DNA of 64,000 nucleotides from Litoreibacter arenae DSM 19593 (GTDB lineage Bacteria > Pseudomonadota > Alphaproteobacteria > Rhodobacterales > Rhodobacteraceae): positions 124,001 to 188,000 of the forward strand of contig NZ_KE557312.1 of the NCBI RefSeq assembly GCF_000442275.2, in the 5' to 3' direction. Positions 1 through 64,000 of the stretch are shown piece by piece (the first letter of the stretch is position 1; each line of letters starts with the position of its first letter). The notes under the pieces are model-generated. The model was not told where the DNA came from, ran no database searches, and saw only the letters and a program-made list of their open reading frames with translations. Both the position numbers and the translations under genes were made by a program.

Positions 1-1544
1 ATGCAGCGGTTGGCGTAGAAGAACCGCGCGTCGTTGACCACAATCGGCGTTTTGCGAATCTGGCGCGTGAAGTCCAACGCCTTGGCCACCGCGCGGTCGC
101 CCGTGCTTTTGCCCTTGATGATCTCGACCAGCATCATCTTCTCGACGGGCGAGAAGAAGTGGATGCCGATGAAATTCTCGGCGCTCTCGGAGGCTTTCGC
201 CAGCTCGGTGATCGGCAGGGTCGAGGTGTTGGTGGCAAAGATGCAGTCTGGGCCGACCACGGCTTGCACCTTCTTGGTCACCTCGGCTTTGACGCCGACG
301 TCCTCAAAAACGGCTTCCACGATCAAATCGCAGCCTTTCAGCGCGGCGTAATCGGTTGTCGCGGTGATCAGGGCCAGCGCGGCCTCTTTCTTCTCCGGCG
401 TCGCTTTCTTGCGCGCGATGCCCTTGTCCATGTAGTCAGCGGTGTAGGCTTTGCCCTTGTCTGCCGACTCCTGCTTCGCGTCGATCAATATCACTTCGAT
501 GCCTGCCATGGCAGATACCAGCGCGATGCCAGCCCCCATCATGCCCGCGCCGATGATGCCGACCTTCTTGACCTTCTCGTCCGGCACGTCGGGGCGCACA
601 GCACCTTTTTCCAGCGCTTCCTTGTTGATGAAAAGCGTTCGGATCATGTTGGCGGAGCTTGGGTTCAACAACACGTGGGTGAACCAGCGCGCCTCGATCT
701 TCAGGGCGGTGTCGAACGGTACCATTGCACCTTCATAGACCGCAGACAGCAACGCTTTGGCGGCAGGGTAGACCCCTTTGGTATTGCCGTTGACCATAGC
801 GGATGCGCCAACAAAGGTCATGAAGCCTGCGGGGTGATACGGCGCGCCGCCTGGCATTTTGTAGCCCTTCTCGTCCCATGGTTTCACAATCTTCGGCTCG
901 GACAGAACCCATTCTTTCGCGGCAGACAACAGCTCGTCGGCAGGCACAACCTCGTGGACCAAACCAGCGGCCTTGGCCTTCTGCGGATTGGACAGCTTGC
1001 CTTCCAGCAGGAACGGCGAGGCGCCCATCGCGCCCAGCATACGGGTCACGCGGGTGGTGCCGCCCATGCCGGGGAAAATGCCGACCATGATTTCGGGAAG
1101 GCCGATCTTGGCCTTCGGATTGTCGGCCACGAAGATGCGGTGACACGCCAGCGGGATCTCGAAGCCAATGCCAAGGCCGGTGCCTTGCATGGCGCAGGCA
1201 ATCGGCTTGCCGCCCTTGTTCTTGTCGTCCATGCCTCCGCGCTCGATCTTGCGCAGGACAGCATGGGTCGCCATCAGCCCGTCCATTAGGCCCTGCGCCG
1301 GGTTGTCGCCCGCGCTTTCCTTCATCTTCGCGATGATGTTGAGGTCCATCCCGCCCGCAAAGCTGTCCGGCTTGCCGGATGTGATGATGATGCCCTTGAC
1401 GGCATCATCCGCCAGCGCCTGATCAACCAGCGCATCAAGGTCGTAAAACCCTTGCTGGTTCATCACGTTCATGGACTTTCCAACGGTGTCCCAAGTGATT
1501 GTCGCGACGCCGTCAGCGTCTGTTTTCATAGTGAAGTCAGTCAT
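1..1544 (-). CDS. fadJ: 3-hydroxyacyl-CoA dehydrogenase / enoyl-CoA hydratase, FadJ/FadB type (C-terminus beyond window)
   Basis: Fatty-acid beta-oxidation multifunctional protein: an N-terminal crotonase domain hydrates enoyl-CoA and a following NAD-dependent dehydrogenase oxidises 3-hydroxyacyl-CoA. 514 codons are visible. The crotonase part has the oxyanion-hole stretch FAGGMDLN and the catalytic-region motifs GLGIGFEI and LPEIMVGIFPGMGG. Near residue 330 the Rossmann motif GIIGAGMMGAGIA begins, followed by NTSTLPITELA and the catalytic-His motif GIHFFSP. The reading frame is still open at base 1, so the C-terminal 3HCDH domain is missing only because the window ends. The ATG lies 11 bases after the thiolase stop, with AGGGAT just upstream. 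It is the last visible gene of a minus-strand beta-oxidation unit, and the thiolase next to it supplies the final step. Confidence 0.93.
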   Translation of the reverse strand, partial: MTDFTMKTDADGVATITWDTVGKSMNVMNQQGFYDLDALVDQALADDAVKGIIITSGKPDSFAGGMDLNIIAKMKESAGDNPAQGLMDGLMATHAVLRKIERGGMDDKNKGGKPIACAMQGTGLGIGFEIPLACHRIFVADNPKAKIGLPEIMVGIFPGMGGTTRVTRMLGAMGASPFLLEGKLSNPQKAKAAGLVHEVVPADELLSAAKEWVLSEPKIVKPWDEKGYKMPGGAPYHPAGFMTFVGASAMVNGNTKGVYPAAKALLSAVYEGAMVPFDTALKIEARWFTHVLLNPSSANMIRTLFINKEALEKGAVRPDVPDEKVKKVGIIGAGMMGAGIALVSAMAGIEVILIDAKQESADKGKAYTADYMDKGIARKKATPEKKEAALALITATTDYAALKGCDLIVEAVFEDVGVKAEVTKKVQAVVGPDCIFATNTSTLPITELAKASESAENFIGIHFFSPVEKMMLVEIIKGKSTGDRAVAKALDFTRQIRKTPIVVNDARFFYANRC

Positions 1545-1555
1545 ATCCCTAATCC

Positions 1556-2767
1556 TCAAACGCGTTCGATGATGGTGGCGGCACCCATGCCGGAGGCGAC
1601 GCAGAGCGTGGCGAGGCCCACCTCTTTGTCCGCACGCTCCAGCTCGTCCAGCAGCGTGCCGATTATGATCGCGCCGGTGGCTCCCAGCGGGTGACCCATC
1701 GCAATTGAACCACCGTTCACATTGACCTTGCTGTCATCCACATCAAAGGCCTGCATGAAACGCAGCACAACGGAGGCGAACGCCTCATTGACCTCGAACA
1801 GGTCAATGTCGGAAATGCTCATGCCCGATTGCTTCATGATATGCTCGGTTACCGGAACCGGACCTGTCAGCATGATGGTCGGGTCCGTGCCGATCTTGGC
1901 CGTCGCACGGATGCGCGCGCGGGGCTTCAGCCCGTGTGCTTCACCGAACTCCTTGGAGCCGATCAGCACAGCAGCAGAGCCGTCCACGATGCCCGACGAG
2001 TTCCCCGCGTGATGGATGTGGTTGATCTTCTCCAGATGCGGGTACTTCATCAGCGCGACTTTATCGAAGCCCGGCATCACCTCGCCCATGGCTTGGAACG
2101 CAGGGTTCAGACCGCCGAGGCTCTGCATGTCGGTCTGGGGCCGCATGTATTCGTCATGGCTCAGGATTTCCAAACCGTTCTGGTCGCGGATCGTGATGAT
2201 CGACTTGGCAAAACGATTGTCGTCCCACGCCGCTTTGGCACGGCGCTGGCTTTCGACACCCAAAGCGTCGGCCTGCTCGCGGGTGAAGCCATACTCGGTT
2301 GCGATGATGTCAGCCGAAATGCCCTGTGGCACAAAATAGGTCTCCATGGCAATCGAAGGGTCCACCGCAATCGCCGCCCCGTCAGAGCCCATGGCAACGC
2401 GGCCCATCATCTCCACGCCGCCCGCGATGTAGCCATCGCCCGCGCCGCCCTTGATCTGGTTGGCCGCAAGGTTCACAGCTTCCATGCCAGATGCGCAGAA
2501 ACGGTTAATCGACAGACCAGGAATGCGCTGATCGAGCTCGGACGCCAAAACGGCAGTCCGCGCAAGGCAGCCGCCTTGCTCCATCACTTGCGTTGCGTTG
2601 CCCCAGATCACGTCCTCGACCGCGTGGCCCTCAAGGCCGTTGCGGTCTTTGATTGCGTTCAGGATGTTTGCAGACAGACGCGCCGCGGTCACCTCGTGCA
2701 AGCTGCCGTCTTTGCGGCCCTTGCCGCGCGGGCTGCGCACGGCGTCATAGATATAGGCTTCAGCCAT
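1556..2767 (-). CDS. fadA: acetyl-CoA C-acyltransferase (thiolase)
   Basis: 403-aa thiolase, the full length for this family. It cleaves 3-ketoacyl-CoA with CoA to acetyl-CoA and a shortened acyl-CoA. The nucleophilic Cys91 lies in NRFCASGMEA. The conserved His lies in GGSIAMGHPLGATGA, and the C-terminal active-site Cys is in CVASGMGAATI. Its first 8 bases overlap the end of the upstream small membrane protein gene, and the FadJ-type gene follows 11 bases downstream, so the genes are translationally linked. The pairing with a FadJ-type protein points to fatty-acid oxidation rather than acetoacetyl-CoA synthesis for PHB. The fadA/fadI distinction cannot be made from sequence alone. Confidence 0.92.
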   Translation of the reverse strand: MAEAYIYDAVRSPRGKGRKDGSLHEVTAARLSANILNAIKDRNGLEGHAVEDVIWGNATQVMEQGGCLARTAVLASELDQRIPGLSINRFCASGMEAVNLAANQIKGGAGDGYIAGGVEMMGRVAMGSDGAAIAVDPSIAMETYFVPQGISADIIATEYGFTREQADALGVESQRRAKAAWDDNRFAKSIITIRDQNGLEILSHDEYMRPQTDMQSLGGLNPAFQAMGEVMPGFDKVALMKYPHLEKINHIHHAGNSSGIVDGSAAVLIGSKEFGEAHGLKPRARIRATAKIGTDPTIMLTGPVPVTEHIMKQSGMSISDIDLFEVNEAFASVVLRFMQAFDVDDSKVNVNGGSIAMGHPLGATGAIIIGTLLDELERADKEVGLATLCVASGMGAATIIERV

Positions 2768-3098
2768 AGGGAATATCCTCCATTAGATTCAGGACCCCGA
2801 TCCAGGCCACAACGCTGCAAACCAGCGCCCCAACCCCGAACGGGAGTTTGTACGAGGCCAAGGCACCAAGCCGTTGGCCGAATTTCTGAGTTCGCAGCGC
2901 CAGCACGATGCCGCCTGCAATTGCGGGCAAAACCAGCCCCAAGCCGTAAACACCCGCCATCAGCAACATGCCGAAGGCGCACCACGCGGAAAACATCGCA
3001 GCGGCAGAGCCGAACTTGTCGAACGTGTCCTCCGCGCGGATCAGCGCAAGGGTGACGCCACACAGGGCCATGCCGATGATGAATGCTGCGAGGATCAT
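2760..3098 (-). CDS. small hydrophobic membrane protein, unknown function
   Basis: 112-aa protein with about three to four predicted membrane segments: residues 1-20 (ILAAFIIGMALCGVTLAL), about 30-70 (two hydrophobic stretches rich in Gly, Leu and Met) and about 88-105 (GALVCSVVAWIGVLNLM). I do not recognise a family. It starts 18 bases after the YidD-like gene and ends inside the thiolase start, so it belongs to the beta-oxidation transcription unit by position. No catalytic or metal-binding motif is visible. It could be an accessory inner-membrane protein, but nothing in the sequence says for what. Confidence 0.75.
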   Translation of the reverse strand: MILAAFIIGMALCGVTLALIRAEDTFDKFGSAAAMFSAWCAFGMLLMAGVYGLGLVLPAIAGGIVLALRTQKFGQRLGALASYKLPFGVGALVCSVVAWIGVLNLMEDIPYG

Positions 3099-3116
3099 AT
3101 CTGACCCTCCAAGGCA

Positions 3117-3602
3117 CTAGCCGCAGGAGCAGCCCCCACAGTCGCAGGACGCGCAGTCACAGCCACCAAAGCCGATATCCCCGTCACACGGATTGACATC
3201 GCAACCTTTGCTGGCCGCGGCTTTGCTTGCGCCCGTGCGGCCAAAACAGCCAAGCGGAGCGGAGCCGCATTCGCAGGCGCCAGCGCTACAGCAGTCGCAT
3301 TTGTTGTACCATCTGTCGTCGCGGCGGCGGCGGTCCAACTCGGCGCGCTCGTCTTCGTCGAGCGGTGCCTGATTGCAGACGCAGTCCGCCTTGATGGCCA
3401 TGTGTGCTGCGCGACAGTCCCGAAAACGCTGGCGGATGGCTGGCAGTGCCCGCCACAGCCCAAGAGCGCGGATCGCATGTTTGGTGTAGCCGGAACAGCC
3501 CGTGCCGCCATGACGCACCGCGTATGCGCAGCGGAAACCTTTGTTTGGCGACAGGTATTGCTGGTAGGCCCAGATGCCACCAAGGGCCATTTTGCTGAAC
3601 AT
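3117..3602 (-). CDS. YidD-like protein with a cysteine-rich C-terminal tail
   Basis: 161 aa. Residues about 10-65 carry the YidD (membrane protein insertion efficiency factor) pattern: YQQYLSPNKGFRCAY, then GCSGYTKHAIRALG. The usual YidD protein is about 70-90 aa and ends soon after this. Here the C-terminal half instead has about 14 cysteines in its last 60 residues, in pairs such as CDCC, CEC, CDC and CSC mixed with Gly, Asp and Ser. That tail resembles a metal-binding or disulfide-rich segment, but its function is unknown. The YidD part suggests association with the inner membrane. The gene lies between a GST gene and a small membrane protein in the beta-oxidation unit. Identity of the first half is fairly sure, function of the tail is not. 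Confidence 0.8.
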   Translation of the reverse strand: MFSKMALGGIWAYQQYLSPNKGFRCAYAVRHGGTGCSGYTKHAIRALGLWRALPAIRQRFRDCRAAHMAIKADCVCNQAPLDEDERAELDRRRRDDRWYNKCDCCSAGACECGSAPLGCFGRTGASKAAASKGCDVNPCDGDIGFGGCDCASCDCGGCSCG

Positions 3603-3675
3603 GACTTCTCCGTTTCTTGACGCGCATAATTGCGGTCAAGACAGCGGATATCCAGCAAAATGTTGGTGCGTGCGA

Positions 3676-4302
3676 TCATGCAGGCAACGCCCGTTGCATC
3701 AAATCATAGGGGTGCTTCCAGCCCGGCGTTTCACTGATACGCGTCAACCATGCGTCAATATTCGGCCACTCGGCGCGGTCAAACCCGAACGGCTCCTCGT
3801 AGAACAGGTAGCCGCAGCAGGACAGATCCGCGACGGTCAGGCTGTCGCCTGCCACCCAGTCCCTCCCCGCTAGGTGGGCGTCCAGCACGCTGTAGGCCGC
3901 CTTCAGGCGCCCTTGCATGAACGCGATCACCTCATGCGGACGTTTATCTTCGGGCAGGAAGTGCATCAAAAACCGTGTCATGCCCGCCTGCGAGGACAGC
4001 TTGTGGTTGTCCCAAAGAACCCACCGCAGCACTTCGTATTTGTCCGCCGCAGTGCCACCCAGCTTGCCCGTTTGGTCCACAACAAATTGCTGGATCACAC
4101 CGGATTGGGTCAGCGTCATATCGCCATCAACCAGCACCGGCACTTCGCCCATGGGGTTGATTGCCTTGAACGCGTCAGTGCGGGCCTCCCCTTTGAAGAA
4201 ATCCACAAAGACCTGCTCGTAGTCGAACCCGGCCAGATCCATAGTCAGCGCCGCCTTGTAGGCATTGCCGCTTTCGCCAAAGCAGTAAAGTTTCGCTGTC
4301 AT
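3676..4302 (-). CDS. glutathione S-transferase family protein
   Basis: 208-aa protein with the GST layout: an N-terminal thioredoxin-like domain (residues 1-80) and a helical C-terminal domain. Visible marks are CFGESGNAYKAALTM at the N-terminus, the cis-Pro motif GEVPVLVDG, the residues TLTQSGVIQQF (glutathione-site Glu/Ser replaced by QS), and the C-domain helix LTVADLSCCGYLFYE with its N-capping motif. It likely conjugates or removes reactive electrophiles in the cytoplasm. The gene lies in the same direction between the 70-aa protein gene and the YidD-like gene. The substrate cannot be read from sequence. Confidence 0.9.
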   Translation of the reverse strand: MTAKLYCFGESGNAYKAALTMDLAGFDYEQVFVDFFKGEARTDAFKAINPMGEVPVLVDGDMTLTQSGVIQQFVVDQTGKLGGTAADKYEVLRWVLWDNHKLSSQAGMTRFLMHFLPEDKRPHEVIAFMQGRLKAAYSVLDAHLAGRDWVAGDSLTVADLSCCGYLFYEEPFGFDRAEWPNIDAWLTRISETPGWKHPYDLMQRALPA

Positions 4303-4385
4303 CGCCGGATCTCCCTTAACCCTGTGATTTCATCTTGGCAGAAATATTCCCGCCGGAGGCATCCAACCTCGCAAACCGCGCGCCG

Positions 4386-4598
4386 TTACTTTTTCCGCGC
4401 CTCCAGCTCGGAATTGAAGATCCGAAGGCGGTGGGTGAGGTTGCTTTCATCCGTCACGCTGCTGAAATTCTCGAACAGAAACGACAGTGCCTCGCCTTCG
4501 TCCAATCCCGCCTCCGCGCTGAACTTCTTCAACTTGCGCCATGCGTCTTCGGTCATAGCGATATTTACACGGCGGGTCAGTTTCAGGCGTTTGGGCAT
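4386..4598 (-). CDS. 70-aa hypothetical protein, possible ribbon-helix-helix type
   Basis: 70 aa, starting at the ATG of MPKRLKLTRRVNIAMTEDAW. A longer open frame extends upstream into the acyl-CoA dehydrogenase gene, but only this ATG lies in the intergenic space. The basic N-terminus followed by a short strand-like VNIAM segment and two helices (residues 16-30 and 35-46) resembles small MetJ/Arc-type DNA-binding proteins. No exact family motif is seen, so this is a shape argument only. It starts 47 bases after the acyl-CoA dehydrogenase stop and lies in the same transcription unit. It could be a local regulator. Confidence 0.65.
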   Translation of the reverse strand: MPKRLKLTRRVNIAMTEDAWRKLKKFSAEAGLDEGEALSFLFENFSSVTDESNLTHRLRIFNSELEARKK

Positions 4599-4645
4599 TG
4601 GCGTCTCCGAAAAATGGGTAGGGCGGGGTTTACCCCGCCGCCACC

Positions 4646-6424
4646 TTAGAAATTCGCCGCGTCGAGCGCCATAACCGTATCGGCCCCGCTCTCGATGCGG
4701 GCCAGATGCATGCCGGTCGCTGGCAGTTGGCGGGCCATGTAGTATTTGCCGGTCGCGATCTTGGTCTCGTAGAACGCCTTGTCCGATGCGCCGCCCTCCA
4801 GGGCATCCATCGCAGCTTTGCCCATCTTCGCCCACATCAGGCCAAGGCAGACATGGCCGAACATATGCATGAAGTCGTATGAGCCAGCCAAGGCATGGTT
4901 CGGGTTCTTCATGCCGTTCTGCATGAAGTACATGCCCGCGGCTTGCAGGTCTTTCGATGCGGCTTTCAATGGCTCAAGGAAAGCTTTGTCGTAGTCCTCG
5001 TTGCCAGCATTTTCCTTGATGAAGCTCTTCACCAGATCAAAGAACGCCATCACATGCTTGCCGCCGTCCTGCGCCAGCTTGCGGCCAACCAGATCGAGCG
5101 CTTGCACGCCATTGGCACCCTCATAGATCATCGCAATCCGGGCATCGCGGGCGAATTGGGACATGCCCCATTCTTCGATATAGCCGTGGCCGCCATAGAC
5201 TTGCTGCGCCGCAACTGCATACTCAAAACCCTTGTCGGTCTGGAAGCCCTTGATAACGGGTGTCAGCAGCGAGATCAGGCCGTCAGCCGCCTCGTCGCCA
5301 CCACGCACATGGCGGTCGATCAGATGCGCGCCCCAGAAGGTGAACGCGCGGGCTCCTTCCACAAAGGATTTCTGGTCCATCAGGTTGCGGCGAATGTCGG
5401 GGTGCACGATCAGTGGGTCGGCCGGTCCGTCAGGGTTTTCTGCACCGGTCACGGCACGTCCTTGCAGGCGGTCATTTGCGTAGATCACCGCGTTCTCGTA
5501 GGCGACGGCGGCTTGCGCGTAGCCTTGCAACCCCACACCCAGACGCGCTTCGTTCATCATCGTGAACATGGCACGCATGCCTTTGTGCTCGGTTCCCAGC
5601 AGGTAGCCGGTGGCCTCGTCATAGTTCATCACGCAGGTGGAGTTGCCGTGGATGCCCATCTTTTCCTCGATGGAGCCGACGGACACGCCGTTGCGCGCGC
5701 CAAGCGAGCCGTCTTCATTCACAAGGAACTTCGGAACGATGAACAGCGACACGCCCTTGATGCCTTCCGGCCCACCTTCGATTTTGCCCAGCACCAGATG
5801 GATGATGTTGTCGGCCAGATCATGCTCGCCCGCCGAGATGAAGATCTTCTGGCCGGTGATTTTGTAGCTTCCGTCGTCCTGCGGCGCGGCTTTGGTGCGC
5901 ATCAGGCCCAGATCGGTGCCGCAATGCGGCTCGGTCAGGTTCATGGTGCCGGTCCATTCGCAGCTGACCATTTTGGGCAGATACGTGGCTTTCTGCTCGT
6001 CCGTGCCATGGGCGTGGATGGCGGAATAGGCGCCGTGGGTCAGGCCCTGATACATGTTGAACGCCATGTTGGCCGAGACCATCATCTCGCCCACCGCGGT
6101 GCCCATGATATACGGCATGCCTTGGCCGCCATATTCAGGGTCGCAATCCAGCGCGGTCCAGCCGCCTTCTTTCATCTGCTCGAAGGCTTCCTTGAAACCT
6201 GTAGGCGTGCGGACGACCCCGTTTTCCAACACGCAGCCCTCTTTGTCGCCCACCACGTTCAGCGGCTGCAACACTTCGGACGAGATTTTGCCCGCCTCTT
6301 CCAGAATGGCGGAGGTGAAATCGGCCTCCAATTCGTCATAGCCGGGGATGTCCTGTTCGGTCACTTTCAGGACGTCATGGAGAACGAATTGCATGTCTTT
6401 TACTGGAGCGGTGTAGCTGGGCAT
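4646..6424 (-). CDS. acyl-CoA dehydrogenase, long form with extra C-terminal domain (FadE/DmdC-like)
   Basis: 592-aa flavoprotein that desaturates acyl-CoA at the alpha-beta position, passing electrons to ETF. Motifs: the FAD-contact stretch [29 protein letters not shown], the adenine-site region AARQVYGGHG-like sequence (here [15 protein letters not shown]), and catalytic-base region [20 protein letters not shown]. The extra C-terminal domain (about residues 470-590) is typical of the 590-600 aa subfamily that includes 3-methylmercaptopropionyl-CoA dehydrogenase DmdC. The position behind a MerR regulator and ahead of thiolase and FadJ-type genes favours general fatty-acid oxidation. A role in methylmercaptopropionyl-CoA oxidation cannot be excluded. 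Confidence 0.9.
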
Positions 6425-6456
6425 GTGTGTCTCTCTGCGAAAGTTGGAATTCGGGG

Positions 6457-6858
6457 TTAGCTGTTTGCTGCCTTTGGCATGTGGAGCGATGCGATCATCT
6501 TCTCGCCCCAGTTCAGTTGAGCCGTCAGCTCTTCAATGGCTTCATTTAGCTCGTCGCGCTGCTTGATCATGTCAGACAGACGCTTCTGGCCGACTTCATA
6601 GGTCAGCGCCAACTGCGTCGCCTGCTGGTCGCCAATGTTGTACAGGTCCAGAAGCTGGCGGATTTCCTCCAGCGAGAACCCGAAGCGCTTGCCGCGCAGG
6701 ATCAGCTTCAGCCGGGCGCGGTCACGTTTGGTGAATAGTCGGCGCTGGCCTTCCCTGATCGGGAACAGCAGCTCCTTGGCTTCGTAGAAACGCAAGGTGC
6801 GCGGGGTGACCCCGAAAGCATCGCACATTTCTCGAATGGTCATGGTTTCCTCAGTCAT
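6457..6858 (-). CDS. MerR-family transcriptional regulator (LiuR-like)
   Basis: 133 aa. The N-terminal winged helix has the MerR pattern [20 protein letters not shown], then a wing with [25 protein letters not shown], and a C-terminal coiled coil from about residue 80. No metal-binding Cys pair is present, so this is not a metal sensor. Its shape fits the LiuR/PsrA-type regulators of fatty-acid and branched-chain acid breakdown. The ATG at 6858 is chosen because GGAGG lies 8 bases before it. An upstream in-frame GTG (6873) would put that Shine-Dalgarno site inside the gene. It is the first gene of the beta-oxidation unit, 32 bases ahead of the acyl-CoA dehydrogenase, so it likely controls itself and the operon. 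Confidence 0.9.
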
Positions 6859-6929
6859 TGTGGTGTCCTCCACTTCGCGGTTTCGATGTGATGGACATGG
6901 TTGGTCGTCCCCTCACCTTACAAGCATTG

Positions 6930-6945
6930 TTGACGTTAACGTAAA
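6930..6945. promoter_or_regulatory. palindromic operator candidate for the MerR regulator
   Basis: TTGACGTTAACGTAAA is a 16-base imperfect palindrome with a perfect ACGTTAACGT core. It lies 72 bases upstream of the MerR start. Related half sites (GTAAATGTAACG and GTGACGTAATGTAA) follow up to about 6982. The dyad resembles operators of LiuR-type MerR regulators as I know them. Binding is inferred. Confidence 0.6.
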
Positions 6946-7109
6946 TGTAACGTGGCGTCAGAGGCAGGGTGACGTAATGTAAGGAAAGGTAAGGGTCGGT
7001 TTCGCGCAATTTTCGAAAAGCCAAAGCGCTTTGAATTTTGACGAAAGTGGCGCAAATTTCCCCGCAACCTTCTTAAAATAAGGGGTGCGCATGATTTCGT
7101 GTGGCTGGG

Positions 7110-7481
7110 TCAGAGCCCCTTGGCGACCTGATCGCGCAAGGCCCGAAGTTCCGCGATTGACTCGTCAATCTGCTTTCGTCTGTTGTCGAGTTCGCCAAGT
7201 TGCTGGTCTGCCAGTTTGATCCACGCCTCCATTTGCACGCGGTTTTCCGGGTCGGCATCATAGAGGTCCAGCCATTGCCGGATGTCTTCCAGTGAGAACC
7301 CGAACTTTCGGCCACGCATGATCAGCTTCATCCGTGCCACCTCGCGCGGGTGGTAATACCGGGCGCGGCCATCGCGCTCGGGGCTGAGCAACTCAATATA
7401 CTCGTAATAGCGAAGCGTGCGGGGCGTCACATCGAACTCAGCGCACATTTCCTTGAAAGTGAGGCGATTGTCAGATGCCAT
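7110..7481 (-). CDS. second MerR-family transcriptional regulator, paralog of the first
   Basis: 123 aa with the same architecture as the regulator at 6457-6858: TFKEMCAEFDVTPRTLRYYE helix-turn-helix, wing with ARYYHPREVARMKLIMRGRKFGFSL, then a coiled coil up to the C-terminus. The two share most of the DNA-reading region (VTPRTLR, KLI.RG..FGFSLE.IRQ.LDLY) but differ in the dimer helix, so they look like a tandem duplication. The start at 7481 is the only Met near the helix-turn-helix, and AAGGGA lies about 14 bases upstream. 251 bases separate the two regulator genes, so this one may be expressed on its own. Its target is unknown. Confidence 0.88.
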   Translation of the reverse strand: MASDNRLTFKEMCAEFDVTPRTLRYYEYIELLSPERDGRARYYHPREVARMKLIMRGRKFGFSLEDIRQWLDLYDADPENRVQMEAWIKLADQQLGELDNRRKQIDESIAELRALRDQVAKGL

Positions 7482-7631
7482 GACTATGACCCATTCCCTT
7501 GAAACAAGTGGCGATGGGGTTACCATCGCATAGCTGTCCGCGCCAATCCAGCCGCCTTTGCTACCAAATTTTCCACCTTGCCGGTACGCCGTCTCTTGGA
7601 TCGGCTGATGAAAGCTGCCACAGATGTGGCC

Positions 7632-8069
7632 ATGACCAGCAAGACAGACCGCACCAAGCTCGCCCGCCAGTTCATCGAAGCCATTCCCCATTCCCGCGCC
7701 TTGGGGATGGAGCTGGAGGAGATCGGCGAGGGCATCGCCATCATCTCCATGCCTTATGACGAACGTTTCGTCGGCAACCCCTCAACGGGTGTTATTCACG
7801 GCGGCGCGGTGTCGGCGTTGATGGATACCTGCGGCGGGGCGGCGGTGATGTCGCATCCTGATGCGCCGGTCGGCACGGCCACGATTGACCTGCGCATCGA
7901 CTACATGCGCGCCGCGACACCCGGCCAGCGCATCCGCGCACGCGCGGAATGCTATCACGTTACCCGCGCCGTGGCCTTTGTGAGGGCGACAGCCTTGGAC
8001 GACGACGATGACAACCCCGTCGCCGCCGCGACAGGGGCGTTCACGTTCCAGCGTGCCAAGGAGGCCTGA
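7632..8069 (+). CDS. PaaI-family acyl-CoA thioesterase (hotdog fold)
   Basis: 145 aa from the ATG of MTSKTDRTKLARQF. Hotdog-fold thioesterase with the PaaI pattern: NPSTGVIHGGAVSALMDTCGG (HGG motif and catalytic Asp) followed by TIDLRIDYMRAATPGQ. It probably hydrolyses short-chain or aryl acyl-CoA esters. In-frame Met codons at 7578 and 7608 would add residues that do not resemble the family. The next gene, a related thioesterase, begins 3 bases after this stop, so the two are co-transcribed and may work as a pair. Confidence 0.88.
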   Translation: MTSKTDRTKLARQFIEAIPHSRALGMELEEIGEGIAIISMPYDERFVGNPSTGVIHGGAVSALMDTCGGAAVMSHPDAPVGTATIDLRIDYMRAATPGQRIRARAECYHVTRAVAFVRATALDDDDDNPVAAATGAFTFQRAKEA

Positions 8070-8072
8070 ACC

Positions 8073-8564
8073 ATGCGCAAACCCGAACCCGTTCAGGTTA
8101 TCAAGACCCGCCGCGACGCCGCCTTGCGCCGTCTGGTGCAAAGCGTGCCCTATATCCAGTATCTGGGCGTGCAGTTCGACCGACGCGGCGACGAGCTGAC
8201 CGCCGTTTTGCCCTACCGCGAAGACCTGATCGGCAATCCGCTGCTGCCAGCCATCCATGGCGGCGTTACCGCCGCGTTTCTGGAGATCACCTCGATCATC
8301 GAGCTGACATGGTCCTCCCAATGGTCCGACATGGAGGAGGGCAAGCTAAACGGCGACACCCTGCCACCGATGCCCAAGACCATCGACTTCACCGTAGACT
8401 ACCTGCGCACCGGCCTGCCGCGCGACGCCTATGCACGCGCACGGGTGAACCGCTCCGGTCGGCGCTACGCCTCGGTGCATGTCGAGGCATGGCAGGACAA
8501 CCACGACCGCATTTTCGCGCAAGCCACAGGCCATTTCCTGATGCCACCCCGCGAAGATGGCTGA
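8073..8564 (+). CDS. PaaI-family acyl-CoA thioesterase, second copy
   Basis: 163-aa hotdog-fold protein. The active region is NPLLPAIHGGVTAAFLE, followed by KTIDFTVDYLRTGLP, matching the layout of the gene before it. The usual catalytic Asp after HGG is replaced by Glu (AFLEITS), which is also seen in some hotdog thioesterases. It carries a longer N-terminal region (residues 1-25) than its neighbour. Its last 8 bases overlap the MATE pump start. The substrate is not evident. Confidence 0.87.
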   Translation: MRKPEPVQVIKTRRDAALRRLVQSVPYIQYLGVQFDRRGDELTAVLPYREDLIGNPLLPAIHGGVTAAFLEITSIIELTWSSQWSDMEEGKLNGDTLPPMPKTIDFTVDYLRTGLPRDAYARARVNRSGRRYASVHVEAWQDNHDRIFAQATGHFLMPPREDG

Positions 8565-9864
8565 CAACCTGACGCATCGGCGCGTCCTGAAGATCGCCAT
8601 TCCCATCGTTATCTCCAACGCCACCGTCCCCATTCTGGGGGCGGTCGATACCGGCGTGGTTGGCCAGATGGGGCTGGCTGCTCCCATCGGCGCAGTCGGG
8701 ATCGGGGCGATCATTTTGTCCGGGCTCTACTGGCTGTTCGGCTTTCTGCGCATGGGGACAGCCGGGCTGACCGCGCAGGCGCACGGGGCAGGGCAGACGG
8801 GCGAAGTTTCGGCCATGCTGTCGCGCTCGCTGATGATCGGCGTCGCGGCGGGGCTGGTCATCATGTCTTTGCAAATCCCGCTTTTCTGGGGCGCGTTCAA
8901 GCTTTCACCCGCCAGCCCCGAGGTCGAAAGCCTCGCCCGGGACTACATGAGCATCCGCGTCTTCTCCGCACCAGCGGCGATTGCGATATACGGCATCACC
9001 GGCTGGCTGATTGCGTTGGAACGAACCCGTGCGGTGCTCGTCATGCAGGTGTGGATGAACGGGCTGAATATCGTGCTCGACTTGGTGTTTGTCCTGCAAC
9101 TCGGCTGGGGCGTCGAGGGCGTGGCCTTCGCAACCTTTCTTGCAGAATGGTCCGGCCTGGCGTTGGGTTTGTGGCTGTGTCGCGATGCGTTTGCCTCGCC
9201 CGCTTGGAAAGACTGGCCGCGCGTGTTTGATCGGACAAGGCTCAAGCGCATGGCGGCGGTCAACACAGACATCATGGTGCGTTCTGTCCTCCTGCAAGCC
9301 GCCTTCATCTCTTTTTTGTTCTTCGGTGCGGATTTCGGCGACGTGACACTGGCCGCCAACCAGATCCTGCTGCAATTTCTGCACATCACCGCCTATGCGC
9401 TTGACGGCTTCGCCTTCGCGGCAGAGGCGCTGGTCGGTCAGGCCTTCGGCGCACGCAACCGGCTGCGGTTGCGGCGTGGCGCCTATCTGGCGTCTTTCTG
9501 GGGGCTGATTGTCACCATCGGACTGGCGTTGTCATTTGCGGTGTTCGGCGGCACGATCATCGACATCATGACCACAGCGCCCGAGGTCCAGACCGAGGCG
9601 CGAACCTATCTTATCTACATGATATTCGCCCCGGTGGTCGGCGTGGCGGCATGGATGCTGGACGGAGTCTTCATCGGTGCGACCCGCACCCGCGACATGC
9701 GCAACATGATGGCAGTGTCCTTCGCCGTCTATGCCGTGTCGCTGGCGGTTCTGATGCCGTTTCTGGGCAATCACGGGTTGTGGCTGAGCCTGCTGATTAT
9801 GTTCGTGGCCCGTGGGGTAACTTTGGGTCTGAAATACCCCGCACTGGAGGCGGAAGCCGCCTAG
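8557..9864 (+). CDS. MATE-family (DinF-like) efflux transporter
   Basis: 435-aa integral membrane protein with about 12 hydrophobic segments in two halves (about residues 10-210 and 230-430), as expected for MATE exporters. The N-terminal half shows [23 protein letters not shown], close to DinF/NorM types in which an Asp lies in the first helices. It likely exports cationic compounds or oxidised metabolites using an ion gradient. It overlaps the upstream thioesterase by 8 bases. Its stop codon shares the palindrome CTAG with the stop of the convergent pyrD gene. Confidence 0.9.
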
Positions 9865-10919
9865 AGCCAGTCGCCGCGTCCGGTGCCAACTGCGTCTGCG
9901 ACCGTTGCAAACCCGTCGCGTTCCAGCAATGCGTCCAGTCCCGTGGCGATCTCGCCTGCCAATGACAACCCGCCATAAACCATCGCTGTATATATCTGCA
10001 CTGCCGAGGCTCCGGCACGGATCTTGGCATAGGCCTGCTCCGCAGACCCGACGCCGCCGACGCCAACCAGCGGCACTTTCCCGTCCAGCAGTTCCGACAG
10101 GCGTGCCAGAACACGCGTGCTTTTCTCGAACAAGGGCTGGCCGGACAATCCGCCCGCTTCGTTCTTATGGGGAGATTTCAGTCCGTCGCGCGACAGTGTG
10201 GTATTGGTCGCGATAATTCCCGCAAGGCCCGCCTCAAGCGCGACTTCAGCGATTTCGGCCAGCGCGTCGTCGTCCAGATCAGGGGCGATTTTCAGGAACA
10301 CCGGGATCGCTGTCCGTAACTCGGACCGCGCCTCCATCACGCCCGCCAGAAGCGCCGACAGGGCCGCGCGCCCCTGAAGATCGCGTAGCTTCTCCGTGTT
10401 GGGCGAGGACACATTGACGGTCGCAAAATCCACATGTGGCCCGCAGTGGCGCAGGACGGTCGCAAAATCCTTCGCGCGGTCCTTGCTGTCCTTGTTCGCC
10501 CCTAGGTTGAGACCGACCGGCACGCCGACCACGCGCGACCGAAGGCGCTTGGCGATCACGTCCATGCCCTCATTATTGAAGCCGAAACGGTTGATTGCCG
10601 CTTGGTCCTCGGTCAGCCGGAAAAGACGTGGCTTCGGGTTGCCGGGCTGCGGACGCGGGGTAGCGGCTCCGACTTCGATGAAGCCGAACCCCGCCTGTGC
10701 CAGCGGGCCGACCACTTCGGCGTTCTTGTCGAAGCCTGCCGCGAGGCCGACGGGGTTGGCTAGCTCCATTCCGGCAAGCGACGTCTTCAAACGGGGCGTA
10801 CGCACGGGGCCGTTTCCGGTGCCCAAGCCTAACTTCAAGGCGCCGATTGCCAGCCCGTGAGCACGCTCCGGGTCAACGCGGTGCATGCCCGCAAGCACCA
10901 GACGTTCCAACATTCTCAT
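9861..10919 (-). CDS. pyrD: quinone-dependent dihydroorotate dehydrogenase (class 2)
   Basis: 352-aa FMN enzyme of pyrimidine synthesis that oxidises dihydroorotate to orotate and passes electrons to the quinone pool at the inner membrane. An amphipathic N-terminal helix ([22 protein letters not shown]) marks the class 2 form. Further marks are [36 protein letters not shown], the catalytic Ser region VNVSSPNT, and [15 protein letters not shown] for FMN. The start at 10919 forms an ATGA overlap with the DUF952 stop. An alternative start is the Met two codons later. Confidence 0.95.
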
Positions 10920-11254
10920 ATCCAGATCGGGGTGAAGCCGGACGGGTGGTCCGAATCCTTCAGCGGCTTGTACCAAACCACATCGTCAGTCGTCAGAGCG
11001 CGATAAAGATGCGGAAACAGCGAGTTGCCGCGTGACACTTCCCATTTTAGATCGCCCCCCAGTGAGTCGGCTTCAACTGCCAATAGCGTCAGGCCGCTTT
11101 CACCCGCGAAATGCTTGGCAAGAGTGCTGGCAACCTGATCGCCAGTCGACAAATGAACATAGCCGTCGGCGACATCAATCGGTGCCCCTTGCGTTTCGCC
11201 GTTTTTGAGCAGATCGGCAAACTCGTGCTCTCGGAATATCTTGTAAATCAGCAT
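10916..11254 (-). CDS. DUF952 family protein
   Basis: 112 aa, a small cytoplasmic protein with the DUF952 marks [16 protein letters not shown] and [20 protein letters not shown]. The family has an unknown role. Its fold has been likened to ADP-ribosyl-type proteins, but I cannot confirm activity. The stop overlaps the pyrD start (ATGA), an arrangement I know from many Rhodobacterales. A GTG three codons upstream is an alternative start. Confidence 0.85.
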
Positions 11255-11398
11255 GCCGCCCACATGCCCGCTGCCTGTCGGCTGGTCAAGTCATAGAGCG
11301 TCCCGAAGATGACGTTGCGCAATCCTGCGACTGGCCTTTGACTCCGCGCGGCAATAGCGCCACTCTGGTTTCAGTTATTCAATTGGGGGACCAACCAA

Positions 11399-12973
11399 AT
11401 GCTCAAGACCCTTCTCGCAAGCGCTGCCGCGCTGACCCTGACATCAGGGATCGCCGCAGCCGACTATTCGCTGACTATCCTGCACACAAACGACTTCCAC
11501 GCCCGGTTCGAGCCTATCAGCAAGTACGACTCCGGCTGCTCTGCCGAGGACAACACCGCGGGCGAGTGTTTCGGCGGCTGGGCGCGTCTGGTGAATGTCG
11601 TCAAAGACGCGCGGTCACGCTCCAATAACGCCATTCTTGTGGATGGCGGTGACCAGTTCCAGGGCACGCTGTTCTACACCTACTACAAAGGCAAGGTCGC
11701 GGCCGAGATGATGAACGGCCTGCAATATGATGCCATGACCGTCGGCAACCATGAATTCGACGACGGCCCGGAAGTTCTGGCCGGCTTCATGGATTCGGTC
11801 GAATTCCCGGTCCTCATGTCCAACGCCGATGTGTCCGGCGAGCCTGCGCTGGCCGACAAGCTGATGAAGTCCACAGTGATCGAGCGCGGCGGCGAAAAGC
11901 TGGGCCTGATCGGCCTGACGCCGCAAGACACGCCTGATCTCGCGTCGCCCGGCAAGAACATCATCTTCACCGATCCGTCCGAGGCAGTGCAGGGTGAGGT
12001 CGACAAACTGACCGAGCAGGGTGTGAACAAGATCATCGTGCTCAGCCATTCCGGCTTCGAGGTCGACAAAGTGATTGCCGCCAACACAACCGGCGTTGAT
12101 GTCATTGTAGGTGGCCACTCGAACACGCTGTTGTCCAACACGCAGGAAAACGCCGTTGACATTTATCCAGTCACGGTCGGCGATACGGCTATCGTACAGG
12201 CCTATGCTTACGGCAAGTTTCTGGGCGAGTTGAACGTGACCTTCGATGATGAGGGGAAAGTGATGGAAGCACAGGGCGAGCCGCTGCTGATCGACGGCAA
12301 GGTTGTCGAGGACGATGCCATCGTTGCGCGTGTGTCCGAGCTTGCACAACCACTGGATGAAATCCGCAACGAGGTCGTGGCCGAGGCGGCTGACGCCATT
12401 GTCGGCGACCGCGACGTCTGCCGCGTCGAGGAATGCTCGATGGGCAACCTGATCGCCGATGCCATGCTCGATCGCGTCAAGGATCAGGGCGTGACGATCG
12501 CATTCGCCAACTCCGGCGGCATCCGCGCATCCATCGACGCGGGCGAGGTGACCATGGGCGAGGTGCTGACCGTGTTGCCGTTCCAGAACACGCTATCCAC
12601 GTTCGAGGTATCGGGCCAGACGGTGATCGACGCTCTGGAGAATGGCGTAAGCCAGGTCGAAGAGGTAAAGGGCCGCTTCCCGCAGGTGGCAGGGCTGCAA
12701 TTCAGCTGGGACCCATCCGTCGCACCGAACGAGGGCCGCATTCAGGATGTCTCGGTGAAGGAGGGTGACGCATGGGTGCCAATCGACCCGGAGGCCACCT
12801 ATAAGCTGGTCTCTAACAACTTCGTGCGCGGCGGCGGTGACGGCTTCAGCATGTTCACGACAGCGCAAAACGCCTATGATTTCGGGCCTGACGTCGCGGA
12901 CGTACTGGCTGAGTACATGGCCGAAACGGGGCCGGTTAAGCCCTACACTGACGGTCGTATCGTCAAGAAATGA
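11399..12973 (+). CDS. periplasmic bifunctional metallophosphatase / 5'-nucleotidase
   Basis: 524-aa secreted enzyme with an N-terminal signal peptide (MLKTLLASAAALTLTSGIAAA). The N-terminal dimetal phosphoesterase domain has the family ligands in LHTNDFHARFEP, DGGDQFQGT, VGNHEFDDG, LSHSGFEVD and VGGHSNT. The C-terminal 5'-nucleotidase domain (from about residue 340) has MGNLIADAMLD and NSGGIRASIDAGEVTMGE. It removes phosphate from nucleotides and releases nucleosides for uptake. It is a single gene, followed by the terminator at 13087-13121. Confidence 0.94.
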   Translation: MLKTLLASAAALTLTSGIAAADYSLTILHTNDFHARFEPISKYDSGCSAEDNTAGECFGGWARLVNVVKDARSRSNNAILVDGGDQFQGTLFYTYYKGKVAAEMMNGLQYDAMTVGNHEFDDGPEVLAGFMDSVEFPVLMSNADVSGEPALADKLMKSTVIERGGEKLGLIGLTPQDTPDLASPGKNIIFTDPSEAVQGEVDKLTEQGVNKIIVLSHSGFEVDKVIAANTTGVDVIVGGHSNTLLSNTQENAVDIYPVTVGDTAIVQAYAYGKFLGELNVTFDDEGKVMEAQGEPLLIDGKVVEDDAIVARVSELAQPLDEIRNEVVAEAADAIVGDRDVCRVEECSMGNLIADAMLDRVKDQGVTIAFANSGGIRASIDAGEVTMGEVLTVLPFQNTLSTFEVSGQTVIDALENGVSQVEEVKGRFPQVAGLQFSWDPSVAPNEGRIQDVSVKEGDAWVPIDPEATYKLVSNNFVRGGGDGFSMFTTAQNAYDFGPDVADVLAEYMAETGPVKPYTDGRIVKK

Positions 12974-13086
12974 TAGCAGGCGCGGCGGATACTGTCCGCC
13001 GCATTTGCCCCAAACCAATGCGGCACGCCAGTCAAAGTCTTGAGCGTGACTTGCTAATGGCGACAGGGACCATCACTGTGCAAACG

Positions 13087-13121
13087 AAAAAAGCCCCGCC
13101 GTGTCTGGCGGGGCTTTTTTT
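13087..13121. terminator. bidirectional intrinsic terminator
   Basis: Stem AAAAAAGCCCCGCC / GGCGGGGCTTTTTT with a 6-base loop, flanked by A-runs and T-runs on both sides. It lies between the 5'-nucleotidase (plus) and the cupredoxin-like gene (minus), so it can end both transcripts. Confidence 0.9.
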
Positions 13122-13139
13122 GCATGACTTATGAGAAGA

Positions 13140-13568
13140 TCATTCCTGAACAGGATTGTCGCCATCACCGGCGCCGGACAGCTCGAAGCACTCTGGCGCT
13201 TCGCCCGTTTCGGGCGATCCGAAAGCGCCTTTATATTCCGCATTGTAGCTCGACTCGAAGCACAAAGCCATCTCTGCGCCGACAAGCACCGAGACCACTT
13301 GCCCTGGCTGAATGGGCCCGGTCGTCCAGGTGCCGTCGATCGCTGTCGCGTCATGGACGGTATCTTCTTCGTTGCGGATGAAAACTGTCTCACCAGCCGC
13401 GGCCAAAACCATCGGAGGGAAGAAAACGCCACCTTTGATGTCAACGCGCCGCTCGTCCATCGGATCGATGACTCCGACATCACCTTCGCCGACATCGCCG
13501 GTTGCACCGGCCATTCCGGCTGACAAGGCTACAGCACATGCTGCACAGCTCACTACAAATTTACGCAT
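13140..13568 (-). CDS. secreted cupredoxin-like protein with incomplete copper site
   Basis: 142 aa with a signal peptide (MRKFVVSCAACAVALSAG, cleavage near AGA-TG). The mature part has a plastocyanin-like layout: GGVFFPPMVLAAAGETVFIRNEEDTVHDA, with the His of a type 1 copper site, and VLVGAEMALCFESSYNAEY, where Cys stands as in cupredoxins. The second His and the Met normally found after the Cys are not visible here. It therefore looks like a cupredoxin-fold protein that has lost or altered its copper site. The gene stands alone, bounded by the terminator at 13087-13121. The function is unknown. Confidence 0.75.
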   Translation of the reverse strand: MRKFVVSCAACAVALSAGMAGATGDVGEGDVGVIDPMDERRVDIKGGVFFPPMVLAAAGETVFIRNEEDTVHDATAIDGTWTTGPIQPGQVVSVLVGAEMALCFESSYNAEYKGAFGSPETGEAPECFELSGAGDGDNPVQE

Positions 13569-13714
13569 GGTTCAATTCCTCACGGGTTACCTGTCGGCGA
13601 CCTCTCGCCAAATATCTGGGGTCAGTTAATGACAAATGAATTGGGCGATTCTTGGGCACTAGTCCCGTTGTTTGGAAACAGCTCGTTGCCAATTCCAAGA
13701 CAAAGGCAAGCGGC

Positions 13715-14803
13715 TTACGCCTGCTCGTAAGGTGTCAGTCGGCCCCAGTCGAACTCCACACCAATACCAGGTGTGTCCGGTGCGACCGCCAGATGATCCT
13801 CGATCACCACGGGCCGTTTCGTATATTGCTCAATAGGAAACGAGTGCATCTCGATCCAGCCCGCATTGGGTTGGGCGGCCACAAGGCTCACATGCAACTC
13901 CTGCATCCCGTGCGAGCAGGGCGGTATTCCATGCTCGCGACACAGCGCCGCCACCTGACGCCAACCGGTAATCCCGCCGCAGTTGGAGGCGTCTGGCTGC
14001 AGATAACTCAACCTGGCATCCGCCACGGCATACTCGAACTCATGGATCGTGTGCAGGTTCTCCCCCATCGCCAGCGGTATCCCTGTCGCCTCGGCAATGC
14101 GGCCAAAGCCCTTGTAGTCGTCGGGGATCGTCGGCTCCTCGAACCACATCAGGTCAAAGGGCTTGAAGGCAAGCGCCGCCTCAATCGCCTGCTCCAACGT
14201 CATCGAGTAGTTGGCATCGACCGCAAACCCTATATCCGGTCCGATCATCTCCCGAACCGCGCTGATGCGCTCCAAATCTTCGGTCAGCGTCGGTTGCCCG
14301 ATCTTGATCTTCACCGCATTCAATCCGCGATCCAGAAAGGCCTGAACGCTGTCCAACAGCTTGGGCAGCGGGAACCCCAGGTCAATCCCGCCGCCATAGG
14401 CGCGGCACCGGTCCGACGCGCCACCCGCCATTTGCCAAAGCGGCGCGCCACGCGCCTTGCCGCGCAAATCCCACAATGCAATATCCACGGCGGAAATGGC
14501 GAAGGACGCAATCCCGCCCCGCGCCACGTAATGAACATGCCACTGCATCGCGTCATATAGTGCCTCGACCTCGCTCGCATCTTGCCCCATCAAATACGGC
14601 GCCAGGTCGTCACGGATCATCGCCGCAATCGCCGTGCCACCTTTGCCGCCGGTATAGGTGTATCCGGTCCCTTCCGAGCCATTCTCCAACCGCACGGTTG
14701 CCGTTACAAGCTGGAAGAAGTGGTGATCGCCATGCTTGGCATCCACCAGAACCTCGTCCAGAGGTATGTGGAACAACCGCACTTCGACCGCCGCAATCTT
14801 CAT
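13715..14803 (-). CDS. enolase-superfamily enzyme, mandelate racemase subgroup (probable sugar-acid dehydratase)
   Basis: 362 aa. All active-site residues of the mandelate racemase subgroup are present in order: Lys165 and Lys167 (AVKIKIG), Asp196 with Asn198 (VDANYS), Glu222 ([10 protein letters not shown]), Glu248 (MGEN) and His298 ([12 protein letters not shown]). The C-terminal part, with His in [16 protein letters not shown], resembles galactarate/talarate and related acid-sugar dehydratases more than racemases. It probably dehydrates a sugar acid to a 2-keto-3-deoxy acid in the cytoplasm. It is the last gene of the minus-strand operon with an IlvD/Edd dehydratase, an FAH hydrolase and an SDR. 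The true substrate is not known. Confidence 0.85.
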
Positions 14804-14820
14804 GCTTCTTTTTTCCTCAG

Positions 14821-14874
14821 ATACCTCGGGGGTTTGGGGGCAGAGCCCCCATCAAAAAATGTCGGGCCGAAGGC
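14821..14874. repeat. dispersed palindromic element, copy 1
   Basis: Starts ATACCTCGGGGG, contains the hairpin GGGGGC-AGA-GCCCCC (14836-14850) and ends GGGCCGAAGGC. The element at 21360-21448 shares the same beginning, the GGCAGAGCCCC core and the GTGCCGAAGGC end. Both sit directly downstream of the last bases of a gene, so it may serve as a terminator-like structure as well as a repeat. Confidence 0.65.
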
Positions 14875-14883
14875 TCATTGACC

Positions 14884-15840
14884 TCACAGATGCGCACATT
14901 CCGGCACAGGCGTCTTCACCGTCCCGTCCGCTTTCCACTGCAACAGGTTGTCCACAGTCAGCGCCCCCATCGCCGCCCGCGTCTCATGCGTGGCAGAGCC
15001 GACATGCGGCAGCAACACCGTCCGGTCCGACGCCTTCAGCGCGTCCGGTATATGCGGCTCCCGCTCGAACACGTCCAATCCGGCCATCCCCAACTTGCCG
15101 CTGTCCAAGGCCGCGATCAACGCATCCTCATCCACGACCGAGCCGCGTGAGACGTTGATCAACATGCCCTCCGGCCCCAACGCCTCCAGCACATCCTTGT
15201 TCACGATCTTGTTCGTCGACGCCCCGCCCGGTGTGATGCAGACCAGCACGTCGCAGGCCCGCGCCATCTCCACCAGATCAGCGTAGTAGGTATAGGGCAC
15301 GTCTTTCCTGGTGCGGGTGTGATACACGATTTCCGGGTTGAACACGAATAGCCGGTCCGCGATCTCCTGCCCGATACGGCCCAAGCCAAGAATGCCGATC
15401 GTCTTGCCATCGGGCGAGGTCGACAGCGGCGCGTTGCCCTTTGCCTCCCAATCCCCCGACCGCGCCCACGCTTCGTCATGCCGGAAGTTGCGCAGACCTG
15501 CCAGCAGCAGCAGCAGCGTGGTATTCGCCACCTCGCCGTTCAGCACATTCGGCGTGTGCGACACCTTGATGCCCCGCGCCACGCAGGTATCCGTGTCGAC
15601 CGCGTCATAGCCGACGCCATAACCCGAAACGACCTTCAGGTTGGGCAGAGCCTCCATCACATGCGCTGGAACCCCGTCATGCCCGTTGGTCATGACCGCC
15701 TCGACGCCCGCGCCATGCGTGGCGGCCCACGCGTCGAAATCGTCGATCTCCGACAGCACATGCACGGTGAATTCCGCATCCAGCCGCGCGCGCATCTCGG
15801 CGGTGGCCCCGCCGATCTGCAACAGTTCCGGCTGGCTCAC
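14884..15840 (-). CDS. D-isomer specific 2-hydroxyacid dehydrogenase
   Basis: 318-aa NAD(P)-dependent enzyme, likely reducing or oxidising a small 2-hydroxy acid such as glyoxylate/glycolate or hydroxypyruvate/glycerate. Marks: substrate-side Gly motif VVSGYGVGYDAVD, dinucleotide motif GILGLGRIGQEIADRL, catalytic Arg in LINVSRGSVVDEDAL, Glu in GLDVFEREPHIP, and His in LPHVGSATHETR. Its ATG overlaps the FAH hydrolase stop by 4 bases. A pathway that yields glycolate or lactate plus pyruvate from a keto acid would give this enzyme a natural job, but the link is inferred from position. Confidence 0.9.
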   Translation of the reverse strand: MSQPELLQIGGATAEMRARLDAEFTVHVLSEIDDFDAWAATHGAGVEAVMTNGHDGVPAHVMEALPNLKVVSGYGVGYDAVDTDTCVARGIKVSHTPNVLNGEVANTTLLLLLAGLRNFRHDEAWARSGDWEAKGNAPLSTSPDGKTIGILGLGRIGQEIADRLFVFNPEIVYHTRTRKDVPYTYYADLVEMARACDVLVCITPGGASTNKIVNKDVLEALGPEGMLINVSRGSVVDEDALIAALDSGKLGMAGLDVFEREPHIPDALKASDRTVLLPHVGSATHETRAAMGALTVDNLLQWKADGTVKTPVPECAHL

Positions 15841-16685
15841 GCGTCTTCGCCCACGGTCTGGCGCTGCGTGCCCAGGCCTTCAATGGTTAGCTCCATCACG
15901 TCGCCCTTTTTCAGATATACCGGCTCCGGCTTGATCCCCATGCCCACACCCGGCGGCGTGCCTGTGGTGATCACGTCACCCGGATAGAGCGTCATCAGGC
16001 CGGACAGATGCTCGATGATCTGCGCCACTGTGAAGATCATCGTGTTGGTATTTCCGGTCTGCATCCGCTTCCCGTTCACGTCCAGCGACATGGCAAGGTT
16101 CTGCACGTCGTCTACCTCGTCTCTGGTCACCAGCCACGGCCCTGTCGGCCCGAAGGTGTCGCAGGATTTGCCCTTGGTCCACTGGCCGGTCAGCTGCGTT
16201 TGAAAGTGCCGCTCGGATACGTCGTTGACCACGCAGTAGCCCGCCACATAGTCCAGCGCATTGGCCTCAGAGACGTATTTGCACTGCTTGCCAATGACCA
16301 CACCCAGCTCGACCTCCCAATCCGTATGGGTGGAGCCGCGAGGCATGATCACGTCGTCATTCGGCCCGACGATGGCAGAGTTCGCCTTGAAGAACAGGAT
16401 CGGATGCTCGGGGATCGCAGCGCCGGTTTCTGCCGCGTGGTCCGAGTAATTCAGCCCGATGCACAAAAACTTGCCGATATTGCCGACGCAGGCCCCAAGG
16501 CGCGGGTTGCCTTTGACCTCGGGCAGGTGGTCAGGCTTCACCTTGCTCAGCGCATGTAGCACCGCGTCCCCCAGATGTGCGCCGTCGATATCCTTCACAT
16601 GGCCGCTCAGATCACGCAGCACACCATCGGCATCAATCATACCGGGTTTTTCGTCGCCTTTTTTTCCGTATCGAACCAGTTTCAT
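15837..16685 (-). CDS. fumarylacetoacetate hydrolase family protein, 2,4-diketo-3-deoxy-L-fuconate hydrolase-like
   Basis: 282-aa FAH-fold enzyme. Marks include FLCIGLNYSDHAAETG, the metal ligands of WEVELGVVIGKQ (Glu pair), YCVVNDVSERHFQ and the C-terminal TGTPPGVGMGIKP. This layout matches the hydrolases that split 2,4-diketo-3-deoxy-L-fuconate into pyruvate and lactate (or the pentonate analogue into pyruvate and glycolate). It sits between the IlvD/Edd dehydratase and the D-2-hydroxyacid dehydrogenase, with a 4-base overlap with the latter. Ureidoglycolate lyase is a related alternative. The context favours a sugar-acid hydrolase. Confidence 0.87.
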   Translation of the reverse strand: MKLVRYGKKGDEKPGMIDADGVLRDLSGHVKDIDGAHLGDAVLHALSKVKPDHLPEVKGNPRLGACVGNIGKFLCIGLNYSDHAAETGAAIPEHPILFFKANSAIVGPNDDVIMPRGSTHTDWEVELGVVIGKQCKYVSEANALDYVAGYCVVNDVSERHFQTQLTGQWTKGKSCDTFGPTGPWLVTRDEVDDVQNLAMSLDVNGKRMQTGNTNTMIFTVAQIIEHLSGLMTLYPGDVITTGTPPGVGMGIKPEPVYLKKGDVMELTIEGLGTQRQTVGEDA

Positions 16686-16697
16686 CTCGCATCTCCC

Positions 16698-18485
16698 TTA
16701 ATGGTTGTCGCGCGGCATGTATTTGCGCGCGATGTCTTGGTATTTCGTGGCACCTTCCAGCGTCATTCCCTCCGAGAACGGACGGACCATGGCACGGAAA
16801 ATCTCCTGCCAAGGGGTCTGGCTGTCCGGCACCTCGATGGAGCCGTTCACCAGTTTCTCCGCGCGGCGCTTTAACTCGGCATCATCCACCAGCATATCAG
16901 CCGTGCATTTACGCAGATCAATCCGCACACGGTCGCCGGTCTGCACCAAGGCCAATCCGCCACCATCCGCCGCCTCGGGCGATGCGTTCAGGATCGACGG
17001 CGACCCCGACGTTCCCGATTGCCGCCCGTCACCGACACAGGGCAGGGCATGTATCCCCTTTTTCAAAAGGTAGGATGGTGGCCGCATATTCACCACCTCC
17101 GCGCCGCCCGGATAGCCCTTCGGTCCCGCACCGCGCATGATCAGGATGCAATGCTCGTCAACGCCAAGGCTCACGTCGTCGATCTTGTGGTGGAAATCCT
17201 CCGGCCCGTCGAACACAATGGCGCGGCCCTCGAAGGCGTCAGGATCATCAGGGTCGGACAGATACCGTGTGCGGAACTCTTCGGAAATCACGCTGGTCTT
17301 CATGATCGCGCTGTCGAAAAGGTTGCCCTTCAGATTGATGAAGCCCGCATCCTTCAACATCGGCGCGTCAATCGAATAGATCACGTCGTCATTGCCGGAT
17401 AGCATCCCGCCGCAATTCTCCGCCATGGTCTTGCCATTGGCGGTCACCGCGTCCGGATGAGGCAACAGCCCCGCCCTCAACAACTCGCCAATCACCGCAG
17501 GCACGCCGCCCGCGCGGTGATAATCCTCGCCCAGATATTTGCCCGCGGGTTGCAAGTTTACCAGCAACGGCACCTTATGTCCGATGCCCTGCCAGTCGTC
17601 GTTTGTTAGCTCTATACCTAAGTGTTTTGCCACCCCGTTCAGATGGATCGGTGCGTTGGTTGATCCGCCAATGGCCGAGTTGATAACAATAGCGTTTTCA
17701 AAGGCTTCGCGGGTCATGATGTCAGACGGCCTTAGGTCTTCATGCACCATCTCGACGATGCGTTGACCGGTGTGGTAGCTGATCTGCCCCCGCTCGCGGT
17801 AAGGCGCAGGGATCGCCGCAGAGCCCGGCAATTGCATTCCCAAAGCCTCCGCCAAGGAGTTCATCGTCGTGGCCGTCCCCATGGTGTTGCAGTACCCGAC
17901 AGAGGGCGTTGAGGACGCCACCAGATCCATAAACCCGTCATCGTCGATTTTCCCCGCCGCCTGCATCTCGCGGGCCTTCCAAACGATGGTGCCGGAACCC
18001 GTGCGCTCGCCATTGAACCAGCCGTTCAGCATCGGGCCCACACTCAGGGCAATCGCAGGTATGTTCACTGTCGCCGCCGCCATCAGCAGGGCAGGGGTGG
18101 TCTTGTCGCATCCGATATTCAGCACGACGCCATCGATCGGATAGCCGAACAGCGTCTCCACCAAAGACAGATATGCAAGGTTCCGGTCCAGCATAGCGGT
18201 AGGCCGCTTGCCGGTCTCCTGAATGGGATGCACCGGTATCTCGATCACCGTCCCGCCCGCCGCAATCACCCCGTCGCGCACCCGCTTGGTCAGCTCGATA
18301 TGGTGGCGGTTACACGGCGACAAATCGGACCCCGTCTGCGCAATCCCGATAATCGGCTTGCCCGATTGCAACTCTTCACGGGTCAGCCCGTAGTTCAGAT
18401 ACCGCTCCAGATAAAGCGCGGTCATTTCCTGATTGTCAGGGTTGTTGAACCACTTCTGCGATCTCAGCTTCGACTTATCCGCCAT
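16698..18485 (-). CDS. IlvD/Edd-family dehydratase (sugar-acid dehydratase-like)
   Basis: 595-aa Fe-S dehydratase. Cluster-binding cysteines appear in [24 protein letters not shown] and [21 protein letters not shown]. Further marks are [10 protein letters not shown], GCVxG-like glycine turns and the C-terminal [27 protein letters not shown] stretch of sugar-acid dehydratases. It removes water from an aldonic acid to give a 2-keto-3-deoxy acid. The length and C-terminal motif fit the L-arabinonate/D-xylonate/L-fuconate group rather than dihydroxyacid dehydratase of branched-chain synthesis. The SDR gene lies 84 bases upstream and the FAH hydrolase 12 bases downstream. A GTG two codons upstream is an alternative start. 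Confidence 0.9.
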
Positions 18486-18569
18486 CTTCACATCCCGTTA
18501 AGGTTAACGCGCGCCGCCCGTGGCAACACCCTTGTTTCCATTTGGTCAAAAATACTCAAATTCCCGACC

Positions 18570-19319
18570 CTAGCCGGACCACCCGCCGTCGATGATATGC
18601 GGCTGACCCGTCGTGAACCCGCTCTCGTCGCTGGCCAGATAAACAACCAGCGCCGCGATCTCGTCCGCCGTCGCGATCCGTCCCATCGGCTGGCGCGCCA
18701 CGAACTGCTTTTTCGCTTCCTCATAGCCACCCACTTGCTTGCCCAAGGCGTGCAGCCGGTCCTCAAGCGACGGGCTTTCTACCGTGCCCGGGCAGATGCA
18801 ATTGCACCGGATGCCCTTCGTGATGTAGTCCACCGCCACCGACTTGGTCATCCCGATCACCGCCGCTTTTGTGGTGCCATAAATGAACCGGTTCGGCGCC
18901 CCGATGATCGACGAGCACGCGCTTGACATATTCACGATCGAGCCGCCGCCCCGCTCCAGCATCCCCGGCAGCGCCGCTTGGATCATCCGCCACATGGCCC
19001 GCACGTTCAGGTCGAACGCAAAGTCCCATTCCGCGTCCGTCGCGTCCAGAACGGTCCCGTGATGCACGAACCCCGCGCAGTTGAACAACACGTCCGGATT
19101 AGCCCGCGCCACGCCGTCTTTCACCGATGCGGCATCACGCACATCCAGCACGAAAGTTTCCACGTTGTCATGTATCAAATCCGCCAGCGCATCCGCGTTC
19201 ACATCGGTGGCAAAAACCTTTGCCCCCTCGTCGGCCATCGCCAGCGCCGAGGCGCGTCCGATCCCCTGCGCCGCGGCAGTCACAATAACACGCTTCCCTG
19301 CAAGTCTTTGACGTTCCAA
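18570..19319 (-). CDS. SDR oxidoreductase, 2-keto-3-deoxy-L-fuconate dehydrogenase-like
   Basis: 249-aa short-chain dehydrogenase with the cofactor motif TAAAQGIGRASA, the NCAG motif (FNCAGFVHHG), the catalytic Ser in VNMSSACSS, and the Tyr-Lys pair in FIYGTTKAA. The run GIRCNCICPGTVESPSLEDR is typical of the BDH2-like group that holds 2-keto-3-deoxy-L-fuconate dehydrogenase. It would oxidise C4 of a 2-keto-3-deoxy acid with NAD, making the substrate for the FAH hydrolase two genes on. It is the first gene of the minus-strand operon. The assignment to fuconate or a pentonate is inferred. Confidence 0.88.
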   Translation of the reverse strand: MERQRLAGKRVIVTAAAQGIGRASALAMADEGAKVFATDVNADALADLIHDNVETFVLDVRDAASVKDGVARANPDVLFNCAGFVHHGTVLDATDAEWDFAFDLNVRAMWRMIQAALPGMLERGGGSIVNMSSACSSIIGAPNRFIYGTTKAAVIGMTKSVAVDYITKGIRCNCICPGTVESPSLEDRLHALGKQVGGYEEAKKQFVARQPMGRIATADEIAALVVYLASDESGFTTGQPHIIDGGWSG

Positions 19320-19488
19320 GTTAAATCCCCCAAAATCGAATGCTTCTCCGACGCCGGTTCAGGCAGATAACCTTGCGTCATACGTCAATGCCTAGAACCA
19401 AATTTAGCGGGCTTCAATGCTTTTCACGGCTAAGGCCTTGGCCTACTGTTATCGCAAACAACAAATTACGGCTTCCACGGGGACATTC

Positions 19489-20373
19489 ATGCAAAACCAG
19501 AAAATCACCCTTCTCGGCACCGGCCTCATGGGCGCTCCGATGGCGCGAAACATCGCCAAGGCCGGGTTCACCCTCGCGGTCTGGAACCGCTCCCGCAACA
19601 AGGCAGAGCCTCTGGCCGGGGTCGGTGCCACCGTGCATGACATGGTCGCAGATGCGGTCGCGGGCGCCGACATCGTGATCTCCATGCTGGCCGACGGTAT
19701 CGTCGTCGGCAGCCTCGTCAACAATCCCGCCGTGACCGGCGCGATGAAGCCGGGCGCGCTCTGGATCGACATGTCCTCCGCCAAACCGGAAGAGGCCCGT
19801 GCGCAAGCCGCGCATCTGGCGAAGCTCGGTTTCCAGCACCTCGATGCCCCGGTCTCCGGCGGCACCAAAGGCGCGGAGGCCGGCACGCTCGCCATCATGG
19901 CGGGTGGCGACGCGGATGCGTTCAGCCGCGCCGAGCCTGTCCTGAGAGCCATGGGCCGCCCCGTGCATGTGGGCCCCACCGGCTCCGGCCAACTGTCCAA
20001 GCTCGCCAATCAAGCCATCGTCGCAGTCACCATCGCGGCCGTCGCGGAGGCCATGTTGCTCGTCGAAAAAGGCGGCGCTGATCCCGCCGCCGTCCGCGCC
20101 GCGCTCAAAGGCGGCTTTGCCGACAGCACCATCCTGCAACAGCACGGCGCGCGGATGACCGAAGGCAATTTCACGCCCGGCGGTCTGTCCAAATTCCAAC
20201 TCAAGGACCTCGACAACCTGCTCAACGAGAGCGGCCAGCTTGGCCTGAAACTCCCCGTCTCCGAGATGACCCGCGACCGCTTCGCTGATTTCGTCGAGAA
20301 CATGGACGGCGCCGACAAGGACCATTCCGGCCTCTATCTCGAACTCCTGAAGCGCAACGGGCTCAGCGCATGA
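19489..20373 (+). CDS. NAD(P)-dependent beta-hydroxyacid dehydrogenase (HIBADH/GarR/LtnD family)
   Basis: 294 aa starting at the ATG of MQNQKITLLGTGLMG. The Rossmann motif is LLGTGLMGAPMARN, the substrate loop DAPVSGGTKGAEAGTL, and the catalytic Lys lies in GSGQLSKLANQ. Members oxidise or reduce beta-hydroxy acids such as tartronate semialdehyde, 3-hydroxyisobutyrate or L-threonate. Its stop overlaps the DenD-like ATG by 4 bases, a pairing that hints at a four-carbon acid. No tetronate kinase or aldolase is near, so the exact substrate is open. Confidence 0.87.
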   Translation: MQNQKITLLGTGLMGAPMARNIAKAGFTLAVWNRSRNKAEPLAGVGATVHDMVADAVAGADIVISMLADGIVVGSLVNNPAVTGAMKPGALWIDMSSAKPEEARAQAAHLAKLGFQHLDAPVSGGTKGAEAGTLAIMAGGDADAFSRAEPVLRAMGRPVHVGPTGSGQLSKLANQAIVAVTIAAVAEAMLLVEKGGADPAAVRAALKGGFADSTILQQHGARMTEGNFTPGGLSKFQLKDLDNLLNESGQLGLKLPVSEMTRDRFADFVENMDGADKDHSGLYLELLKRNGLSA

Positions 20374-21338
20374 GGGCCCTTATCCTCGGCGGTGGCGGCA
20401 TGGTCGGCCAGAAGCTGGCCCGCCATCTCGCGGCAAACGGATTGAACGGCCAACAGGTCGACATCACCCTGCACGACATCGCCTTCCCGCCGGACGCCAT
20501 CGCCGGTGCCACGCAGATCAAAGGTTCCATCGCCGATGCAGGCACGCCGGAAGCGCTCGCCAAAACCAAGCCGGACGTGATCTTCCACCTCGCCTCCATC
20601 GTCTCGGGCGAGGCCGAGGCCGATTTCGCCAAAGGCTGGGCCATCAACATGCACCCCACATGGGCACTGCTCGAAGCGCTCAGGGCCGAGCATGAGGCGG
20701 ACCCGGGCTACCGCCCGCGCATCGTCTTCACGTCCTCCATCGCCGTGTTCGGCGGGCCATATCCCGACAAAATCAGCGACGACTTCCTGTCCGCGCCGCA
20801 AACCAGCTACGGGGCGCAAAAGTCGATCTGCGAAACGCTGATCTCCGACTTCTCGCGCAAAGGTTACGTCGACGGTATCTCCATCCGCCTGCCCACGATC
20901 TGTGTGCGCCCCGGCAAGCCCAACGCCGCCGCGTCTTCGTTCTTTTCCGGCATCATCCGCGAGCCGCTGAACGGGCAGGAGGCCATTCTACCGGTGGCCG
21001 ATACCACCCGCCACTGGCATGCCAGCCCGCGCTCCGCGACCGGCTTCCTGACCCATGCCGCTACACTCGACACCGAAAAGCTGCAAGGTCGTCGAGCCCT
21101 AAACCTTCCCGGCGTCAGCTGCACCGTGGCTGAGCAAATCGAGGCCCTGCGCGACCTTGCAGGTAATGACGTGGTCAAGCTCATCAAGCCGCAACCCGAT
21201 CCCGTCATCGAAAAAATCGTCGAAGGCTGGCCGCGCAACTTCGCATCAGACCGCGCCACAGCACTCGGCTTCAAAGCCGAATCCAGCTTCAAGCAAATCA
21301 TCCAAGTCTACCTCGACGACGATTTTCCAAAGCACTAA
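20370..21338 (+). CDS. denD: NAD-dependent epimerase/dehydratase family, D-erythronate dehydrogenase (DenD)-like
   Basis: 322-aa extended-SDR protein. Marks are the cofactor motif LILGGGGMVGQKLA, the FHLASIVSGEAEADF segment, and the catalytic Tyr-x-x-x-Lys in SYGAQKSICE with Ser in VFTSSIAVFGG. The IVSGEAEADF signature and length match DenD, which oxidises C3 of D-erythronate to 2-keto acid-type tetronates. Normal DenD pathways also use OtnI, OtnK and OtnC, none of which is in the window, so it may act on another acid here. It is the last gene of the plus-strand pair and faces the minus-strand GntR gene. Confidence 0.78.
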   Translation: MRALILGGGGMVGQKLARHLAANGLNGQQVDITLHDIAFPPDAIAGATQIKGSIADAGTPEALAKTKPDVIFHLASIVSGEAEADFAKGWAINMHPTWALLEALRAEHEADPGYRPRIVFTSSIAVFGGPYPDKISDDFLSAPQTSYGAQKSICETLISDFSRKGYVDGISIRLPTICVRPGKPNAAASSFFSGIIREPLNGQEAILPVADTTRHWHASPRSATGFLTHAATLDTEKLQGRRALNLPGVSCTVAEQIEALRDLAGNDVVKLIKPQPDPVIEKIVEGWPRNFASDRATALGFKAESSFKQIIQVYLDDDFPKH

Positions 21339-21359
21339 ACGACTTCTTTTTTCCAAAAA

Positions 21360-21448
21360 ATACCTCGGGGGTCGTTATTGTTGCGCCATTGGTCCGAGAG
21401 ACAATGGCGACGGCAGAGCCCCAACCAATAATCTCGTGCCGAAGGCAC
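21360..21448. repeat. dispersed palindromic element, copy 2, with inserted hairpin
   Basis: Begins ATACCTCGGGGG and ends GTGCCGAAGGC like copy 1 at 14821-14874. Between GGGGG and the core GGCAGAGCCCC about 33 extra bases are present. They carry their own inverted repeat, CGCCATTG at 21383-21390 with CAATGGCG at 21402-21409. It lies between the DenD-like gene and the end of the GntR gene. Confidence 0.6.
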
Positions 21449-21450
21449 CT

Positions 21451-22110
21451 TCAGGTCACGCCGATCAGGTTCCGCGCCAGATGGTCGTGGATATGCTGGC
21501 GGCACAACGCTTCGTCCCGCGCCAAAGCCGCGTCCAGAATGGCGCGATGCTCTTTCACGTTGTCGCCGTAGTAGCCGTAATTGCTGGCGCGTGACACGAG
21601 TTGCTGGCGGAATTGGTCGTAGATCGTCTTGTAAGTTTCGCGCAGCAGGGGCGAGTTGCAGGCCGATATCAGCGTGTCGTGGAATTCCCATTCCGCGTTG
21701 GACCATAGCGGCAATACAGGTTCCACCGTTCCGCTGCGCCGGACCTCGCTTTCGATATGGCTCAGCTTGTGATGGGCGGCGGACAGCCGGGCCTCCCATT
21801 CGATGTCGCCATGGCGCATAGACAGGCTGGCCCCTTCCTGTTCCAGCAGGATGCGGAACTGGGTCAGGTCGTGCTGACGCTCCGGCGAGGTGCGGCGGGC
21901 GCGAAACCCGCGCTGCTCTTCGAACGCCACCAGACCGACCGTGGACAACCTGAACAGCACTTCGCGGATGGTGTTGGCAGAGCAGCCGTAGATCTGGCGC
22001 AACTCCTCGGACTTCAGCTTTTCCCCATGGTCGAACTGGGCGGTGACCAGCTTGCGGTGCAGGTCGTCATAGATGTCCGGCGTGTCCATTTTCACGGATG
22101 TGTCTGGCAT
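21451..22110 (-). CDS. GntR-family transcriptional regulator (FadR/FCD type)
   Basis: 219 aa. The N-terminal winged helix has LKSEELRQIYGCSANTIREVLFRLSTVGLVAF, and the C-terminal FCD ligand domain has LEQEGASLS, the metal-ligand region EWEFHDTLISACNSPLL and EHRAILDAALARDEAL. The FCD domain normally binds a small carboxylic acid, often with a metal. The start at 22110 has AGGAG 6 bases before it. The Met two codons upstream would leave no gap after this site. It is divergent from the TRAP operon, and the 31-base inverted repeat at 22181-22211 lies between them, so it likely controls that operon in response to its substrate. Confidence 0.9.
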   Translation of the reverse strand: MPDTSVKMDTPDIYDDLHRKLVTAQFDHGEKLKSEELRQIYGCSANTIREVLFRLSTVGLVAFEEQRGFRARRTSPERQHDLTQFRILLEQEGASLSMRHGDIEWEARLSAAHHKLSHIESEVRRSGTVEPVLPLWSNAEWEFHDTLISACNSPLLRETYKTIYDQFRQQLVSRASNYGYYGDNVKEHRAILDAALARDEALCRQHIHDHLARNLIGVT

Positions 22111-22180
22111 TCGCATCTCCTGCCTGCAGGGCCCGGTCGCGCGTCAGCAAAGCGGCTAACCAAAATCTGGTAGCATAATA

Positions 22181-22211
22181 AATTTTGAAATTACAAGATA
22201 ATCTCAAAATT
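22181..22211. promoter_or_regulatory. 31-base inverted repeat, operator candidate for GntR
   Basis: Arms AATTTTGAAATTA and TAATCTCAAAATT (13 bases each, one mismatch) around a 5-base spacer. It is very AT-rich for this genome and lies between the divergent GntR and dctP genes, 70 bases upstream of the GntR start and 130 bases upstream of dctP. The arms are long for a GntR site, so it could hold two overlapping half sites or the promoter. Confidence 0.7.
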
Positions 22212-22341
22212 ATAAGAAAAAAAGAATTTATGTTGGCAGGTCCGGTTTCGATTGCTACGCTTTCCGGACGCAGGGTCACTGCGGGGGAATCCCCGTCTGA
22301 CCCGCCAAGCGAAAACGAGATTAATCGTCTGGGAGGACATC

Positions 22342-23364
22342 ATGAAGTTTATGAAAACCGCTGCAAGCTCTGTCGCGGCTGTAGCTCTGCTCACCACCGG
22401 CGTGCTGGCACAGGACGCAGTCACCAAGCTGCGCATCCAAACCCACTACGCGCCAGAATCGCTCTCCGGCAAGAACGCTGCCGCGTTCATCGACGACATC
22501 CAGACCATGTCGAACGGCGAGATCGAGGTGGAGATGTTCTACTCCTCCTCGGTGGTCAAGTCGGTGGAAACCTTCGACGCGGCGGCCACGGGTATTCTTG
22601 ATTGCGACATGACCGGTGGCGCCTACCAGACCGGCAAAAACCCCGCGTTCCAGTTCGTGGGCGACATCATGGGCGGCTATGACACGCCTTACCAACAGCT
22701 GTCATGGCTCCTGCTCGGCGGCGGCATGGAAGATGCCCAAAAGCTCTACAACCAGTATGACATGCAGCTTGTCGGCTGGTGGGTCGTGGGTCAGGAGGCC
22801 ATGTCCTCGACCAAACCGATCCGCAATGCCGAGGACTTCAAGGACTGGAAATTCCGCTCGCCCCCCGGCATGGAAACCAAGATTTTCGACAAGCTCGGTG
22901 CCTCGCCGATCGTGATGGATTTCACCGAAATCTTCACCGCGCTGGAAACCGGTATCATCGACGGGGCCGATGCCTCGATCCTGGCCAACAACAAGTCCAT
23001 GGGGCTTTACGACATCGCCAAGCACGCCACTTTCCCCGGCTTCCACTCAATGCCGTCGGATCATCTGGCTTGCAACAAGGCCGTGTGGGACGCCATGCCC
23101 GACCATCACCGCCGGATCATGGAAGTCGCGATGGAAAAGCTGGCCTTGCGTCAGGGTATCGCGGGTGACGTAGCCAACGCGCAGGCGGCAAACGAGCTGC
23201 GTGCCGAAGGCGTGTCGATCTACGACTGGTCGCCTGAGGACCGTGCGAAGTTCAAGGCCGCAGCGCAGGAAACCTGGCCCGAGTTCGCCACCACTCCGGA
23301 AGCCCAGGCGTTGGTGGAAAGCCATCTCGCCTTCCTGAAGGAAATCGGTGTGATCTCCGAATAA
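22342..23364 (+). CDS. dctP: TRAP transporter substrate-binding protein (DctP family)
   Basis: 340-aa periplasmic binding protein with a signal peptide (to about VLAQ at residue 24). The carboxylate-binding Arg is in KFRSPPG (Arg172), which pairs with an acidic ligand in this family. GIIDGADASI and FHSMPSDHLACNKAVWD match the DctP fold. GGGAGG precedes the ATG by 6 bases. The layout, with the large DctQ and DctM after it, resembles the TakP-type group that takes keto acids. It captures an organic acid for the membrane subunits encoded downstream. The ligand is unknown. Confidence 0.92.
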   Translation: MKFMKTAASSVAAVALLTTGVLAQDAVTKLRIQTHYAPESLSGKNAAAFIDDIQTMSNGEIEVEMFYSSSVVKSVETFDAAATGILDCDMTGGAYQTGKNPAFQFVGDIMGGYDTPYQQLSWLLLGGGMEDAQKLYNQYDMQLVGWWVVGQEAMSSTKPIRNAEDFKDWKFRSPPGMETKIFDKLGASPIVMDFTEIFTALETGIIDGADASILANNKSMGLYDIAKHATFPGFHSMPSDHLACNKAVWDAMPDHHRRIMEVAMEKLALRQGIAGDVANAQAANELRAEGVSIYDWSPEDRAKFKAAAQETWPEFATTPEAQALVESHLAFLKEIGVISE

Positions 23365-23376
23365 GAACACCCGTTC

Positions 23377-23410
23377 TGGCGGGCCGGTTGTTTCCGGCCC
23401 GCCATTTTTT
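23377..23410 (+). terminator. intrinsic terminator between dctP and dctQ
   Basis: Stem TGGCGGGCCGG / CCGGCCCGCCA (11 bp) with loop TTGTTT, followed by six T. It lies in the 69 bases between the two genes and would lower transcription of the membrane genes relative to the binding protein, as is common for binding-protein operons. Confidence 0.85.
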
Positions 23411-23433
23411 AGGGTCTGGCAGGTGGGAAACAG

Positions 23434-24330
23434 ATGAGCATCAACGAACACAAGCCGGTTACGCCGATTGAGTGGCTCATCCCGCTGGCCTTTAGTTTCG
23501 TCTTCGGATGGGTGGTCTGGCACGGGCCAGCCTACATCCTCGATTTCGGCCCCGAAAACGGCCAGCTTGCAGCGCAATTCGCGCGCACCGACATCACACC
23601 CAACATACCCCCGCTGTTCGAGTTCGGCGATATCATCGACTACGTGGCGCTCATTCTGTCCCCTGTCCTGTTTATCTTTGGCGTCATGACCGTGCGCCGG
23701 GCGCCAATGGAATACCAAAGCGGGCACGTGATCGACCGCGGCTCCGTGTTTATCGGGCGGGTCACCATGATGCTGGTGGTCCTGCTCACTTCGGTGATGA
23801 TCTACGAGGTCGTGCTGCGCTACGTTTTCGAAAAACCGACCATCTGGGCAAACGAGCTATCGCTCTGGTTGGCAGGCTTTGTGTTCCTGTGCGCCGGGCT
23901 TTACGCCATGCAGCAGCGCAGCCATATCCGGATTTTTCTGCTCTACGACATGATGCCCCGAACCGTGCAAAGGGTGTGTGACATCGTCTCTACCCTGCTG
24001 ATCATAGCCTTCGCGTTCTTCCTGTTCTACGGCGGCTACGGCGAGGCAACAGCCAAGTTCATGCGGTGGGAAACCTTCGGCACGGCCTTCGATCCGCCCA
24101 TTCCGGCCACATTGAAGCCCGCGGTGCTGCTGCTGGTCTGGCTCGTGGCAATTCAGGCGGTAATCAACCTGATCACCGACTGGAACCAAGAGCCGGTGCT
24201 CCACACTGCCGCCGACGATATTGACCCCGACGAGATCGAGCGGCTGAAAAAGGCCGTCGGCTCCGAGGGCGTGGGTGACATGGACGTCACCCGCAGCGCT
24301 ATACAACACGGCAAGGCAGGGCAGGGCTGA
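23434..24330 (+). CDS. dctQ: TRAP transporter small membrane subunit, enlarged (DctQ family)
   Basis: 298 aa, much longer than the usual 160-200 aa. About six membrane segments are visible. Two extra ones sit at the N-terminus (near residues 10-35 and 68-88), and the standard DctQ four follow: VTMMLVVLLTSVMIYEVVLR, ELSLWLAGFVFLCAGLYAM, a segment around LLIIAFAFFLFYGG, and LLLVWLVAIQAVINLI. The stop and the DctM start share one base (TGATG). It couples the binding protein to the DctM transport subunit in the inner membrane. Confidence 0.9.
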   Translation: MSINEHKPVTPIEWLIPLAFSFVFGWVVWHGPAYILDFGPENGQLAAQFARTDITPNIPPLFEFGDIIDYVALILSPVLFIFGVMTVRRAPMEYQSGHVIDRGSVFIGRVTMMLVVLLTSVMIYEVVLRYVFEKPTIWANELSLWLAGFVFLCAGLYAMQQRSHIRIFLLYDMMPRTVQRVCDIVSTLLIIAFAFFLFYGGYGEATAKFMRWETFGTAFDPPIPATLKPAVLLLVWLVAIQAVINLITDWNQEPVLHTAADDIDPDEIERLKKAVGSEGVGDMDVTRSAIQHGKAGQG

Positions 24331-25955
24331 TGGATATTGGAACGATCTCAATGGTGCTGCTGCTGGGCCTGATGGTCCTGCTGGCCATCGGCATGCCGCT
24401 GGGCTTCGCGTCGGCCATCCTCGCCGTGCTGGTGTTGGTGATGAAGTTCGAGCCGACGCTGCTGTCCAACCCGTTCACCTTCGGCGAGGGCGTCCTGACA
24501 GGACGACCCGGCTCCGGCCCGCTGAACATTCTGGCGCAGAAAATATACGGGCTTTTAACGGATTACGTCCTCATATCCATCCCGCTGTTTATCTTCATGG
24601 CCGCGCTGCTGGAACGTTCCGGCATCGCCAAGGATATGTATTCCTCGCTCAACGTCTGGCTGAACCGCACCCGCGGCGGCATTGCCATCGTCACCTCGAT
24701 TATGGCCGTGATCATGGCCGCAATGTCCGGCATCATCGGCGGCGAGGTGGTTCTGCTGGGCCTGATCGCGCTGCCGCAAATGCTGCGCTTGGGCTACAAC
24801 CAGAACCTTGCCATCGGCACGATTTGCGCGTCGGGGTGCCTTGGCACCATGATCCCGCCCTCCATCGTACTGATTATCTACGGGTTGATCACGGAGACGT
24901 CGATCAAGGCGCTGTTCACCGCGTCTTTCCTGCCGGGCTTCATGCTGGCGTCGTTCATCATCATCTACATTATTATCCGCACGCAGCTGAATCCCTCTCA
25001 CGCGCCGCTTCCCGAGCCGGTCGAGGGCGAGCCGCAGGGCCGCGAGAAGCTGATGCTGTTCCTCGCCTTCCTGTCGCGGTTGGTCAGCGGCTTCGCCATC
25101 TTCTTTTTCCTGCGTGTGTTGTTCTTCGAGTTCTCCGGCCAGAACGCCTCCAACACCGGCGCCGACATACGCTTCGGCACCATGGACTACGCCCCGTGGT
25201 TCGGCGGTGCGGTCGTGATAACGCTGCTGCTGAGCTACTTCGTCTTCGGCCGCGAGCGGTCGCGTCTGGGCTGGAAAATGGGCAAGGGCCTCGTGCCGCC
25301 GATCATCATCATCGGCGTGGTTCTGGGCTCGATCTATATGGGCATCACCGGCATCACCGAAGCCGCAGGCATGGGCGCGGTCGCCGTGTTGGTCATGTCT
25401 GCCCTGCGCGGCGAGGCGTCGTTCGATCTGGTCTGGGACTCGCTGATGCGCACGCTCAAATCCACCGGCACGATCATCTGGGTGACCATCGGCGCTGCGG
25501 CCCTCGCAGGCGCCTACACCATCGCGGGCGGGCCGGTCTTCGTGGCGGACCTCGTGGTCGGCTCCGACCTGCCCAGCATGGGCATCATCCTCATGATGAT
25601 GCTGATCCTGTTGTTCATGGGCGCGTTCATGGATTGGGTCGGCATCGTGCTGCTCATCATCCCCGTGTTCCTGCCCATCGTGCAGCGCCTGCCGCTGGAG
25701 GAGATTGGCCTGCTGGGCGAGTTGAACCCGCGCCATGTGGCGATCTGGTTCGGGGTGGTGTTCTGTATGAACATGCAGGTCAGCTTCCTGTCGCCCCCCT
25801 TCGGTCCCGCCGCCTTCTATCTCAAGTCGGTTGCGCCCGCGCATATCTCGCTGACGGATATCTTCAAAGGCTTCCTGCCCTTTATCTGCATCCAGCTTGT
25901 GGCGCTGTCGGTGCTGTTGATCTACCCGCCCATCGTCTCAATCCTGTTGCCATAG
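24330..25955 (+). CDS. dctM: TRAP transporter large membrane subunit (DctM family)
   Basis: 541-aa ion-coupled transport subunit, larger than the common 425-430 aa. The typical start IGMPLGFASAILAVLVLV, the region GIAIVTSIMAVIMAAMSGIIG and the block CLGTMIPPSIVLIIYG are present. An insertion of about 100 residues near the middle (about 225-325) carries extra hydrophobic helices. FLSPPFGPAAFYLKSVAP near the C-terminus is the usual family motif. It moves the captured acid with Na+ across the inner membrane. Confidence 0.92.
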   Translation: MDIGTISMVLLLGLMVLLAIGMPLGFASAILAVLVLVMKFEPTLLSNPFTFGEGVLTGRPGSGPLNILAQKIYGLLTDYVLISIPLFIFMAALLERSGIAKDMYSSLNVWLNRTRGGIAIVTSIMAVIMAAMSGIIGGEVVLLGLIALPQMLRLGYNQNLAIGTICASGCLGTMIPPSIVLIIYGLITETSIKALFTASFLPGFMLASFIIIYIIIRTQLNPSHAPLPEPVEGEPQGREKLMLFLAFLSRLVSGFAIFFFLRVLFFEFSGQNASNTGADIRFGTMDYAPWFGGAVVITLLLSYFVFGRERSRLGWKMGKGLVPPIIIIGVVLGSIYMGITGITEAAGMGAVAVLVMSALRGEASFDLVWDSLMRTLKSTGTIIWVTIGAAALAGAYTIAGGPVFVADLVVGSDLPSMGIILMMMLILLFMGAFMDWVGIVLLIIPVFLPIVQRLPLEEIGLLGELNPRHVAIWFGVVFCMNMQVSFLSPPFGPAAFYLKSVAPAHISLTDIFKGFLPFICIQLVALSVLLIYPPIVSILLP

Positions 25956-25964
25956 GAGAGGTTT

Positions 25965-26894
25965 ATGCTCAGCCCCGACCAGATCGCCGCGTTCACTCGG
26001 GATGGCTATCTGGTCGTCCCCGACGTGGTGCCGCAAGATGTGCTGGACCGCGTGCGGGCGGAATACGCAGCGCTTCTGGATGACCTCTATGCAGCATGGG
26101 GTTTGCCTGCGGCGGCCAGTTTCGAGGACAAGCTCGTCACCGCCTACCGCGCGGGCCGCGACTGGTTCCAGCCGATGGATATATCGCTGCCCGGCGACCG
26201 CATCGAAGCCGACACGCCCATGCATTTCGGCCCCGCCGTGTTCGAGATGGCGACGCATCCCCGTCTGCTGGACATGGTCGAGGACCTGATCGGGCCGGAG
26301 ATCACCTCCAACCCGATCCAGCACGTGCGCATCAAGCCCCCCGCGACCGAGTTGAACGACGATGAGGTGCGCGCGCATATCACCTCCACCGACTGGCATC
26401 AGGACCGCGCGGTGGCACTGGAGGAGGCGGATGAGACCGACATGGTCACCGTCTGGCTCGCCGTCACCGACGCCACCATCGAGAACGGCTGCCTGAAAGT
26501 GCAGCCTTTCAACGGCCCGCAAGACATTCTGCCCCATTGCCCGAAAAAGCAGACCGCCATCGCCGACGCGTTCATCAACGAGGATGGCGCGGTGCCTTTG
26601 CCCGTGCCATCCGGCGGCGCAGTTCTGTTCCACCCGCTGGTCCCGCACGCATCCTTGCCAAATACCTCGCAAGGAATCCGCTGGTCTTTCGATCTGCGCT
26701 TCAACAAAACGGGCCAGCCCACCGGCCGCAGCCATTTCCCCGATTTCATAGCCCGCTCCCGCGCGCGGCCCGAGACCGAGTTGCATGACTGGAAAGCATG
26801 GCGCAGCATGTGGGAAGACGCCCGCGCACGCCTTGCCGCCGAGCCTCATATCGACATTCACCGCTGGACCTCCGACGCGCCCTATTGCGCCTGA
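25965..26894 (+). CDS. phytanoyl-CoA dioxygenase (PhyH) family protein
   Basis: 309-aa Fe(II)/2-oxoglutarate-dependent oxygenase fold. Iron ligands are His145 and Asp147 (TDWHQDRAV) and His228 (LVPHASLPNTS). The 2-oxoglutarate-binding Arg is likely Arg239 (IRWSFDLRF). The family hydroxylates very different small molecules or acyl-CoA and can cause demethylation. The gene lies 9 bases after dctM and 11 before the UxaA gene, so it acts on the TRAP substrate or on an intermediate. A second PhyH gene lies in the same operon. Confidence 0.88.
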   Translation: MLSPDQIAAFTRDGYLVVPDVVPQDVLDRVRAEYAALLDDLYAAWGLPAAASFEDKLVTAYRAGRDWFQPMDISLPGDRIEADTPMHFGPAVFEMATHPRLLDMVEDLIGPEITSNPIQHVRIKPPATELNDDEVRAHITSTDWHQDRAVALEEADETDMVTVWLAVTDATIENGCLKVQPFNGPQDILPHCPKKQTAIADAFINEDGAVPLPVPSGGAVLFHPLVPHASLPNTSQGIRWSFDLRFNKTGQPTGRSHFPDFIARSRARPETELHDWKAWRSMWEDARARLAAEPHIDIHRWTSDAPYCA

Positions 26895-26905
26895 AAGTAG
26901 ACCCC

Positions 26906-28408
26906 ATGAAAGACACCATCCGCCTAGATGCAGACGACAATGTCGTCACCGCCACCCGTGCCTTGGAAGCGGGGGCGTCCGTCGAGGACGTCACCACCAC
27001 CGGCCTGATCCCGTCGGGCCACAAGATCGCCACCCGCGCCATCGCCAAGGGCGAGCAGATCCGCAAATACGCGCAGATGATCGGCGTGGCGTCGCAAGAC
27101 ATCGCGGCGGGCGATCATGTTCACACCCACAATTGCGACTTCGTGCCGACCGCGCAAAACTACGAGTTCGGCACCGACATGCGCCCCGTCACGCCCGCGA
27201 CGGGCGACACCTTCATGGGCTACCGCCGCGACAATGGCTCCGTGGGCACGCGCAACTACATCGCCATCGTCACCTCGGTAAATTGCTCCGCCACCGCCGC
27301 GCGGCGCATCTCTGATTACTTCACGCCCGAGCGCTTGAAAGACTACCCTAATGTCGACGGCGTCTGCGCCTTCGTGCACGGCACCGGTTGCGGCATGGCG
27401 GGCGACGGCGACGGGTTCGAGGCTTTGCAGCGGGTCATGTGGGGCTATGCCCGCCATCCGAACCACGCGGGCGTGCTGATGGTCGGGCTGGGCTGCGAGA
27501 TGAACCAGATCGACTGGCTGCTGGACGCCTACGGGCTGAAGCAATCGGAGACGTTTCAGGTGATGAACATTCAAGGCGTCGCGGGCCTGCAAAAGACCAT
27601 TGAACTGGGCATCAAGAAGGTCGAGGCGATGCTGCCCATTGCCAATCAGGCGACGCGCAGCGAGTGTCCCGTCTCCGAGCTGAAAGTCGCCCTGCAATGC
27701 GGCGGCTCGGATGCGTGGTCCGGCGTCACGGCGAACCCGGCTTTGGGCTACGCTTGCGACCTGCTCGCGGCCCAGGGCGGCACCGGTGTGCTGGCCGAAA
27801 CGCCCGAGATTTACGGCGCCGAACATTTGCTGACCCGCCGCGCGGTCTCGCCGGAAGTGGGGCAAAAACTCATCGGCCTGATCGAGTGGTGGAAGGACTA
27901 CACCGAGCGCAACAAAGGCTCCATGGACAACAACCCAAGCCCCGGCAACAAGAAAGGCGGGCTGACCACGATCCTTGAAAAGTCGCTGGGCGCGGCGGCC
28001 AAGGGCGGCACCTCGCCGCTGACCGGCGTCTATAAATACGCCGAACCTGTGACCGCCAAAGGGTTCACCTTCATGGACAGCCCCGGCTACGATCCGGCCT
28101 CCGTCACGGGGCAAATTGCGGGCGGCTGTCAGGTAGTGGTGTTCACCACCGGACGCGGCTCCGCCTTCGGGTCCAAGCCCAGCCCGACCATCAAGGTGTC
28201 GACCAATACCGAGATGTATAAGCGCATGACCGACGACATGGACGTCAACGCGGGCGACATGCTGACCGCTGGGGTGTCGTTGGAGGAAAAAGGCCGTGAG
28301 ATTTACGACCTGATCCTGCGCGTGGCGTCGGGCGAGGTCTCCAAATCCGAGGCGCAGGGCTTGGGCGACTTCGAGTTTGTGCCATGGCAGATCGGCGCGG
28401 TCATGTAA
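26906..28408 (+). CDS. UxaA-family sugar-acid dehydratase (altronate dehydratase-like)
   Basis: 500 aa. An N-terminal SAF-like domain (residues 1-95, with GDHVHTHNC) is fused to the large UxaA domain, as in D-altronate dehydratase. Marks of the second part are GYRRDNGSVGTRNYIAI, FVHGTGCGMAGDGDGFE, LMVGLGCEMNQID and LQCGGSDAWSGVTANPALG. It would remove water from an aldonic or related acid to a 2-keto-3-deoxy acid. Sulfolactate lyase (Suy) and galactarate dehydratase are family relatives. The ATG at 26906 is chosen because no ribosome-binding site or family similarity supports earlier Met codons. The stop TAA and the Gfo/Idh ATG share one base. Confidence 0.88.
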   Translation: MKDTIRLDADDNVVTATRALEAGASVEDVTTTGLIPSGHKIATRAIAKGEQIRKYAQMIGVASQDIAAGDHVHTHNCDFVPTAQNYEFGTDMRPVTPATGDTFMGYRRDNGSVGTRNYIAIVTSVNCSATAARRISDYFTPERLKDYPNVDGVCAFVHGTGCGMAGDGDGFEALQRVMWGYARHPNHAGVLMVGLGCEMNQIDWLLDAYGLKQSETFQVMNIQGVAGLQKTIELGIKKVEAMLPIANQATRSECPVSELKVALQCGGSDAWSGVTANPALGYACDLLAAQGGTGVLAETPEIYGAEHLLTRRAVSPEVGQKLIGLIEWWKDYTERNKGSMDNNPSPGNKKGGLTTILEKSLGAAAKGGTSPLTGVYKYAEPVTAKGFTFMDSPGYDPASVTGQIAGGCQVVVFTTGRGSAFGSKPSPTIKVSTNTEMYKRMTDDMDVNAGDMLTAGVSLEEKGREIYDLILRVASGEVSKSEAQGLGDFEFVPWQIGAVM

Positions 28409-29448
28409 TGCGGCTGCTGGTTGCGGGCATAGGTCTGATCGGCGCGCGGCATCTGGCGCATGCGCTGGAGATGCCGAAGGTCGACGTGGTCGGCGTCATC
28501 GACCCGCAACTGACGCAAAGCCATGTGCCGCATTTCGACAGTATCGACGCGGTGGATGTGGACGCCGATGCTATCCTGATCGCTACGCCCTCGCATCTGC
28601 ACGCCGACCACGGGGAACAGGCGGCGGCGCGGGGGTGGCATATGCTCATCGAAAAACCCGTGGCCCATTCGCTGGACGCCGCCGACCGCATCGTCGCGGC
28701 GGCGGAGCAGGCAGGGGTGCAGACTTTGGTGGGCCACCATCGCCGCCACCATGCGGCTGTTGCCAAGCTGAAAGCGTTGCTCGGCGCGGGCACGATTGGC
28801 ACGCCGGTGTTGGCGTCGATGATCTGGGCGGTGAAAAAGCCCGATCCCTATTTCGAGGTTCCGTGGAGGGCAGGCCCGGACGGCTCGCCCGTTTTGATAA
28901 ACCTCGTCCACGAGGTCGACCTGCTGCGCTATCTGTTTGGCGAGGTAACCTCGGTGCAAGGCATAGGCTCGAACACTCAGCGCGGGGCGGCGCGGGTGGA
29001 AAGCGGCGCGGCGCTTCTTGGCTTCGAGGGCGGGCTGGCGGCGAGCATCAGCTTTGCCGACACCACGGCATCGCCAGACAGTTTCGAGGCCGGGACGGGC
29101 GAAAACCCCAACATCGCCACGACGGGTGAGGACTACCTGCGAATCTGCGGCACCGGGGGCGCAATCGCCTTCCCGTCGCTGACTGTCTGGTCGGGGGCGG
29201 TGGACTGGTCGCAAGAGCCCCAACGCGCGGAGCATGGCGTGACCCCCAATGTGCCGCTGGTTGCGCAGCTGGAGCATTTTGCGAAGGTCTGTGCCGGAGA
29301 CGCAGCGCCTCTGGTTTGCGCGCTGGAAGGGCGCAAAACGCTTGAGGTGACGCTGGCGATTGAAGCGGCGGTCGCGCCTGACCGCGAGCGGCTGACCTCG
29401 CCTGCGGCCTCGGCCCACCCGCCCGCGCCATCCCGTTCAACCGCCTAG
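28408..29448 (+). CDS. Gfo/Idh/MocA-family oxidoreductase
   Basis: 346-aa NAD(P)-dependent oxidoreductase. The N-terminal Rossmann domain has GIGLIGARHLAHAL. The family Lys is in the motif MLIEKPVAHSLDAADR, and the catalytic His is in NLVHEVDLLRYLFGE. It oxidises or reduces a hydroxyl, usually on a cyclic or open sugar or inositol. The start shares one base with the UxaA stop (TAATG). The substrate is probably a sugar-like or keto acid in the TRAP pathway. Confidence 0.88.
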   Translation: MRLLVAGIGLIGARHLAHALEMPKVDVVGVIDPQLTQSHVPHFDSIDAVDVDADAILIATPSHLHADHGEQAAARGWHMLIEKPVAHSLDAADRIVAAAEQAGVQTLVGHHRRHHAAVAKLKALLGAGTIGTPVLASMIWAVKKPDPYFEVPWRAGPDGSPVLINLVHEVDLLRYLFGEVTSVQGIGSNTQRGAARVESGAALLGFEGGLAASISFADTTASPDSFEAGTGENPNIATTGEDYLRICGTGGAIAFPSLTVWSGAVDWSQEPQRAEHGVTPNVPLVAQLEHFAKVCAGDAAPLVCALEGRKTLEVTLAIEAAVAPDRERLTSPAASAHPPAPSRSTA

Positions 29449-29460
29449 AAAGGAGACGAC

Positions 29461-30351
29461 ATGAGTTTCGAGACCCTGACCCAAGCGCAAAAGGACTTCT
29501 ACGACGAAGAGGGCTATCTGATCCTCGAAAAGCGCATTCCCGATGACATCATGGCCAATCTGCATGCGGAGATCGCCAAGTACCAGGAACAGGCCAAAAG
29601 CCTGACCGAGAGCACCGACCAGATTGATCTGGAGGACAGCCACACGCCGGAAACCCCGCGCGTCAGGCGCATCAAGCTGCCGCACACGCATAACAAGGTG
29701 ATGCGCGATCTGATGTATTCCGACCTGATCCTCGCCCCGGCGCGCGACCTGATCGGGCCGGATCTGCGGCTGCACACAACCAAGCTGAACATGAAATCCG
29801 CGGGCTTCGGCGCGGCGGTGGAGTGGCATCAGGACTTCGCCTTCTACCCGCACACCAATGACGACGTGCTGGCGATTGCGGTGATCCTTGACGACATGGA
29901 CAGCGAGAACGGTCCTTTGATGGTCTTTCCGGGATCGCACAAACACAAGATCTACGACCACCATGTCGACGGGGTATTTGCAGGCGCGATGGACCTTGCG
30001 GCCTGCGGCTTTGACATGAAAGATGCGGTGGAGTTGAAGGGGCCTGCGGGCTCGGTGTCGATCCATCACGGGCGGATCGTGCATGGCTCGTCGCTCAATA
30101 AATCCACGCAGGACCGCCGCCTGCTGTTCTACGAGATGATGGCGGCGGATGCGTTCCCGATCATGGGCTCGATGACCCGCTGGAGCGACATCAAGGAGTA
30201 TAACGAACGGATGCTCTGCGGTGAGCCGACGCTGGAGCCGCGCGTGCAAAGCATCGGCGCGCGTATTCCTGCACCGCTGCCGACGGACAACTTCACCATT
30301 TACGAAATCCAGAAGCGCCTTCACGCCCGGTCGTTCGAGGTCGCCAAGTGA
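29461..30351 (+). CDS. phytanoyl-CoA dioxygenase (PhyH) family protein, second copy
   Basis: 296 aa. Iron ligands are His123 and Asp125 (VEWHQDFAFYP) and His208 (GRIVHGSSLNKS), with Arg219/220 (TQDRRLLFYEM) as probable 2-oxoglutarate ligand. It is closer to classical PhyH-like hydroxylases than the first copy and shares little with it outside the iron site, so the two probably do different steps. The stop TGA overlaps the GTG start of the flavoenzyme gene. The substrate is unknown. Confidence 0.88.
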   Translation: MSFETLTQAQKDFYDEEGYLILEKRIPDDIMANLHAEIAKYQEQAKSLTESTDQIDLEDSHTPETPRVRRIKLPHTHNKVMRDLMYSDLILAPARDLIGPDLRLHTTKLNMKSAGFGAAVEWHQDFAFYPHTNDDVLAIAVILDDMDSENGPLMVFPGSHKHKIYDHHVDGVFAGAMDLAACGFDMKDAVELKGPAGSVSIHHGRIVHGSSLNKSTQDRRLLFYEMMAADAFPIMGSMTRWSDIKEYNERMLCGEPTLEPRVQSIGARIPAPLPTDNFTIYEIQKRLHARSFEVAK

Positions 30352-31457
30352 GCATAGCCGTCATCGGTCGCGGCCTTTGGGGTGCAGCGGCGGCGCGGCA
30401 TCTGGCGATGGCGGGGCAGAACGTGACGCTGATCGGCCCGCCCGAGCCGCGCGACAAGCGTGGTCACGAAGGCGTGTTCGGCTCGCATTACGACGAGGGG
30501 CGGATCACCCGCAAGAACGCGCTGGACGAATACTGGGTCGGTGTGTCCACGGCGGCGATTGACCGCTACGGCGAGATCGAGCGCCAAAGCGGCATCCGCT
30601 TTTACACGGAAACTGGTGCCGTGATGGCGGGAGGCGAGGAGTTCATGGCCCGTGTGGATGTGGGACGGCTGAAGCACAATGTTCCATGCGACGCGCTGGA
30701 CCACCAAGCGCTGGCGGCGCGGTTCCCGTTCTTCCGCTTTCCCGACCATTTCACCGGCTACCACGAGTCCACACGGGCTGGCCATGTCAGCCCGCGCAAT
30801 CTGGTCGCGGCCCAAACGAAGGCGGCGCATTGCTTCGGGGCGGCATTGCTGGAGGAAACGGTCACGGGGCTGGAGGAGCGCCGCGATCATGTAGAGGTGA
30901 CCACCGATCAGGACCGCCACCGCTTCGACCAGGTTCTGGTCGCCGCTGGCTACAACACCGACACGGTTCTGGCGCGTGCGCCAAAGCTGGACGTCTACGC
31001 GCGTACAGTCGCGTTTTTCGAGGTGAGCGAGGCCGAGGCGGCTCGCCTAAGCACCATGCCGACGCTGGTCTATGACACGCCGGAAGACCCGTATTTGCTG
31101 CCTCCGATCCGCTATCCTGACGGCAAGCTCTACATCAAGCTGGGCGGCGACCCGGAGGATGTGCCATTGGTCGGCCAGGAAGATATCGGCGACTGGTTCC
31201 GCTCGGGCGGCAACCCGCAGGTGCGCGACCATCTGCATGGAATGATCCGCCAACTGATGCCCGATCTGGACATTCGAGCGGTGAGCATGGAGGCCTGCGT
31301 GACCTCGTGGACGAAAGACCGCCTGCCCGAAATTGGCCGATTGTCCGACCGCGTGGCGGTCTGCACTGGCGGCAACGGGGCAGGGGCGAAGTGTAGTGAC
31401 GAAACAGGCCGACTTGGCGCGGCTTTGATACTGGAAAAAACAGGAGAAACAGCATGA
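30348..31457 (+). CDS. FAD-dependent oxidoreductase, monomeric sarcosine oxidase-like (DAO family)
   Basis: 369 aa from a GTG start forming a GTGA overlap with the PhyH gene. The FAD motif is VIGRGLWGAAAARHL, and the C-terminal flavin contact is GGNGAGAKCSDETGRL. The segment ACVTSWTKDRLPEIG has Cys at the place where monomeric sarcosine oxidase binds flavin covalently. Members oxidise secondary amines such as N-methyl amino acids, pipecolate or Amadori-type fructosyl amino acids. The role in the operon is therefore probably C-N bond oxidation, which implies the TRAP substrate or an intermediate contains nitrogen. This is inferred. Confidence 0.85.
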   Translation: MSIAVIGRGLWGAAAARHLAMAGQNVTLIGPPEPRDKRGHEGVFGSHYDEGRITRKNALDEYWVGVSTAAIDRYGEIERQSGIRFYTETGAVMAGGEEFMARVDVGRLKHNVPCDALDHQALAARFPFFRFPDHFTGYHESTRAGHVSPRNLVAAQTKAAHCFGAALLEETVTGLEERRDHVEVTTDQDRHRFDQVLVAAGYNTDTVLARAPKLDVYARTVAFFEVSEAEAARLSTMPTLVYDTPEDPYLLPPIRYPDGKLYIKLGGDPEDVPLVGQEDIGDWFRSGGNPQVRDHLHGMIRQLMPDLDIRAVSMEACVTSWTKDRLPEIGRLSDRVAVCTGGNGAGAKCSDETGRLGAALILEKTGETA

Positions 31458-32335
31458 GCAAAATCGGATTTATCGGCCTTGGCCTGATGGGCGGCGCAAT
31501 GGTGGGACGTTTGCAGGACAAGGGCCACGATCTGGTGGTCTTGGGCAACCGCGACCGCACCTATATCGACGCCGCCCTGAGCCGTGGCGCGACCGAGGCG
31601 GGCACCGCAAAAGAGGTGGCCGAAGCCTGCGATATCATCATGCTCTGCATGGGCACCTCCGATCAGGTGGAAGGCCGGATGCGCGGTGCGGACGGTGTCA
31701 TCGCAGGTTTGAAACCCGGTGCGGTGGTGATCGACTTTGGCACCTCGCTGCCTGCGTCCACCAAGGCTCTGGGCGAGGAGGTCGCGGCCGCAGGTGGGGC
31801 CTATCTGGACGCGCCGCTGGGGCGCACGCCGTCCCACGCCAAGGACGGGTTGCTCAATATCATGTGCGCGGGCGACAAGGCGGCGTTCGACAAGGTCAAA
31901 CCCGTGCTGGACGATCTGGGCGAAAACGTCTTCCATCTGGGCGCGCTTGGCTCAGGCCACACGATCAAGCTCATCAACAACTTCTTCGGCATGACCGTGG
32001 CCAACGCCATGGCCGAGGCGTTCGCCATGGCGGATGTGCAAGGCGTGGACCGAAAGGCGCTCTATGACGTGATGAGCGCGGGGCCGCTGCATTCCGGCAT
32101 GATGGATTTCGTCAAGGGCTACGGCGTGGATGGTGACCCGAACCAGCTGGCCTTCGCGATCAAGAACGCGGCGAAGGATGTCGGGTATTACGCGCAGATG
32201 GCAGATGACGCCGGGGTGGATTCGATCATGTCGAAATGCACCCTGAGCGCGTTGCAGACCGCCCGCGACGAAGGGCGCGGCGACGACATGGTGTCCCAGA
32301 TGCTCGACTTCTACGTCGCGAAATTGAAACCGTAG
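31454..32335 (+). CDS. NAD(P)-dependent beta-hydroxyacid dehydrogenase-like oxidoreductase
   Basis: 293 aa with the cofactor motif GFIGLGLMGGAMVGRL and the catalytic Lys in GSGHTIKLINNFFG. The substrate loop reads DAPLGRTPSHAKDGLL instead of the usual DAPVSGG, an unusual variant that points to a substrate different from those of HIBADH or GarR. It overlaps the flavoenzyme by 4 bases (ATGA) and is followed 3 bases later by the exporter gene. It may act on an acid or aldehyde product of the pathway. Confidence 0.85.
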   Translation: MSKIGFIGLGLMGGAMVGRLQDKGHDLVVLGNRDRTYIDAALSRGATEAGTAKEVAEACDIIMLCMGTSDQVEGRMRGADGVIAGLKPGAVVIDFGTSLPASTKALGEEVAAAGGAYLDAPLGRTPSHAKDGLLNIMCAGDKAAFDKVKPVLDDLGENVFHLGALGSGHTIKLINNFFGMTVANAMAEAFAMADVQGVDRKALYDVMSAGPLHSGMMDFVKGYGVDGDPNQLAFAIKNAAKDVGYYAQMADDAGVDSIMSKCTLSALQTARDEGRGDDMVSQMLDFYVAKLKP

Positions 32336-32338
32336 CCC

Positions 32339-33253
32339 ATGAGCCGCGTCGCTGTTCCAGCGCTGGAAGATCGCGCAACCCTTGGCATCGGAATGATGCT
32401 GGCGGCGTGGCTGTTTTTTTCGATGATCGACACTTCGGTGAAGTGGTTGGTGCTGGCGGGGCTGCCCGCGTTGCAGCTGGCCTTCATGCGCTATGTTGGG
32501 CATTTCGTCATCTCCACCTGGGCCGTGGCGCGCGGCGGCATGGATGTGGAGCGCTTCAAGACCGACCGCCTTGGGTTGGTCCTGTTTCGCGCCTTTTTGC
32601 TGACCTCGTCGACCGCGTTGAACTTCATCGCGCTGTTCTATCTGCCGCTGACGGTCACCGCGTCGATCATGTTCACCTCACCCATTCTGGTGTGCCTGCT
32701 CGGTTGGCCACTATTGGGCGAACGCGCGGGGCCATGGCGTATCTTCGGTATCCTGCTGGGCTTCGTCGGCGTGCTGGTGGTGATGCGACCCTTCGGGGCG
32801 GAGTTCCACTGGGCCATGCTTCTGTCGCTTAACAACGCGCTGGCGATGGCGCTGTATTCGATCCTGACGCGCAAGCTGTCGGGGGTGGTGTCGACCGAGA
32901 TCATGCAGTTCTATATGGGGCTGTTCGGCACGGTGGTCTTGCTGCCCACGGCGATATACACATGGACCAACCCGACGACCGCGCTGGACTGGGTGCTGTT
33001 GTTCCTGCTGGGCTTTTTCGGCTGGGCAGGTCACGAGCTGCTGACCCGCGCCCACCGCTTCGCCACGGCCAACACACTGATGCCCTATGCGTATTTCTTC
33101 CTGCTGTTCCTGTCGATTTCCAGCTACCTGATCTGGGGCCATATCCCCGACGCGGCAACGCTGATCGGGGCGGCGATCATCATCGCTTCCGGCCTGCTGA
33201 TCTGGATGCGCACACGCAAGCGCGCGGTGCTGCGCACGCCGCCGGGGGTCTAG
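32339..33253 (+). CDS. EamA/DMT-family transporter
   Basis: 304-aa membrane protein with about ten hydrophobic helices in two EamA repeats. Visible parts include FRAFLLTSSTALNFIALFYL and the second-repeat start LLSLNNALAMALYSILTRK. It likely exports or imports a metabolite, amino acid or intermediate. It begins 3 bases after the preceding stop, as the last gene of the TRAP operon. The substrate is unknown. Confidence 0.88.
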   Translation: MSRVAVPALEDRATLGIGMMLAAWLFFSMIDTSVKWLVLAGLPALQLAFMRYVGHFVISTWAVARGGMDVERFKTDRLGLVLFRAFLLTSSTALNFIALFYLPLTVTASIMFTSPILVCLLGWPLLGERAGPWRIFGILLGFVGVLVVMRPFGAEFHWAMLLSLNNALAMALYSILTRKLSGVVSTEIMQFYMGLFGTVVLLPTAIYTWTNPTTALDWVLLFLLGFFGWAGHELLTRAHRFATANTLMPYAYFFLLFLSISSYLIWGHIPDAATLIGAAIIIASGLLIWMRTRKRAVLRTPPGV

Positions 33254-33628
33254 CAACGCACGCAGGGTTAACGCGGTCTCAACGGCTGGGGCGTAGAACC
33301 GCTTTCGACGTCACAAGAGTGGTTTACAAGGATCCTGCCAGCCGGCCGCGACCAGCATGGGCAGCGGGACATCCTTTCAGATCGCGCGATTATTGACCGG
33401 AGGCGGCGAAAGCCAAACCCGGACGGGATGCAGGGGTAAAACCCTGTCCGGCAGCACACCACGCTTCGGCGGCGCCGCCACCCTTACTACTTCCCAGCCA
33501 GAGCATTTGCCCACCTTCGATGGTTTCATACCAGCTCGGGGGCTTGTGCCGTTGGCGTCTTTATGCGCCCCGAGGCGCCGAACCCCGCTTGACCACGCCC
33601 TTGGCTTGGCATAGTCAAACGCCACGGC
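33254..33628. other. 375-base intergenic stretch with no supported gene
   Basis: No coding frame here has a credible start, ribosome-binding site or family motif. Short frames on both strands run through the tRNA or are proline- and arginine-rich GC shadows. A hairpin at 33419-33451 pairs CCGGAC with GTCCGG and GGG with CCC around a loop with GGGGTAAAA. It may be a decayed gene, a structured RNA or a transcription end. I cannot tell which. Confidence 0.5.
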
Positions 33629-33702
33629 GCGGGTATGGTGAAATGGTATCATAAGAGCCTTCCAAGCTTAAGGTGCGGGTTCGATTCCCGCTACCCGCTC
33701 CA
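33629..33702 (+). tRNA. tRNA-Gly (anticodon TCC)
   Basis: 74 bases folding into a cloverleaf. The acceptor pairs GCGGGTA with TACCCGC, the D arm is GTGA / TCAT, the anticodon loop is CTTCCAA with anticodon TCC, and the T arm carries GGTTCGATTCC. CCA is encoded at 33700-33702. The outer pair of the anticodon stem is A-A, which is tolerated. It decodes GGA and GGG codons. Confidence 0.95.
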
Positions 33703-33785
33703 GACCTTCCTAAAGATCGCCGGACTTGATGCGCAGCCGCTCAGGTGCCATTGATTGGCGTGCGCAGAAGCGAAAGGCCGGTCTG

Positions 33786-34838
33786 ATGAAATCCCTTGTT
33801 CTGGAACGTAAAGATGCGCTGTCGCTGCGCGACTTTCCCGAAATTTCCCGCGCCGAAGAGGCGCTTGGCCCCCGCGACGTGCGCGTCAAGCTGCACACGG
33901 TCGGGATTTGCGGCTCCGACGTGCACTATTACACCCATGGCCGCATTGGTCCGTTCGTGGTCAACGCGCCGATGATCCTTGGCCATGAGGCCTCCGGTAC
34001 GGTGATCGAGGTGGGTGCGGAGGTCACGACGCTGAAGGAAGGCGACCGCGTTTGCATGGAGCCGGGCATCCCCGACCCCAACAGCCGCGCCACCCGTTTG
34101 GGCATGTATAACGTAGACCCCGCCGTGCGCTTCTGGGCCACGCCGCCGGTCCACGGCATCCTGCGCCCGACCTGTGTGCATCCGGAGGCGTTTACCTACA
34201 AGTTGCCCGACAATGTCAGCTTTGCAGAGGCCGCGATGGTCGAGCCGCTGGCCGTCGGCGTCCACGCCGCCACCAAGGCACGGGTGAAACCGGGCGATGT
34301 TGCGGTCGTCATGGGGGCGGGGCCGATTGGCTTGGTTACGGCGCTGTCAGCGCTCGCCGCTGGCTGTGCGCGGGTCTATGTCAGCGACCTGTCCGACGCA
34401 AAGCTGGAAATTGCCGCCTCCCTGAGCCAGGCAATCACGCCGGTCAATATCCGGTCGGAAAATCTGGTTGAGACGGTGCAGCGCGAGACCGACGGCTGGG
34501 GCGCGGATATCGTGTTCGAGGCCACGGGAAGCCCGCAAGCCGCCGCGCAGGTGTTCGAGCCGCTTGCACCCGGCGGTTGCGTCGTGATGATCGGCGGCCA
34601 GCCAGACCCGATCAGCTATGACGCAGGCGCGGCGATGGTGCGCGAAGCGCGGGTGGAGAACATCTTCCGCTATGCCCATGTGTTCCCCCGCTGCGTCGGC
34701 ATGCTTGCCAGCGGGGCCATCGACGTCAAACCGCTGATTACGCGGACGTTCAGTTTCGACGATAGTGTGCATGCCTTTGAGGTGGCCGCGTCGGCCCCTG
34801 CGGGCGATGTGAAGATGCAGATCGAACTGCCGCAATGA
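33786..34838 (+). CDS. zinc-dependent alcohol dehydrogenase, xylitol/sorbitol dehydrogenase type
   Basis: 350-aa medium-chain dehydrogenase. Catalytic zinc ligands are Cys in [10 protein letters not shown], and His and Glu in LGHEASG. The cofactor motif is [10 protein letters not shown]. The four cysteines of the structural zinc are absent ([18 protein letters not shown]), as in animal sorbitol dehydrogenase. It likely oxidises xylitol to D-xylulose. It is followed 9 bases later by a HAD gene and then xylulokinase, which fits xylitol use. The ATG at 33786 is chosen because sequence before it does not match the family. Confidence 0.9.
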
Positions 34839-34847
34839 AGGTGTGAC

Positions 34848-35540
34848 ATGGGCCCGAGTCCTGCGGCGGTGATCTTTGATCTTGATGGCTGTCTTGTGGA
34901 TAGCGAGCCGCTGGTGATCCGCGCAATTGTCGAGGAGTTGCGTGCCGAAGGGCTGGACACACTCGCCTTCGACGACATTCGCGCGGGGTTTCTGGGTATG
35001 CCGATGCCCGCGATCTGGGATGCGGCGGCACAAGGCACCGGACGCCCCATCCCGGACGACTTCATCACCCGCGTCGACACGCGCCTGTGCGATGCGTTCG
35101 TAGGCCGGTTGCAGAGGATTGACGGCGTGCTGGGTATGCTCGACGCCTTGGCCGAACGCGGCGTTGCGATTGCGATTGCCACGGGCGGCTCGATCCAGCG
35201 GATGACGCAGGCGCTGGCGGTCAGCGGTTTGTCGGCGCGATTCGAGGGCAGGGCATTCAGCGCCAATCAGGTGGCACGCGGCAAGCCCGCGCCGGACCTG
35301 TTCCTGTTCGCCGCGGATCGCCTAGGCGTCGCCCCGACCGACTGCGCTGTGTTGGAGGATTCGCCACATGGGGTTGCGGGCGGCGTGGCTGCAGGGATGC
35401 GCGTGGCTGGCTTCACCGGCGGCTCGCATCTGGACGGCATGCGCGACGCTCACACGCAGCTTTTGCGCGATAAGGGGGCGGCCACGGTGGCCACCGATAT
35501 GGACGGGGTTCTTTCGGCTTTGTGGGTGGAAAAGCAATGA
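34848..35540 (+). CDS. HAD-superfamily phosphatase (beta-phosphoglucomutase-like)
   Basis: 230 aa. The nucleophile is in VIFDLDGCLVDSEPL (DxD), motif II Thr in IAIATGGS, motif III Lys in GKPAPDLFLFA and motif IV acids in CAVLEDSPHG. The cap layout is that of phosphatases acting on sugar phosphates. The gene sits between xylitol dehydrogenase and xylulokinase and overlaps the latter by 4 bases (ATGA), so it may remove phosphate from a side product. The exact substrate is unknown. Confidence 0.86.
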   Translation: MGPSPAAVIFDLDGCLVDSEPLVIRAIVEELRAEGLDTLAFDDIRAGFLGMPMPAIWDAAAQGTGRPIPDDFITRVDTRLCDAFVGRLQRIDGVLGMLDALAERGVAIAIATGGSIQRMTQALAVSGLSARFEGRAFSANQVARGKPAPDLFLFAADRLGVAPTDCAVLEDSPHGVAGGVAAGMRVAGFTGGSHLDGMRDAHTQLLRDKGAATVATDMDGVLSALWVEKQ

Positions 35541-36982
35541 CGTATCTCGGCTTCGATCTCGGCACCTCCGGTCTGCGGGCGTTGCTGGTGGACGCGGACG
35601 GCGCGACCATTGGCGCGGCAGAACGGCACTACGAGGCGATGCACCCGCATTCAGGCTGGTCCGAGCAGGACCCGGCGCATTGGATCACGGCGCTGGAAGG
35701 CGCGGTGGCGGAGCTGCGGGCGGCGCATCCTGAGTTTGCCTCCCTCAAGGGCATCGGTGTGGCAGGCCACATGCACGGCGCGACGCTGTTGGACGAAGCG
35801 GGTAGGGTGCTGCGTCCGTGCATTTTGTGGAACGACACGCGGTCCTCGAAAGAGGCCGCGCGGCTGGATGGCGCCGCGCAGGTACGCGAGTTATCGGGCA
35901 ATATCGTCTTTCCGGGCTTCACCGCCCCCAAGCTTGATTGGGTCCGCACCCACGAGCCGACGGTTTTCGCCAAGACCGCCCGCGTGCTGCTGCCCGCCGC
36001 CTACCTCAACTACTACCTGACTGGAGACTACGTGGCCGACATGTCCGACAGCGCGGGCACTGCATGGCTCGACGTGGGCAAACGCGACTGGTCGGATCAC
36101 CTGCTGAAGGCCGGCCACATGCGCCGCGATCAGATGCCGAGGCTGGTGGAAGGGTCGGAACCTGCGGGTTTGTTGCGCGATGATCTTGCGTCGAAATGGG
36201 GTGTGTCGGACGTGACGATTGCGGGCGGTGCTGGCGACAACGCCGCCGCCGCTTGTGGGATCGGCGCGATGGACGAGGGGCAGGGTTTCGTGTCGTTGGG
36301 CACCTCCGGCGTGGTGTTGGCGGCGCGGGACGGCTACCGCCCTGCGCCGGAAACAGCGCTGCACACCTTTTGCCATGCGGTGCCGGATCGCTGGTACCAG
36401 ATGGGGGTGATGCTGTCGGCCACGGACAGCCTGAACTGGCTGGCGCGGATAACCGGAACCTCGCCTAAAGAACTGACGGCGGACTTGGGCGAGGAGCTGC
36501 AAAAGCCCGGCTCAGTGAGCTTCCTGCCCTATCTGTCCGGTGAGCGCACACCACATAACGACGCGAACATTCGAGGCAGCTTTACAGGGCTGTCAGCAGG
36601 GACCACGCGCGACGACATGACTCGCGCGGTGCTGGAAGGCGTGGCGTTCGGGCTGCGCGACAGCTTCGAGGCGCTGAAGGTCAGCGGCGCGTCTCTCGAC
36701 CAGCTGATCGCCATCGGCGGCGGCACCGGCTCGCGCTACTGGCTGCGCGTGATCGCGACGGTGCTGGGCGTGCCGTTGGCGTTACCTGCGGGCGGTGAGT
36801 TCGGGGCTGCGCTGGGAGGCGCACGGTTGGGGATGGCGGCAACGGGAATGCCTCTCGCCCAGATCGTGACCGCGCCGGAAATTCGTGAGGTGATCCAGCC
36901 GGACCGTGCGTTGCAGGCGGAGTATGACGCGGCCTACCAAGCCTTCCGCGCGGCCTATCAGTTGATCCGTCAGGCGCAGTAG
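35537..36982 (+). CDS. xylB: xylulokinase
   Basis: 481-aa FGGY-family kinase, the usual XylB length. Marks: phosphate-1 motif YLGFDLGTSGLRALLVD, substrate-site motif GHMHGATLLD, LWNDTRSSKE, catalytic-site region VTIAGGAGDNAAAACG and the C-terminal IAIGGGTGSRYWLRV. It phosphorylates D-xylulose to xylulose 5-phosphate for the pentose phosphate pathway. It completes the xylitol set with the dehydrogenase and HAD genes. No transporter for the sugar alcohol is beside it. Its end overlaps the convergent acyl-CoA dehydrogenase by 13 bases. Confidence 0.92.
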   Translation: MTYLGFDLGTSGLRALLVDADGATIGAAERHYEAMHPHSGWSEQDPAHWITALEGAVAELRAAHPEFASLKGIGVAGHMHGATLLDEAGRVLRPCILWNDTRSSKEAARLDGAAQVRELSGNIVFPGFTAPKLDWVRTHEPTVFAKTARVLLPAAYLNYYLTGDYVADMSDSAGTAWLDVGKRDWSDHLLKAGHMRRDQMPRLVEGSEPAGLLRDDLASKWGVSDVTIAGGAGDNAAAACGIGAMDEGQGFVSLGTSGVVLAARDGYRPAPETALHTFCHAVPDRWYQMGVMLSATDSLNWLARITGTSPKELTADLGEELQKPGSVSFLPYLSGERTPHNDANIRGSFTGLSAGTTRDDMTRAVLEGVAFGLRDSFEALKVSGASLDQLIAIGGGTGSRYWLRVIATVLGVPLALPAGGEFGAALGGARLGMAATGMPLAQIVTAPEIREVIQPDRALQAEYDAAYQAFRAAYQLIRQAQ

Positions 36983-38172
36983 CCGCCGCGCGTTTGCGGC
37001 GTGCGGATGCCCAGAATGCTGCCTGCGACCTGCGTGCGCAGGATCTGCGCGGTGCCGCCGCCGATGGTGAACATGCGCACGTCGCGATACATCCGCTCCA
37101 ACGGCTCCTCCGCGCCGTAGCCCCGTGCGCCGAACATTTGCAGCGCGTCGTTGACCACCTTGATCGCCGCCTCGGACGCGAACAGCTTTGCCCGCGCTGC
37201 CATGGCGATGTCGGGGAAGGGGGACCCGTTCGGGCCACGCGATTGCGCGGACTCGTGCAGCATCAACCGCGACGCGTGGACAGATGCGTCCATATCCGCC
37301 AGCATCCATTGCAAGCCTTGGAATTCCGCCAGAGTGCGGCCGAATTGTTCACGCTCCAGCAGGTAGCGTTTGGCATGGTCGAGCGCGCCTGCGGCGACGC
37401 CCATGGCGATGGTGCCCGCGCCGACGCGCTGGCTGTTATAGGCGTTCATCAGGTCCGCAAAGCCGCGCTTGAAGCCCGACGGCGGGCGCAGCACATGGGC
37501 GTCTTCGATGAACACCTCGTCGAATTTCAAAGTCGTCTCCGGCATGCCGCACAGGCCCATGGTGCGCTCGCGGCTGACGACGGTGAAACCGTCATGGTCC
37601 ATGCCGTTCTCTGGGTCTTGGCACATGATGAAGCCGCCGATGCCCTGCTCCTCGCCTGCCTTGTCCAGCACGCGGGCAAAGACCAGATGCAGCTTGGAGA
37701 CCCCGCCGCCGGTGATCCAGTGCTTGGTGCCGTTCAGCACGTAGCCCCCATCCACGCGCCGCGCGGTGGTGGTCATCTGGGTGGCCGCACTGCCCGCATC
37801 CGGCTCGCTGATGCAGATCGCGGGCTTGTCGCCTGCCAGCACGTAAGGCGCGACGAATTCTTTTTGCGCCTCGGTTCCGTATGCCATGATCGCGCTGATG
37901 CCGCCCATATTGGCCTCGACCACGATGCGGGCGGTCAGGGTGCAGGCTTTGGCCAGCTCCTCGACCACGATCACGGTGTCCAGCCATGACGCGCCTTGGC
38001 CGCCGTAACGGGTCGGCAGGGTCATGCCCATCAGGCCCGCGTTTGTCAGATCGGCGATGTTGTCCCAGCAATAGGTCCGCTCCTGATCCCACTTCGCGGC
38101 GCGGGGGGCGAATTTGGTGGTAAGATCGCGCGCGATGGCGCGAAAGGATTCGGAGGACGATGTGTGTTTCAT
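36970..38172 (-). CDS. acyl-CoA dehydrogenase, short form
   Basis: 400-aa flavin enzyme of normal length. Motifs: FAD-side AICISEPDAGSAATQMTTTA, KHWITGGGVSKLHLVF, and near the C-terminus QMFGARGYGAEEPLERMYRDVRMFTIGGGTAQILR. The start at 38172 is chosen because the upstream Met lies in sequence that does not fit the family. It is divergent from the LysR gene at 38248, with an inverted repeat between them, so it is probably that regulator's target. It lies beside the organic-acid island and could act on a CoA ester formed there. That link is inferred. Confidence 0.9.
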   Translation of the reverse strand: MKHTSSSESFRAIARDLTTKFAPRAAKWDQERTYCWDNIADLTNAGLMGMTLPTRYGGQGASWLDTVIVVEELAKACTLTARIVVEANMGGISAIMAYGTEAQKEFVAPYVLAGDKPAICISEPDAGSAATQMTTTARRVDGGYVLNGTKHWITGGGVSKLHLVFARVLDKAGEEQGIGGFIMCQDPENGMDHDGFTVVSRERTMGLCGMPETTLKFDEVFIEDAHVLRPPSGFKRGFADLMNAYNSQRVGAGTIAMGVAAGALDHAKRYLLEREQFGRTLAEFQGLQWMLADMDASVHASRLMLHESAQSRGPNGSPFPDIAMAARAKLFASEAAIKVVNDALQMFGARGYGAEEPLERMYRDVRMFTIGGGTAQILRTQVAGSILGIRTPQTRGGYCA

Positions 38173-38202
38173 GCCGCGAGTGTGAGGTCTATGCTTTTCC
38201 AA

Positions 38203-38240
38203 AACAATCTAATAAGAATGAAATCTAAGTTCAGGTAGAT
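38203..38240. promoter_or_regulatory. inverted repeat between acyl-CoA dehydrogenase and LysR genes
   Basis: CAATCTA (38203-38209) and TAGATTG (38234-38240) form perfect 7-base arms 24 bases apart. A further AATCTAAG lies between them. The divergent genes start just outside (38172 and 38248). It could be a LysR binding region, though the arm spacing is wide for a single LysR site. Confidence 0.5.
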
Positions 38241-38247
38241 TGAATTA

Positions 38248-39111
38248 ATGCAAACCCGCGCGCTGGAGACCTTGGTTAGAATTTTGCAGGTGCAGTCCTT
38301 TGGCGAGGCGGCCCAGTTGCAGAATATGACGCTGTCGGCGTTGAGTATGCAGATGAAAGCGCTGGAGGCGGAACTGGACGCGGAACTGTTCGACCGCAGC
38401 TTCCGCCCGCCACGGCTGACGCCCTTGGGGCGGAAGGTGGCGGAACAGGCGAAGGGGGTCATCAGCGGTGTGGCCGAATTGCACGAACTGGCCAATGCAG
38501 GGGCCGGCTTGAGCGGGTCGTTTCAACTTGGCTTCATCCAGTCCGCCAGCGCTCGCATTTTGCCGAAGTTTGTGACCTTGGCGGCGGAGCGGGAGAAGAG
38601 GGCGAGCTTTCGATACAGCTCCAACCTGTCAGAGGCGCTGACCGAGCAGGTGGCGTTGGGGCAGCTCGACGCCGCGATTGTCACGCGGGTCGAGGGCGGG
38701 GCGCGGGGGTTGCATGTGGACCTGATCGCGTCGGAGCCGATGGCGTTGGCGGTGCCTGTTGCACTGGCCCAACTGGATGCGGTGCAGCTTTCGCAGCAGG
38801 TGCCGTTCATCCATTTCCGCCCCAGCACCGGCATCGGCAAGCTGATCGCGGCATCATTGGGGGCAGAAGTGCCGCCGCAAAACACTCTGGTTCTCGACAG
38901 CATCGAGGCCTGCATGGAATGCGTGAAGGAAGGCGTCGGCTATACCGTTCTTCCGCTGCCCGACATTCGCCGTTATGCGGACGGTCGGGTGCATGTGGTG
39001 GAGGGCGCGATGGAAGGGCTGACCCGCGATCTGGTGATGCTGACCCGCGACGACGCGCAGGCGCAGCGGTGGCGGCCCAGACTGCTGTCGCTGGTCAGGG
39101 ACGCGGCTTAG
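38248..39111 (+). CDS. LysR-family transcriptional regulator
   Basis: 287 aa. The N-terminal helix-turn-helix is MQTRALETLVRILQVQSFGE with QNMTLSALSMQMKALEAELDAELFDRS. The C-terminal effector domain runs from about residue 90. It is divergent from the acyl-CoA dehydrogenase and convergent with tctA, with a 4-base overlap of the stops. The effector is unknown. The 75-base gap to the acyl-CoA dehydrogenase carries the inverted repeat at 38203-38240. Confidence 0.9.
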   Translation: MQTRALETLVRILQVQSFGEAAQLQNMTLSALSMQMKALEAELDAELFDRSFRPPRLTPLGRKVAEQAKGVISGVAELHELANAGAGLSGSFQLGFIQSASARILPKFVTLAAEREKRASFRYSSNLSEALTEQVALGQLDAAIVTRVEGGARGLHVDLIASEPMALAVPVALAQLDAVQLSQQVPFIHFRPSTGIGKLIAASLGAEVPPQNTLVLDSIEACMECVKEGVGYTVLPLPDIRRYADGRVHVVEGAMEGLTRDLVMLTRDDAQAQRWRPRLLSLVRDAA

Positions 39112-40607
39112 GCCCGCCGTTTCAGGGTCCGCGTGGCTCGGATGCCTGCGCGGATGATGGCGATCACCGTCAGCACCGTCAGCCCCCAGAAGAACCATGT
39201 GATCGGGCCACGGAACAGGATCGCGGGTGAACTGCCGGACATGAGCATGGCTTGGCGGAAGTTGTCTTCCAGCAGCGGCCCGAGGATGAAGGCGATCAGG
39301 AAGGGGGCTGCGGGAATGTCGTTACGCATCATGAGGAACCCGACCCAACCCATGACGAACATCACGCCCACGTCGAAGATGTTGTTATTCACCGCGAACA
39401 CGCCATAGACGCAGAGCACCAGAACACCGGGGAAGAGAACCCCGCGCGGGATGTCGGCCACGTATTTGAACCCGCGAATGGCGACGGAGCCGATGAACAG
39501 CAGAAAGACGGAGCTGACGATCAGGCCGATGAACAAGCCGTAGATGATATCGACATTGAGAATGAACATCATCGGTCCGGGTTGGAGCCCGTGGACCATG
39601 AATGCGCCGATGATGATGGCGGTGATCACGTCGCCCGGCACGCCAAGCGCCAGAAGCGGAATCAGGGTCGCCCCAGCAACGCCGTTGTTGCCTGCCTCGG
39701 AGGCGGCGACGCCCTCAAGTTCGCCCTTGCCGAAATTGTCGCGGTTGGGTGATTTGCGCCGCGCCTCGCTGTAGGACAGGAAAGCGGACGGGGCCGCGCC
39801 GATGCCGGGGATGGAGCCGAGGAACACCCCGATGAAGCTGCCGCGGACGATGGATTTGAAGCAGCGTTTATACTCGCCGAAGGTGACCTTGTTGTCGCCC
39901 AGACTACGGGTTTGACCCTTATGCGGCTTGGGGTCCCAGACCATGGCCAGCACCTCGGGGATAGCGAACAGCCCGATGAGGACTGCGATGAAGTTGAGGC
40001 CGCCCATCATGCTGGGATCACCGAAGGTGAAGCGGTTGGTGCCGTAGACGAGATCAAGGCCAACGGTTGCCAGCAACAGCCCCAGCATGGCCGACAGCGC
40101 CCCGCGTAACAGGCTGGCGCCGGAGACACCCGCGATGATGGTCAGCGAGAACAGGATCAGGGTGAAGAATTCCGGCGGGCCGAAGTTCAGCGCGAAGGAG
40201 GCGAGCCAGCCGGCGAACAGGATCAGCGCGAGGTTGGAGATCAGATCGGCGGTGCAGGACGCCCAGAGCGCCATGCCAAGCGCCTTGCCTGCCTGACCCT
40301 TCTCGGCCAGCGGATAGCCGTCCAGCACCGTGGCGCTGGAGGCGGGGGTGCCGGGGGTCTTGATAAGGATTGCGGGGATGGAGCCGCCGAAGATGCCGCC
40401 CTTGTAGACGCCCAGCAGCAGCAGGATGGCGATGATCGGCTGCATGGAAAAGGTAAACGGCAGGGTCAGGGCCACGGCCATGGTGGCGGACATACCGGGG
40501 ATTGCACCTGCGATTGTACCGATGGCGACCCCTGCGAACAGCGCCAGAAACGCTTCGAAATTCCCGACGAGGGACAGACCCGCGAGGATGCTGTCGACAA
40601 AGCTCAT
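39108..40607 (-). CDS. tctA: tripartite tricarboxylate transporter large subunit (TctA)
   Basis: 499-aa membrane protein with about 10-12 helices. The family signature GVAIGTIAGAIPGMSATMAVAL is near the N-terminus, and FLGSIPGIGAAPSAFLSY lies about residue 270. It is the ion-coupled transport channel for an organic acid bound by TctC. Its start overlaps the tctB stop by 4 bases. Confidence 0.93.
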   Translation of the reverse strand: MSFVDSILAGLSLVGNFEAFLALFAGVAIGTIAGAIPGMSATMAVALTLPFTFSMQPIIAILLLLGVYKGGIFGGSIPAILIKTPGTPASSATVLDGYPLAEKGQAGKALGMALWASCTADLISNLALILFAGWLASFALNFGPPEFFTLILFSLTIIAGVSGASLLRGALSAMLGLLLATVGLDLVYGTNRFTFGDPSMMGGLNFIAVLIGLFAIPEVLAMVWDPKPHKGQTRSLGDNKVTFGEYKRCFKSIVRGSFIGVFLGSIPGIGAAPSAFLSYSEARRKSPNRDNFGKGELEGVAASEAGNNGVAGATLIPLLALGVPGDVITAIIIGAFMVHGLQPGPMMFILNVDIIYGLFIGLIVSSVFLLFIGSVAIRGFKYVADIPRGVLFPGVLVLCVYGVFAVNNNIFDVGVMFVMGWVGFLMMRNDIPAAPFLIAFILGPLLEDNFRQAMLMSGSSPAILFRGPITWFFWGLTVLTVIAIIRAGIRATRTLKRRA

Positions 40608-41086
40608 GGCAGCCTCACGAAGTTGCCCTGCGGGATCGCGACGCTGGCGATATGGGCGAAGAAGACATAGAGCACAAGCGGCACGCAGACCGCGCAGATC
40701 AGCGCGGTTTTGGGGTGCGAGGTGCGGACCAGAAAGGCGGTGGCCACGAAGGCCAGCATGGAGGTCCAGACCATGCCAAGGCGCGGCAGGCCGAACATGT
40801 AGATCACCATGACGACTGCCATGATCAGCAGGCGGCCATAGCCGCCGGACACCTCGGCGGGCGCGGGCGTCAGGTCTTCAGAGGAGAAGTGGCCGGTGAC
40901 GGTCAACCCGATGCCGGTCAGGATCGTCAGGGCCGCAAGCGTGTAGGGCCAGAAGACCGGAGACAGGATGATGTTGCGCACATTGCTTGGAGAGGACACC
41001 CAGTTGGGTATTGCGACGAGCATCAGGAAAAGCCCCGCAATGATGGCGACGATGCCGATGAGCGTTTGCCGGTGAAGGTTCTGCAT
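40604..41086 (-). CDS. tctB: tripartite tricarboxylate transporter small subunit (TctB)
   Basis: 160-aa membrane protein with four predicted helices (about residues 9-27, 45-63, 85-105 and 110-150). The family is recognised from size, hydrophobic pattern and position between tctA and tctC. The start at 41086 is the Met of MQNLHRQTLIG. Earlier in-frame codons run into the intergenic region. It assists TctA in uptake of an organic acid. Confidence 0.88.
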   Translation of the reverse strand: MQNLHRQTLIGIVAIIAGLFLMLVAIPNWVSSPSNVRNIILSPVFWPYTLAALTILTGIGLTVTGHFSSEDLTPAPAEVSGGYGRLLIMAVVMVIYMFGLPRLGMVWTSMLAFVATAFLVRTSHPKTALICAVCVPLVLYVFFAHIASVAIPQGNFVRLP

Positions 41087-41156
41087 GGGGGCGCCTCTGC
41101 AAGATAGAAAAACGGCGCGCGATGGGGATGCCACGCGCGCCGGTCAAATCACGGAC

Positions 41157-42134
41157 TTAGCCTTCTACGCGCATGCCCAGCTTATCCACCAGCGCCTTGA
41201 AGGTCTGGTATTGCTCCTGGATGAACGCATTTGCGTCTTCAGGGCTCATCACGTTGATGATAGAGCCACGTGCCTCCATCGAACTGACGAATTCCTCGTC
41301 ACCCGCTGCGGCGGCCATCCACTCGCCCCATTTCGCGGCCACCTCGTCAGAGATCCCGGCCGGTCCTGCAATGCCGGTCCAGCCGACCAGCTGTTCAAGC
41401 GCGGGCTTGCCGAGGTCCTTCGAGGTCGGCGCGTCGAAGCCGACCACCGGTTCCGCCGTTGTGACCATCAGTGGCTTCATCTGACCGTTGGCCACAAAGC
41501 TGGCCAGCGCCGACGAGTTGGTGCACAGGAAGGTCGCGGTGCCGTTCAGCACCGCCGTCACCGCCTCGCCGCCACCTTTCTGCGGGATGTGCGTGGCTGC
41601 GTTGATCGGGTCCTCGACGCCGAACTCGTCCAGCACCATCGCGCCCGCCAGATGCAGGCCGGAGCCCACGCCGGAGGAGGAGTAGCTGACCCCGCCCTCA
41701 TTTACTTTGGCGATCAGGTCTTCCATCGAATTGATGTCGGAATTTGCCTCCACCGCGCAGGCGAAGGGGTTGATCTCGTAGACCGTCACGAAGCGGAAAT
41801 CGTCCAGCGTATAGGGCAGGGTGGCCTTCATCGCCGGGTTGACCGAGTGGGACCCCACGCGGGCGAACAGCATGGTATAGCCGTCCGGCTTGGCGTTCTT
41901 GACCGCGACGGAGCCGGTCGCCCCGCCGGCACCTGTGACGTTCGCCATAATCAGCGACTGGCCGACCGCCTTGCCCAGCGGTTCTGCGATGGTGCGGGCG
42001 GAAATGTCGGTGGCCCCGCCTGCGCCGTAGGGGATGACCATGTTGATCGGCCGCTCGGGATAGTCCGCAGCGGAGGCGGCGGTGGCAAGCCCCAGTATCA
42101 TTGCGCTCACGGCGCTGAATTTCGCAAATTTCAT
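41157..42134 (-). CDS. tctC: tripartite tricarboxylate transporter substrate-binding protein (TctC/Bug family)
   Basis: 325 aa with a signal peptide (MKFAKFSAVSAMILGLATAASA). The Bug-family pattern includes YPERPINMVIPYGAGGATDI, GAGGATGSVAVKNAKPDGYT and VSYSSSGVGSGLHLAG. It binds a carboxylic acid in the periplasm and passes it to TctAB. The gene is divergent from the LysR gene at 42299, which is therefore its likely regulator. It is 70 bases ahead of tctB. The ligand may be a di- or tricarboxylate, given the nearby SDH-like and fumarase-like enzymes. Confidence 0.93.
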   Translation of the reverse strand: MKFAKFSAVSAMILGLATAASAADYPERPINMVIPYGAGGATDISARTIAEPLGKAVGQSLIMANVTGAGGATGSVAVKNAKPDGYTMLFARVGSHSVNPAMKATLPYTLDDFRFVTVYEINPFACAVEANSDINSMEDLIAKVNEGGVSYSSSGVGSGLHLAGAMVLDEFGVEDPINAATHIPQKGGGEAVTAVLNGTATFLCTNSSALASFVANGQMKPLMVTTAEPVVGFDAPTSKDLGKPALEQLVGWTGIAGPAGISDEVAAKWGEWMAAAAGDEEFVSSMEARGSIINVMSPEDANAFIQEQYQTFKALVDKLGMRVEG

Positions 42135-42223
42135 AGTTTCCTCCCAAAAACTGTTGGCTGGTGTCTGTGCAGCCTATGTTACCGACATGCTAGCGACAGT
42201 GCCGGTTCTTGACAAATCCTATT

Positions 42224-42263
42224 GGTAAGTCATTCTTGTATAAAGCGGCAATTGATTACAATT
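42224..42263. promoter_or_regulatory. candidate LysR operator between tctC and lysR
   Basis: Contains GGTAAGTCATT (42224-42234) and the palindrome AATTG-ATTA-CAATT (42250-42263). It starts 90 bases upstream of tctC and ends 36 bases ahead of the LysR start. GGTAAGTCATT also appears, in reverse, upstream of the SDH-like operon at 51042-51052. Confidence 0.5.
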
Positions 42264-42298
42264 ACCGAAAGTCAAGCTAACACAAAGTAAGCCCGCCC

Positions 42299-43204
42299 AT
42301 GTCCATCAGAATGCTCCGAACTTTGATCGCTGTCGAGGAGCACGGCACCTTCAGCGCGGCGGGGGAAGCGGTGTTCGTCACCCACGCCGCCGTCAGCCAG
42401 CAGATGAAAGCGCTGGAGGCGGATTGGGGCGTGACTTTGTTCGACCGCTCCAAGCGCACGCCGGAACTGACGCCAGTGGGCCGCGCGGTGGTCACCAAAG
42501 CGCGCGAGATCGTGGCGGCCTATGACAACCTGCTGCCCTCGGTCATGGGGGATGACGGGTTGCGCGGCACGTTGCAACTGGGCGGCGTGCCGACGGCGCT
42601 GACCAGCCTGATCCCGTTTGCGATCACCTCTATCAAGGCGCGGTTTCCCGAGCTGCATGTCAGCGTGACCCCGAACCAGACCAAGGAGCTGTTGATCGAC
42701 CTGGAACGCGGCGTGCTGGACGCGGCGGTGATTACCAAGCCCCATGTCGTCCCCCGCAACATGCGCTGGGTGCCGATTGCGACGGAACCGATGGAACTGC
42801 TGACCTCGGTCAACGTCATCTCGGACGACCCGTTCGAGATACTGGCGATGCAGCCCTATATCCGCTTCACCCGCAAGGCGCTGCTGAGCGACTTCATCGA
42901 CAACTGGCTGCAAGAGAAGAACATCACCGTGAAGGACACGATGGAGCTGGAGAATCTGGAGATCATCTCCAGCATGGTCCATGCCGATCTGGGGGTCTCC
43001 ATCGTTCCGCGCCGTTGCGTGCTGCCGCCGAACCCGCTGCCACTGCGCCACATACCATTGGGCGAGGGCGCACCCGTGCGCGAATTGGGGCTGATGTCGC
43101 TGGCCAACACGGTCAAGCTGCGGGTGCTGCAAGAGGTCGAGACCGAGCTGCTGCATGCGGTCGAGGTGGGCCGGTTCGATCCGTTTCCAGAGGCGGTAGT
43201 ATAG
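42299..43204 (+). CDS. LysR-family transcriptional regulator
   Basis: 301 aa with the helix-turn-helix MSIRMLRTLIAVEEHGTFSA and VTHAAVSQQMKALEADWGVTLFDRS at the N-terminus and an effector-binding domain from about residue 90. It is divergent from tctC and followed 4 bases later by a TSUP permease and then an enolase-superfamily enzyme. It probably controls the tct genes, and perhaps the SDH-like operon through the shared motif. The effector is probably the transported acid, which is not identified. Confidence 0.9.
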   Translation: MSIRMLRTLIAVEEHGTFSAAGEAVFVTHAAVSQQMKALEADWGVTLFDRSKRTPELTPVGRAVVTKAREIVAAYDNLLPSVMGDDGLRGTLQLGGVPTALTSLIPFAITSIKARFPELHVSVTPNQTKELLIDLERGVLDAAVITKPHVVPRNMRWVPIATEPMELLTSVNVISDDPFEILAMQPYIRFTRKALLSDFIDNWLQEKNITVKDTMELENLEIISSMVHADLGVSIVPRRCVLPPNPLPLRHIPLGEGAPVRELGLMSLANTVKLRVLQEVETELLHAVEVGRFDPFPEAVV

Positions 43205-43208
43205 CGTG

Positions 43209-43952
43209 ATGGAGACCGATTTCCTGCTTATCCTCGCCATCGGGGCCGCGTCTGGCGGCTTTATCAACGGGCTGGCGGGCTTCGGCACCGCGTTGTTCGC
43301 CTTGGGCTTCTGGCTGCAAATCATGCCTCCCGCGCAGGCGGTGTCGATCGTGGTCGTCATGTCGGTCATCTCGGGCTTGCAAGGGGTGTGGCTGGTGCGC
43401 CGCTCGATCCTTGACCAGCCGCGCAGGCTGGCGCGGTTCCTGTTGCCTGCGCTGGTCGGTGTGCCCTTGGGTGTGGCGGCCTTGTCGGTGCTGGAGCCTG
43501 TCGTGCTGAAGCTGATTATCGCAGGGTTCCTGATCCTTTACGGCGGGTTCTTCACGCTGCGCTCGGCCCTGCCGAAGCTGGAGCGCCCGACGCCCGTGAT
43601 CGACGGTTTGATCGGCTTCGCAGGTGGCATCCTGGGCGGGGCCGCGTCCCTGTCGGGGGCCCTGCCGACGATGTGGTGCGCCATGCGTCCATGGCCCAAA
43701 TCCGAAACGCGGGCTGTGCTGCAACCCTTCAACGTGGTGGTGCTGGGGGTCACGGCTTTGGTGTTCGCCTTCAAGGGGGCCTACACGACGCAAACGTTGA
43801 CTTATATCGCGGTGGCCTTGCCGGTGACGATGATCTTCGCGCAGATCGGCATCACGGTGTTCAAGCGGCTGACCGACGACCAGTTCCGCCGGTTGCTGAT
43901 CGCGATGATGCTGGTCTCGGGGCTGGTCTTGCTGGCGCGGGAGGTGTTTTAG
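43209..43952 (+). CDS. TSUP (TauE/SafE) family permease
   Basis: 247-aa membrane protein with about eight helices. The first segment is DFLLILAIGAASGGFINGLAG, typical of TSUP. The repeat GFAGGILGGAASLSGALPTMWC starts the second half. The ATG at 43209 is chosen over the in-frame GTG just before it. Members move sulfite, sulfoacetate or small organic acids. It lies in an operon with the LysR gene and the enolase-superfamily gene, so it may be a second carrier for the pathway. Confidence 0.9.
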   Translation: METDFLLILAIGAASGGFINGLAGFGTALFALGFWLQIMPPAQAVSIVVVMSVISGLQGVWLVRRSILDQPRRLARFLLPALVGVPLGVAALSVLEPVVLKLIIAGFLILYGGFFTLRSALPKLERPTPVIDGLIGFAGGILGGAASLSGALPTMWCAMRPWPKSETRAVLQPFNVVVLGVTALVFAFKGAYTTQTLTYIAVALPVTMIFAQIGITVFKRLTDDQFRRLLIAMMLVSGLVLLAREVF

Positions 43953-45086
43953 ATGGCGCACGTGATCGAACGGGTCGAGGTGTTGTGCTACCGCGTGCCG
44001 GTGAAGGTGCCGGTGGCGACGTCATTCGGCGTGATGCGGGACCGTCCGGCGGTGTTTGTGAAGCTGACCGATCAGGACGGATGCTTCGGCTGGGGCGAGA
44101 TCTTCGCCAATTGGCCCGCTGCCGCCGCCGAACACCGTGCGCAGCTTCTGGTGCGCGACATTTGCGATCTGGTGGTGGGGGCGGACGTGGCGCAGGCGGG
44201 CGACTTGTTCGAACAACTGACCGCGCAGACCCATATCCGCGCGTTGCAATCGGGCGAATGGGGACCGTTCCGGCAAGTGATCGCGGGGTTGGATATTGCG
44301 CTGCATGACATGTTTGCGCGGCGGGACGGAGTCTCGCTGGCGCGGTTTCTGAACAGCAAGGCAGCAGACAGCGTGCCGACCTATGCCAGCGGCATTGCCA
44401 TTAATGCGGCACCGGAACTTATCGCCCAAGCCCGCGCAGCGGGACATGATGCGTTCAAGGTGAAGATCGGTTTCGGCGCGGGTGACATGGACGATTTGCG
44501 GGACGTGGCGCGCAGTTTGCATGAGGGCGAGGCGCTCATGGCCGATGTCAATCAGGCGTGGTCCGTGGAGCAGGCGCTGGCACATGCGGACGGGATCGAC
44601 ACTGTGGGTTTGGGCTGGTTGGAGGAGCCTGTTCGCGCCGACTTGCCTGCATCGGATTGGGCGGCTTTGGCGGATGCCTTCGTCACGCCATTGGCGGGTG
44701 GCGAGAACATCACCGGCCATGCGGATTTCGACGCCGCAATCGCCGCGCGGCATCTGTCGGTGATACAGCCAGACATCGTCAAATGGGGCGGGTTGAGCGG
44801 CTGCGCCGCCGTCGCCCGCAAGGTTCGCAACGCGGGCCTGCGCTACTGCCCGCATTTTCTGGGCGGCGGCATCGGGCTGATTGCGTCCGGGCATTTGCTG
44901 GCGGCGGTTGGCGGCGACGGGCTTTTGGAGGTCGACGTGAACCCCAACCCGCTGCGCGATGCGTTTGGTGGGGCGCTGGTGGAGGGTGGCGTGTTCGCCG
45001 TTGCAGACGCGCCCGGTCTGGGCATCGACGACTTGCCCGAAGAATTGGCCCAGTTCCAGACGCTGGCGCTGGAAGCACGCGCCTAG
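43953..45086 (+). CDS. enolase-superfamily enzyme (mandelate racemase/muconate lactonizing type)
   Basis: 377 aa. Active-site residues in order: Lys169 and Lys171 (AFKVKIG), Asp198 and Asn200 (MADVNQAW), Glu224/225 (WLEEPVRAD), Glu251 (LAGGENITG) and His301 (CPHFLGGGIGLIAS). The PHFLGGGIGLIAS motif places His as an acid/base, as in the mandelate racemase subgroup. It could be a dehydratase or epimerase on a hydroxy acid. The ATG starts immediately after the TSUP stop. Its end overlaps the convergent fumarase-like beta subunit by 4 bases. Confidence 0.85.
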   Translation: MAHVIERVEVLCYRVPVKVPVATSFGVMRDRPAVFVKLTDQDGCFGWGEIFANWPAAAAEHRAQLLVRDICDLVVGADVAQAGDLFEQLTAQTHIRALQSGEWGPFRQVIAGLDIALHDMFARRDGVSLARFLNSKAADSVPTYASGIAINAAPELIAQARAAGHDAFKVKIGFGAGDMDDLRDVARSLHEGEALMADVNQAWSVEQALAHADGIDTVGLGWLEEPVRADLPASDWAALADAFVTPLAGGENITGHADFDAAIAARHLSVIQPDIVKWGGLSGCAAVARKVRNAGLRYCPHFLGGGIGLIASGHLLAAVGGDGLLEVDVNPNPLRDAFGGALVEGGVFAVADAPGLGIDDLPEELAQFQTLALEARA

Positions 45087-45748
45087 ATTACCTCGTCGCT
45101 GCGGTCGTCGGTCTCGCCGTATCGCTTGAGCGTCGCGGGACGGGTGCCTTCGTAGACGCGGTGCAGATTCTCGGCGATTTTGGCGTTTTCGCGCTCGAAC
45201 AGGCAGTCGCCGTGTTTGTCAGAGGCCACGATGAACGGCCCCATATTGTTGCACCTGATGACCCACATGGCTTGGGCGAGGCCCAGTTCCTCGTTCCAAT
45301 GGACGGCCTCCACCTTCTCGACCCCGCGCCCCAGTAATGCGCCGGTGCCGTAGCCGACGGTGGACAGGTAGATCGCACCGTTGGGGACGAAATAGGACTT
45401 GTAGTCCTTCGACGTCATGCCGCCCTTGCCGATGATGAGCTTCGCGCCCGTCTTCTCCATCCATTCCGGCAGCCATTTGGCGAAGCGGAAGGACGCGGTG
45501 GCCGTGACGGCGCCCATTTCGAAGCTGCCATCAGGGTTGATCCGCGCGGCGGGGGAGCAGTGGAAATTGGCCGCCGAGTCGCGGGGCAACTCCATGGGGA
45601 TATTGGCCTTTTCCTCCAACCCGCGTTTGTAGACGCCTTCACGGCCGGTATACATCAGCCCGTCCAGATAGACGATGTCGCCAAGTTGCAGATCGTCAAG
45701 CGCCTCTTGCGTGGGCGTCGTGCTGAGGCGGATTTTGCGCGGGCTCAT
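45083..45748 (-). CDS. class I fumarase / tartrate dehydratase-like hydratase, beta subunit
   Basis: 221 aa, the C-terminal (beta) part of class I fumarases in a separate gene. Marks: QLGDIVYLDGLMYTGREGVYKRG, the active-site stretch GAKLIIGKGGMTSKDY and GTGALLGRGVEKVEAVHWNEEL. The Fe-S subunit is encoded two genes upstream, with the CoA-transferase gene between them. Both are needed for hydration of an unsaturated dicarboxylate such as fumarate, mesaconate or similar. The split of alpha and beta by a transferase gene is unusual. It is the last gene of the operon. Confidence 0.9.
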   Translation of the reverse strand: MSPRKIRLSTTPTQEALDDLQLGDIVYLDGLMYTGREGVYKRGLEEKANIPMELPRDSAANFHCSPAARINPDGSFEMGAVTATASFRFAKWLPEWMEKTGAKLIIGKGGMTSKDYKSYFVPNGAIYLSTVGYGTGALLGRGVEKVEAVHWNEELGLAQAMWVIRCNNMGPFIVASDKHGDCLFERENAKIAENLHRVYEGTRPATLKRYGETDDRSDEVI

Positions 45749-46875
45749 TGGGCGGCCTCCGGTGATGTGATTTCGTCCGTGTCGCGCCCGAATGTGGGCG
45801 CGGGATCAAGTTTCGTGGGTGCCCATGGTGCGCGGAAACTGAGGCCCGGGGCGCGGACCGTCTGGTCCAGTTCCGGCACGGGCAGGTCATGCCAACAGGG
45901 GGAGTTTTGCATCTGCGGATGCACCAGTGTTTCGCCCAAGCTGAGGACCGGACCAGCGGGCACGTCAGCCTCGGCCAACACGGTGTCCCAGTGGCTGGCG
46001 GGCTGCGTGGCGAAGATTTGCGTTAGGGTTTGCGTGACGGTGTCTGCGTCCGCCTGCGCCAGTTCGGGGCGACCGAGCGCGAGGCACAAACGGCTGGTTT
46101 GCGCGGGCGTGTTGGCGGTGATGACAAGCTGGCCTTCGGCGCAGTCGAACCGACCGGAGAACGGCGAATCCGAGAACGCGCGGTTGCCGTCGAGGCCCCG
46201 CAACGCGCCGGTGGTCTGGTGGTTCACCGCGTAGGCGCCCATCAGATTGGTCATCGCGTCGAGCATCGAGACATGCAACTCCTGCGGCTTCAGCGGTTGT
46301 TTGGCGCGTTGGAGCAGGGCTGCGAGAATGGCGGCAACCAGCGACTGTCCCGCGACGTAATCCACGATGGGTATGCCGACGCGCAGGGGGCCGCTTTCAG
46401 GGCTTCCGGTCATCGCCATCAAACCGCTGACTCCTTGCAGGATGTGGTCATAAGCGGGGCGGGAGGCGAGGGGGCCGTCGGGACCGTAGCCCGACAGGCT
46501 GGCATAGATCAGGTCGGGCTTGCGGCTTGTTGTAGCGTCAAACCCGAGGCCAAGGCGGTCGGCCACGCCGGGGCGGAAGTTCTGAACAAGTACGTCTGCC
46601 TCGGCCACCAGCGACAAAGCGGCGTCCAGTCCGGCCTTGGATTTCAGGTCCAGCACCACGGATTTCTTGCCGGAATTCTGGCTGAGGAACGACGCGCCCA
46701 ACCCTGCGTCGCGCATTGCCTGCGTGCCGCCATGGGTGCGCACGAAATCGTCGCCGCCGGGACGCTCTACGCGGATCACCTCTGCGCCCATCAGCGCCAG
46801 TTGGCCCGTCGCATAAGGCCCCGCCAGCACATGGGTGAGGTCGATAATCCTTATGCCCGACAGGGGCTGGGTCAT
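45745..46875 (-). CDS. CaiB/BaiF-family (family III) CoA-transferase
   Basis: 376 aa. Probable catalytic Asp172 lies in the family motif RVGIPIVDYVAG. The N-terminal DLTHVLAGPYATGQLALMGAE is typical of the family. A longer frame reaches upstream into the alpha subunit gene, but the family match starts at this ATG, which overlaps the alpha subunit stop by 4 bases. It would transfer CoA from a donor such as succinyl-CoA to a carboxylic acid. With the fumarase-like hydratase it fits succinyl-CoA:citramalate/malate-type transferases. The acceptor is not established. Confidence 0.9.
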   Translation of the reverse strand: MTQPLSGIRIIDLTHVLAGPYATGQLALMGAEVIRVERPGGDDFVRTHGGTQAMRDAGLGASFLSQNSGKKSVVLDLKSKAGLDAALSLVAEADVLVQNFRPGVADRLGLGFDATTSRKPDLIYASLSGYGPDGPLASRPAYDHILQGVSGLMAMTGSPESGPLRVGIPIVDYVAGQSLVAAILAALLQRAKQPLKPQELHVSMLDAMTNLMGAYAVNHQTTGALRGLDGNRAFSDSPFSGRFDCAEGQLVITANTPAQTSRLCLALGRPELAQADADTVTQTLTQIFATQPASHWDTVLAEADVPAGPVLSLGETLVHPQMQNSPCWHDLPVPELDQTVRAPGLSFRAPWAPTKLDPAPTFGRDTDEITSPEAAQ

Positions 46876-47831
46876 TCCGCCGCCTCCATCGCGGGGGCGT
46901 CCCATTCGACGGTTTCGCGGCGTTGGTAGTCGGTGAACCAGTCGGGGTCGGTGCGGTATTCCACCCGACCATCCGCGAATACCCGCGCCACGGCGCGGCG
47001 TGACGACAGGCAGAAGGCGTGGACCGACATTTGCATGCCGCCGGTATGGCAATAACCCACTTCGATGTTGCAATCGACGACCATGGATTTGCCGACGAAG
47101 CCCATGGCGCCCATGCCGATAGAGTTGCCGATCTCCTTGAACTCCCGCTCCAGCGCTGCGATTTTCGGGTCGGAGTTTTCGCTGCCCACAGTGCGCAGGC
47201 AGGCGGCGCGTTTGCCCAAGACCATGCAGGTATCCTTGCAGCCGCCAAGCCCGATGCCGATGATCGCAGGCTGGCAGGCAAGGCCGCGTTTGCCGAACGC
47301 CACGAGGCTGTCGAGGTAGAAGCGCTTGATCCCCTCGATCCCGTCTGAGGGGAAGAGCATCCGGTAATCGGTGCCGAACAACCCGCCCTTGTGCACAGTA
47401 ATCAGGTCGATCCATTCACCGCCCGGCTCGTAGCCATACTCGATCTCCGGCGCGCCGATGCCCACATTGTTGTTGTGGTCCGTACGCCAAAGCGGATGCA
47501 CGCGATTGGGGCGCAAGGGCACGCCGTTGGTGGCGTTCGCAGTGGCGCGGCGCAGGGCGGCTTCCAGTGCGATGGGGCCGCCTTCAATCTGCGTTTCGTT
47601 GCCCATTTTGACATACCAGCGCGGGGTGCCGGTGTCGCCGCACATGGCGCGGCGGTCTTCCTTGGCGGCCTCGTAATTTTCCAGCATGGCCTGCAACACG
47701 AAGGAGGACAGGTCGCCGTCTTCCACGTCTGCGGCGGCTTGCAAACCGTCGAGATAGTCTTGCGGGATTTCGATGGCGGCCTTGTCCATCAGGGTCTCGG
47801 CGGTTTTCTGGATGATGTCGATGGGGATCAT
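46872..47831 (-). CDS. class I fumarase / tartrate dehydratase-like hydratase, alpha (Fe-S) subunit
   Basis: 319-aa N-terminal part of class I fumarases with a 4Fe-4S cluster. Candidate ligands are Cys64 (MCGDTGTP), Cys198 (GLGGCKDTC) and Cys261 or Cys254 (DCNIEVGYCHTGG). The catalytic region HPLWRTDHNNNVGIGAPEI is present. It hydrates an unsaturated dicarboxylate in the cytoplasm. Related Fe-S hydratases act on fumarate, mesaconate and L-tartrate. It lies directly after the flavoprotein gene with a 4-base overlap, an unusual linkage of oxidase and hydratase. Confidence 0.9.
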   Translation of the reverse strand: MIPIDIIQKTAETLMDKAAIEIPQDYLDGLQAAADVEDGDLSSFVLQAMLENYEAAKEDRRAMCGDTGTPRWYVKMGNETQIEGGPIALEAALRRATANATNGVPLRPNRVHPLWRTDHNNNVGIGAPEIEYGYEPGGEWIDLITVHKGGLFGTDYRMLFPSDGIEGIKRFYLDSLVAFGKRGLACQPAIIGIGLGGCKDTCMVLGKRAACLRTVGSENSDPKIAALEREFKEIGNSIGMGAMGFVGKSMVVDCNIEVGYCHTGGMQMSVHAFCLSSRRAVARVFADGRVEYRTDPDWFTDYQRRETVEWDAPAMEAAE

Positions 47832-49585
47832 TCTGCGGCCTCCACTAATGAGACGGGTTCGCCTTCGGGCAGGATCGTCTCGCCCGGTTTGACGATGGTG
47901 AACTGGACGTCCTCGCGGGTGACGTCGAGGGTGTCGCCTGTTTGGCGGGCGACGGTGAAATAGCTGCTTTCCATCGAGCCGCTGTCAGGGAAGTCCTCGC
48001 GGTAATGCGCGCCCCGGGAGTTTTCGCGGGCGAGGCCCGCCTTGGTGATGACCTCGGAGACTTCACACAGCGAGGCGAGGTTCAGCCAGTCGTGCCATGT
48101 CAGGTTGAAGGCGAGGTTGTCGCCAGCGACGCCAGCCTCCAACAGCTCCGCCTGAATGTCGGCGATGCGGGTCAGGCCGCGCTCCATCCCCGTTTCGGTG
48201 CGCATCACGCCGACATCTTCCCACATGGCTTCTTGCAGCTTGTCACGTAAGGGCTGGATCGGGGCGATCTTGTTTTGCAACGGGCGTAGGGCGCGGGTGA
48301 TTTCGGCTTCCAAAACGCTCTCGTCAGGGTCGCGGAGCGCGCCCATGTTACGAATATCCATGCCCATCACGTCGCCCGCGACGCCGCCATAAACGGTGGA
48401 GTTCGCCACGCCGTTGCCGCCCAAACGGTTGGAGCCATGGGCTCCGCCCGCGTCTTCGCCCGCCACGTAGAGACCTTCCAGCGCGGTGCGGGTGTCGGGG
48501 TCGACCACGACGCCGCCCATGAAGTAATGCGCTGTGGGCACGACCTCGACCAGCCCGGCGGCCAGATCGAAGCCTGAATCGGCGCAGCGCTTGACCATGC
48601 CGGGGAATTTGGCGCGTACGTTTTCAGGGCCAAGATGGGACATGGAGATGTATACGCCGCCATTGGGCGTCGTCGTGTTCGACTTGCGCATCTCGGCGAA
48701 GATGCCCCGGCTGACCACATCGCGCGTGGCGCGTTCGCCCTTGGCGTCGTAGTCGAACATGAAGCGGTTTTCGGCACCGTTGAGCAATTGCCCGCCCGCG
48801 CCGCGCAGGCCTTCTTCCAGAACGGTTCCGGTCATCTTGGTATGGTCGCCCGCCAAAAGTCCGGTGGGGTGAAACTGCACCATTTCCATATCGCGCAGGG
48901 GCAGGCCAACACGCAGGGCCATGGCGAGGCCGTCCATCGTCTTGTCGCCGCTGGGCGTGTGGTACTTATACATGGTCGGCCCGCCGCCGGTGCCCATCAG
49001 CACCGTCTTGGCGCGCACGAAACGGAACTTGCCGCTGCGCATGTCGATCATCAGAACGCCCGCCAGCGCGGAGCCGTCCTTGGTCGGGATCAGCCCGATG
49101 GCGCGGTGCTCTTGCAGCTTTTCGACGGGGCGGGACAGGACCTGCTCCATCAGGCGGTTGATGATCTCGATCCCTGTCAAATCGCCCTTATGGACCGTGC
49201 GGTCGGCGGTCTGGCCCGCGAAGGCCTTTTGATGCAGGGAGCCGTCGGGGTTGCGGTCGAAGAAGCAGCCGATTTCGTTTTCCAGCTCGCGGATGCGCAC
49301 CACGGCCTGCTCGCACAGCTTCCACGCCATGTCTTGATTAGGCAGCCACTTGCCGCCCTGGATGGTGTCCATGAAGTGCCGCTCGACCGTGTCGCCGCCG
49401 CCAAGGGCCACGTTGTAGCCGCCTTGCACCATGCGGGTGCAGCCGCACTTGCCGATCAGGCCTTTGACGGCGATGGTGATTTTGGTGCCTGCCGGTGCGC
49501 TTTGCTGCGCGTGCAGCGCGGCGAACATACCCGCGCCGCCGGTGCCGAGGATCAGGATGTCGGTGTCGTGTCTCTCGATCTGCAT
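47828..49585 (-). CDS. succinate dehydrogenase/fumarate reductase-like flavoprotein subunit
   Basis: 585-aa FAD protein. Marks: dinucleotide motif LILGTGGAGMFAA; substrate-site His in VQFHPTG; Arg in TRDVVSRG; His in TAHYFMGG; and Arg in GSNRLGGN. These are the dicarboxylate-binding and catalytic residues of SdhA. In SdhA the flavin is linked to a His in SHTVSAQGG. Here the same place reads GCTRMVQGG with Cys49, and the active-site Thr before Glu is Glu (TVLEEGLRG). It therefore probably acts on an altered succinate. The gene follows two small membrane subunits and an Fe-S subunit, so it is part of a membrane complex. Confidence 0.9.
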   Translation of the reverse strand: MQIERHDTDILILGTGGAGMFAALHAQQSAPAGTKITIAVKGLIGKCGCTRMVQGGYNVALGGGDTVERHFMDTIQGGKWLPNQDMAWKLCEQAVVRIRELENEIGCFFDRNPDGSLHQKAFAGQTADRTVHKGDLTGIEIINRLMEQVLSRPVEKLQEHRAIGLIPTKDGSALAGVLMIDMRSGKFRFVRAKTVLMGTGGGPTMYKYHTPSGDKTMDGLAMALRVGLPLRDMEMVQFHPTGLLAGDHTKMTGTVLEEGLRGAGGQLLNGAENRFMFDYDAKGERATRDVVSRGIFAEMRKSNTTTPNGGVYISMSHLGPENVRAKFPGMVKRCADSGFDLAAGLVEVVPTAHYFMGGVVVDPDTRTALEGLYVAGEDAGGAHGSNRLGGNGVANSTVYGGVAGDVMGMDIRNMGALRDPDESVLEAEITRALRPLQNKIAPIQPLRDKLQEAMWEDVGVMRTETGMERGLTRIADIQAELLEAGVAGDNLAFNLTWHDWLNLASLCEVSEVITKAGLARENSRGAHYREDFPDSGSMESSYFTVARQTGDTLDVTREDVQFTIVKPGETILPEGEPVSLVEAAE

Positions 49586-49926
49586 CAGATGGCCCTCAGA
49601 AGGAAAATGCCCGCAAGGAATGTCGACGCCGCGACGGCGCTGGCGGCGGCGGTTTTTTGACCGGAGGTCCATGGCAGGAACTCCAGCGCCATCAAGCGCA
49701 ACCCGCCCAGCATGTGGACGGAGAGCAGGAAGACGAGGCCGAATTCTGCGAACTTGACGATAGGGGTTTCCGCCCAATGCAGGAACCCGTCCAGCTTTTG
49801 CGGCGCGTTGAGCGCGTAGGACAGCACCCAGAAATGGGCGGGCAGAAACAAAGCGAGTGCCACACCGGAGATGCGGTGCAGCAGGAACGCGATCCAGAGC
49901 GTGTGGGTGCGGTGGCCGTGTATCAT
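49585..49926 (-). CDS. succinate dehydrogenase-like membrane anchor (SdhC-like cytochrome b subunit)
   Basis: 113 aa with three predicted membrane helices. The SdhC signature FLLHRISGVALALFL is present near the N-terminus. A second His in LLSVHMLGGLRL may bind haem b. It joins the flavoprotein and Fe-S subunits to the membrane and to quinone. Its stop overlaps the flavoprotein ATG, and its start overlaps the next anchor gene. Confidence 0.88.
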   Translation of the reverse strand: MIHGHRTHTLWIAFLLHRISGVALALFLPAHFWVLSYALNAPQKLDGFLHWAETPIVKFAEFGLVFLLSVHMLGGLRLMALEFLPWTSGQKTAAASAVAASTFLAGIFLLRAI

Positions 49927-50252
49927 GTTGCCGTCACCCCGTAGACCGCCTGCATCCCGAGGATCAGGAGTAGGGCGAGGATGGTCCACGCGGCCGCGTT
50001 CAAGCCCGTGCCGCACAAGCCTGCCCATTCCGAGAGCACCGTGCGCAACCCAATGGCTGCGTGGATGGACACGGCGACGACGAAGGTGCCGTAGAACAGA
50101 AACCACAGGATGCTGCCTTGGGTGCGGCCAAGGATTTCCGCCGCCGACAAGCCGCCTTGGATGGCGTAGATCATCACCGCAATATGCATCAGCACCAGCG
50201 GCGCCATAATCAGCGCAGTGATGCGCTGCGCCATGTAGAGCTTCAGCGTCAT
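49923..50252 (-). CDS. succinate dehydrogenase-like membrane anchor (SdhD-like subunit)
   Basis: 109 aa with three predicted helices (about residues 12-33, 46-70 and 85-105). Its start reads MTLKLYMAQRITALIMAPLVLMHIA, with QRITA as in the second anchor of SDH complexes and His23 as a possible haem ligand. The ATG overlaps the Fe-S subunit stop by 4 bases. Assigned from size, helix pattern and position between the Fe-S and SdhC-like genes. Confidence 0.85.
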   Translation of the reverse strand: MTLKLYMAQRITALIMAPLVLMHIAVMIYAIQGGLSAAEILGRTQGSILWFLFYGTFVVAVSIHAAIGLRTVLSEWAGLCGTGLNAAAWTILALLLILGMQAVYGVTAT

Positions 50253-50953
50253 TTGCGCCTCTTGAAGAAGTTGCGGGCGGTCCCGCGCTTGAGGCCCGCG
50301 ATGGCGTTCATCGGGTTCAGCTCGTTGGGGCAATGCACCGCGCAACTGCCCTGACTGTGGCAGTTGTGGCAGCCTCCCACGCCCGAGACCGCATCCAAAA
50401 TCGTCTGCTTGTTGGCGTCCTTACTGTCATTGTAGACGCTCCACGCGCGTTGCAGGGCAGCGGGGCCGAGGTAGTCGGGATTGCCCGCGACCGTGTCGCA
50501 CGCGGCGTAGCAGACGGAGCAGTTGATGCACTCGATCCCGGCATTGGCTTCCACGCGCCCGGCGCTGTCGGGGTCGATAGCCTCGATCGGGTCATGGCGG
50601 GTCTGGGTCGGGTGGTGCAGGCCTTCGGCGGCGACCCATTTGTCGAAGAACGGGTCCATATCGGTGGCCAGATCCTTGATGACGGGCAGGTTGCGCAGAG
50701 GGCCAATTTCCATATGGCCGTCTTTCAGCACCTTTTTAACGTGAGTGCGGCAGGTCCAGCGCGGCACGCCGTTCACCATCATCGCGCAAGAGCCGCACAT
50801 GCCGACGCGGCACGCATAACGGTAGCTGAGCGTCGGGTCGGCGTATTGCTGGATCCACGCGACGACGTCTAGGACAGTCTGGTTATCCTCCATCTTCACA
50901 TCGAAGGGCTGATAAGCCCCCGCAGCCCCGCCACGCCAGACGGATACGGACAT
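50249..50953 (-). CDS. succinate dehydrogenase/fumarate reductase-like iron-sulfur subunit
   Basis: 234 aa with the SdhB cysteine pattern. The 2Fe-2S region is CRVGMCGSCAMMVNG with the fourth Cys in RWTC. The 4Fe-4S cluster is CINCSVCYAAC with CP in VHCPNELNP. The third cluster region is GCHNCHSQGSC, with one Cys more than the usual CHSIMNC pattern, so the third cluster may be 4Fe-4S rather than 3Fe-4S. It passes electrons from the flavoprotein to quinone. It is the first gene of the seven-gene operon, divergent from the GST gene at 51143. The Met of MSVSVWRGG is chosen as start. Confidence 0.9.
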   Translation of the reverse strand: MSVSVWRGGAAGAYQPFDVKMEDNQTVLDVVAWIQQYADPTLSYRYACRVGMCGSCAMMVNGVPRWTCRTHVKKVLKDGHMEIGPLRNLPVIKDLATDMDPFFDKWVAAEGLHHPTQTRHDPIEAIDPDSAGRVEANAGIECINCSVCYAACDTVAGNPDYLGPAALQRAWSVYNDSKDANKQTILDAVSGVGGCHNCHSQGSCAVHCPNELNPMNAIAGLKRGTARNFFKRRK

Positions 50954-51041
50954 CTGCTGCTCTTTTGGCAAAGCGTTGCTCCCCCTTGGATTGACCGACG
51001 CATCGCAAATATAGATGCAGGTTTTGCTAACATAAAGGAAT

Positions 51042-51064
51042 AATGACTTACCCATTCTGTAAGT
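51042..51064. promoter_or_regulatory. inverted repeat upstream of the SDH-like operon
   Basis: ACTTAC (51046-51051) and GTAAGT (51059-51064) form an inverted repeat with a 7-base spacer. AATGACTTACC on the plus strand is the reverse complement of GGTAAGTCATT in front of tctC. Both sites lie about 90 bases from the gene they precede. It is a possible common LysR operator. Confidence 0.5.
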
Positions 51065-51142
51065 TATAATTACACCGGTTGCACCTTCCCAAACCGCGCA
51101 TCGCCGTTATTGTCGGATGGCAATGTCAGGGGAGGAACGGGG

Positions 51143-51757
51143 ATGTTGACGCTCTACTATGCCAAGGGGACCGCCGCCTTGCCGGTTCATATCGCATTGG
51201 AGGAGGCAAGGGCGGAGTATGATCTGCGCCTGCTGGACTTTGCCAACAAGGACCAGCTGGAGCCGGACTATCTGGCTATTAACCCCAAGGGCCGTGTGCC
51301 GGTTCTGGTCACGCCGGAGGGCGTGCTGACCGAAACGCCGGCGCTGCTGGCGTATATCGGGCAGGTGTTCGAGGCAGCTAAGTTGATCCCCGAAACGCCG
51401 TTCGGCTTCGCAAAGGCGCAGGAATTCAACCTGTATCTGGCGGCGACTGTGCATGTGGCGCACGCTCATAAACACCGCGGGGCACGGTGGTCGAATGATG
51501 CGGCCTCGCATGAGGCGATGCGGGCGAAGGTGGCGTCAAACATGACCGAATGCGCTACACTGATCGAGACGCATTATCTGCAAGGACCGTGGGTGATGGG
51601 CGAGCAGTATACGGTTTGCGATCCGTATCTGTTCTTGGTGGCGCGGTGGCTGAAGGGGGACGGCGTGGACGAGAGTGTGTTTCCGAAGATACTGGCGCAC
51701 CGTGCGAGAATGGAGGCGCGTCCGGCGGTGCAGGCGGTGTTGAAACACCATGACTGA
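51143..51757 (+). CDS. glutathione S-transferase family protein
   Basis: 204 aa. The N-terminal domain shows MLTLYYAKGTAALPVHIALEE, the cis-Pro motif KGRVPVLVTPEGVLTETPAL with Glu and Thr for glutathione, and the C-domain cap WVMGEQYTVCDPYLFLVARWL. GGAGG lies 8 bases before the ATG. It is divergent from the SDH-like operon and overlaps the following nitroreductase gene by 8 bases, so the two may remove reactive compounds together. Confidence 0.9.
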   Translation: MLTLYYAKGTAALPVHIALEEARAEYDLRLLDFANKDQLEPDYLAINPKGRVPVLVTPEGVLTETPALLAYIGQVFEAAKLIPETPFGFAKAQEFNLYLAATVHVAHAHKHRGARWSNDAASHEAMRAKVASNMTECATLIETHYLQGPWVMGEQYTVCDPYLFLVARWLKGDGVDESVFPKILAHRARMEARPAVQAVLKHHD

Positions 51758-52577
51758 CGGGCTGTCCGACATTCTGGCCGCGCGGTTCATGGATGCCCCT
51801 GACGTGCCAGAGGAATTGCAGGACAACGCTGTGTTGCGAAGAATCGCGGGGCGGGCGTCGTGTCGGGCGTTCCTGTCCGAGCCGGTTCCGTTGGAGGTGC
51901 TGAAAGCGCTGAGCGCTGTGGCGCTGTCGTCCCCGTCGAAAAGCGACCTGCAACAGCGCGACATCGTGATTGTCGAGGATGCGGAGGTGAAGGCGCGGCT
52001 GGTGGAGCTTGTGTCTGCGCAAGCTTGGATTGCGGGCGTGCCGTCTTTGGTGGTCATCTGCGCCAACAACTGCCGCCAGCGGCAGCTGCATGCGATGCAA
52101 GGGCTGGATTTCGCCAACGACCATCTGGACGCGTTTTTCAACGCCAGTGTTGATGCGGGGATCGCCTTGGCAAGCTTCGTCATCGCGGCGGAGGCGGCTG
52201 GCTTGGGCTGCTGTCCGATCAGCACCATCCGCAACCACGCGCAGGAGGCGAGCGAGTTGTTGGGCCTACCGGACCATGTGTTTCCGGTGGCGGCCTTGGC
52301 ATTGGGGTATCCTGCGAGCGAGGGGCCGATCAGCCCGCGATTGCCCTTGCGGGCGACGGTGCATGTGGACCGGTTCAGCGAAGACCGTGCGCGGGATGTG
52401 GAAGAATACGATGCCCACCGCGCGCAGGTGCAGCCCTACCGGACGCAGCGCAGTACGCCGCTTTATGGCAGCAGTGACGCTTACACGTGGTCGATGGACA
52501 AGGCCCGCCAGTATAGCCTGCCCGAGCGGGTGGACTTCGGGGCTTTCATCAAGGCCAAGGGCTTCAAGCTGGACTAG
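51750..52577 (+). CDS. nitroreductase-family FMN oxidoreductase
   Basis: 275 aa. Flavin-binding marks are RRIAGRASCRAFLSEPV near residue 30, LSSPSKSDLQQRDIVIV, and the region AEAAGLGCCPISTIRN. The family reduces nitro, quinone or enone compounds with NAD(P)H. The gene overlaps the GST by 8 bases and ends inside the convergent ThDP enzyme stop. The C-terminal extension (about 60 residues, PYRTQRSTPLYGSSDAYTW) is typical of one group in this family. The substrate is unknown. Confidence 0.86.
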   Translation: MTDGLSDILAARFMDAPDVPEELQDNAVLRRIAGRASCRAFLSEPVPLEVLKALSAVALSSPSKSDLQQRDIVIVEDAEVKARLVELVSAQAWIAGVPSLVVICANNCRQRQLHAMQGLDFANDHLDAFFNASVDAGIALASFVIAAEAAGLGCCPISTIRNHAQEASELLGLPDHVFPVAALALGYPASEGPISPRLPLRATVHVDRFSEDRARDVEEYDAHRAQVQPYRTQRSTPLYGSSDAYTWSMDKARQYSLPERVDFGAFIKAKGFKLD

Positions 52578-54175
52578 TGCGCCGCCCCGCTGGGGGCGGG
52601 CAGGCCCTCGATCTGGACGTTGACGCAGGCGGGTTTGCCGCTTTGCACCGCGCGGTCGAGGGCTGCGTCGAGGTCGGCCAAGTCCGTGACGTATTCGCCA
52701 TGCGCACCCAAGCCTTTCGCTGCCTCGTCGTAGCGCGCACCGCTGAGTTCGCAGCCGATCAGGCGGTCGGGGCCGTAGTCGCGCAGCTGGATTTGGTGCT
52801 CGGCGTTCCAGCGCTCGTCGTTGCCGATAACGACCACATAGGGGAGACCCACACGGGCGGCGGTCTCGAATTCGGCGAAGTGGAATCCCACGGTTCCGTC
52901 GCCCATCAGGGCGAACACAGTGGCGTCGGGGTGGGCGGCTTTGGCGCCGATCCCGTAGCACAGCCCGCCGCCGATAGCGCCGGAGATGCCGTTGGTGACG
53001 CGGAGATCGGCATTCGTGGCGGCTTGCGCCCATTGGCCGAACTCGCCGCCATCGCAGATCATCACCGAGTGCTCGGCCTTGTCGATTTGCCGCTGCACGG
53101 CGGCGCAAAGCTGGGCGGGCGTGATCTTGCCGGACGGCACGGTGTCGCCCTCGCTGAAGCTGCGAGCGGCGATATGGGTTGCGACCTCTTTGCGCCAAGC
53201 GTCATGGCCGCCTTGGCCCGCGCTGACAAGCGCGTCAATGCTATCCCGCGGATCGGCGGCGAAGCAGGCTTGAAGGCGGGTGCCAAGGTTTCGGTGGGCG
53301 CGGTCGCGCTCGGTGGCGCAGGGTTGAACGACGATCCAGTCGCAGGCTGCGGCGACGACGTTTGTGCCGCCGAACCCCAGCGTGAAGTCGATGCGTTTGC
53401 CCAAGGTCACGATCAAATCGGCCTGCGCCAAGGCTTTGCCGACATTGCCCAAGGCTGGGTCTTTCAGCCCGCGCGGGCTTTCCATCGCGATCGCGGGCGC
53501 GCCCAACGCATCCTGCAACGCGGCGAGTTTGCCGCGGTTGCGCGTGTCATTCATGGAGGGGCCGCACAGGATCAGCGGGCGTTTCGCCTTGGCGATGGCC
53601 TGCGTGATGTTCTGGAGGTCGGCGTCGGACAGGGGCATCGGCTCTTTGCCGAGCGCCGAAGGGATCTCACCGCCCGTCGCATCTGCGTCGACCAGATCGA
53701 AGGGCAGGGCCATATGCACGGGGCCGGACCTGCCGGACAAAGCGATGCGCAAGGCGCGGGCGGTGTCGGTGCCGAAATCGGTGGCACGGGTCGGGCGGAA
53801 GGACAGCTTGGTGACGGGCGTGGTCATCGGCACTTGGTCGAGTTCCTGAAACGCGCCTCTGCCGTCTTGGCCAAGGGGCGAGTCGCCGGTGAGCAGCAGG
53901 ACGGGGGTTTCCGACTCGGACGCCGTGAACAGCGGTCCCAATGCGTTCGCAGCGCCCGCGCCAGCGGTGACCATGGCGACGCCGACGGTGCCGGTCAGCT
54001 GCGCGTAGGCCTCGGCCATGAACACCGCGGCGGCCTCGTGACGGGTGTGGGTGATCTCGATCCCTACATCAAAGCAGGCATCATAGACCGGCATGATCTG
54101 GTTGCCCGACAGCGAAAAGATGCGCGTGACGCCTGCTGCGGCCAGCGTTTTTACCAGAAGGTCTGCGCCTCTCAT
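52574..54175 (-). CDS. thiamine diphosphate-binding enzyme (decarboxylase/lyase of the acetolactate synthase family)
   Basis: 533 aa with the three domains of the family. Catalytic Glu is in THTRHEAAAVFMAEAYAQ. The ThDP/Mg motif is GDGTVGFHFAEFETAARVG followed by VVIGNDERWN. It could act as a decarboxylase or carboligase on a 2-keto acid. The start at 54175 has AAGGA before it, and the Met 31 codons upstream is less likely. It is divergent from the GlxA-type regulator at 54308, so it is that regulator's likely target. The closest activities (benzoylformate, sulfopyruvate or 2-hydroxyacyl-CoA) cannot be separated here. Confidence 0.88.
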   Translation of the reverse strand: MRGADLLVKTLAAAGVTRIFSLSGNQIMPVYDACFDVGIEITHTRHEAAAVFMAEAYAQLTGTVGVAMVTAGAGAANALGPLFTASESETPVLLLTGDSPLGQDGRGAFQELDQVPMTTPVTKLSFRPTRATDFGTDTARALRIALSGRSGPVHMALPFDLVDADATGGEIPSALGKEPMPLSDADLQNITQAIAKAKRPLILCGPSMNDTRNRGKLAALQDALGAPAIAMESPRGLKDPALGNVGKALAQADLIVTLGKRIDFTLGFGGTNVVAAACDWIVVQPCATERDRAHRNLGTRLQACFAADPRDSIDALVSAGQGGHDAWRKEVATHIAARSFSEGDTVPSGKITPAQLCAAVQRQIDKAEHSVMICDGGEFGQWAQAATNADLRVTNGISGAIGGGLCYGIGAKAAHPDATVFALMGDGTVGFHFAEFETAARVGLPYVVVIGNDERWNAEHQIQLRDYGPDRLIGCELSGARYDEAAKGLGAHGEYVTDLADLDAALDRAVQSGKPACVNVQIEGLPAPSGAAH

Positions 54176-54307
54176 ATATGTCGTCCTTGTGTGAAATGTC
54201 GTCGGGCCATCTGAGCCGATCTTGGCGTGGGCGTCCAGCGTGACAGTTGATGCCGAAGCCATTAGCACCCAAACTACAGTTTGAACCCGAGCCGCAGGAC
54301 ATTCTTT

Positions 54308-55330
54308 ATGGACCGAAAACCCGCTTCAACCGGCCCTGCGCCGCGCCGCGCCTTTGAGGTTTTCGTGGCGCGCGGGTTCTCGGCTTTGGAAGTCGCATCG
54401 GTTACCCACACACTGGCGGAGGCGAATGACACATTGGCCGAAGAGCGGTTTTCGTGGCGGTTTGTTTCGGACACACCTGGGCGGGTGCGGGGGGCAGGCG
54501 GGCTGACCGTGCGGGCGGAGCCTGCGATTGACGATTACGGCTTCTCGGACGTGATGATCGTGGTTGGCGGTCCGCATGGCGACAAGCCCGCGTGGCTTCG
54601 TCGCGCGCGGGCCATGCAGCGGCTGGGGCGGCCGGTTGTGCTGCTGTCGGACGCGGCGACAACCTATATCAAATCGACTACGTCCCCTGCGGGCGCTGTC
54701 ACAACACATTGGCGCGATATTTCGGCATTGCAGGAAAGCGGCTATCATCCCAACCTCAGCACGCGGTTCTCTGAGGTCAGCGACGGGATCATTACGGCGG
54801 CGGGGGCAGGGGCTACGGCGGAGCTGTTGATCGGGCTGATCGCCAGCGAGTTGTCGGCCCCCCAGATCGCCGAACTGGGCAACCGGCTGCTGCTGCACAC
54901 GATCCGCAAAAGCGATGCGGAGCAGCCGAAGGACATTGCCGACAATGAAGGTCTGTTCGACGTGCATGTGACGCAGGCTATCCGGTTGATGGAGGACACC
55001 ATCGCCGACCCGATGCCCATGGCGGAGCTGACCGCGCAGGTGGGGCTGTCGACCCGCCATCTGGAACGGGTGTTCCGCAAGGTGTTCGACGACAGTCCGG
55101 CGCGGTTCTACAAGAAGCTGCGGGCCAAGCGGGCGCGGACAATGATCGAGGAAACGCTGATGCCCATGGTCGAGATCGCCGTGGCGACGGGCTTCGGCTC
55201 GGTCAACACGCTGGCCAAGGCGGTAAAGGACGAATACGGCATGACGCCGTCCAAGATGCGGGCGCGGCGCAGGATCAACCTGCTGGCCTTTGACGACGAC
55301 AACAAACGGGATGCAAGCGGCGATGGCTAA
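54308..55330 (+). CDS. GlxA-type AraC-family transcriptional regulator
   Basis: 340 aa. The N-terminal DJ-1/PfpI-like domain (residues about 20-190) is followed by an AraC-type DNA-binding domain with MAELTAQVGLSTRHLERVF and EIAVATGFGSVNTLAKAVK. The nucleophile-elbow region of DJ-1 (AGAGATAELLIGLI) has no Cys, so it is regulatory rather than catalytic. Relatives control use of carnitine, glycine betaine and related acids. It is divergent from the ThDP enzyme gene. An upstream in-frame TTG is a weak alternative start. Confidence 0.88.
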   Translation: MDRKPASTGPAPRRAFEVFVARGFSALEVASVTHTLAEANDTLAEERFSWRFVSDTPGRVRGAGGLTVRAEPAIDDYGFSDVMIVVGGPHGDKPAWLRRARAMQRLGRPVVLLSDAATTYIKSTTSPAGAVTTHWRDISALQESGYHPNLSTRFSEVSDGIITAAGAGATAELLIGLIASELSAPQIAELGNRLLLHTIRKSDAEQPKDIADNEGLFDVHVTQAIRLMEDTIADPMPMAELTAQVGLSTRHLERVFRKVFDDSPARFYKKLRAKRARTMIEETLMPMVEIAVATGFGSVNTLAKAVKDEYGMTPSKMRARRRINLLAFDDDNKRDASGDG

Positions 55331-55399
55331 TGCGGCCTCTGGGCGCTTGCGGCCCCTGCGCCCCTCCGGTAAGCCATGCCGACGACAAATGGAGGCATC

Positions 55400-57187
55400 A
55401 TGGCGAAGGCACTAGGCAGCGAGGCAGAGCGCGAGAAGTCCAAGAAGATTGGTGCTCTAGCGTCCCTTTGGCCGTTCATGAAACCCTATCTGGGTCTGAT
55501 GATAGCCGCGTTAGCTGCGTTGACGCTGACGGCGTGTGTCTCGCTGCTGTTGCCCATGGCGGTGCGCCGCGTGGTCGACGGGTTTGGCACCGACGAGGCG
55601 GCGTTGCTGGACCAGTATTTCGGCGCGGCGCTGGCCGTGGCCGCGTTGCTGGCTGTCGGGACCGGCTTTCGCTACTACCTTGTGACCCGTCTGGGCGAGC
55701 GTGTGGTGGCCGACATCCGCCGCGCGGTGTTCGACAAGACCATCGGCATGGGCCCGGCCTTCTTCGAGCGGATCATGACCGGCGAGGTGCTGTCGCGCAT
55801 CACCACGGACACGACGTTGATCCTGTCGGTAATCGGCTCGTCGGTTTCCATCGCATTGCGCAACCTTCTGATCCTGATCGGGGGCATGGCGTTGATGCTG
55901 CTGACCTCGGCCAAGCTGACGATGATGGTGCTGCTGATCGTGCCTGCGGTCATCGTGCCGATTATCGTGCTGGGCCGCCGTTTGCGCGTGCTGTCGCGCG
56001 AGAACCAAGACCAGATCGCCGCTTCCTCAGGCAACGCGTCGGAGACGCTTCTGGCGGTGCAGACCGTGCAGGCGTTCACCAACGAGGCCCCGTCGCGGGC
56101 CAAATTTGCAGGCTTCACGGAGGCTGCATTCGAGGCGGCGCGCAAGCGGATCGGCACCCGTGCTGTGATGACGGTGATCGTGATTTTTCTGGTGTTTGCA
56201 GGCGTTGTCGGCGTGCTGTGGATGGGCGCGCGCGATGTGCGCGAGGGGATCATGACCGCTGGCGAGCTGGTGCAGTTCCTGATCTACGCCATTCTGGTGG
56301 CGGGCGGCGTGGCCGCCTTGTCCGAGATATGGGGCGAATTACAACGTGCTGCCGGAGCGACCGAGCGTCTGGTGGAGCTGCTGAACGCTGAGGATACGGT
56401 GAAGGACCCTGAAAGCGGCACTCAAGTGGGGCGTCTGACCGGTGCGGTGCAGTTCGACAATGTGAGCTTCCGCTACCCCGCGCGGCCTGACGTGGCGGCG
56501 CTGGATGGCGTCTCGCTGGATGTGACGCCAGGGGAAACCGTGGCACTGGTCGGGCCTTCGGGGGCCGGGAAGACAACGATCATACAGCTGTTGCTACGGT
56601 TCTATGACCCGACATCCGGCGCAATCCGGCTGGACGGGCATGACCTGCGCGACATGGCGCGGGCCGAGTTCCGCAAATCCATCGCGCTGGTGCCACAGGA
56701 TCCGGTGATCTTTGCCGCCTCCGCCCGCGAGAACATCCGTTTTGGCCGCCCTGACGCGACGGATGCCGAGGTGGAGGAGGCCGCGAAGGCCGCTGCAGCA
56801 CATGAATTCCTGAGTAAGCTACCGGACGGATACGACTCCTATGTGGGCGAGCGGGGCGTGATGCTGTCGGGCGGGCAGAAGCAGCGCATCGCCATTGCCC
56901 GGGCCATTCTGCGCGACGCGCCGATCCTGCTGCTGGACGAGGCGACCTCGGCGCTGGATGCCGAAAGCGAGGCATTGGTGCAGGAGGCGGTCGAGCGTCT
57001 GAGCCGCGACCGCACCACGCTGGTTGTGGCGCACCGTCTGGCGACGGTGAAGAAGGCCGACCGGATCGTTGTTTTCGAGGATGGCCGCATTGTGGCGACC
57101 GGCACCCATGACGCGCTGGTGGCGGAAGGCGGGCTTTACGCCCGTCTTGCCAATTTGCAGTTCACCGCTGGGATTGCGGCGGAATAA
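55400..57187 (+). CDS. ABC transporter, ATP-binding/permease (MsbA-like exporter)
   Basis: 595 aa with an N-terminal six-helix transmembrane domain (about 30-320) and a C-terminal ATPase. Walker A is GPSGAGKTT, the signature LSGGQKQRIAIARA, Walker B ILLLDEATSALD and the H-loop VAHRLAT. It exports a lipid or hydrophobic compound using ATP. GGAGG precedes the start by 5 bases. The single-gene layout implies a homodimer. The 24 bases upstream hold another in-frame Met. Confidence 0.93.
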   Translation: MAKALGSEAEREKSKKIGALASLWPFMKPYLGLMIAALAALTLTACVSLLLPMAVRRVVDGFGTDEAALLDQYFGAALAVAALLAVGTGFRYYLVTRLGERVVADIRRAVFDKTIGMGPAFFERIMTGEVLSRITTDTTLILSVIGSSVSIALRNLLILIGGMALMLLTSAKLTMMVLLIVPAVIVPIIVLGRRLRVLSRENQDQIAASSGNASETLLAVQTVQAFTNEAPSRAKFAGFTEAAFEAARKRIGTRAVMTVIVIFLVFAGVVGVLWMGARDVREGIMTAGELVQFLIYAILVAGGVAALSEIWGELQRAAGATERLVELLNAEDTVKDPESGTQVGRLTGAVQFDNVSFRYPARPDVAALDGVSLDVTPGETVALVGPSGAGKTTIIQLLLRFYDPTSGAIRLDGHDLRDMARAEFRKSIALVPQDPVIFAASARENIRFGRPDATDAEVEEAAKAAAAHEFLSKLPDGYDSYVGERGVMLSGGQKQRIAIARAILRDAPILLLDEATSALDAESEALVQEAVERLSRDRTTLVVAHRLATVKKADRIVVFEDGRIVATGTHDALVAEGGLYARLANLQFTAGIAAE

Positions 57188-57272
57188 TTCCCCGCAACTC
57201 CCGCCTTGCCAAACGATGCCGCTGGGATCATCGTTTGTGTCGATCTTTGGTTAATCAAAAGGAAGACACGAT

Positions 57273-57698
57273 ATGGGCCTTTGGAGCTTTGTAAAAGACG
57301 CCGGTAAATCGCTGTTCGGGGCTGCGGAAGCAGCGGAGCCGGATGCGGACACTTTGAAAAAGGAAATCTCGGATCTGGGGTTGGATGCGAGCGGGCTGGA
57401 TATTTCGGTCGAGGGCGACAAGGTCAAGGTGAAGGGCGACGCGGTCAGCCAGGAGGTCAAGGAAAAGATCATTCTGGCGGTGGGCAATGTCGAAGGCGTG
57501 GCCGAGGTCGAGGACGAAGTCTCCGGCGGCGATCCCGTTTTCCACACGGTCAAGAAGGGCGACACGCTTTGGGCCATTTCGGCCAAGACCCTTGGGAACG
57601 GCGCGCGGTATGAGGAGATCTTCGAGGCCAACAAGCCGATGTTGACCCATCCCGACAAAATCTACCCCGGTCAGGTGCTGCGTATTCCGCAGGATTGA
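57273..57698 (+). CDS. BON and LysM domain protein
   Basis: 141 aa, without an evident signal peptide. A BON-like domain spans about residues 25-85 (ISVEGDKVKVKGDAVSQEVK) and a C-terminal LysM domain spans about 90-140 (HTVKKGDTLWAISAKTLGNG and MLTHPDKIYPGQVLRIP). Similar proteins (YgaU/Kbp-like) bind potassium or peptidoglycan. The ABC gene lies 85 bases upstream. The hairpin at 57723-57749 lies just after its stop. Confidence 0.88.
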   Translation: MGLWSFVKDAGKSLFGAAEAAEPDADTLKKEISDLGLDASGLDISVEGDKVKVKGDAVSQEVKEKIILAVGNVEGVAEVEDEVSGGDPVFHTVKKGDTLWAISAKTLGNGARYEEIFEANKPMLTHPDKIYPGQVLRIPQD

Positions 57699-57722
57699 TA
57701 CCAGTCATCTGAACACATGCAA

Positions 57723-57749
57723 AAAGGGACGGCCATTGGCCGTCCCTTT
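57723..57749. terminator. intrinsic terminator hairpin
   Basis: AAAGGGACGGCC / GGCCGTCCCTTT, a 12-bp stem with a 3-base loop. The minus strand has a run of T after it (five) and the plus strand has three, so it can serve both the LysM gene and the convergent DUF481 gene. Confidence 0.82.
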
Positions 57750-57821
57750 CCGTTTGGCGTTCCGTTCGTGAAAGCGGCGAGGTGCAAGCCCCCAGCCCGA
57801 ACGGGGAGTCCACCAGCGGCC

Positions 57822-58682
57822 CTAGAAGCCCAGAACCAGTGACAGGCCGACGGTGTTGTCGGTCTTCTTGCGACCGATCGCAGGGTCGGAGTTGTAGTCG
57901 GTCCGGTATGACACGCGGGTTGCGAGCGTATCGGACATCTTGAAGTTCACGCCCAAATCGTTGGACACGACAGTGTTCGCCGAAGAGCCGAGGATGTCGG
58001 TGTCATTGGTCAGCGACATGGTGTCGGTCAGCTTCAGGTAGTAGCGCGACGATGCGATGAAGCCTGCTTCGGTTTCCGACACACCGGCGAAGTCTTTGGT
58101 GTAGCGGACGCCGGGGCCTGCTTGCACACGCCATGCTTGGGTCTCGTCGTTGATGACGCGGTAGCCGGGGCCAAAGCCGATGAAGGCGTCGGTTGCGTTA
58201 CCGGCAACGGGTGCGCCGCCTGGGGTGGCTGGTGCCGAGAAGCCGTCATATTCGTAGCGACCGATTGCGAACGCGTAGAATTTCGGCGTGAAGTAGCGGC
58301 TTGCCTCGTAGGTGGCGAAGAATTTTTCTTCGTTTTTCAGGCCGTTGGCTTCGCCATATTCCACCGCGAAACCGGCAGAGTGGTTCCAGTTGCCGATGCC
58401 ATAGGACAGGCGGCCAGCGCCGGACAGCTCTCCGGTGTCGGTGTTGCCGGACGCGCCGGATGCGGTCAGCGCGACAGAGCCGCGGAAGCCTTGGGCCACG
58501 CCATTCGGGCCGAAACGCTCGTCGTCGTCGCCACGGGCGATGTCTTCGTTGACGTCATCAGTGATGTCGTCGATCCGGTCGTCGAGTGCCTCGGTGCCGA
58601 CAAGTGCGCCTTGCGCGACTACGGGCGATGCAAGCATCAGGGCGACCAAAGATACGGAAGCCAATTTCAGAGTGTTTTTCAT
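57822..58682 (-). CDS. DUF481 family outer-membrane protein
   Basis: 286 aa with a signal peptide (MKNTLKLASVSLVALMLASPVVAQG). The mature protein has repeated amphipathic strands and ends in VGLSLVLGF, with the terminal Phe used for outer-membrane insertion, so it is probably a beta-barrel. The family role is not established. It is a single gene read toward the terminator at 57723-57749. Confidence 0.88.
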   Translation of the reverse strand: MKNTLKLASVSLVALMLASPVVAQGALVGTEALDDRIDDITDDVNEDIARGDDDERFGPNGVAQGFRGSVALTASGASGNTDTGELSGAGRLSYGIGNWNHSAGFAVEYGEANGLKNEEKFFATYEASRYFTPKFYAFAIGRYEYDGFSAPATPGGAPVAGNATDAFIGFGPGYRVINDETQAWRVQAGPGVRYTKDFAGVSETEAGFIASSRYYLKLTDTMSLTNDTDILGSSANTVVSNDLGVNFKMSDTLATRVSYRTDYNSDPAIGRKKTDNTVGLSLVLGF

Positions 58683-58834
58683 GGGACAATCCTTTCCCCA
58701 AAAAGGTGATCCGTCCTCCAGCGCTTTGGCGAAGGATCGGAAGCATCTCTGCTGAGGGGAGAATTAGGGCATTGCCTTCAATAAAGAAAATTCAAAATAA
58801 TCATATATAAAACGAGTTCTACAAATATATAGAG

Positions 58835-59752
58835 TCAAAGCGAGCTGATGGGATCATCATGGTGCGAAATATCATCCAATGCCGCCACCACCTCTTCCTG
58901 CTCATGGACCAGTTGATCGACAACCTGTTCGAGGATTTCCATCGCGCCGCCCCAGAGATCTTCGTCGATATCCTCACGCCAGACGACGTAAACGGGATAT
59001 GGAAAAACCGGCGCATCCGGCACCAGCCACAGATTGCCGGCGTCGATTTCGCGTTTGACATAGCGGGCAGGCTGATAGGCCGCGAGCCCGCGTCGCTTGA
59101 TGAAATCGGCGGTCAGTGCGCCAAGCCCGAAGGTGAGGCCCGTATTCGTCAGATGCGGCAGGGCGGCTGCGTGGGTGCGCATGAACTCCGGCCCCCAATC
59201 GACAAATACGTATCGGTCAGCCAGATCAAGGGTCGGGTCTTCGTAGCCCGCGACCAGGACCAGAGATTCCTCACTGATCTGGTGGGAGGCCAAGCCGGGC
59301 CTCAGCATCGGCGTGTATAGCAGTGCCGCCTGCAAGCCCCCCTCGCTGAGCGCGCGTGTCAACCGGTCGGGCATACCCAACTCGGCACGTATGTTGAGGT
59401 CCGGCATCGACGCGCGCAGACCGTCGATCCAGCGAAACCCCATGCGTGGCCAGAGCGAGTATTGCGCGCCTATGAAAAGACGGCGGGTAAAGCCCTCCGG
59501 CAAGGCGACCTGCTGGCGGGCCTCTTCCCAGACCCGCAGCAGCGAGATCGCATAGCGCTCGAATTCCAGACCTGCCTGCGTCAGTTCCGCCCCTGCCTTG
59601 GAGCGTGTAAACAAAGGTCGGCCCAGCAGGTCTTCGAGGCGTTGTATGCGCAGGGACACCGCTGACTGAGTGACGAACAAGCGCTCGGACGCGGCGACGA
59701 AAGAGCCTGTGGCGGCGACTTCAAGGAACGAGCGTATCAAGGTGATGTCCAT
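58835..59752 (-). CDS. LysR-family transcriptional regulator
   Basis: 305 aa. The helix-turn-helix is MDITLIRSFLEVAATGSFVAASERLFVTQSAVSLRIQRLE, and the effector domain starts near residue 90. The C-terminus is acidic (HEQEEVVAALDDISHHDDP). It is divergent from the acyl-CoA synthetase with a 214-base gap, so it likely controls that gene. The effector is unknown. Confidence 0.9.
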   Translation of the reverse strand: MDITLIRSFLEVAATGSFVAASERLFVTQSAVSLRIQRLEDLLGRPLFTRSKAGAELTQAGLEFERYAISLLRVWEEARQQVALPEGFTRRLFIGAQYSLWPRMGFRWIDGLRASMPDLNIRAELGMPDRLTRALSEGGLQAALLYTPMLRPGLASHQISEESLVLVAGYEDPTLDLADRYVFVDWGPEFMRTHAAALPHLTNTGLTFGLGALTADFIKRRGLAAYQPARYVKREIDAGNLWLVPDAPVFPYPVYVVWREDIDEDLWGGAMEILEQVVDQLVHEQEEVVAALDDISHHDDPISSL

Positions 59753-59966
59753 AGGGCCTCAGCAATAAGAGTAGTTCAGATCATGTGACGTTGATCCTAC
59801 TATATCTGATGTCAAACCGGCCGCTAGCACTGGGTCCCGAAGCCCGACGGACATGAAAAATCGCCTGTATCGTTGCGTCAGACTTGCGCAAATCCGCGTT
59901 TCCTCCCACCTTGAAATATGGGAGAACCAATAAGGGCCGGCTAACCGGCCCATCAGGGAGGAAACT

Positions 59967-61847
59967 ATGGGTAATTTCGCCACCAAGGCAGATCGCGACG
60001 CAATTGAGGCCGAGAGCGCTTGGGACGACCGCGCGTTGCCGCGGACGATGTATCAGTTTTTGACATCGACGAAGGATAAATTCGGCGAACGGAACGCGTT
60101 TTCCTATCAGTTGACCTCCGGTGCGACCGATAAGAACGAGACGCTGACATGGAACGAATTACACGGCCGGTGCTGTCAGGCCGCAAATTTGTTCCGGTCG
60201 CTGGGTGTTGGTGAGACGGACGTCGTTGCCTTCGTGCTGCCCAACGCGACCGAGACCGCCTACACGCTTTTGGGCGGCTCCATCGCGGGGATCGTGAACC
60301 CGATCAACCCCCTGTTGGAACCCGAGCAGATCAGCGCCATCCTGCGGGAGACCAACGCAAAGGTGGTGGTGACGCTCAAGGCCTTCCCGAAGACGGATCT
60401 GGCACAGAAAGTGGCCGAAGCGGTGGGCCATGCGCCGAACGTCAAACACGTTTTGGAAGTTGACCTGCTGCGCTATCTGACGGGATTGAAGAAATTCATC
60501 GTGCCGTTCATCCGCCCGAAGGTGAATGCTATGCATCATGCCAAGGTTCTGGATTTCTATGCTGAACTGAACAAGCAGCCCCGCGAGTTGGTGTTCGAGG
60601 ACAGCAAGGGCGACCGTGTGGCGTTCTACTTCCACACCGGCGGTACGACCGGCATGCCCAAAGTGGCGCAGCACAAGTATTCCGGCGTCGTCTATAACGG
60701 CTGGCTGGGGCGCAAGCTGCTGTTCACCGAGAAAGACGTGCTGATGTGCCCGTTGCCGCTGTTCCACGTTTTCGCGTCGCATGTGGTGCTGATGTCGGTG
60801 ATCGCCTCCGGCTCGCACGTGATTTTCCCGACCCCGCAAGGCTATCGTGGCGACGGCGTGTTCGACAATTTCTGGAAGCTGATAGAGCGCTACAAGGTGA
60901 CCTTCATGATCACCGTGCCGACCGCCATATCGGCGCTGATGCAGCGGCCGGTCAATGCCGACATTTCCAGCTTGCAGATCGCGTTCTCCGGCTCTTCGCC
61001 ACTGCCGGTCGAGCTGTATAACCGTTTCGAGAAAGCCTGCGGTGTGACTATCGTCGAAGGATATGGACTGACCGAAGCCACCTGCCTGGTGTCAATCAAC
61101 CCGCCATCGGGCGAAAAGAAGGTCGGTTCAATCGGTATCCCGTTCCCCTACACGGATGTGACTATCCGGGCAGTGACGGATGGGACGGAATGTGGCGTGG
61201 ACGAGATAGGGGAAATTTGCGTCAGCAACCCCGGTGTCTATGTGGGAAATACGTACACAGAGGCCGACAAGAACGTCGATCTCTACTATGACGAACGCTT
61301 CTTGCGCACCGGCGATTTGGGGCGCCTGGACCCGGACGGCTATCTGTGGATCACGGGCCGCGCCAAGGATTTGATCATCCGCGGCGGCCACAACATTGAC
61401 CCCGCCGAGATCGAGGAGGCCCTTGCCGGCCACCCCGACGTGGCCTTCGCGGGCGCGATCGGGCAACCGGACGCGCATGCCGGTGAAATCCCGTGCGTCT
61501 ATGTGGAACTTGTCGATGGCGGCAAGGCGACGGTGGACGAGTTGATGACCTTCGCCAAGGAAAAGGTCCACGAGCGGGCGGCCCATCCCAGGTATATCGA
61601 ACTGATGGACGAGTTGCCGAAGACAGCCGTCGGCAAGATTTTCAAGCCGGAGCTGCGCAAGATGGCGATCACCCGCATTTACAACGAGGCGCTGAAGAAG
61701 GCCGATGTTGCGGCGGAAGTGGTCTCGGTTCTGGAGGATAAGAAACGCGGTCTCGTCGCCAAAGTCGCCAAACGCGGCGACGTTACGGAGGAGGCGGTGC
61801 AACACGTCCTCGGCTCGTTCACACGCCCTTGGGAATGGGTGGACTAA
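59967..61847 (+). CDS. acyl-CoA synthetase (AMP-forming)
   Basis: 626-aa adenylating enzyme that joins an acid to CoA through an acyl-AMP. The P-loop-like motif is FHTGGTTGMPKVAQH, the A5 motif GYGLTEATC, the A7 motif RTGDLGRLDPDG, and the catalytic Lys at A10 is in PKTAVGKIFKPELR. It probably activates a fatty or aryl acid for degradation. It is divergent from the LysR gene and ends at the hairpin at 61862-61896. GGGAGGAA precedes the ATG. The acid it uses is unknown. Confidence 0.92.
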   Translation: MGNFATKADRDAIEAESAWDDRALPRTMYQFLTSTKDKFGERNAFSYQLTSGATDKNETLTWNELHGRCCQAANLFRSLGVGETDVVAFVLPNATETAYTLLGGSIAGIVNPINPLLEPEQISAILRETNAKVVVTLKAFPKTDLAQKVAEAVGHAPNVKHVLEVDLLRYLTGLKKFIVPFIRPKVNAMHHAKVLDFYAELNKQPRELVFEDSKGDRVAFYFHTGGTTGMPKVAQHKYSGVVYNGWLGRKLLFTEKDVLMCPLPLFHVFASHVVLMSVIASGSHVIFPTPQGYRGDGVFDNFWKLIERYKVTFMITVPTAISALMQRPVNADISSLQIAFSGSSPLPVELYNRFEKACGVTIVEGYGLTEATCLVSINPPSGEKKVGSIGIPFPYTDVTIRAVTDGTECGVDEIGEICVSNPGVYVGNTYTEADKNVDLYYDERFLRTGDLGRLDPDGYLWITGRAKDLIIRGGHNIDPAEIEEALAGHPDVAFAGAIGQPDAHAGEIPCVYVELVDGGKATVDELMTFAKEKVHERAAHPRYIELMDELPKTAVGKIFKPELRKMAITRIYNEALKKADVAAEVVSVLEDKKRGLVAKVAKRGDVTEEAVQHVLGSFTRPWEWVD

Positions 61848-61861
61848 GCCACCTGTATTAC

Positions 61862-61896
61862 ACTGCCCCGCCTGCCTGATAGGTGGGGCAGTTTAA
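61862..61896 (+). terminator. intrinsic terminator after the acyl-CoA synthetase
   Basis: Stem ACTGCCCCGCCT / AGGTGGGGCAGT (12 bp, one G-T pair) with a 7-base loop, followed by TTTAAT. It lies 15 bases after the acyl-CoA synthetase stop. Confidence 0.8.
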
Positions 61897-61966
61897 TGGA
61901 TAGTTGGATAGCTCCAGCGTTCGCAAGCAAGCGGCTGAGAACTTCACAAGAGTCGTGTTCGGGAGA

Positions 61967-62041
61967 TGGTGCTGTGAGAGAGGATTGAACTCTCGACCTC
62001 ACCCTTACCAAGGGTGTGCTCTGCCACTGAGCTACCACAGC
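61967..62041 (-). tRNA. tRNA-Thr (anticodon GGT)
   Basis: 75 bases. Acceptor GCTGTGG pairs with TCACAGC (one G-T). The D arm contains AGCTCAGTGG, the anticodon arm CACCC TTGGTAA GGGTG carries GGT, and the T arm contains GTTCAATCC. CCA is encoded at the 3' end. It decodes ACC and ACU codons. Confidence 0.95.
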
Positions 62042-62136
62042 ATCTACACTTGCGTGTGGGCGGGGTATTAGGGCGAAATTCCTCTCGGCGCAACCCTAAT
62101 CTGGACCCTTTTCGCGCCCTGCGTTAAGACGGGGGC

Positions 62137-62307
62137 ATGAGCGACAAGACGTCCCCAAACGACCCGTCCAAGCCACAAACCGCCGCGCAGTTGCGTGAGG
62201 CGCGGTTGAAGGCGGCGCTCAAGGCGAATATGGGACGCAGGAAGCAGCAGGCACGCGCCAGAAAAGCCCCCGCAGATGCGGGCAATAACGAGAAAAAAGG
62301 GCAGTAG
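62137..62307 (+). CDS. 56-aa basic hypothetical protein upstream of murA
   Basis: A small gene from an ATG after GGGGGC to a TAG three bases before murA: MSDKTSPNDPSKPQTAAQLR, then a helix rich in Ala, Arg and Lys, ending in NNEKKGQ. A protein of this size and composition is found upstream of murA in other Rhodobacterales, as I recall it. The murA gene follows so closely that the two are probably co-translated. The function is unknown. Confidence 0.75.
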   Translation: MSDKTSPNDPSKPQTAAQLREARLKAALKANMGRRKQQARARKAPADAGNNEKKGQ

Positions 62308-62310
62308 AGC

Positions 62311-63576
62311 ATGGATAAGATCGTCGTCACGGGCAATGGCCCGCTCAAGGGTGAGATTGCAATTTCGGGGGCGAAGAACACCTGTTTGAAACTGATGACA
62401 GCCGCCTTGTTGAGCGACGAGCCGCTGACCCTGACAAATGTGCCGCGCCTGTCGGATATCGGGACGTTGTCGGAGTTGCTGGAGTCGCTGGGCTGCGAAG
62501 TGGCGTTGTTGAACGGTGGCAATGTCATGGTGCTGTCGGCAGGCAAGATCACCAACCGCAAGGCGGATTACGAGATGGTGCGCAAGCTGCGGGCGTCGTT
62601 CAACGTGCTGGGGCCGTTGGTCGCGCGGGAGGGCGAGGCGACCGTATCGCTACCCGGGGGTTGCGCCATTGGCGCGCGCAAGGTGGATTTGCACCTGATG
62701 GCGCTGGAAAAGCTGGGCGCCGAGATCACGCTGGACGAGGGGTATGTGCATTGCTCCGCCCCGAACGGGCTGACGGGCGCTGTTATCGAGTTCCCGTTTG
62801 TCACCGTAGGCGGCACCGAAAACGCGATTACCGCCGCCACGCTGGCGAAGGGCACGACAGTCATCAAGAACGCGGCGCGGGAGCCGGATACGGTAGATTT
62901 GTGCAAATGCCTCAGCGCAATGGGTGCGAAAATCTCCGGCGCTGGCACCTCGGAGATTACCATTGAAGGCGTTGACCGGCTGCATGGCGCCACACATGAG
63001 GTCATCGCCGACCGGATCGAGTTGGGCACGTTCATGATCGCGCCTGCGATCGCGGGCGGCGAGGTCGAACTGATCGGCGGTCGCCGTGATCTTGTCGATG
63101 CGTTCTGCAAGAAGCTGGAGGCAACCGGCGTTGTCGTCACCGAGACAGATCGCGGCTTAAAGGTGTCTCACAATGGCGACCGCCTGAAGCCCGTTGACGT
63201 GGAGACAGAGCCGTTTCCCGGCTTCCCGACCGATCTGCAAGCGCAGATGATGGCGGCGCTGTGCCTTGCCGACGGCACCTCGAAGCTGCACGAGACCATT
63301 TTTGAAAACCGCTTCATGCATGCCCCTGAATTGATCCGTATGGGCGCAAAAATTGACGTGCATGGCGGTCATGCAACGGTGACGGGCGTGAAACAGATGA
63401 ACGGTGCGCCAGTGATGGCGACGGATTTGCGAGCTTCGGTGTCGCTGATCCTGGCGGGTCTTGCAGCCGAGGGCGAAACTACCGTCGGCCGCGTCTATCA
63501 CCTTGATCGCGGCTACGAGCGGATCGAGGAAAAACTGAGCGGCATCGGCGCTCTGATCAAGCGGGTGTCGGCATGA
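62311..63576 (+). CDS. murA: UDP-N-acetylglucosamine 1-carboxyvinyltransferase
   Basis: 421-aa enzyme of the first step of peptidoglycan synthesis, transferring enolpyruvate from PEP to UDP-GlcNAc. The start [26 protein letters not shown] with the catalytic Lys-Asn pair, and Cys118 in the active loop ([11 protein letters not shown]) are present, so it is the fosfomycin-sensitive Cys form. It begins three bases after the 56-aa gene stop and overlaps the DUF2948 gene by ATGA. Confidence 0.97.
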
Positions 63577-64000
63577 ACCGTGACGCAAGTTTCGAAGACG
63601 GGGCGGAACGCCCATTGCGCCTGAAGGCCGAGGGAGCCGAGGACGTCACGGTGCTGTCATCGTTGGCGCAAGACGCAGTGTTCCCAATGGCGGAGATCGC
63701 GTGGAAGCCGTCCCGGCGTCGCTTTGCGTTGCTTCTGAACCGGTTTCGCTGGGAAGACCTGCCCGCGGCGGAGCGTCGTGGTCGCGATTTCGAGCGTGTG
63801 CGGGCGGTTTTGGCATTTGACGATGTCACCAAGGTGTCGTCGAGCGGTCTGGACCGTTCGGACCCCGATATCGTGCTCTCCCTGCTTTCGATCACTTGGG
63901 AGCCGCTGGAAGACGGCGCAGGGCGGTTCGAGTTGACCCTCGCGGGTGACGGCGCAATCGCGCTGGAAGCGGAGTGCGTCAACGTCATCCTGCAAGACGT
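63573..64000 (+). CDS. DUF2948 family protein (C-terminus beyond window)
   Basis: 142 codons visible from the ATG of [14 protein letters not shown], overlapping the murA stop by 4 bases. The text [21 protein letters not shown] and the second part [14 protein letters not shown] match the small protein family that follows murA in Rhodobacterales. The role is unknown. The frame is open at the window end. Confidence 0.85.

What the first reader, a model, noticed from the sequence alone, without database searches (positions are those of the whole stretch)
45083..50953. Seven-gene operon that joins an SDH/FRD-like complex, a two-subunit fumarase-like hydratase and a CoA-transferase
Seen directly: the genes sdhB-like, sdhD-like, sdhC-like, flavoprotein, hydratase alpha, CaiB-type transferase and hydratase beta all run on the minus strand with 4-base overlaps or less. 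Established: class I fumarase relatives hydrate fumarate or mesaconate, family III CoA-transferases can move CoA from succinyl-CoA to malate or citramalate, and SDH makes a trans-unsaturated dicarboxylate. Inference: the operon oxidises a substituted succinate (for example methylsuccinate), hydrates it and activates the product with CoA. A later lyase is not in the window. The housekeeping SDH is expected elsewhere.
Basis: partly seen in the sequence, partly recalled or inferred. Interest (0 to 1): 0.82.

Follow-up and report, generated by a model that had tools for sequence, protein, structure and literature searches.

The report
Candidate operon for degrading 3-sulfopropanoate
A marine-type bacterium carries a second, altered set of 'succinate to fumarate to malate' enzymes that, judging by its neighbours in related genomes, probably works on sulfur-containing look-alikes of those acids and so may help recycle organic sulfur.

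Summary
The seven-gene operon is real (45083-50953, minus strand; overlaps of 4 bases, once 1). It is not the housekeeping SDH, which lies elsewhere with the normal active site. Six genes (FeS, two anchors, flavoprotein, hydratase alpha and beta) form a block complete in 51 of 51 long relative loci; the CoA-transferase is accessory (9 of 80). A TauE-type exporter is linked in 38 of 51. Rarer neighbours point to C3-sulfonates, not methylsuccinate: YeiH exporters, sulfite dehydrogenases, SuyAB/SlcC/ComC-like genes, CuyA, a sulfolactaldehyde-reductase-family gene, SSADH-type genes. All 24 sampled family genomes with the flavoprotein hold Xsc, SuyB or CuyA, against 120 of 174 without. Roseovarius nubinhibens, for which a thesis (known to me second-hand) reports 3-sulfopropanoate -> sulfoacrylate -> sulfolactate, carries the same operon. 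Best reading: a complex-II-like enzyme oxidises 3-sulfopropanoate to 3-sulfoacrylate, which the hydratase turns into 3-sulfolactate. Substrate, product and direction are inferred. Rivals: hydration at the sulfonated carbon with direct sulfite release; sulfosuccinate; methylsuccinate. The flavoprotein family has invariant active-site changes (flavinylated His to Cys, Thr to Glu); most partner hydratases have altered signature motifs.

The parts
50249..50953 (-). iron-sulfur subunit (SdhB/FrdB-like), three Cys motifs visible in the translation
49923..50252 (-). membrane anchor 1 (Sdh_cyt; sdhD-like)
49585..49926 (-). membrane anchor 2 (Sdh_cyt; cytochrome b556 type)
47828..49585 (-). flavoprotein; separate clade from SDH, Cys at the flavinylation site (C49) and Glu for Thr in the active site (E257)
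46872..47831 (-). hydratase alpha (class I fumarase N-terminal type, variant motif CGDTG)
45745..46875 (-). family III CoA-transferase; accessory, in 9 of 80 relative loci
45083..45748 (-). hydratase beta (class I fumarase C-terminal type, variant motif TATASFRF)
43206..43952 (+). TauE/SafE-family exporter, linked to the block (38 of 51 long loci)
42299..43204 (+). LysR regulator, linked to the block (37 of 51 long loci)
43953..45086 (+). mandelate-racemase/enolase-superfamily protein, sometimes linked (5 of 80 loci)
39108..42134 (-). tripartite tricarboxylate transporter: TctC (41157-42134), a TctB-sized gene between (40604-41134, not scanned), TctA (39108-40607); possible uptake system; TctC-type in 22 of 51 long loci
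52574..54268 (-). TPP enzyme nearest in sequence to benzaldehyde lyase and 2-hydroxyacyl-CoA lyase among solved structures, linked in 12 of 51 long loci
36970..38202 (-). 3-sulfinopropanoyl-CoA desulfinase (NF042439 over cut-off); probably a separate sulfur route

Best explanation
The core six genes form a C3-sulfonate catabolic module. A membrane-bound complex-II-like dehydrogenase (flavoprotein, FeS subunit, two anchors) oxidises 3-sulfopropanoate, the sulfonate isostere of succinate, to 3-sulfoacrylate (isostere of fumarate) and passes electrons to quinone. The two-subunit Fe-S hydratase adds water to give 3-sulfolactate (isostere of malate). Sulfolactate is then desulfonated by whatever the host has: SuyAB, CuyA after transamination, or decarboxylation plus Xsc. 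The TTT system probably imports the substrate; TauE/SafE exports sulfite. Shown: gene content, conservation, active-site changes, linkage and co-occurrence. Inferred: substrate, product and direction.
For: (1) Block complete in 51 of 51 long loci; TauE in 38 of 51. (2) Sulfolactate-type genes beside it: UxaA-family pair (SuyAB-like), 2-hydroxyacid dehydrogenase (SlcC-like) and Ldh-family (ComC-like) in two Methylobacterium and a Paracoccus (L086); the two dehydrogenases in P. versutus and P. ferrooxidans; UxaA pair in two haloarchaeal loci, Ldh-family in one. (3) CuyA over its curated cut-off (552.9 vs 450) about 9 kb from the block in G047, which shows neither Xsc nor SuyB. (4) Supply-type genes: sulfolactaldehyde-3-reductase family over cut-off (369.0 vs 348) just upstream in L101; SSADH-type in NT-26 (690.7 vs 646.35), L112 (616.7, below cut-off), and by similarity L068, L078, L094, L101. 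(5) Any of Xsc, SuyB or CuyA: 24 of 24 genomes with the flavoprotein vs 120 of 174 without, one-sided p=0.00027; Xsc alone 21/24 vs 103/174. PMC11489063 names these three as the aerobic exits from DHPS/sulfolactate (passage). (6) Roseovarius nubinhibens ISM carries the block with CaiB (L065); a thesis cited in PMC11489063 puts 3-sulfopropanoate -> sulfoacrylate -> sulfolactate in that strain. (7) One flavoprotein family pairs with three kinds of hydratase/lyase, as expected if its product is an alkene. (8) The window genome holds Xsc, CuyA and a normal SDH.
Against: Apart from TauE, LysR and TTT, the sulfonate genes are rare in the 80 loci: YeiH 5, SSADH 5, SlcC 2, reductase 2, SuyB 1, ComC 1, sulfite dehydrogenase 1; no baseline for TauE linkage was measured. 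SuyB alone is not enriched (6/24 vs 31/174, p=0.28). Mesorhizobium liriopis L074 has the block but no Xsc, SuyB or over-cut-off CuyA-type match; L076 and L119 have neither Xsc nor SuyB and only sub-cut-off CuyA-type matches. MmsA-type genes adjoin the block in Pseudomonas MPC6 and lie near it in Cupriavidus P-10, with no sulfolactate genes seen, which fits direct sulfite release better. SSADH plus beta-hydroxyacid dehydrogenase could serve DHPS to sulfolactate instead. The thesis is known only through one sentence. Co-occurrence may reflect a general sulfonate lifestyle. The SuyB-, SlcC- and ComC-like proteins of M. oryzae score below curated cut-offs.
Confidence: 0.57

Rival explanations
1. 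Same substrate, different hydration: the variant hydratase adds OH to the sulfonated carbon of 3-sulfoacrylate; the product is the bisulfite adduct of malonate semialdehyde and falls apart to sulfite and malonate semialdehyde.
For: Sulfite exporters or sulfite oxidation genes beside the block; MmsA-type gene overlapping the hydratase beta gene by one base in Pseudomonas MPC6 (TIGR01722 695.3 vs 448.5) and a divergent one upstream, one predicted gene away, in Cupriavidus P-10; hydratase signature motifs changed (CQDTG to CGDTG or CADTG, GPTTxxRM to TATASFRF).
Against: SuyAB/SlcC/ComC-like genes or CuyA also adjoin blocks with the variant hydratase (L086; G047, hydratase alpha 86% to the window's); R. 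nubinhibens has the variant hydratase and its reported route runs through sulfolactate. MmsA met the threshold in 0 of 80 loci.
Confidence: 0.15
2. Sulfosuccinate is oxidised to sulfofumarate; hydration at the sulfonated carbon releases sulfite and leaves oxaloacetate.
For: Same chemistry as mesaconate hydration with sulfonate in place of methyl (inference); TTT and dicarboxylate-symporter genes and sulfite exporters linked.
Against: Does not explain the linkage to sulfolactate-, cysteate-, SSADH- and sulfolactaldehyde-reductase-type genes. No paper holding both 'sulfosuccinate' and 'sulfolactate' was found.
Confidence: 0.09
3. One reading: methylsuccinate is oxidised to mesaconate, hydrated to citramalate and activated by the CoA-transferase.
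For: Class I fumarases can hydrate mesaconate (PMC4682846, start of abstract in listing); CaiB matches the succinyl-CoA:mesaconate CoA-transferase model at 182.7 bits, far below its cut-off of 700.
Against: CaiB in only 9 of 80 loci; sulfite/sulfonate neighbours unexplained; published methylsuccinate route uses a methylsuccinyl-CoA dehydrogenase and an MmgE/PrpD isomerase (PMC12290011 abstract).
Confidence: 0.05
4. Reverse direction: sulfolactate is dehydrated and sulfoacrylate reduced to 3-sulfopropanoate, which is exported.
For: A TauE protein is called a probable 3-sulfopropionate exporter in Enterococcus gilvus (PMC11489063 passage); Cys at the flavinylation site removes the His link that (recalled) favours succinate oxidation; the best curated match of the flavoprotein is an archaeal fumarate reductase model, TfrA, 470.2 bits against a cut-off of 718.
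Against: Hosts are mostly aerobic genera (recalled); TTT or TRAP uptake-type systems and sulfite-releasing or sulfite-handling genes are linked.
Confidence: 0.04
5. A different small sulfonate or sulfinate, or a sulfur-free succinate analogue, is the substrate.
For: Substrate is inferred from context only; a 3-sulfinopropanoyl-CoA desulfinase lies in the same window.
Against: The desulfinase does not track the CoA-transferase: 3 of 8 CaiB-bearing genomes (window, L048, L054, L057, L058, L065, L075, L110) vs 17 of 42 others have it (16 of 42 over cut-off); CaiB-bearing L059 and L098 were not in that search.
Confidence: 0.1

Closest known systems
Succinate:quinone oxidoreductase / fumarate reductase (complex II family)
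   Same: Four-subunit plan, FAD domain, catalytic His/Arg residues (H239, R288, H353, R387), FeS subunit, two Sdh_cyt anchors
   Different: 31% identical to the host's own SdhA; separate clade (97/99 support, 13-row tree); flavinylated His is Cys and active-site Thr is Glu in all 12 family members aligned; 408.0 bits against a TIGR01812 cut-off of 567.3
Archaeal CoM/CoB fumarate reductase flavoprotein TfrA (NF004900)
   Same: Best curated match of the flavoprotein, 470.2 bits
   Different: Below its cut-off of 718; window enzyme has membrane anchors, which TfrAB lacks (recalled)
Class I (Fe-S) fumarase / L-tartrate dehydratase TtdAB
   Same: Two-subunit alpha/beta plan, Fumerase and Fumerase_C domains, three Cys of the alpha subunit aligned with FumA (that these bind the cluster is recalled)
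   Different: Variant motifs at CQDTG, RDxxH and GPTTxxRM; in plasmids all 12 records with a relative at E up to 1e-40 also carry the flavoprotein, one of them only in part
3-Sulfopropanoate -> sulfoacrylate -> sulfolactate route of Roseovarius nubinhibens (J. Mayer thesis, as cited in PMC11489063)
   Same: Would be the same pathway; that strain has this block (L065)
   Different: No gene assignment found in the papers I could search; thesis itself not seen
Sulfolactate/cysteate/sulfoacetaldehyde desulfonation: SuyAB, CuyA, Xsc
   Same: Present in many hosts and sometimes adjoining
   Different: Would act downstream; separate families
Methylsuccinate/itaconate cluster (PMC12290011, abstract)
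   Same: Catabolises a substituted succinate
   Different: Dehydrogenation at the CoA-ester level by an acyl-CoA dehydrogenase, plus an MmgE/PrpD isomerase

Membership tests
Succinate dehydrogenase (complex II) proper | Scores over the SDH/FRD flavoprotein cut-offs (TIGR01812 567.3, TIGR01816 727.35) | tested here: not met
   408.0 and 330.2 bits
Succinate dehydrogenase (complex II) proper | His that bears covalent FAD | tested here: not met
   Cys49; Cys in all 12 family members aligned, His in E. coli SdhA; host's own SdhA has S-H-T
Succinate dehydrogenase (complex II) proper | Thr-Glu pair in the active site | tested here: not met
   Glu-Glu was the only form in 95 motif matches over 95 loci; Thr-Glu in E. 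coli SdhA, NadB and the host's SdhA
Complex II superfamily | Catalytic His/Arg residues, FeS subunit, Sdh_cyt anchors | tested here: met
Class I fumarase / TtdAB superfamily | Fumerase and Fumerase_C domains over cut-off | tested here: met
   220.1 vs 25 and 76.5 vs 22.2 bits; alpha also over TIGR00722 (203.8 vs 100.65), beta below TIGR00723 (113.8 vs 145.15)
Class I fumarase / L-tartrate dehydratase proper | CQDTG and GPTTxxRM motifs; equivalog cut-offs | tested here: not met
   CGDTG and TATASFRF; TtdB model 127.1 vs 264, TtdA model 144.6 vs 365, fumarate hydratase model 193.4 vs 276
Methylsuccinate/mesaconate pathway | CoA-transferase as a fixed part of the operon | tested here: not met
   9 of 80 loci
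3-Sulfopropanoate catabolism | Linkage to sulfite/sulfonate genes | tested here: met
   TauE 38 of 51 long loci, other sulfonate genes in 1 to 5 of 80 each; CuyA and sulfolactaldehyde reductase family over cut-off beside the block in G047 and L101
3-Sulfopropanoate catabolism | Known downstream desulfonation route in the same genome | tested here: inconclusive
   24 of 24 sampled family genomes with the flavoprotein, but of 49 named genomes L074 shows none, and L076 and L119 only sub-cut-off CuyA-type matches
3-Sulfopropanoate catabolism | Enzyme activity with 3-sulfopropanoate and 3-sulfoacrylate | not testable with these tools
   needs bench work
Family III CoA-transferase | CoA_transf_3 domain | tested here: met
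   328.2 vs 23.3 bits; below the cut-off of all 7 specific families listed

The most novel reading that the evidence does not exclude
The variant class-I-fumarase-like hydratase is itself a desulfonating enzyme: it adds water to the sulfonated carbon of 3-sulfoacrylate (or sulfofumarate), so that the C-S bond breaks on its own and sulfite leaves. That would be a 'dehydrogenate, hydrate, lose sulfite' way of breaking C-S bonds, separate from Xsc, SuyAB and CuyA, built from altered relatives of citric-acid-cycle enzymes and found on chromosomes and plasmids.
Probability: 0.2. Interest if true: 0.85.

Novelty: new variant of a known kind. Interest (0 to 1): 0.62.

Why it matters
3-Sulfopropanoate is made by Enterococcus gilvus from sulfoquinovose-derived DHPS, and from homotaurine by other bacteria. 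PMC11489063 (2024; passages) says its bacterial degradation had not been reported before, apart from the thesis, and shows that Bilophila wadsworthia can respire it; a 2026 review calls that mechanism unclear (PMC12890257, passages). If the reading is right, this gives an aerobic 3-sulfopropanoate step its genes, shows relatives of the succinate-fumarate-malate enzymes retuned for sulfonates, and supplies a sequence marker (flavoprotein with the Glu-Glu pair and GCT loop) for finding the pathway. It would also correct annotations such as 'succinate dehydrogenase' and 'fumarate hydratase'.

Tried and rejected
Rejected: ordinary SDH plus fumarase (own SDH elsewhere, 31% identity, different active site). 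Rejected as core: the CoA-transferase. Tested and not supported: CaiB as partner of the 3-sulfinopropanoyl-CoA desulfinase (3 of 8 vs 17 of 42 genomes). Considered: Fox of Variovorax TBEA6 as a relative; [quoted passage not shown] Considered: sulfolactyl-CoA cleavage by the linked TPP enzyme (nearest solved structures benzaldehyde lyase and 2-hydroxyacyl-CoA lyase); not testable here. Considered: a succinyl-CoA to malyl-CoA module as in the 3-hydroxypropionate bicycle; not pursued once CaiB proved accessory. No structure prediction was run.

Limits: relatives come from one scan that kept the best 80 of 563, so they lean towards close kin. Of the 80, 51 are 20 kb or longer; shorter contigs cannot show missing neighbours. 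Marker counts use my own identity thresholds (44 to 60% by marker, 35% for TRAP; coverage 60%). Whole-genome tests gave 50 of the 80 loci, mostly the longer ones; 49 were held (L098 was not). Genomes in the 198-genome sample (about one per genus) are unnamed and related, so the one-sided Fisher p values are not corrected for kinship or for the five comparisons made. In one search the row SdhA_own was read on the wrong strand and is ignored; one search reads it correctly. CaiB was scanned without its first residue. The pick of genes is a simple script (length, codon-position composition in 65 and 70) and misses some genes.
Full report
Observation. The seven genes exist at 45083-50953 on the minus strand in the stated order, with overlaps of 4, 4, 1, 4, 4 and 4 bases. 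Pfam confirms an FeS subunit, two Sdh_cyt anchors, an SDH/FRD-type flavoprotein, both halves of a class I fumarase-like hydratase and a family III CoA-transferase. The genome has a separate, normal SdhA on contig C7 (783.2 vs 407.7 bits) and only this one PF05681 gene.

Not the housekeeping enzyme. The flavoprotein is 31% identical to the host's own SdhA, 34% to E. coli SdhA and 31% to NadB, and groups with its relatives in a clade apart from these three references (97/99). At the His that carries FAD in SDH it has Cys49, and at the Thr before the active-site Glu it has Glu (E257-E258). These residues are invariant in all 13 aligned members, Proteobacteria, Rhodococcus and haloarchaea included (E. 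coli SdhA and NadB as references), and the Glu-Glu motif was the only form in 95 motif matches over 95 loci. The other catalytic residues (H239, R288, H353, R387) are kept. Which E. coli residues are catalytic is recalled; the alignment is. The best curated match is TfrA, an archaeal fumarate reductase model, well below its cut-off (470.2 vs 718).

The hydratase. In the window and most relatives CQDTG is CGDTG (CADTG in two) and GPTTxxRM is TATASFRF; 6 of the 95 loci show no CGDTG or CADTG motif: two Methylobacterium, Rhodococcus RHA1, two haloarchaea and L117, whose contig ends at the flavoprotein. That these motifs line the active site of class I fumarases is recalled, not shown here. The two Methylobacterium loci and RHA1 pair the same flavoprotein family with a near-canonical hydratase (CQDTG, GTTTSMRM), and the haloarchaeal loci have an ArgH-annotated protein beside the flavoprotein instead (the L038 protein is Lyase_1). 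Three kinds of hydratase or lyase beside one dehydrogenase family suggest that its product is an alkene. In the plasmid collection all 12 records with a relative of hydratase alpha at E up to 1e-40 also hold the flavoprotein, in one (P. pantotrophus) only in part.

Conservation. One scan of named genomes returned the best 80 of 563 relatives. In the 51 loci of 20 kb or more, FeS, both anchors and both hydratase genes accompany the flavoprotein in 51 of 51. Linked genes (51 long loci): TauE-type 38, LysR 37, TctC 22, TctA 19, TPP enzyme 12, nitroreductase 12, CaiB 7 (9 of all 80). In 8 of those 9 CaiB lies between the hydratase genes, as in the window; in the ninth no hydratase beta match follows it on the 6.6-kb contig.

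Sulfonate neighbours. Annotated plasmids show TauE/SafE sulfite exporters, YeiH or 'sulfate' exporters, sulfite dehydrogenase or oxidase, UxaA-family pairs, Ldh-family and hydroxyacid dehydrogenases, SSADH and MmsA near the block. Curated models over cut-off: CuyA about 9 kb from the block in G047 (552.9 vs 450), sulfolactaldehyde 3-reductase in L101 (369.0 vs 348), SSADH in NT-26 (690.7 vs 646.35), MMSDH in Pseudomonas MPC6 (695.3 vs 448.5). NT-26's reductase (324.3 vs 348) and L112's SSADH (616.7 vs 646.35) are below, and the M. oryzae SuyB-, SlcC- and ComC-like proteins are below every curated cut-off listed, so those names rest on family and context. In the 80 loci these genes are rare: YeiH 5, SSADH 5, SlcC 2, reductase 2, SuyB 1, ComC 1, sulfite dehydrogenase 1, MmsA 0. 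TauE is the one frequent sulfur-type neighbour, and I measured no baseline for it.

Co-occurrence. In 198 genomes of the window's family, the flavoprotein occurs in 24. Xsc: 21 of 24 with it, 103 of 174 without (p=0.0047). SuyB: 6 of 24, 31 of 174 (p=0.28). CuyA: 12 of 24, 51 of 174 (p=0.038). Any: 24 of 24, 120 of 174 (p=0.00027; all p values, one-sided). In 49 named genomes with the block, Xsc 42 and SuyB 14; four have neither: L074, L076, L100, L119. Of these, L100 has a CuyA-type (TIGR01275) match over cut-off, L076 and L119 only below it, L074 only chance-level matches. This agrees with a sulfolactate product but could also reflect a general sulfonate lifestyle.

Link to a reported pathway. 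PMC11489063 (passages seen) says that bacterial degradation of 3-sulfopropanoate had not previously been reported, except that a thesis found R. nubinhibens ISM to metabolise homotaurine through 3-sulfopropanoate, which goes on via sulfoacrylate and sulfolactate; the paper itself shows Bilophila wadsworthia respiring 3-sulfopropanoate. R. nubinhibens carries the block with CaiB, plus TauE, LysR and TTT (L065); it has Xsc, a CuyA-type match over cut-off and no PF04295 match. No paper naming genes for the step was found (passages of PMC12890257 and PMC13219744); the library holds open-licence papers only, and three further papers of the listing were not opened.

Mechanism. Oxidation of 3-sulfopropanoate to 3-sulfoacrylate with electrons to quinone (inferred from complex II anatomy), hydration to 3-sulfolactate (inferred), then desulfonation by the host's existing enzymes. 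Direct sulfite release by hydration at the sulfonated carbon remains open: MmsA-type genes adjoin or lie near the block in two lineages and the hydratase motifs are changed. The roles of the CoA-transferase, MR-type protein and TPP enzyme are unsettled.

Verdict. Sulfonate use in general I hold at about 0.8, the specific 3-sulfopropanoate to sulfolactate reading at 0.57.

Noticed in passing
window 36970-38202 (-): 3-Sulfinopropanoyl-CoA desulfinase (NF042439, 655.8 vs 600 bits); also near the block in Sulfitobacter THAF37 and L080, but it does not track the CoA-transferase.
   Followed up: partly
window 52574-54268 (-): TPP enzyme nearest to benzaldehyde lyase and 2-hydroxyacyl-CoA lyase, linked to the block in 12 of 51 long loci and placed directly after the flavoprotein in Methylobacterium oryzae and radiotolerans; role unknown.
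   Followed up: partly
window 43953-45086 (+): Enolase-superfamily protein, best solved relative 3ddm, titled only 'putative'; a sulfolactate racemase is a guess.
   Followed up: no
window 51110-52577 (+): Glutathione transferase and nitroreductase genes divergent from the operon, seen near it in some relatives (GST 4 and nitroreductase 12 of 51 long loci; a nitroreductase also near CuyA in G047).
   Followed up: no
G000 C5:58874-60836 (L149): A second Xsc copy found as two overlapping matches in different frames, near a YeiH-type exporter and a TRAP transporter.
   Followed up: no
L102: Contig titled Oceanobacillus sp. HTM 045 carries this alphaproteobacterial-type block (79% flavoprotein identity); perhaps a mislabelled or mixed assembly.
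   Followed up: no
L038, L039: Haloarchaeal versions: flavoprotein and FeS genes without annotated anchors, beside an ArgH-like lyase, a UxaA-family pair and TauE; a possible separate archaeal form of the pathway.
   Followed up: partly
window 13715-28408: Sugar-acid-type genes: MR-family protein, IlvD/Edd dehydratase, TRAP transporter, galactarate/altronate dehydratase family.
   Followed up: partly
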